From contig CALFXV010000182.1 of the NCBI GenBank assembly GCA_937957775.1, forward strand, positions 1 to 19,713: a stretch of 19,713 nt of DNA. The letters run 5' to 3'. This document shows positions 1 through 19,713 of the stretch, piece after piece. Numbering within the stretch: position 1 is the stretch's first letter; each line of letters begins with the position of its first letter. The notes beneath the pieces were generated by a model, which searched no databases, was not told the origin of the DNA, and was given only the letters and a program-made list of their open reading frames with translations. The DNA comes from an uncultured Methylotenera sp. Lineage in GTDB: Bacteria; Pseudomonadota; Gammaproteobacteria; Burkholderiales; Methylophilaceae. A program made the position numbers and the translations under genes.

Positions 1-225
1 ACAGATGCGATTGCGAAAGAAGAAAAAGTAGAAGAGCCTGCTGCTGACCTTTTAGGTATGGAAGGCATGGATGAAGAAACTGCACATTTGTTAGCATCTA
101 AAGGTGTTTCAACAATGGATGATCTTGCAGATTTAGCTGTGGATGATTTAGTTGATCTAACAAAAATGGATGCAGAACGCGCAAAAACTTTAATTATGAC
201 TGCTCGCGCACCATGGTTTGCATAA
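1..225 (+). CDS. nusA: Transcription termination/antitermination factor NusA, C-terminal fragment
   Basis: This is the last 74 codons of a gene that begins before the window. Frame 1 is open from base 1 to a TAA at 223-225. The visible part is the C-terminal acidic-repeat (helix-hairpin-helix-like) domain: an acidic linker, then a repeat beginning GMDEETAHLLASKGV and ending in the characteristic tail RAPWFA. This domain is typical of proteobacterial NusA, where it contacts the RNA polymerase alpha subunit and masks the RNA-binding domains. NusA binds RNA polymerase and modulates pausing, intrinsic termination and antitermination. infB follows 85 bases downstream on the same strand, the standard nusA-infB operon order. 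The catalogue-typical S1 and KH domains lie outside the window, so only the end can be judged. Confidence 0.93.
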   Translation, partial: TDAIAKEEKVEEPAADLLGMEGMDEETAHLLASKGVSTMDDLADLAVDDLVDLTKMDAERAKTLIMTARAPWFA

Positions 226-310
226 GGCTTAATAGCAAGACGCGACAATTAAATTTAATTGAAATCATTTGATTTTTAGAAGTGCTGTAAAGAATAGACT
301 GGAGTAACAG

Positions 311-2887
311 ATGGGACAGACAAGCGTATTACAATTTGCGGGAGAGCTAGGCCTACCGGCTGAGCTTTTGCTCGAACAGTTGAAAAGTGCTGGCGTCAAT
401 AAAGTTGCATCAAGTGACCAGTTGACTGAGGCTGACAAAGAATTGTTGCTTACTTACTTGCGTAAAGAGCATGGCCAAGCACCTAAAAATAAAATCACTT
501 TGACGCGTAAACAAAATACAGAAATTAAAAAAACTGATAGTTCAGGCAAAGCCCGGACGATTCAAGTCGAAGTCCGTAAGAAGCGTGTTTTAGTTCGCAA
601 TGAAGAAGTTGCTGAACAGCCTGCTCCTGCTGAGCCGGTGATTGAAGAACCAGTGATTGAAGCTGTTATTCCTGAAGTGCTTGTTGAGCCAGTCGTTGAA
701 GAACCAGTGGTGACAAAATCAGTGAAGCCAAGCTTACTTTCACCAGAGCAAATCGCACAGCGTGCGAATGAAGCTAAACGTCATGAAGCTTTAATGGCTA
801 TGCAAATGGAAGATTTGCGTAAGAAGCAAGAGATGGCTCAAAAACGTTTAGATGATGAAGCTAAAAAAGCAGCAGAAGCTGCGGCGGCTGCAGCTAAACT
901 TTCAGCTGGCACTTTGCACAAACCTGCTGCAAAAGAAGGCGCAAAGACAGAAGATAAAAGTGCTAAAAAAGGCGCAAAGAATAAAGAATGGGCTGATGCC
1001 GAGAATAAAAAACGCGGAATTAAAACCCGTGGTGACGTCAACATGGGTCAAGGTTGGCGTGCTCAAAAAAGTAAAGCGAAGTCTCAGCGAAATGATGAGG
1101 CTGAGCATGCGTTCAATGCACCAACTGAACCTATCGTTCATGAAGTTTTAGTACCAGAAACAATCACTGTTGCTGACTTGGCACATAAAATGGCTGTTAA
1201 AGCAGGTGAAGTTATTAAGGTGCTGATGAAGATGGGCATGATGGTGACGATTAACCAAGTGCTTGACCAAGAAACAGCCATTATTTTGGTTGAGGAAATG
1301 GGCCATATTGCAAAAGCTGCAGCGGCAAATGATCCAGAGACCTTCTTGGATGATGCTGATCACGCGGAAGCGATTCAAGAAGCACGTCCACCTGTAGTGA
1401 CAGTCATGGGTCACGTTGACCATGGTAAAACTTCATTGTTGGATTATATTCGTCGTAGCCGTGTTGCTTCAGGCGAAGCAGGCGGCATTACACAACATAT
1501 TGGCGCCTACCACGTTGAAACTCCTCGTGGCATGGTGACTTTCTTAGATACCCCAGGCCATGAAGCGTTTACTGCGATGCGTGCCCGTGGTGCGAAAGCT
1601 ACCGACGTTGTTATTCTTGTTGTAGCAGCTGATGATGGCGTTATGCCGCAAACGATTGAAGCAGTTCACCACGCTAAAGCTGCGGGTGTACCTCTAGTCG
1701 TTGCTGTTAATAAGATTGATAAACCAGAAGCAAATTCAGAGCGCGTTAAACAAGAGCTTGTGGCAGAAGAAGTTGTGCCGGAAGACTGGGGTGGCGATGT
1801 AATGTTTGTTGAAGTATCAGCTAAAACCGGTCAAGGTATTGATAACTTACTAGAAGCAGTATTGCTTCAAGCTGAAATTTTAGAATTAAAAGCACCTAAA
1901 AATACACCAGCTAAAGGCTTGGTGATTGAGGGGCGTTTAGATAAAGGCCGCGGTCCAGTTTCTAGCATTTTGGTTCAGTCAGGTACGTTAAAACGTGGTG
2001 ATATGATTCTTGCCGGAAGTGCATTCGGACGTGTACGTGCAATGCTGGATGAAGCCGGTAATGATATTAAAGAAGCGGGTCCTTCTATCCCTGTTGAAAT
2101 TTTAGGTTTGTCTGATGTGCCTAATGCAGGTGAAGAAGTGATTGTGCTTAATGACGAACGTAAAGCACGTGAGATTGCATTGTTCCGTCAAGGTAAATTC
2201 CGTGATGTGAAATTAGCAAAACAACAAGCCTCTAAACTTGAAAACATGTTTGATCAAATGGCTGAAGGGGAAGTTAAAACTTTAGGCTTAATTATCAAAT
2301 CAGATGTTCAAGGCTCATACGAAGCGCTTTCAACTTCATTGCAAAAACTATCTACTGCTGAAGTTAAAGTTAATATTATTCATACTGGCGTAGGTGCTGT
2401 CACCGAGTCTGACGTGAACTTAGCTGTTGCATCTAAAGCAGTCTTAATTGGCTTTAATGTCCGTGCAGATGCTGGCGCACGTAAACTGATCGAGAGCTCA
2501 GGTGTTGATGTTCGTTATTACAATATTATTTACGAAGCAGTGGATGAAATCAAAGCAGCTTTAGGTGGCATGCTTTCACCAGAGAAGAAAGAAAGCGCAA
2601 CAGGCTTGGTTGAAATCCGTGAAGTATTCCGTATTTCTAAAGTGGGTGCGATTGCTGGATGTTACGTCTTGGACGGTGTGATTAAACGTAACTCTAAGGT
2701 TCGTGTCTTGCGTGGTGATGTTGTGATTCACACGGGCGAACTAGATTCATTGAAACGCTTTAAAGATGACGTTAAAGAAGTTAAATCAAACTTTGAGTGC
2801 GGCTTGTCATTGAAGAACTTCAACGACATTGAAGTGGGCGACATCTTGGAAGTCTACGAAATCGTTGAAGTGGCACGTACTTTATAA
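311..2887 (+). CDS. infB: Translation initiation factor IF-2
   Basis: IF2 is the GTPase that brings fMet-tRNA to the 30S subunit and promotes subunit joining. The 858-residue length is usual for proteobacteria. In order: an IF2 N-terminal domain (about 2-52); a long charged Lys/Glu/Ala-rich linker with Pro-Val-Glu repeats (about 90-270); a second IF2-N domain (about 278-335); the G domain with GHVDHGKT at 367-374, DTPGHE at 413-418, NKID at 467-470 and SAKTGQG from 503; then domains II, III and the fMet-tRNA-binding domain IV. The ATG at 311 is preceded by GGAG at 301-304. The stop overlaps the rbfA start by one base (TAATG), implying translational coupling. Codons favour GCT/GCA and CGT, richer in A+T than rbfA and truB downstream. 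No key residue is missing. Confidence 0.98.
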
Positions 2888-3243
2888 TGGCCAAAGAGTT
2901 TTCTAGAAGCCATCGCGTTGCCGAGCAAATGCAACGCGAGTTGGCCGATCTATTGCAGTTTGAAGTGAAAGACCCGCGCGTGTCCATGGTGACGATTACC
3001 GCTGTTGAAGTAACCGGTGACATGGCGCACGCCAAAATTTTCTACAGTGCCAGCAAGCCCAGCGATTCCTTGCAACAAGGCTTAGAAAAATCAGCCGGTT
3101 TCCTACGCACGCAGTTGGCAAAACGCATGTTGCTGCGCACCGTGCCGCAACTGCATTTTGTATACGATGCATCGATAGACAACGGCATGATGATGTCTAA
3201 ATTAATAGACCAAGCCTTGGCAACCGGTTCAGATCCTAGCTAA
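2887..3243 (+). CDS. rbfA: 30S ribosome-binding factor RbfA
   Basis: RbfA is a small KH-type protein that binds the immature 30S subunit near the 16S rRNA 5' helix and is needed for late maturation and cold adaptation. The 118-residue product opens with SRSHRVAEQMQRELADLL, then has the conserved KDPRVSMVTITAVEVT strand and an FYSA segment, and ends in a region (LHFVYDASIDNG) typical of the family. Length is slightly shorter than E. coli RbfA (about 133), because the disordered acidic tail is short. The ATG shares its A with the infB stop codon, so translation is probably coupled. It sits in the classical infB-rbfA-truB order. Codon use shifts here to GCC/CGC-rich, unlike infB. Confidence 0.96.
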   Translation: MAKEFSRSHRVAEQMQRELADLLQFEVKDPRVSMVTITAVEVTGDMAHAKIFYSASKPSDSLQQGLEKSAGFLRTQLAKRMLLRTVPQLHFVYDASIDNGMMMSKLIDQALATGSDPS

Positions 3244-3265
3244 TTCCCCTGACAAAGCAGCGCCC

Positions 3266-4171
3266 TTGCAGTTTAGACGAGCTAAAAAAAACATCAGTGG
3301 TGTGCTGCTATTGGATAAGCCATTAGGCTACTCATCCAATCAAGCCTTGCAACAAGTCAAACACCTATTACAGGCCGCCAAAGCCGGCCATACCGGCACA
3401 TTGGACCCCTTGGCGACCGGCTTGCTGCCCTTGTGTTTTGGTGAAGCCACAAAGTTTGCCCACTATTTAACCGAAGCCGACAAAGTCTATGAGGCTACCT
3501 TAAAGTTGGGCATTACGACCGACACCGGTGACGCCGAAGGCCGCGTTGTATCCGAGCAGGCGGTGGCAGTCAGCGCAGAACAATTCAGCGCCGTTTGCCT
3601 GCAGTTTTTAGGCGAAATTAGCCAAGTACCCCCCATGTATTCAGCCTTAAAACACGAAGGCAAAGCCCTCTACGAGTACGCCAGAGCCGGCGTTGAAATC
3701 GCCCGCAACGCCCGTGCCGTGACCATACACAGCATAGCCGTATTGGATTTTGCAGGCGATGTGGCCAACATCAGGGTCAAGTGCAGCAAAGGCACATACA
3801 TCCGCACTTTGGCTGAAGACATAGGCGCCAAGCTAGGTTGCGGTGCCCATTTAATTGGTTTGCGCCGCACTGCCACGGCCAATTATCAGATAGAACAAAG
3901 CATCAGCATGGACGAATTTGTTGCCCTGTCGGCCGAACAACAGCTAGCCAAGCTGCTGCCGTCAGACAGTGCCGTGGCCTATTTGCCGGCCATAGAGTTG
4001 GATGCGGAAAGCGCATTTTATTTAAGCCAAGGTCAGGCAGTTTGGCAAAGTGGCTTGATTCCAGAGGGGCTGATTCGCCTATACAATCCGCAAAAATTAT
4101 TTCTCGGCTTGGGTGAGCGTCAGTCCGATGGCAAGGTAGGCCCAAAACGCTTAATCGTGCAGCCGCTTTAG
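3266..4171 (+). CDS. truB: tRNA pseudouridine(55) synthase TruB
   Basis: TruB converts U55 in the T-loop of tRNAs to pseudouridine and also acts as a tRNA-folding chaperone. The 301-residue product has the family opening ISGVLLLDKPLGYSSNQALQ, the catalytic motif GHTGTLDPLATG with the nucleophilic aspartate at 47, the KVYEA strand, the VPPMYSALKHEGKALYEYAR segment, and the KCSKGTYIRTLAEDIG motif (about 173-188). The start is a TTG at 3266. It fits the family's N-terminus; the frame is open only back to 3209 and offers no ATG or GTG. No clear Shine-Dalgarno is seen, so it probably depends on coupling to rbfA, 22 bases upstream. A C-terminal PUA-like segment follows the catalytic domain. Confidence 0.96.
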   Translation: MQFRRAKKNISGVLLLDKPLGYSSNQALQQVKHLLQAAKAGHTGTLDPLATGLLPLCFGEATKFAHYLTEADKVYEATLKLGITTDTGDAEGRVVSEQAVAVSAEQFSAVCLQFLGEISQVPPMYSALKHEGKALYEYARAGVEIARNARAVTIHSIAVLDFAGDVANIRVKCSKGTYIRTLAEDIGAKLGCGAHLIGLRRTATANYQIEQSISMDEFVALSAEQQLAKLLPSDSAVAYLPAIELDAESAFYLSQGQAVWQSGLIPEGLIRLYNPQKLFLGLGERQSDGKVGPKRLIVQPL

Positions 4172-4194
4172 CCATGAAAAAAGCATAAAAAAGA

Positions 4195-4223
4195 TTGATA
4201 AATCATCTGTTTATGCCTATAAT
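4195..4223 (+). promoter_or_regulatory. Sigma70-type promoter for rpsO
   Basis: TTGATA (4195-4200) is followed by exactly 17 bases and a perfect TATAAT (4218-4223), placing the start near 4230, about 83 bases before the rpsO start codon. This is one of the best promoters in the window and fits a highly expressed ribosomal protein gene that can be transcribed apart from truB. A 7-bp inverted repeat, GCATAAA (4183-4189) and TTTATGC (4210-4216), brackets the -35 box and abuts the -10, so it could be an operator; that is inference. Confidence 0.8.
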
Positions 4224-4229
4224 GCGCGG

Positions 4230-4312
4230 CTCATGCAAATGAATGCATAGGCGGTTTAGTAAATAGGCTGCCTTTACATTGACGCAAAACATCTAAATAT
4301 TAGGATAAAGTT
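4230..4312 (+). promoter_or_regulatory. rpsO 5' leader, possible S15 autoregulatory region
   Basis: The predicted transcript carries an 83-base leader. It contains ATGCA (4233-4237) pairing with TGCAT (4244-4248), and a potential AGGC (4249-4252)/GCCT (4270-4273) pairing further along. The Shine-Dalgarno AGGAT lies at 4302-4306. S15 represses its own mRNA through structured leaders in several bacterial groups, each with a different fold, so a regulatory role is plausible. I cannot match it to a specific known S15-leader class. Confidence 0.3.
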
Positions 4313-4582
4313 ATGGCAACCACTGCAGCAGAACGCGCTAAGATCGTTAGTGAATTTCAACAAGCTAAGAATGATACCGGTAGTCCAGAAGTGCAAGTTG
4401 CGCTTTTAACCAGCCGCATTACTTACTTAACTGAGCATTTCAAAACCAATAAAAAAGACCACCATTCACGTCGTGGCTTATTGGCTTTGGTAAGTCAGCG
4501 CCGTAAATTGTTGGATTACTTAAAACGTGAAAGCGCAGAACGTTATCAAACACTGATTGGTCGTTTAGGCATTCGTAAGTAA
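4313..4582 (+). CDS. rpsO: 30S ribosomal protein S15
   Basis: S15 is a primary-binding small-subunit protein that contacts helices 20-22 of 16S rRNA and forms an intersubunit bridge. The product is 89 residues, exactly the usual bacterial length. Conserved stretches include [35 protein letters not shown] and the rRNA-contacting [11 protein letters not shown]. The ATG has an AGGAT Shine-Dalgarno 7 bases upstream. It has its own promoter and a terminator behind it and precedes pnp, the order seen in E. coli and most proteobacteria. Confidence 0.98.
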
Positions 4583-4648
4583 TTGCGACCTATCCATTAT
4601 TCGCAAAACATTACGCATCATTGCATTTTGTTTTGCCTATAAAACAAT

Positions 4649-4687
4649 AAGCCGATAGCGCTGCATGAGCAGCACTTCGGCTTTTTT
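4649..4687 (+). terminator. Rho-independent terminator after rpsO
   Basis: AAGCCGA (4649-4655) pairs with TCGGCTT (4677-4683). An inner stem GCTGC (4660-4664)/GCAGC (4669-4673) closes on an ATGA loop. A six-T run (4682-4687) follows. The structure lies 66 bases after the rpsO stop and would end most rpsO transcripts, with read-through or a separate promoter feeding pnp. Confidence 0.8.
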
Positions 4688-4758
4688 GTTATGCCATTGT
4701 TAAAATGGTTTTAAAGATTTTCCCTCAAATTTGTATTGAGATAAATCGATATTGTGCG

Positions 4759-4784
4759 TTCGTTATTGGGTTGTGAATAACGAA
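4759..4784 (+). promoter_or_regulatory. Hairpin in the pnp 5' leader
   Basis: TTCGTTATT (4759-4767) and AATAACGAA (4776-4784) are perfect reverse complements around an 8-base loop, ending 25 bases before the pnp start codon and just ahead of its Shine-Dalgarno. It has no T run, so it is not a terminator. In E. coli the pnp leader folds into an RNase III-processed stem through which PNPase represses itself. This shorter stem is in a comparable place, but a comparable function is inference. Confidence 0.5.
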
Positions 4785-4809
4785 TATTAAAATGAGAAAA
4801 GGATAAAAA

Positions 4810-6921
4810 ATGTTTAATAAAGTAACGAGAAGCATACAATACGGTGCGCACACGCTCACCTTAGAAACAGGTGAAATTTCACGTCAAGCCGATGCGGCCG
4901 TGATGGTTAGTTATGGCGATACAGTGGTATTGGTTGCTGTCACCAGTAAAAGCGAAGTAAAACCAGGCCAAGATTTTTTCCCGTTGACCGTGGATTACAT
5001 GGAAAAAACCTATGCAGCCGGTAAAATCCCAGGTGGTTTTTTCAAACGCGAAGGCCGTCCTTCAGAAAAAGAAACCCTAACCAGCCGTTTAATTGACCGT
5101 CCATTGCGTCCATTATTCCCAGAAGCGTTCTACAACGAAGTGCAAGTGGTGGCAACCGTGTTGTCATCCGATCCAGAAATCGATGCGGACATTCCAGCCA
5201 TTATTGGTGCCTCAGCGGCCATGGCCATTTCTGGCATTCCATTTTTCGGTCCATTAGGCGCGGCGCGCGTGGGTTACATCAACGATGCTTACGTGCTAAA
5301 CCCAAGTAAAACAGAATTAGAAACCTCGCAAATGGATTTAGTCGTGGCTGCAACTGAAACTGCCGTGATGATGGTGGAATCCGAAGCCAAAGAATTATCA
5401 GAAGAAGTCATGCTAGGTGCGGTGGTTTACGGCCACGAGCAAATGCAAGCCGTGATCAGCATGATCAACGAGCTAACAGCCGAAGCCGGTAAAGATGCAT
5501 GGGATTGGGTTGCCCCAGAACCAGACACCGCTTTAATTGAAAAAGTAACTAAATTGGCTGCCGACGACATCAACGCTGCCTTCCAAATTAAAGCCAAAGG
5601 CGCACGCTCAGCAAAATTGAGTGAAATCACCAGCCGCGTATTAGCCGAATTGGTCACTGAAGAAACGTCTACTGCTGAAGCCAACAAAATTAAAACAGAG
5701 TTGTTTAATTTAGAAGCCAAAACCGTGCGTAGCCAAATCTTAAACGGTGAGCCACGTATTGATGGCCGTGATACCCGTACTGTCCGTCCTATTAGCATCC
5801 GTACTGGCGTATTGCCACGCACCCATGGTTCAGCCTTGTTTACCCGTGGTGAGACGCAAGCATTGGTTGTTGCTACTTTAGGTACTGGCCGCGATGAACA
5901 AGTGATCGATGCCTTGCAAGGTGAGTTTAAAGACCACTTTATGTTGCATTACAACATGCCGCCGTATGCCACAGGTGAAACAGGCCGCGTGGGCACACCA
6001 AAACGCCGTGAAATTGGTCACGGTCGTTTAGCCAAACGTGCTTTGATTGCTGCCTTGCCTAACAAAGAGGACTTTGATTACAGCATGCGCGTGGTATCAG
6101 AAATTACTGAATCCAACGGTTCTAGCTCCATGGCTTCAGTTTGTGGCGGTTGCTTAGCCTTGATCGACGCCGGCGTGCCGATGAAAAATCACGTGGCCGG
6201 TATTGCCATGGGTTTGATTAAAGAAGGCAATCGCGTAGCGGTATTGACTGACATCTTAGGCGATGAAGATCACCTAGGTGACATGGACTTTAAAGTAGCG
6301 GGTACCGAAGACGGCATCACGGCTTTGCAAATGGACATAAAAATCACCGGCATCACGGCACAAATTATGCAAGTGGCTTTAGCCCAAGCAAAAGAAGGCC
6401 GTACGCACATTTTAGGCATCATGAAAAAAGCCATGAGCAATGCCAACACTGAAATGTCCGCATTTGCGCCACGCATCATTACCATGAAAATCAATCCAGA
6501 AAAAATCCGCGATGTGATTGGTAAAGGCGGCGCAGTGATCCGCGCCTTAACCGAAGAAACCGGCACCACCATCGATATCGATGATACCGGTACAGTGAAA
6601 ATTGCTTGCACCAGCTCCGAGCAAGGCGCAGAAGCGCAACGCCGTATTGCTGAGATTACCGCGGAAGTGGAAATCGGCAATGTCTACGAAGGTACCGTGC
6701 TTAAATTGTTGGATTTCGGTGCCATCGTTTCATTGATTCCAGGTAAAGACGGTTTGTTGCACATTTCACAAATTGCGCATCAACGCGTGAATGCCGTTAG
6801 CGACTTCCTAAAAGAAGGCGACGTGGTTAAAGTGAAAGTGGTGGAAGCAGATGAAAAAGGCCGCGTGCGTTTAAGCATGAAAGCCTTGATAGATCCACCT
6901 GCAGGCGAAACACAAGAGTAA
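4810..6921 (+). CDS. pnp: Polyribonucleotide nucleotidyltransferase (PNPase)
   Basis: PNPase is the trimeric phosphorolytic 3'-5' exoribonuclease of the RNA degradosome; it releases nucleoside diphosphates and can also add heteropolymeric tails. The 703 residues hold a first RNase PH domain (about 13-145, with [21 protein letters not shown]), an alpha-helical linker domain (about 150-230), a second, catalytic RNase PH domain (about 310-545) with the acidic cluster [13 protein letters not shown] at 481-493, a KH domain with the GKGG loop at 571-574, and an S1 domain from about 624 to 694. The ATG follows an AAAAGGA Shine-Dalgarno. Two stop codons stand in tandem (TAATAA). Its position after rpsO is canonical. 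No disruption is seen. Confidence 0.98.
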
Positions 6922-6949
6922 TAAGTAGCAACTTGCGCTAACACGCAAT

Positions 6950-6977
6950 AAAAAAGGCACCCTAGGGTGCCTTTTTT
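6950..6977. terminator. Bidirectional terminator between pnp and the DoxX gene
   Basis: A 16-base perfect palindrome, GGCACCCTAGGGTGCC (6956-6971), is flanked by six A's on the left and six T's on the right. It works as an intrinsic terminator on both strands: for pnp from the left and for the convergent DoxX-family gene, whose stop is at 6993, from the right. Confidence 0.88.
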
Positions 6978-6992
6978 AGTATTAAGCACGGC

Positions 6993-7361
6993 TTATTTTT
7001 TCAAGTTATCTAAACTGCAAGCCGTGACGGGATTTAAATGCAACATTAACAACCCACCGGCGATGGCTAAGTATTGCAATAACGGTAAGTGCAATAGCAC
7101 CGCGATGATCACGGCATAGATGGCCATGCTTAAGGCCGCCACTTTGGTTTTATAGCCTAATAGCAAGGCTAGACCACCGACTAACTGCACCAAAATAATT
7201 AAGGGAGCAAAGATGCTGGCTAAGCCTAAGCTGCCAAGGCCTGCTTGGTATTGCAGGTAGCCATCTGGATTACTAAAGAAGCTCAAGATCAACATGGCGA
7301 TTTGTAGTAAAAAAACTTGTGCCAGTAATATGCGGCCTAGCGCGCTGAAATAACATTGCAT
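6993..7361 (-). CDS. DoxX family membrane protein
   Basis: This is a 122-residue inner-membrane protein of the DoxX type. Four hydrophobic segments are visible (about 8-27, 46-68, 72-92 and 94-108), with the family-typical glycines in the second and third (VQLVGGLALLLGYKTKVAAL). Distant members include the DoxD subunit of thiosulfate:quinone oxidoreductase and actinobacterial MRP-associated proteins, but most proteobacterial DoxX proteins have no established role and none is claimed here. I chose the ATG at 7361 rather than the one at 7412: the upstream 17 codons read as non-family sequence, and an AAAAAGG Shine-Dalgarno precedes 7361. It is divergent from the Fae-like gene. A weak cysteine near the C-terminus (TACSL) is not part of a recognised motif. 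Confidence 0.8.
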   Translation of the reverse strand: MQCYFSALGRILLAQVFLLQIAMLILSFFSNPDGYLQYQAGLGSLGLASIFAPLIILVQLVGGLALLLGYKTKVAALSMAIYAVIIAVLLHLPLLQYLAIAGGLLMLHLNPVTACSLDNLKK

Positions 7362-7446
7362 GAGGTAACCTTTTTCAAAATTGAACAAAAAATAACAGCA
7401 TGCATAATGCACCGAAGCCGTTAAATTCGCAAGTCCACGGCAAGTT

Positions 7447-7466
7447 TGGCGCGTCTAGCGGCGCCA
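7447..7466. repeat. Small inverted repeat in the DoxX/Fae-like divergent region
   Basis: TGGCGC (7447-7452) and GCGCCA (7461-7466) are perfect reverse complements around 8 bases. The site sits between the divergent DoxX-family and Fae-like genes, just upstream of the putative promoter of the latter, where an activator or repressor could bind. No known operator consensus is recognised. Confidence 0.35.
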
Positions 7467-7472
7467 GCTAAA

Positions 7473-7499
7473 TTGCTTAATGGCGGCCTATTCTATAAA
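7473..7499 (+). promoter_or_regulatory. Possible promoter of the Fae-like gene
   Basis: TTGCTT (7473-7478) and TATAAA (7494-7499) are separated by 15 bases, two shorter than ideal. A transcript would start near 7506, about 45 bases before the ATG at 7551. The suboptimal spacing leaves this tentative. Confidence 0.35.
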
Positions 7500-7550
7500 A
7501 TCGCGTTGTTAACACTTTGCTAATTAACCAACACCATTCAAGGATGACAC

Positions 7551-8093
7551 ATGTCAAAAATTATATTTAAAGCCGGCGAAGCCACTATCTACACAGAAGG
7601 CAAAGACACCGGTGCAGCCATGCCGGAAATTTTAATTGGCAGCGTGGACGGCCCCGTGGGCGCCGCTTTTGCCAACATGATGGCGCAAAGCAAAGGCCAT
7701 ACCGCTATGTTTGCCGTGCGTGATTTAAACCAGTTGGTGCGCCCAGCTTGTATGATGGCGCCAAAAGTGACGCTTAAAGACAGCGCCAACATTGAATTGT
7801 TTGGTGGTTTGGTGCAAGCCGCGACCGCCGATGCGATTTTAGATTGCGTGATTGAAGGCATCATTCCTAAAGATCAGGTGAACGATTTGTGCATCATCAG
7901 CTTGGTATGGATAGACCCACGTGCCGCCAAAGATGAAAACCTAGACAAAGCCGACATGTACAAAAACAACTACGAGGCCACCAAATTGGCCATCAAACGC
8001 GCCTTGAATGACGAGCCATCCATAGACGAATTGATCGCCAACCGTCATAAAATCAAGCACTGCATGTGGGAAGAAAGCTGGGGCGATATTTAA
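7551..8093 (+). CDS. Formaldehyde-activating enzyme (Fae) family protein, active-site histidine absent
   Basis: Genuine Fae condenses formaldehyde with tetrahydromethanopterin to methylene-H4MPT in methylotrophs. This 180-residue product is clearly of the family: GEA near the N-terminus, ILIGSVDGPVGAAFANMM (27-44), PKVTLKD, EGIIPKDQVNDLCIISLVWI and NNYEATKLAIKRALNDEPS all align with conserved Fae blocks. The position of the conserved histidine in the V-A-H-I-D-L motif of Methylorubrum Fae is Met24 here (AAMPEILIG), and the histidine in the later PAQHG segment is also not kept (LVQAA). It is therefore more like the Fae2/Fae3-type paralogues of uncertain role than a housekeeping Fae. The ATG follows AAGGAT at 7540-7545. 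It stands alone, with a terminator behind it. Methylotrophy of the host is inferred mainly from this gene. Confidence 0.85.
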   Translation: MSKIIFKAGEATIYTEGKDTGAAMPEILIGSVDGPVGAAFANMMAQSKGHTAMFAVRDLNQLVRPACMMAPKVTLKDSANIELFGGLVQAATADAILDCVIEGIIPKDQVNDLCIISLVWIDPRAAKDENLDKADMYKNNYEATKLAIKRALNDEPSIDELIANRHKIKHCMWEESWGDI

Positions 8094-8127
8094 TACGCGC
8101 TAAACCTGCTTGAATAGATTCAACAAT

Positions 8128-8153
8128 AAAAATCGGCTTAGGCCGATTTTTTT
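8128..8153. terminator. Bidirectional terminator shared by the Fae-like gene and mutY
   Basis: TCGGC (8133-8137) pairs with GCCGA (8142-8146) around TTAG, and the stem is extended by five A-T pairs (A8128-A8132 with T8147-T8151); T's run to 8153. It lies 35 bases after the Fae-like stop. On the - strand it overlaps the end of mutY, whose stop codon is in the loop. Confidence 0.82.
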
Positions 8154-9199
8154 GTTTGAGCTTCGGCTAACAGCAACTGCAGGATTTTTCTCACCGGCGT
8201 GGGAATGCCCGCCGCGTTCGCTTCCTCTAAGCTAAGCCAGCTGTATTGCGGCTCGCTCACGTGGCTGGAGCGCTGCGCTACGCGCATGGGCTGCACGTGT
8301 ATGCTCAGCTTGTAATGACTGAAAGCATGGCTAATCGTGGCCAAGGGTGCTTGGCTGTTTGCGCTCAAGCCAAAGCGGGTTTGCACCAAAGCCGCTAAGT
8401 CATCTGCAGCATCGGTCTCGGGAAAGCACCACAAGCCACCCCAAATGCCGCTAGACGGACGCTTTTCTAGCATGACTTGCTCGCCATGGCGTAACACCAG
8501 CATGGTGGTTTGTTTTTGCGGAATAGTTTTTTTAGGTTTAGGCGTGGGCAGCGTGTTCACGCAGTTTGCTTGCAAGGCCGCGCAACTGCCTTGCATGGGG
8601 CAAGCAGCGCATTTGGGTTGGCTGCGTGTGCAGACCGTGGCACCCAAGTCCATTAAGCCTTGGGTATAGGCCACCATGCCTTGTTGCGGCAACAAGGATT
8701 CGGCTAGCTGCCATAACTGTTGCTCGACTTTTTTAGAGCCGGTCCAACCAGACACCATAAAGTGCCTAGCCAGTACGCGTTTTACATTGCCATCCAAGAT
8801 GGTTTGCACTTGGCCAAAGGCAAATGAGGCAATGGCCGCCGCCGTGGAGCGGCCTATGCCAGGCAAGCTTTGCATAAGGGTAAAATCATCGGGAAACACA
8901 CCGGCGTAGTCAGTGGCAATGCGCTGCGCGGTTTTGTGTAGATTGCGGGCGCGAGAGTAATAGCCTAAGCCACTCCAATATTGCAAGACCTCGTCTTGGC
9001 TGGCTTGAGCCAAGCTCGCTAGGTTAGGAAAACGCTGCATAAACTTTTGGTAATAGCCTATCACCGTGCTCACTTGTGACTGCTGCAGCATGATTTCTGA
9101 CACATAGATGGCGTAGGCATCGGTGGTGTTTTGCCAAGGCAAATCGTGTCGGCCGTGTTGCTTTTGCCAGGCAATCAGGCGGTTAGCAAAGTCCGACAT
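8138..9199 (-). CDS. mutY: A/G-specific adenine glycosylase MutY
   Basis: MutY removes adenine mispaired with 8-oxoguanine or guanine, starting base-excision repair. The 353-residue length matches E. coli (350). Catalytic Glu36 lies in SEIMLQQSQV; the helix-hairpin-helix is LPGIGRSTAAAI (112-123); the catalytic Asp136 is in ILDGNVKRV. The [4Fe-4S] cysteines are C190, C197, C200 and C206 (C-X6-C-X2-C-X5-C). A C-terminal NUDIX-like 8-oxoG-recognition domain spans about 228-345. The ATG at 9199 overlaps the upstream asmA stop (TGATG) and has AGGG 8 bases upstream. The last codons (KKSA, stop) are encoded inside the arm and loop of the shared terminator. It is probably the last gene of a - strand transcription unit with the RluF-like gene, uppP and asmA. 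Confidence 0.96.
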   Translation of the reverse strand: MSDFANRLIAWQKQHGRHDLPWQNTTDAYAIYVSEIMLQQSQVSTVIGYYQKFMQRFPNLASLAQASQDEVLQYWSGLGYYSRARNLHKTAQRIATDYAGVFPDDFTLMQSLPGIGRSTAAAIASFAFGQVQTILDGNVKRVLARHFMVSGWTGSKKVEQQLWQLAESLLPQQGMVAYTQGLMDLGATVCTRSQPKCAACPMQGSCAALQANCVNTLPTPKPKKTIPQKQTTMLVLRHGEQVMLEKRPSSGIWGGLWCFPETDAADDLAALVQTRFGLSANSQAPLATISHAFSHYKLSIHVQPMRVAQRSSHVSEPQYSWLSLEEANAAGIPTPVRKILQLLLAEAQTKKSA

Positions 9200-10854
9200 C
9201 AGGGTGGCCCTTGCAGGCTAATGCGCACGTTTTTCGCCTGTGTGTCGTTCAGACTTAACTGGCCGATGCGGATGTCGCCACTGGCCTGGTAGTCTTTGAG
9301 CACATCTAAATCCCAATGCGGTTTGGCCGATGGGGATTTATTTGCCGGATTATTTTTGTCTGCAGTTTGGTAACGATTAAGATCCAATTTATCAACGGCT
9401 AAATTGATTTTGTATGCCGGCGAGGCTTGCAAGGTCATGGCCACCTCGCCATGAATTTGGCTGTCGTCCAGTTTCAGCCTTAAGCCTTTAGCCCGTAATT
9501 TTTTGCCATCACTAAGCAACCGCGCTTGCAGGCTGTGCAATTGGTAGGGCGCGTAACTGATGTTGGCTAGCTTAAGTTGACCGTCTAATTGCAGCTTGTT
9601 TAAGGCCGACAAATCGATAGGGCTGGCCTCGCTCCTGGCTGTCTTATTTGGGCTGGCCAGGTATGCATAGGCATCCCAATTTTGCGCAGCCAAATTGAAT
9701 TTAATGTTAGGCCCAGCTGCTTGGCTAAGTTGAATGTCGCCGTCTAACAGGCCAGCACCGCTGGCAAAATGAAAGCGACTTTGACCGCTCTTGTGTTTAA
9801 AGTCGGCTTTAGCCGTGAGCTCAAAATCGGCTTTTAAGTCGGCGGATTCGCGTGATTGATCCTGCCAATTCATGCGTCCGTTTAGCTGGCTTATGTCCAC
9901 GATAGCGGTCGACCATTGCGCCTTGATGGGCGTGGAAAATTGACTAGTTAGTAAGCGCTTACCGTTAGCGTAAGTGATGTCAGCATTGGTTTTAGCAATA
10001 TTCAATTCTAAAGCATTGGCCTGCACGCCCTTGAGCTGCCAGCGCATTTTTAAGTCGTGCGGTGGGCTGTTAAAGACCACATTTGCTTGCACCGCGGGGA
10101 CAATTAAACCCTGTTTGTTAACGCTCATTTTATTGGCGTGCAGGCTTGCATTTAACTTGGTCATTGCCAATTCACCCTGTGTGGACAGGCGTAAATTCTC
10201 TGCTAAAAAAACACGCTCCTTGCTCTGGTATAACAGCCGTGCTTGCAAATTTACCTTGGTTTTTAATTTGGCCGCTTGGGCCTCAAGCAAAAAATCGGCC
10301 ACCAAATCGACCGCTTTATCTTGGGCAATGCGGCCGGTTTTAATAGACAGATCGCTCACTTGAATACGCTGATTGCTGACTTCATTTAGGTAATCTAAGC
10401 GGCTGTTTTTAACGATCAAGCCATCGATGTCGTATGAAAAAGTGGCATTCGAATCGCCGTCAAACAAATCGGAAAAATTGTTGCTGCCGTCCGCGTGTTG
10501 GATCAGCGTCGCCTGCACGCCATCCAAATACACCGTGCCCACCACTAATTTTTTTTGCAGCAGCGGCAAGATGGCTAGCGAGACTTTTACCCTGGCCACC
10601 GCGGCAAACGGTTTTTGGCTGGCTTGTTCAGACAAGCTGACGCGACCTAAATCGATGCCTAACTTAGGCCAAAACGCCATGCGGATGTCGCCGTCTAGCA
10701 TCAGCGTGCGACCAGTTTTTTCCTGCACTAGATTGATGATGGTAGGCTTGTAGTCATTCGGATTAAAACACAGCAGTAAGGTCAGCCAGGCGGCAAGCAA
10801 TAGGCTGAGCAGGCCAGCAAGGGTCAATGCTAGGATCTTGAAAGAACGGTTCAT
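9199..10854 (-). CDS. asmA: AsmA family protein, C-terminally truncated
   Basis: AsmA-family proteins are inner-membrane-anchored periplasmic proteins with a lipid-transfer-like beta-groove, linked to outer-membrane assembly and phospholipid traffic. The 551 residues start with a membrane anchor (about 5-30, LALTLAGLLSLLLAAWLTLL), followed by the diagnostic FNPNDYKPTIINLVQEKTGR and LDGDIRMAFWPKLGIDLGRV. A long beta-rich periplasmic part follows. The reading frame ends at NVRISLQGPP, soon after the IRIGQLSLNDTQAKNVR segment. Family members such as E. coli AsmA continue for roughly 200 more residues with the conserved AsmA C-terminal domain. That part is absent, not frameshifted, since mutY begins on the next base. 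The ATG at 10854 has AAAGG upstream. It may be partly functional or a decayed remnant. Confidence 0.85.
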   Translation of the reverse strand: MNRSFKILALTLAGLLSLLLAAWLTLLLCFNPNDYKPTIINLVQEKTGRTLMLDGDIRMAFWPKLGIDLGRVSLSEQASQKPFAAVARVKVSLAILPLLQKKLVVGTVYLDGVQATLIQHADGSNNFSDLFDGDSNATFSYDIDGLIVKNSRLDYLNEVSNQRIQVSDLSIKTGRIAQDKAVDLVADFLLEAQAAKLKTKVNLQARLLYQSKERVFLAENLRLSTQGELAMTKLNASLHANKMSVNKQGLIVPAVQANVVFNSPPHDLKMRWQLKGVQANALELNIAKTNADITYANGKRLLTSQFSTPIKAQWSTAIVDISQLNGRMNWQDQSRESADLKADFELTAKADFKHKSGQSRFHFASGAGLLDGDIQLSQAAGPNIKFNLAAQNWDAYAYLASPNKTARSEASPIDLSALNKLQLDGQLKLANISYAPYQLHSLQARLLSDGKKLRAKGLRLKLDDSQIHGEVAMTLQASPAYKINLAVDKLDLNRYQTADKNNPANKSPSAKPHWDLDVLKDYQASGDIRIGQLSLNDTQAKNVRISLQGPP

Positions 10855-10896
10855 GGTAAGCGGCCTTTAGCTGGCATTAAGGAGCTAAGCTGACCC

Positions 10897-11694
10897 TTAA
10901 AGGAAATACAGCAAAACCAGAACGCCAAACACGATGCGATACCAAGCAAACACTTTGAAATCGTGGCTGGCAACAAAGCGCAATAAAAAGCGGATGGCAA
11001 TTAAGGCAGCTAAAAAGGCCGTGATGAAACCGACGGCAAACAGCCCGGCATCGTTGATGGATAAAATGTCGCGGCTTTTGTAAACATCCAAAATGGTGGC
11101 AGCAAACATAATGGGGATGGCCAAGAAAAAGGAAAATTCGGTGGCAGTTTTTCTATCCAAGCCAAATAGCATGCCGCCTAATATGGTGGCGCCGGCGCGC
11201 GATACCCCAGGAAACAAGGCCAGCGATTGGGCCAAACCAATTTGCACGGCTTGCTTAGGGCCGATTTTATCTATGTGCACGGTGCTGGCGGTGAGGGCCA
11301 AGCGTTCTATCCACAATATGGCAAAGCCGCCGACGATTAAGGCCACGGCCACGGTGATGGGTGAGAACAAATACTGTTTGATGGTGCTGTGTAAGGCCAA
11401 GCCCAAGATGGCCGCGGGCAGAAAAGCCAAAAACAAATTCAAGACAAATTGTTGCGCCTGGCTTTCGCTGCCCAAATGCAAAGCCGTATCGATTAGCTTG
11501 CGGCGGTATTCCCAACACACGGCCAAAATCGCCGCCAGTTGGATGACAATTTCAAACACTTTGCCTTTGCCGTCGTTAAAGTGCAGGTAGTCGCCAACGA
11601 TGATCAAGTGGCCGGTGCTGCTGATGGGTAGGAATTCGGTGGCGCCTTCTACCACCCCCAATATAAAAGCCTTCACTAATAACAGGATGTCCAT
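10897..11694 (-). CDS. uppP: Undecaprenyl-diphosphatase UppP (BacA)
   Basis: UppP dephosphorylates undecaprenyl diphosphate to the monophosphate lipid carrier for peptidoglycan and other envelope glycans, and confers bacitracin resistance. The 265 residues form about eight hydrophobic segments. The first active-site motif is EGATEFLPISSTGHL, with Glu16, Glu20 and Ser26. The second is PGVSRAGATILGG, with Arg166; the usual serine after that arginine is alanine (A167), seen in other bacteria as far as I recall and not expected to abolish activity. The ATG at 11694 has no strong Shine-Dalgarno; a perfect 10-bp palindrome (GACCCGGGTC, 11698-11707) lies just upstream. It is 35 bases after the RluF-like gene and 42 bases before asmA, so the genes are probably co-transcribed. 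Confidence 0.96.
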   Translation of the reverse strand: MDILLLVKAFILGVVEGATEFLPISSTGHLIIVGDYLHFNDGKGKVFEIVIQLAAILAVCWEYRRKLIDTALHLGSESQAQQFVLNLFLAFLPAAILGLALHSTIKQYLFSPITVAVALIVGGFAILWIERLALTASTVHIDKIGPKQAVQIGLAQSLALFPGVSRAGATILGGMLFGLDRKTATEFSFFLAIPIMFAATILDVYKSRDILSINDAGLFAVGFITAFLAALIAIRFLLRFVASHDFKVFAWYRIVFGVLVLLYFL

Positions 11695-11729
11695 GCTGAC
11701 CCGGGTCTTTTTCTAAATGGTAAGGGTGC

Positions 11730-12905
11730 TTAAAAGCGTTCGTCGTGGCGTAAATAGCGCCATTGCCCAGGTGGCAATTTACCTAAATTAACGCTGCCTA
11801 TGCGCACGCGTTTTAGACCCACGACATGCAAACCGACCATCTCGCACATGCGACGAATTTGCCGTTTTTTGCCTTCGCGTAAGACAAAGCGCAATTGGTC
11901 TTCATTCTGCCAACTGACTTTGGCCGGTTTAAGTTTTTCGCCGTCTAGGCTCAAACCAAAGTTAAGGCGTTGCATGTCGGCATCGCTTAATTCGCCTTCC
12001 ACGCGCACCAAGTATTCTTTCTCTACCGTGGAATCTTCACCGATTAAATGGCGCGCCACGCGGCCATCCTGAGTAAGCACTAACATACCGGTAGAGTCAA
12101 TGTCCAAGCGACCTGCTGGCGCAAGCCCAGTTAAGAATCGGCGTTGAAATTCTTTGCGGTGTTGCGGGTTGATATTGGGGTCATCCAGCCATTCGTTATC
12201 CGGGTGCACCAAGACGATGGCCGGCTCGTAATCGTCTTCCGCTTGGCCGCTGACGTAGCCAACCGGCTTATGCAAAATAATGGTCACCGATTCGCTTTGC
12301 ACTTCGTGCGCGTAACTGCTGATAATAATTTCTGCATCGGGATTAATCCGCGTGCCCAGCGTGTCGATGATTTCGCCGTCCACCATGACCCAGCTGTTGG
12401 CTATCCATTCATCGGCTTCGCGGCGTGAACAAATGCCACGCTCGGCCATGACTTTAGATAAACGCGGCAAGTCCGTGCTGATGGCGGTGGATTTGTAAGC
12501 GGCTTTGGCGGCGGCACCGTATTGGGGTGTGGCTAAGCTATCGTAACCGTCGCGCACTTTGCCGCCGCGGCGTGGCGCTTGCCGGTATTGCGGTTCATTT
12601 CTATCCGGGCGCGGAGCGGTGCGTGTGTCTAGCCCTGCCGGTTTGGCTGGTTTAACGTTGTTTGAATTTACCGCGGCTGGCGCGTCCTCGCTATAGGGGC
12701 TGCCGTGCGCTTTGCCATCAAAACGGTGATTGCGTTGCGTGGCTTTTTCAATAGTCGGTGCCGCGGCTTTTTCAGCACTTGGCGCCATGACTTTAGCAGC
12801 TGACACGGAGCGATCGCGCACGGTGCTGCTGCCACGACGCAGGGGCGCTTTGCTGGCTTTAGGCTGGGTGTCGTCGGATTTTTTGTTGAGTTTTAGGGTA
12901 GTCAA
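11730..12905 (-). CDS. RsuA/RluB/RluF-family rRNA pseudouridine synthase, RluF-like, with long basic N-terminal extension
   Basis: The enzyme isomerises a uridine in 23S rRNA to pseudouridine. An S4 RNA-binding domain lies at about 148-205 (RLSKVMAERGICSRREADEWI), followed by the catalytic domain with PAGRLDIDSTGMLVLT, where Asp268 is the nucleophile. The C-terminal block EGKKRQIRRMCEMVGLHV resembles RluF (23S U2604) more than RluB or RsuA, so RluF-like is preferred, with RluB as the alternative. The first ~145 residues are low-complexity and rich in Lys, Arg, Ala and Pro, with many SK, AP and RR pairs; this is probably a disordered RNA-binding tail, which in RluB and RluF usually sits at the C-terminus. 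The start at 12905 leaves 165 bases to thiC. It appears to be the first gene of the - strand run to mutY. Confidence 0.86.
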   Translation of the reverse strand: MTTLKLNKKSDDTQPKASKAPLRRGSSTVRDRSVSAAKVMAPSAEKAAAPTIEKATQRNHRFDGKAHGSPYSEDAPAAVNSNNVKPAKPAGLDTRTAPRPDRNEPQYRQAPRRGGKVRDGYDSLATPQYGAAAKAAYKSTAISTDLPRLSKVMAERGICSRREADEWIANSWVMVDGEIIDTLGTRINPDAEIIISSYAHEVQSESVTIILHKPVGYVSGQAEDDYEPAIVLVHPDNEWLDDPNINPQHRKEFQRRFLTGLAPAGRLDIDSTGMLVLTQDGRVARHLIGEDSTVEKEYLVRVEGELSDADMQRLNFGLSLDGEKLKPAKVSWQNEDQLRFVLREGKKRQIRRMCEMVGLHVVGLKRVRIGSVNLGKLPPGQWRYLRHDERF

Positions 12906-13014
12906 AATAGTCTGCTATGGTGGATTTTATGCAGGCTATTTTAACAAAATAAACGGCAGCACTTGTAATTATTAGCGTTGACAATTATTAAAGCAGGGTC
13001 ACGCCATAGGGGCA

Positions 13015-13044
13015 ACAAAAAACAGGCGCAAGGCCTGTTGTTTT
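13015..13044. terminator. Terminator downstream of thiC
   Basis: AACAGGC (13021-13027) pairs with GCCTGTT (13033-13039) around a five-base loop. On the - strand it is followed by a T-rich run (complement of the A's at 13017-13022), ending thiC transcripts 27 to 50 bases after the stop. On the + strand the T run is weaker (TTGTTTTG). Confidence 0.7.
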
Positions 13045-13070
13045 GTTAGGCTTAGTACATGGCTGTAGCC

Positions 13071-14975
<1,905 letters not shown>

Positions 14976-14995
14976 CTATAATGTAATCAACATAG

Positions 14996-15033
14996 AAAAG
15001 CCGCCTATGCGCACCAGATAATGTTGCTGGCTT
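14996..15033 (-). promoter_or_regulatory. Putative expression platform of the thiC riboswitch
   Basis: Downstream of the aptamer on the - strand, AAGCC (complement of 15029-15033) can pair with GGCTT (complement of 14998-15002), followed by a short T-rich tract, as a weak intrinsic terminator; CCAG...CTGG adds an inner stem. The GGCGGC of the 3' arm (15000-15005) is also exactly complementary to GCCGCC inside the aptamer (15054-15059). The two pairings exclude each other, which would make a transcription switch. The terminator stem is short, so this is tentative. Confidence 0.4.
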
Positions 15034-15042
15034 AGCATTGCA

Positions 15043-15136
15043 TGCTTTCCTACGGCGGCATGACCCGCGTCAGGTTCAAAGGGTGTTTCTCACTAATTAA
15101 GGCCGCGTCACCGCAACCCCAACCAGACCCCTAGCA
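15043..15136 (-). promoter_or_regulatory. TPP riboswitch (THI element) controlling thiC
   Basis: On the - strand the leader carries the TPP-aptamer signature: GTGAGA (consensus CTGAGA), then ACCC, TTTGAACCTGA, then GCGGGTCATGCCGC, closing as P4/P5, and CGTAGGAAAGC. P1 can form from TGCT (complement of 15133-15136) and AGCA (complement of 15043-15046); P2 forms from GGGGT and ACCC. P3 is long, with GGGGTTGCG pairing CGCGGCCTT through several G-U pairs and a GTGA tetraloop. The gene behind it, thiC, is the classic target. In the family, bound TPP lowers expression. Confidence 0.93.
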
Positions 15137-15144
15137 ATAGACGA

Positions 15145-15173
15145 AAATTACGCTAAAACGGCAGTAAAAGCAA
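15145..15173 (-). promoter_or_regulatory. Promoter of thiC
   Basis: On the - strand, TTGCTT (complement of 15168-15173) and TAATTT (complement of 15145-15150) are spaced by exactly 17 bases. The predicted start, around 15138, falls just before the first base of the riboswitch P1 stem, which supports the call. Confidence 0.6.
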
Positions 15174-15226
15174 GTTTTATGCGTGACTGACCCTCCGGCC
15201 TGAAAGCCTGCAGTGGGGCGTGACTT

Positions 15227-15235
15227 TGCTATAAT
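15227..15235 (+). promoter_or_regulatory. Extended -10 promoter of the PAP2/LTA-synthase-like gene
   Basis: TGCTATAAT gives a perfect -10 (TATAAT, 15230-15235) with an upstream TGn extension. No good -35 is found 16-18 bases upstream, as often in extended -10 promoters. The start would be near 15242, giving a leader of about 47 bases to the TTG at 15289. The 322-base gap between thiC and this gene therefore holds two divergent promoters and the riboswitch. Confidence 0.6.
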
Positions 15236-15288
15236 GGGCCACCATTAACCGCTGCTTAAGTTGGCAGCGATTTGCATAGAGCTTCCAT

Positions 15289-17991
15289 TTGTTTAAATTA
15301 AATCGACCTAGCGTGGCCTGGCATTTTTGGCTGTGGCATCTGATAGTGCCCTTGCTGGCAGGCCTGCTGCTGGCTTTTGTCTACCCCTTGAGCGGCTGGG
15401 ATAGACTATGGATAGCGCCATTTTACGACGCGCAAACCCAGACTTTTCCATTAAGAAACCATGCCGGATTAGAAGCCGTGCTGCACCAAGGCTTGAGAAA
15501 CTTGATGATAATCGTCAGTCTGCTCGCTTTAGAGGGCGGCTTGGTCGGTTACGGCTTAAAGCGCTGGCCGCGCGCTTCCGCTCAAGCTACTTTGCTTGCG
15601 TTTGATTGGTTGAAAGCGCATCGCAGGTCATTGTTGTGGGTGTTTGTCGGCATGCTGATCAGCACCACGGTGGTGTCGCTGTTAAAGCATTTTAGCCTGC
15701 ACGACTGCCCGTGGAATTTACAAGAATACGGTGGCACGCAACCTTACATCGCCCTGTTCGGCAGCTTGCCAGCCGGTGTGGCTGCCGGCCATTGCTTCCC
15801 GGGCGGCCACGCCAGTGGCGGGTTTGCCTTAGTGGCCGTGTATTTTGCCTTTAGAGACAGCCAAGCTCGCTTAGCCAAATGGGGTTGGATCCTAGCGCTG
15901 TTGTTTGGCAGCGTGATGGCGTATACGCAGATGGTGCGCGGCGCGCATTTTATGTCACACAATTTATGGACCGCCTGGCTAGTATGGATGCTCTTGCTGG
16001 CGCAATACCTTATTTGGCCGCCGCAGGCTGGCTTGCCCACGCCCAGTTCTTCTGAGCGCAAAAAAGCCTGGTCATTCTTGCGCTTTGTGGCCGTCAGTGC
16101 GCTGTTGGTTTGGCTGGGTTTGCGGCTAATCTTGTGGTTGAGTTTGTCGCTTCATTTAGGCCACAACCCCATGTCTTGGAACGAGGCTTTAGGCATGTTG
16201 GCTTGGGGCGTTTGGTTTGATCTGAATGCCTTGTGTTACCTGCTCATACCGTTTTTATTGGCCTCGCTGTTGTTGAGCAAGCGGGCGCGGCAAGCAACAT
16301 GGCTCAGCGTTGCCCGTCGCTTGATGGCCTGGGTGTTGCTATTTGGTTTGCTGTTTGCGGCGGTGGCCGAGTGGGTTTTTTGGCAAGAATTCAGCACGCG
16401 CTTTAATTTCATCGCGGTGGATTATTTAATTTACACCAAAGAAGTCATAGGCAATATACGCCAATCCTATCCCGTGCCGTTGATCTTGCTCTGCATAGCG
16501 CTAGTGGCAGCCGGTTTGTTATGGCTAGCCAATCAAACCGGCCGTTTTGCTAATCGGCCTCTGTCCGCTAAGCAAAAAGTGCGTTTGTTGCTGTGTGCGC
16601 TGGCGTTGCCTAGCCTTAGTTTTCAGTTGGCCAATGTCGATCAAATGGAATTTAGTCGCAATGCCTATGCCAATGAATTGGCGGGCAACGGTTTGTTCAG
16701 TTTTGCCGCGGCCGCTAGGCGCAACGAATTGGATTACGATAAATTTTACAGGCAGCTGGACCCGGCCCAAGCCAAGTCCGTATTGCAGGCCTTGCATGCC
16801 GATCGCCAGCCGCTAAGCGCCAATAGAAAGTCAGCCGCCAGCACTAATCTGGCCGTCACGCCGCTTAAGCCGTTTAGCCGACGCCCCAAGCAGGTGGTGC
16901 TGATCTCGGTAGAAAGCCTGTCGGCCGAGTATTTAGGCGTGCACGGTAACCCAGCTAATCTCACCCCCTACTTGGATAAATTGGCGGCCGACAGCGTGGT
17001 GTTCGATCGCGCCTTTGCCACCGGCACGCGCACCGTGCGTGGCTTGGATGCCTTATCCATAGCCATCCCGCCCATCCCAGGACAGGCCGTGGTGCACCGG
17101 CCCAATAGCGACCGTTTGGCTGGCATAGGCGAGTTGTTGCATGAGCGCGGTTTTGCCACCTACTTTATTTATGGCGGTTACGGTGTGTTTGATAACATGA
17201 ACCACTACTTTGCCAGCAACCATTACCGCGTGGTCGACCGCACCGATTTTGATGAAAAAACCGTGCAATCAGAAAACGTTTGGGGGGTGGACGACGAAAG
17301 CCTGTTTAATCATGCCACGCAAATTTTGGATGCGCAGCACGCCCTTGGTCAGCCTTTTTTTGCGCACATTATGACCACCAGCAATCATCGCCCCTATACG
17401 TTTCCAGCCGGTAAAATTGATTTACCCAGCGGCAGCAGGGAGGCGGCCGTCAAATACAGCGATTACGCCATAGGCCAATTTATCGCCCAAGCCAAAACCA
17501 AACCTTGGTTTAAAGACACCTTGTTCGTGATAGTGGCAGACCATTGTGCGGCGGTGGCCGGTAAAACCAAATTGCCAGTGGCGAAATACCATATTCCCTT
17601 ATTTTTCTATGCTCCTGGCTTGTTGCCCGCGCGGCATTACATGCGCGTAGCCAGTCAAATTGATGTGGTGCCTACCTTGTTGGATGCCTTGGGCGTGCCG
17701 GGTGCCGATTATTTTTACGGGCAGTCTTTATTTAAAGCCGAGGCAGAAAAATGGCCGGAACGGGCGTTTATTAGTAATTACCAATCCTTGGGTTATTTGA
17801 AAAACGGCACGCTGACAGTGCTATCGCCTAAGCGCCGCGTTGAAGCCTATGCTGTCGATGGGAAAAATTTTGAGTCTAGGCCGATAGTGCCGCAGTCTAA
17901 CTTGGTCGATGAAGCGGTGGCGTATTACCAAACGGCCAGCCGTGCTTATAAAACCGGCGCCTTAAAAATGCACTCAACAAAAGAACAGTAA
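15289..17991 (+). CDS. PAP2-family phosphatase fused to an LTA-synthase-like (alkaline-phosphatase-fold) transferase
   Basis: A 900-residue inner-membrane protein with two enzyme domains. Residues about 10-245 are a PAP2-type lipid phosphatase with several membrane segments: K133 with D139-C140-P141, then FPGGHASGG (PGGH 171-174), then RGAHFMSH (217-224). The third motif is diverged, with His224 where most PAP2 enzymes have Asp. Residues about 262-450 give five more membrane segments. From about 534 a periplasmic sulfatase/alkaline-phosphatase-fold domain like LtaS, OpgB and related phosphoglycerol/phosphoethanolamine transferases follows: metal ligand Glu542 (VESLS), the nucleophile-region TGTRTVRG (578-585), and Asp751-His752 (VADHC). 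It probably modifies an envelope lipid or glycan; substrate is unknown. The TTG start at 15289 is the best available; GTG at 15313 is the alternative. Confidence 0.85.
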   Translation: MFKLNRPSVAWHFWLWHLIVPLLAGLLLAFVYPLSGWDRLWIAPFYDAQTQTFPLRNHAGLEAVLHQGLRNLMIIVSLLALEGGLVGYGLKRWPRASAQATLLAFDWLKAHRRSLLWVFVGMLISTTVVSLLKHFSLHDCPWNLQEYGGTQPYIALFGSLPAGVAAGHCFPGGHASGGFALVAVYFAFRDSQARLAKWGWILALLFGSVMAYTQMVRGAHFMSHNLWTAWLVWMLLLAQYLIWPPQAGLPTPSSSERKKAWSFLRFVAVSALLVWLGLRLILWLSLSLHLGHNPMSWNEALGMLAWGVWFDLNALCYLLIPFLLASLLLSKRARQATWLSVARRLMAWVLLFGLLFAAVAEWVFWQEFSTRFNFIAVDYLIYTKEVIGNIRQSYPVPLILLCIALVAAGLLWLANQTGRFANRPLSAKQKVRLLLCALALPSLSFQLANVDQMEFSRNAYANELAGNGLFSFAAAARRNELDYDKFYRQLDPAQAKSVLQALHADRQPLSANRKSAASTNLAVTPLKPFSRRPKQVVLISVESLSAEYLGVHGNPANLTPYLDKLAADSVVFDRAFATGTRTVRGLDALSIAIPPIPGQAVVHRPNSDRLAGIGELLHERGFATYFIYGGYGVFDNMNHYFASNHYRVVDRTDFDEKTVQSENVWGVDDESLFNHATQILDAQHALGQPFFAHIMTTSNHRPYTFPAGKIDLPSGSREAAVKYSDYAIGQFIAQAKTKPWFKDTLFVIVADHCAAVAGKTKLPVAKYHIPLFFYAPGLLPARHYMRVASQIDVVPTLLDALGVPGADYFYGQSLFKAEAEKWPERAFISNYQSLGYLKNGTLTVLSPKRRVEAYAVDGKNFESRPIVPQSNLVDEAVAYYQTASRAYKTGALKMHSTKEQ

Positions 17992-18007
17992 AGGCAGCGC
18001 AATTGCC

Positions 18008-18036
18008 CTTTATCCCTGATCGTCCTGCGCTATAAT
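18008..18036 (+). promoter_or_regulatory. Promoter of pcm
   Basis: A perfect TATAAT (18031-18036) sits 28 bases before the pcm ATG. The best -35 at 17-base spacing is CTTTAT (18008-18013), a poor match; TTGCCC (18004-18009) is too far at 21 bases. The -10 is convincing, the -35 is not. Confidence 0.5.
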
Positions 18037-18064
18037 GATGCTTACATTTTAGGAAGCATGCACC

Positions 18065-18748
18065 ATGACACAAAGCCAAACCAGCCGATTTAGCAGCGCC
18101 AACGATGCGGCTAGATTTAACATGATAGAGCAGCAAATTCGCACTTGGGAGGTGCTCGATCCCGTGGTGCTGGATTTGTTTAATGCCGTGCCTCGCGAAG
18201 CCTTTGTGGCCGAGTCGCAACAAGGCTTGGCGTTTGCTGACATAGAGTTGCCCATAGGCCATGAGCAATCCATGCTCTCACCCAAAATCGAAGGCCGCAT
18301 TTTACAAGCTTTGCAGGTCAAGAAAACCGATAAGGTTTTGCTAGTGGGCACCGGCAGTGGCTACTTAACCGCCTTATTAGCCAAGCAGGCAGCGCACGTG
18401 TATGCCGTTGAAATCGTGCCCGAATTGTCGGCACAAGCCGGCGCCCGTTTGAAGCAACAAGGCATACACAATGTCAGCTTAATGGTGGCCGATGCCGTCA
18501 ACGGTTACGCGGCCGAAGCGCCTTATGATGTGATTGTTTTTGCCGGTTCCTTGCATACATACCCAGTAGCGGTTGAACAAATGCTGAAAATAGGCGGTCG
18601 TATGTTTGTCGTGCACGGGGACTTGCCGATTATGCAAGCGACCTTAAGCCAACGCGTGACCGACGGCGCATGCCGTCAAGAAACCCTATTTGAAACCTGC
18701 TTGCCCCTATTGGCGCATGCCCCTATTGCGAGTCAATTTGAATTTTAA
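18065..18748 (+). CDS. pcm: Protein-L-isoaspartate O-methyltransferase family protein
   Basis: The family methylates isoaspartyl residues in damaged proteins with S-adenosylmethionine so that they can revert to normal aspartate. The 227-residue product has the N-terminal MIEQQIRTWEVLDPVVLDLF, then VPREAFV, and the SAM-binding motif I VLLVGTGSGYLTALLA at 91-106, followed by VYAVEIVPEL. The canonical active-site block around the Ser-Gln-Pro (TISQPY in E. coli) is replaced by HEQSMLSPKIEGRIL, so this is the divergent Pcm-like subgroup found beside tolC genes in proteobacteria; its true substrate is uncertain. The ATG has AGGA 10 bases upstream. The TolC-family gene begins 19 bases after the stop, suggesting co-transcription. 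Confidence 0.88.
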   Translation: MTQSQTSRFSSANDAARFNMIEQQIRTWEVLDPVVLDLFNAVPREAFVAESQQGLAFADIELPIGHEQSMLSPKIEGRILQALQVKKTDKVLLVGTGSGYLTALLAKQAAHVYAVEIVPELSAQAGARLKQQGIHNVSLMVADAVNGYAAEAPYDVIVFAGSLHTYPVAVEQMLKIGGRMFVVHGDLPIMQATLSQRVTDGACRQETLFETCLPLLAHAPIASQFEF

Positions 18749-18767
18749 GCCCACGCAATTGCAAAAA

Positions 18768-19713
18768 ATGACTTGGCGCTCAGCCGTTTGGCTGTTGCTG
18801 GCATTGTTGCTGCCCATGCCCGCCTATGCAGCAGAGCCAGTCAGCTTGCAAGCGCAGCCATTAAAGTTGATGGACGTTTACCAACAAGCTTTAGCGCACG
18901 ACGCCAGCTTGGCTTCGGCCTTAAGCGCCAACCGCGCAGCACAAGAAATAATCGAGCAAGGTAAAGCGCTGTATCGGCCCACGGTAAACTTTAATGCCGA
19001 GACCAATGCGCTGAAGTCCAGCTTTCACTATTTGTCTACCTCATCCACCGATCGGTCGCAGTTTGAGAACTACCGTTACGGGGTGGACGCACGTCAGCCG
19101 ATTTTTCGTCAACAAAATTTAATTCAAATCGACCAAGCTGGCACCCAAGTTAGCATTGCCGACAAGCAGCTTAATGTGGCTCAGCAAGCTTTGATGTTGC
19201 GCACCACGCAAGCGTACTTTGATGTATTAATGGCGCAGGACAGAATTGATTTAATCGTCGCACAAAAAACCGCCATTGCTGCGCAGTTGGCGCAAGCGCA
19301 GGCCAATTTTGACTTGGGCAGTGCCACCATTACCGATGCCAATGAAGCGCAAGCGCGCTACGATTTGGCGGCGGCGCAAGAAATTGCCGCGCTGAACGAA
19401 TTTGAAATTGCTAAACACGCGGTGCAAGCCATCACTGGTCAATTGCCGCAACGCTTAGCCAGTGTCAAACCCCAGCTTAAAGCCAATGAAATGAGCCTCA
19501 GCATGGCCACTTGGCAAGAGCTGGCGCGGCGTTGTGTGCACTGGTTGGGGCAGCCCGATGTGCACGCCGTGGTCATCACGCATGGCACAGACACGCTCGA
19601 AGAAACCGCTTATTTTTTGCAAACGGTTTTGCAACCCGTCAAACCGGTGGCACTGACGTGCGCCATGCTGCCCGCCAATGCGCCTGACAGCGATGGCCCT
19701 GGCAATCTCAAGG
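18768..19713 (+). CDS. TolC-family outer-membrane channel protein, 3' end replaced in frame by asparaginase sequence; incomplete at window end
   Basis: TolC-type proteins form trimeric outer-membrane channels for type I secretion and efflux. From the ATG at 18768: a signal peptide (about 1-21, hydrophobic VWLLLALLLP, cleavage after AYA), then the TolC repeat LMDVYQQALAHDASLASAL, the RPTVNF strand, YGVDARQPIF, and long amphipathic helices through TTQAYFDVLMAQDRIDL, to ITGQLPQRLAS near residue 230. From about residue 240 the frame reads as L-asparaginase, with no stop. Normal TolC proteins have a second repeat of this fold and run about 430-480 residues. No strong Shine-Dalgarno is visible; alternative in-frame starts are ATG 18717 and TTG 18738, inside the end of pcm. 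Whether the chimera is biological cannot be decided from the window. Confidence 0.75.
   Translation, partial: MTWRSAVWLLLALLLPMPAYAAEPVSLQAQPLKLMDVYQQALAHDASLASALSANRAAQEIIEQGKALYRPTVNFNAETNALKSSFHYLSTSSTDRSQFENYRYGVDARQPIFRQQNLIQIDQAGTQVSIADKQLNVAQQALMLRTTQAYFDVLMAQDRIDLIVAQKTAIAAQLAQAQANFDLGSATITDANEAQARYDLAAAQEIAALNEFEIAKHAVQAITGQLPQRLASVKPQLKANEMSLSMATWQELARRCVHWLGQPDVHAVVITHGTDTLEETAYFLQTVLQPVKPVALTCAMLPANAPDSDGPGNLK
19485..19713 (+). other. L-asparaginase-like segment in the TolC reading frame
   Basis: Residues about 240-315 of the preceding frame match the middle of bacterial L-asparaginase: NEMSL, then TWQELARR, the active-site VVITHGTDTLEETAYFL (THGTDT at residues 271-276, carrying the second catalytic Thr and its Asp), KPVALTCAML and DSDGPGNL. 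Asparaginases hydrolyse asparagine to aspartate and ammonia. The N-terminal part, with the first catalytic threonine (GGTIA motif) and about 60 residues, is not present upstream; TolC sequence stands there instead. The segment continues beyond the window. Confidence 0.85.

Follow-up and report, generated by a model that had tools for sequence, protein, structure and literature searches.

A fused reading frame at the contig end

The window, by which we mean the whole 19,713-nucleotide stretch of DNA that was analysed, ends in a single open reading frame on the forward strand (18690-19712) that is still open at the window end. Along this frame, the TolC-family sequence of a Methylotenera-type bacterium gives way to the central part of an asparaginase of Comamonadaceae (Limnohabitans-like) type, and the switch is present in the letters themselves. 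A Pfam search with the 315-residue piece translated from position 18768 placed one OEP repeat at residues 35-224 and the asparaginase domain PF00710 at residues 220-314, the latter passing with a domain score of 81.8 bits against a cut-off of 22.5. The two envelopes overlap by five residues, so the profile borders are soft. The preliminary description of this DNA had reported one frame passing from TolC to asparaginase, and the finding of OEP and PF00710 in the same frame confirms it. The loss of the second TolC repeat that it described was borne out by the single OEP match.

Both halves are incomplete. All eleven NCBIfam models that matched the fused piece scored below their own cut-offs. For TolC, a single OEP stretch was found and TIGR01844 reached 136.6 bits against a cut-off of 225.15; for L-asparaginase, TIGR00520 reached 66.3 of 314.3 bits and TIGR00519 33.2 of 260.5 bits. 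With the TolC family outer membrane proteins (PF02321, TIGR01844) the window shares a normal first repeat, without the second. With the 301-residue L-asparaginase of Limnohabitans and its kin (PF00710, PF17763) it shares the THGTDTLEET block and DGPGNL, but it lacks about the first 69 residues, including GGTIAG, and everything past about residue 136 would lie beyond the window end. No GGTIAG segment is encoded upstream of the right join. The Thr of this N-terminal segment is presumably the asparaginase nucleophile.

Relatives of the TolC half

The truncated tolC occupies 18717-19525 on the forward strand and holds the OEP repeat, with a start predicted from the 467-residue relative P0121. Counted from MTWRSAV, this relative is identical to the TolC half of the window at 251 of 254 residues, and the two diverge directly after WQELA, where P0121 continues as WQELAMLNNLNIQI and the window as WQELARRCVHWLGQ. 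Protein identity of the TolC half to genome G001 was 87%. Locus L032, from a Methylotenera sp. MAG, and G001 gave identical alignments and appear to be the same genome.

The preliminary description had put forward the tolC of relatives as a check. Of the 37 host-genus genomes, 31 carry a TolC match (58-87% identity) that extends to the join at residue 253-255 and lies in an intact frame of 452-493 residues. Among the remaining six, the match in G004 was split into pieces in two frames, that in G009 lay in a shorter frame and that in G029 was no more than a distant TolC (31%); G005, G006 and G008 gave none. In the protein database, residues 1-253 were matched by 4682 of 7997 scored candidates. 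For the best 120 of these 4682 relatives, identity was 91-99% across at least 94% of residues 1-253, and every one of the 120 carries on as normal TolC directly past the join.

Source of the asparaginase half

The asparaginase fragment (19526-19713, forward strand) is of Comamonadaceae type, belongs to PF00710 and is cut off by the window end. It corresponds to about residues 70-136 of relatives of 299-301 residues, in which THGTD lies at residue 92 (n = 5); the asparaginase N-terminus is thus missing, as had been noted earlier. Limnohabitans sp. Jir61 shows 74% protein identity over residues 236-315, and the fragment was matched in 73 of 84 genomes of the genus to which Limnohabitans genome G077 belongs. 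The exact donor was not found among the sequences compared: the best listed protein identity was 79% and the best DNA identity among 37 sites 0.81.

We looked for the same junction in other proteins and loci. The junction region (residues 215-315) was matched by 7810 of 7999 scored protein candidates. Each of the best 120 was an asparaginase, 264-325 residues long, that has PF00710 and PF17763 and no TolC domain. A protein with the same junction, within the length limits of the search, would be expected to rank at the top for this region. Likewise, none of the 80 loci kept of 251 found extends over both halves: 57 of them align with the TolC part and the other 23 with the asparaginase part.

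A deletion fusing two neighbouring genes was considered and ruled out, since PF00710 was detected anywhere in none of the 52 host-genus genomes, in a search that found its positive control in 10 of 14 genomes. Across the wider family, one of 187 genomes (G110) gave a PF00710 match. This match lies at positions 1-482 of locus L160, at a contig edge of G110, which is 76% complete. The G110 piece reads GHGTATLEET and by eye is another asparaginase type; L160 is possibly a stray contig.

Position of the right join

The right join was placed by DNA alignment. The last TolC-like base is 19525 in all five TolC loci aligned locally (L001 and L032-L035), and in the closest relatives (L032-L035) tolC runs on past this base with codons for LNNLNIQIQ. 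Asparaginase-like DNA starts at about the TGG at 19512. Of the 37 asparaginase sites compared, 32 show a downstream identity of 65% or more, and this codon is common to all 32. Upstream of this TGG, the codons of the 32 sites mostly disagree with the window. Because TolC identity extends to 19525 and asparaginase identity begins at 19512, the join must lie within 19512-19525 on the forward strand, slightly downstream of the region near 19465-19510 proposed previously. The window ends 188 bases past 19525.

Both gene families have the W-Q-x-L codons at this place and in the same frame, which explains why the reading frame stays open across the join. The frame had earlier been noticed to be kept, and it is, but the one-in-three chance invoked for it is replaced by this common motif. 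The longest in-register word spanning the join that the window shares with any of the 37 asparaginase sites is 9 bases. Such a word is shorter than the k usually set in assemblers, so a longer one would have to be common to the window and the true donor.

A second change of ancestry inside infB

The left segment (1-2829, forward strand) contains the end of a gene that we take to be nusA and most of one that we take to be infB, and its ancestry lies in another genus. Over window positions 1-2700, which 180 of 187 genomes of the host family (presumably Methylophilaceae) matched, G176 of genus g41, in the same family, was 92% identical, the next best genome 80% and G001 74%. The 300-base pieces starting at 1-2501 were 66-79% identical to G001. 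Over 2400-4600 the order was reversed, with 93% identity to G001 and 72% to G176.

The switch from G176 to G001 falls inside infB at 2816-2835 (forward strand). Upstream of it, 227 of the 229 bases of 2601-2829 equal those of G176 (L120), and downstream all 70 bases of 2831-2900 equal those of G001. Positions 2816-2829 and 2831-2835 (14 and 5 bases) are identical in the window, G176 and G001; base 2815 is that of G176, base 2836 that of G001, and base 2830 that of neither. This join leaves the 858-residue infB frame open. GC content, taken in 500-base windows, was 0.40-0.48 for starts at 1-2501 and 0.38-0.59 further on; the two ranges overlap, so it is weak evidence for the left join. The tolC switch had been called the sharpest discontinuity of the window, a rank that does not hold now that infB contains a second sharp change of ancestry.

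Between the joins lies the main segment (2836-19511), assigned to one Methylotenera-type genome by the identity of 300-base pieces to G001 (loci L112, L113 and L001). Pieces starting at 2751-19251 were 79.9-99.3% identical to G001, with three exceptions: those at 13251 and 13501 matched no compared locus, and that at 13751 matched L034 only. The region 13070-14500 is covered by all five other host-genus genomes. Identity was 92.7-99.3% for pieces starting at 2751-9001 and 79.9-97.3% for later ones; it was lowest in tolC, at 80-89%, and in the piece starting at 12501, at 80.5%. In these pieces and in the coverage of 13070-14500, no further break as sharp as the two joins was seen in the host segment.

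A separate observation concerns 6949-6978, which lies just past a gene ending at 6921 and at which 30 of 30 bases match G001 on the opposite strand also. The slightly longer stretch 6939-6978 gives an 85% match elsewhere in G001 and is perhaps an inverted, terminator-like repeat.

Origin of the contig

The window changes ancestry twice, at 2816-2835 and at 19512-19525, and tolC is intact in its relatives. The nearest genomes differ from segment to segment (G176 and G001 on either side of the left join, Methylotenera and Comamonadaceae on either side of the right). The partners may share sequence at the joins: the left one has 14 and 5 common bases around one odd base, and the right one the W-Q-x-L codons, with at most 9 exact bases in common with the asparaginases compared. 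Foreign DNA at both ends of one 19.7-kb contig favours mis-assembly over gene fusion. We therefore consider it very likely that the window is a chimeric contig, mis-assembled from a mixed sample. In that case about 2836-19511 would derive from a single Methylotenera-type genome, the left end from a different genus within its family and the last 188 bases from a Comamonadaceae bacterium, and the assembler may have stepped between genomes at short common words, at tolC as at infB. If the window is chimeric in this way, the fused frame is not a gene, and the tolC-asparaginase fusion is probably not real. The preliminary description had left two possibilities, a true rearrangement and a junction made in assembly; the intact tolC of relatives and the origin of the asparaginase in other bacteria speak for the junction and against the rearrangement.

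Assembly graphs linked by shared k-mers can yield chimeric contigs, an assembler fault described in one review (PMC7299287). The window resembles such inter-genome metagenome contigs in holding more than one genome per contig and apparently in changing ancestry where the partners have short stretches in common, and is unlike them in that the partners at the right join are not close relatives. For two unrelated genomes of 2.5 Mb, the calculated number of words shared by chance is about 11 at a length of 20 bases and 3 at 21. Counting against a chimeric assembly are the absence of a donor among the sequences compared, the 9-base word and the single PF00710 match among the 187 family genomes. That the known word is no longer than this may reflect the lack of the true donor among the sites compared.

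The right join could also have arisen in the laboratory, through a template switch during amplification or library making where two molecules have a short sequence in common, with the assembler then tracing the chimeric reads. The short in-frame motif fits this equally well, as does the brevity of the known common word. However, separate events would be needed at both ends of one contig, and we regard this origin as improbable. Either an unsampled donor shares a longer word or the join is a laboratory chimera, and in both cases it would not mark a gene.

Real recombination in one Methylotenera strain, in which tolC was joined to an asparaginase fragment arriving from Comamonadaceae and both were truncated, would account for the open frame and is helped by the apparent presence of freshwater bacteria in both groups, judging from record titles, but it is very unlikely, as the fusion was seen in no relative (37 host-genus genomes, 80 loci and the best-listed protein relatives), PF00710 was absent from the host-genus genomes searched, tolC would be halved, the infB end needs a second, unrelated event and the window stops so soon after the join. 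Slimmer still is the chance of a Methylotenera strain with a true in-frame fusion, whose product would be a broken asparaginase piece carried by half of a channel protein with its signal peptide.

With a chimeric assembly as the preferred reading, a genome, an infB tree or a search for fusion proteins should draw on this contig only once it has been cut at about 2816-2835 and 19512-19525. In a protein tree the hybrid infB would go undetected, because its frame stays open.
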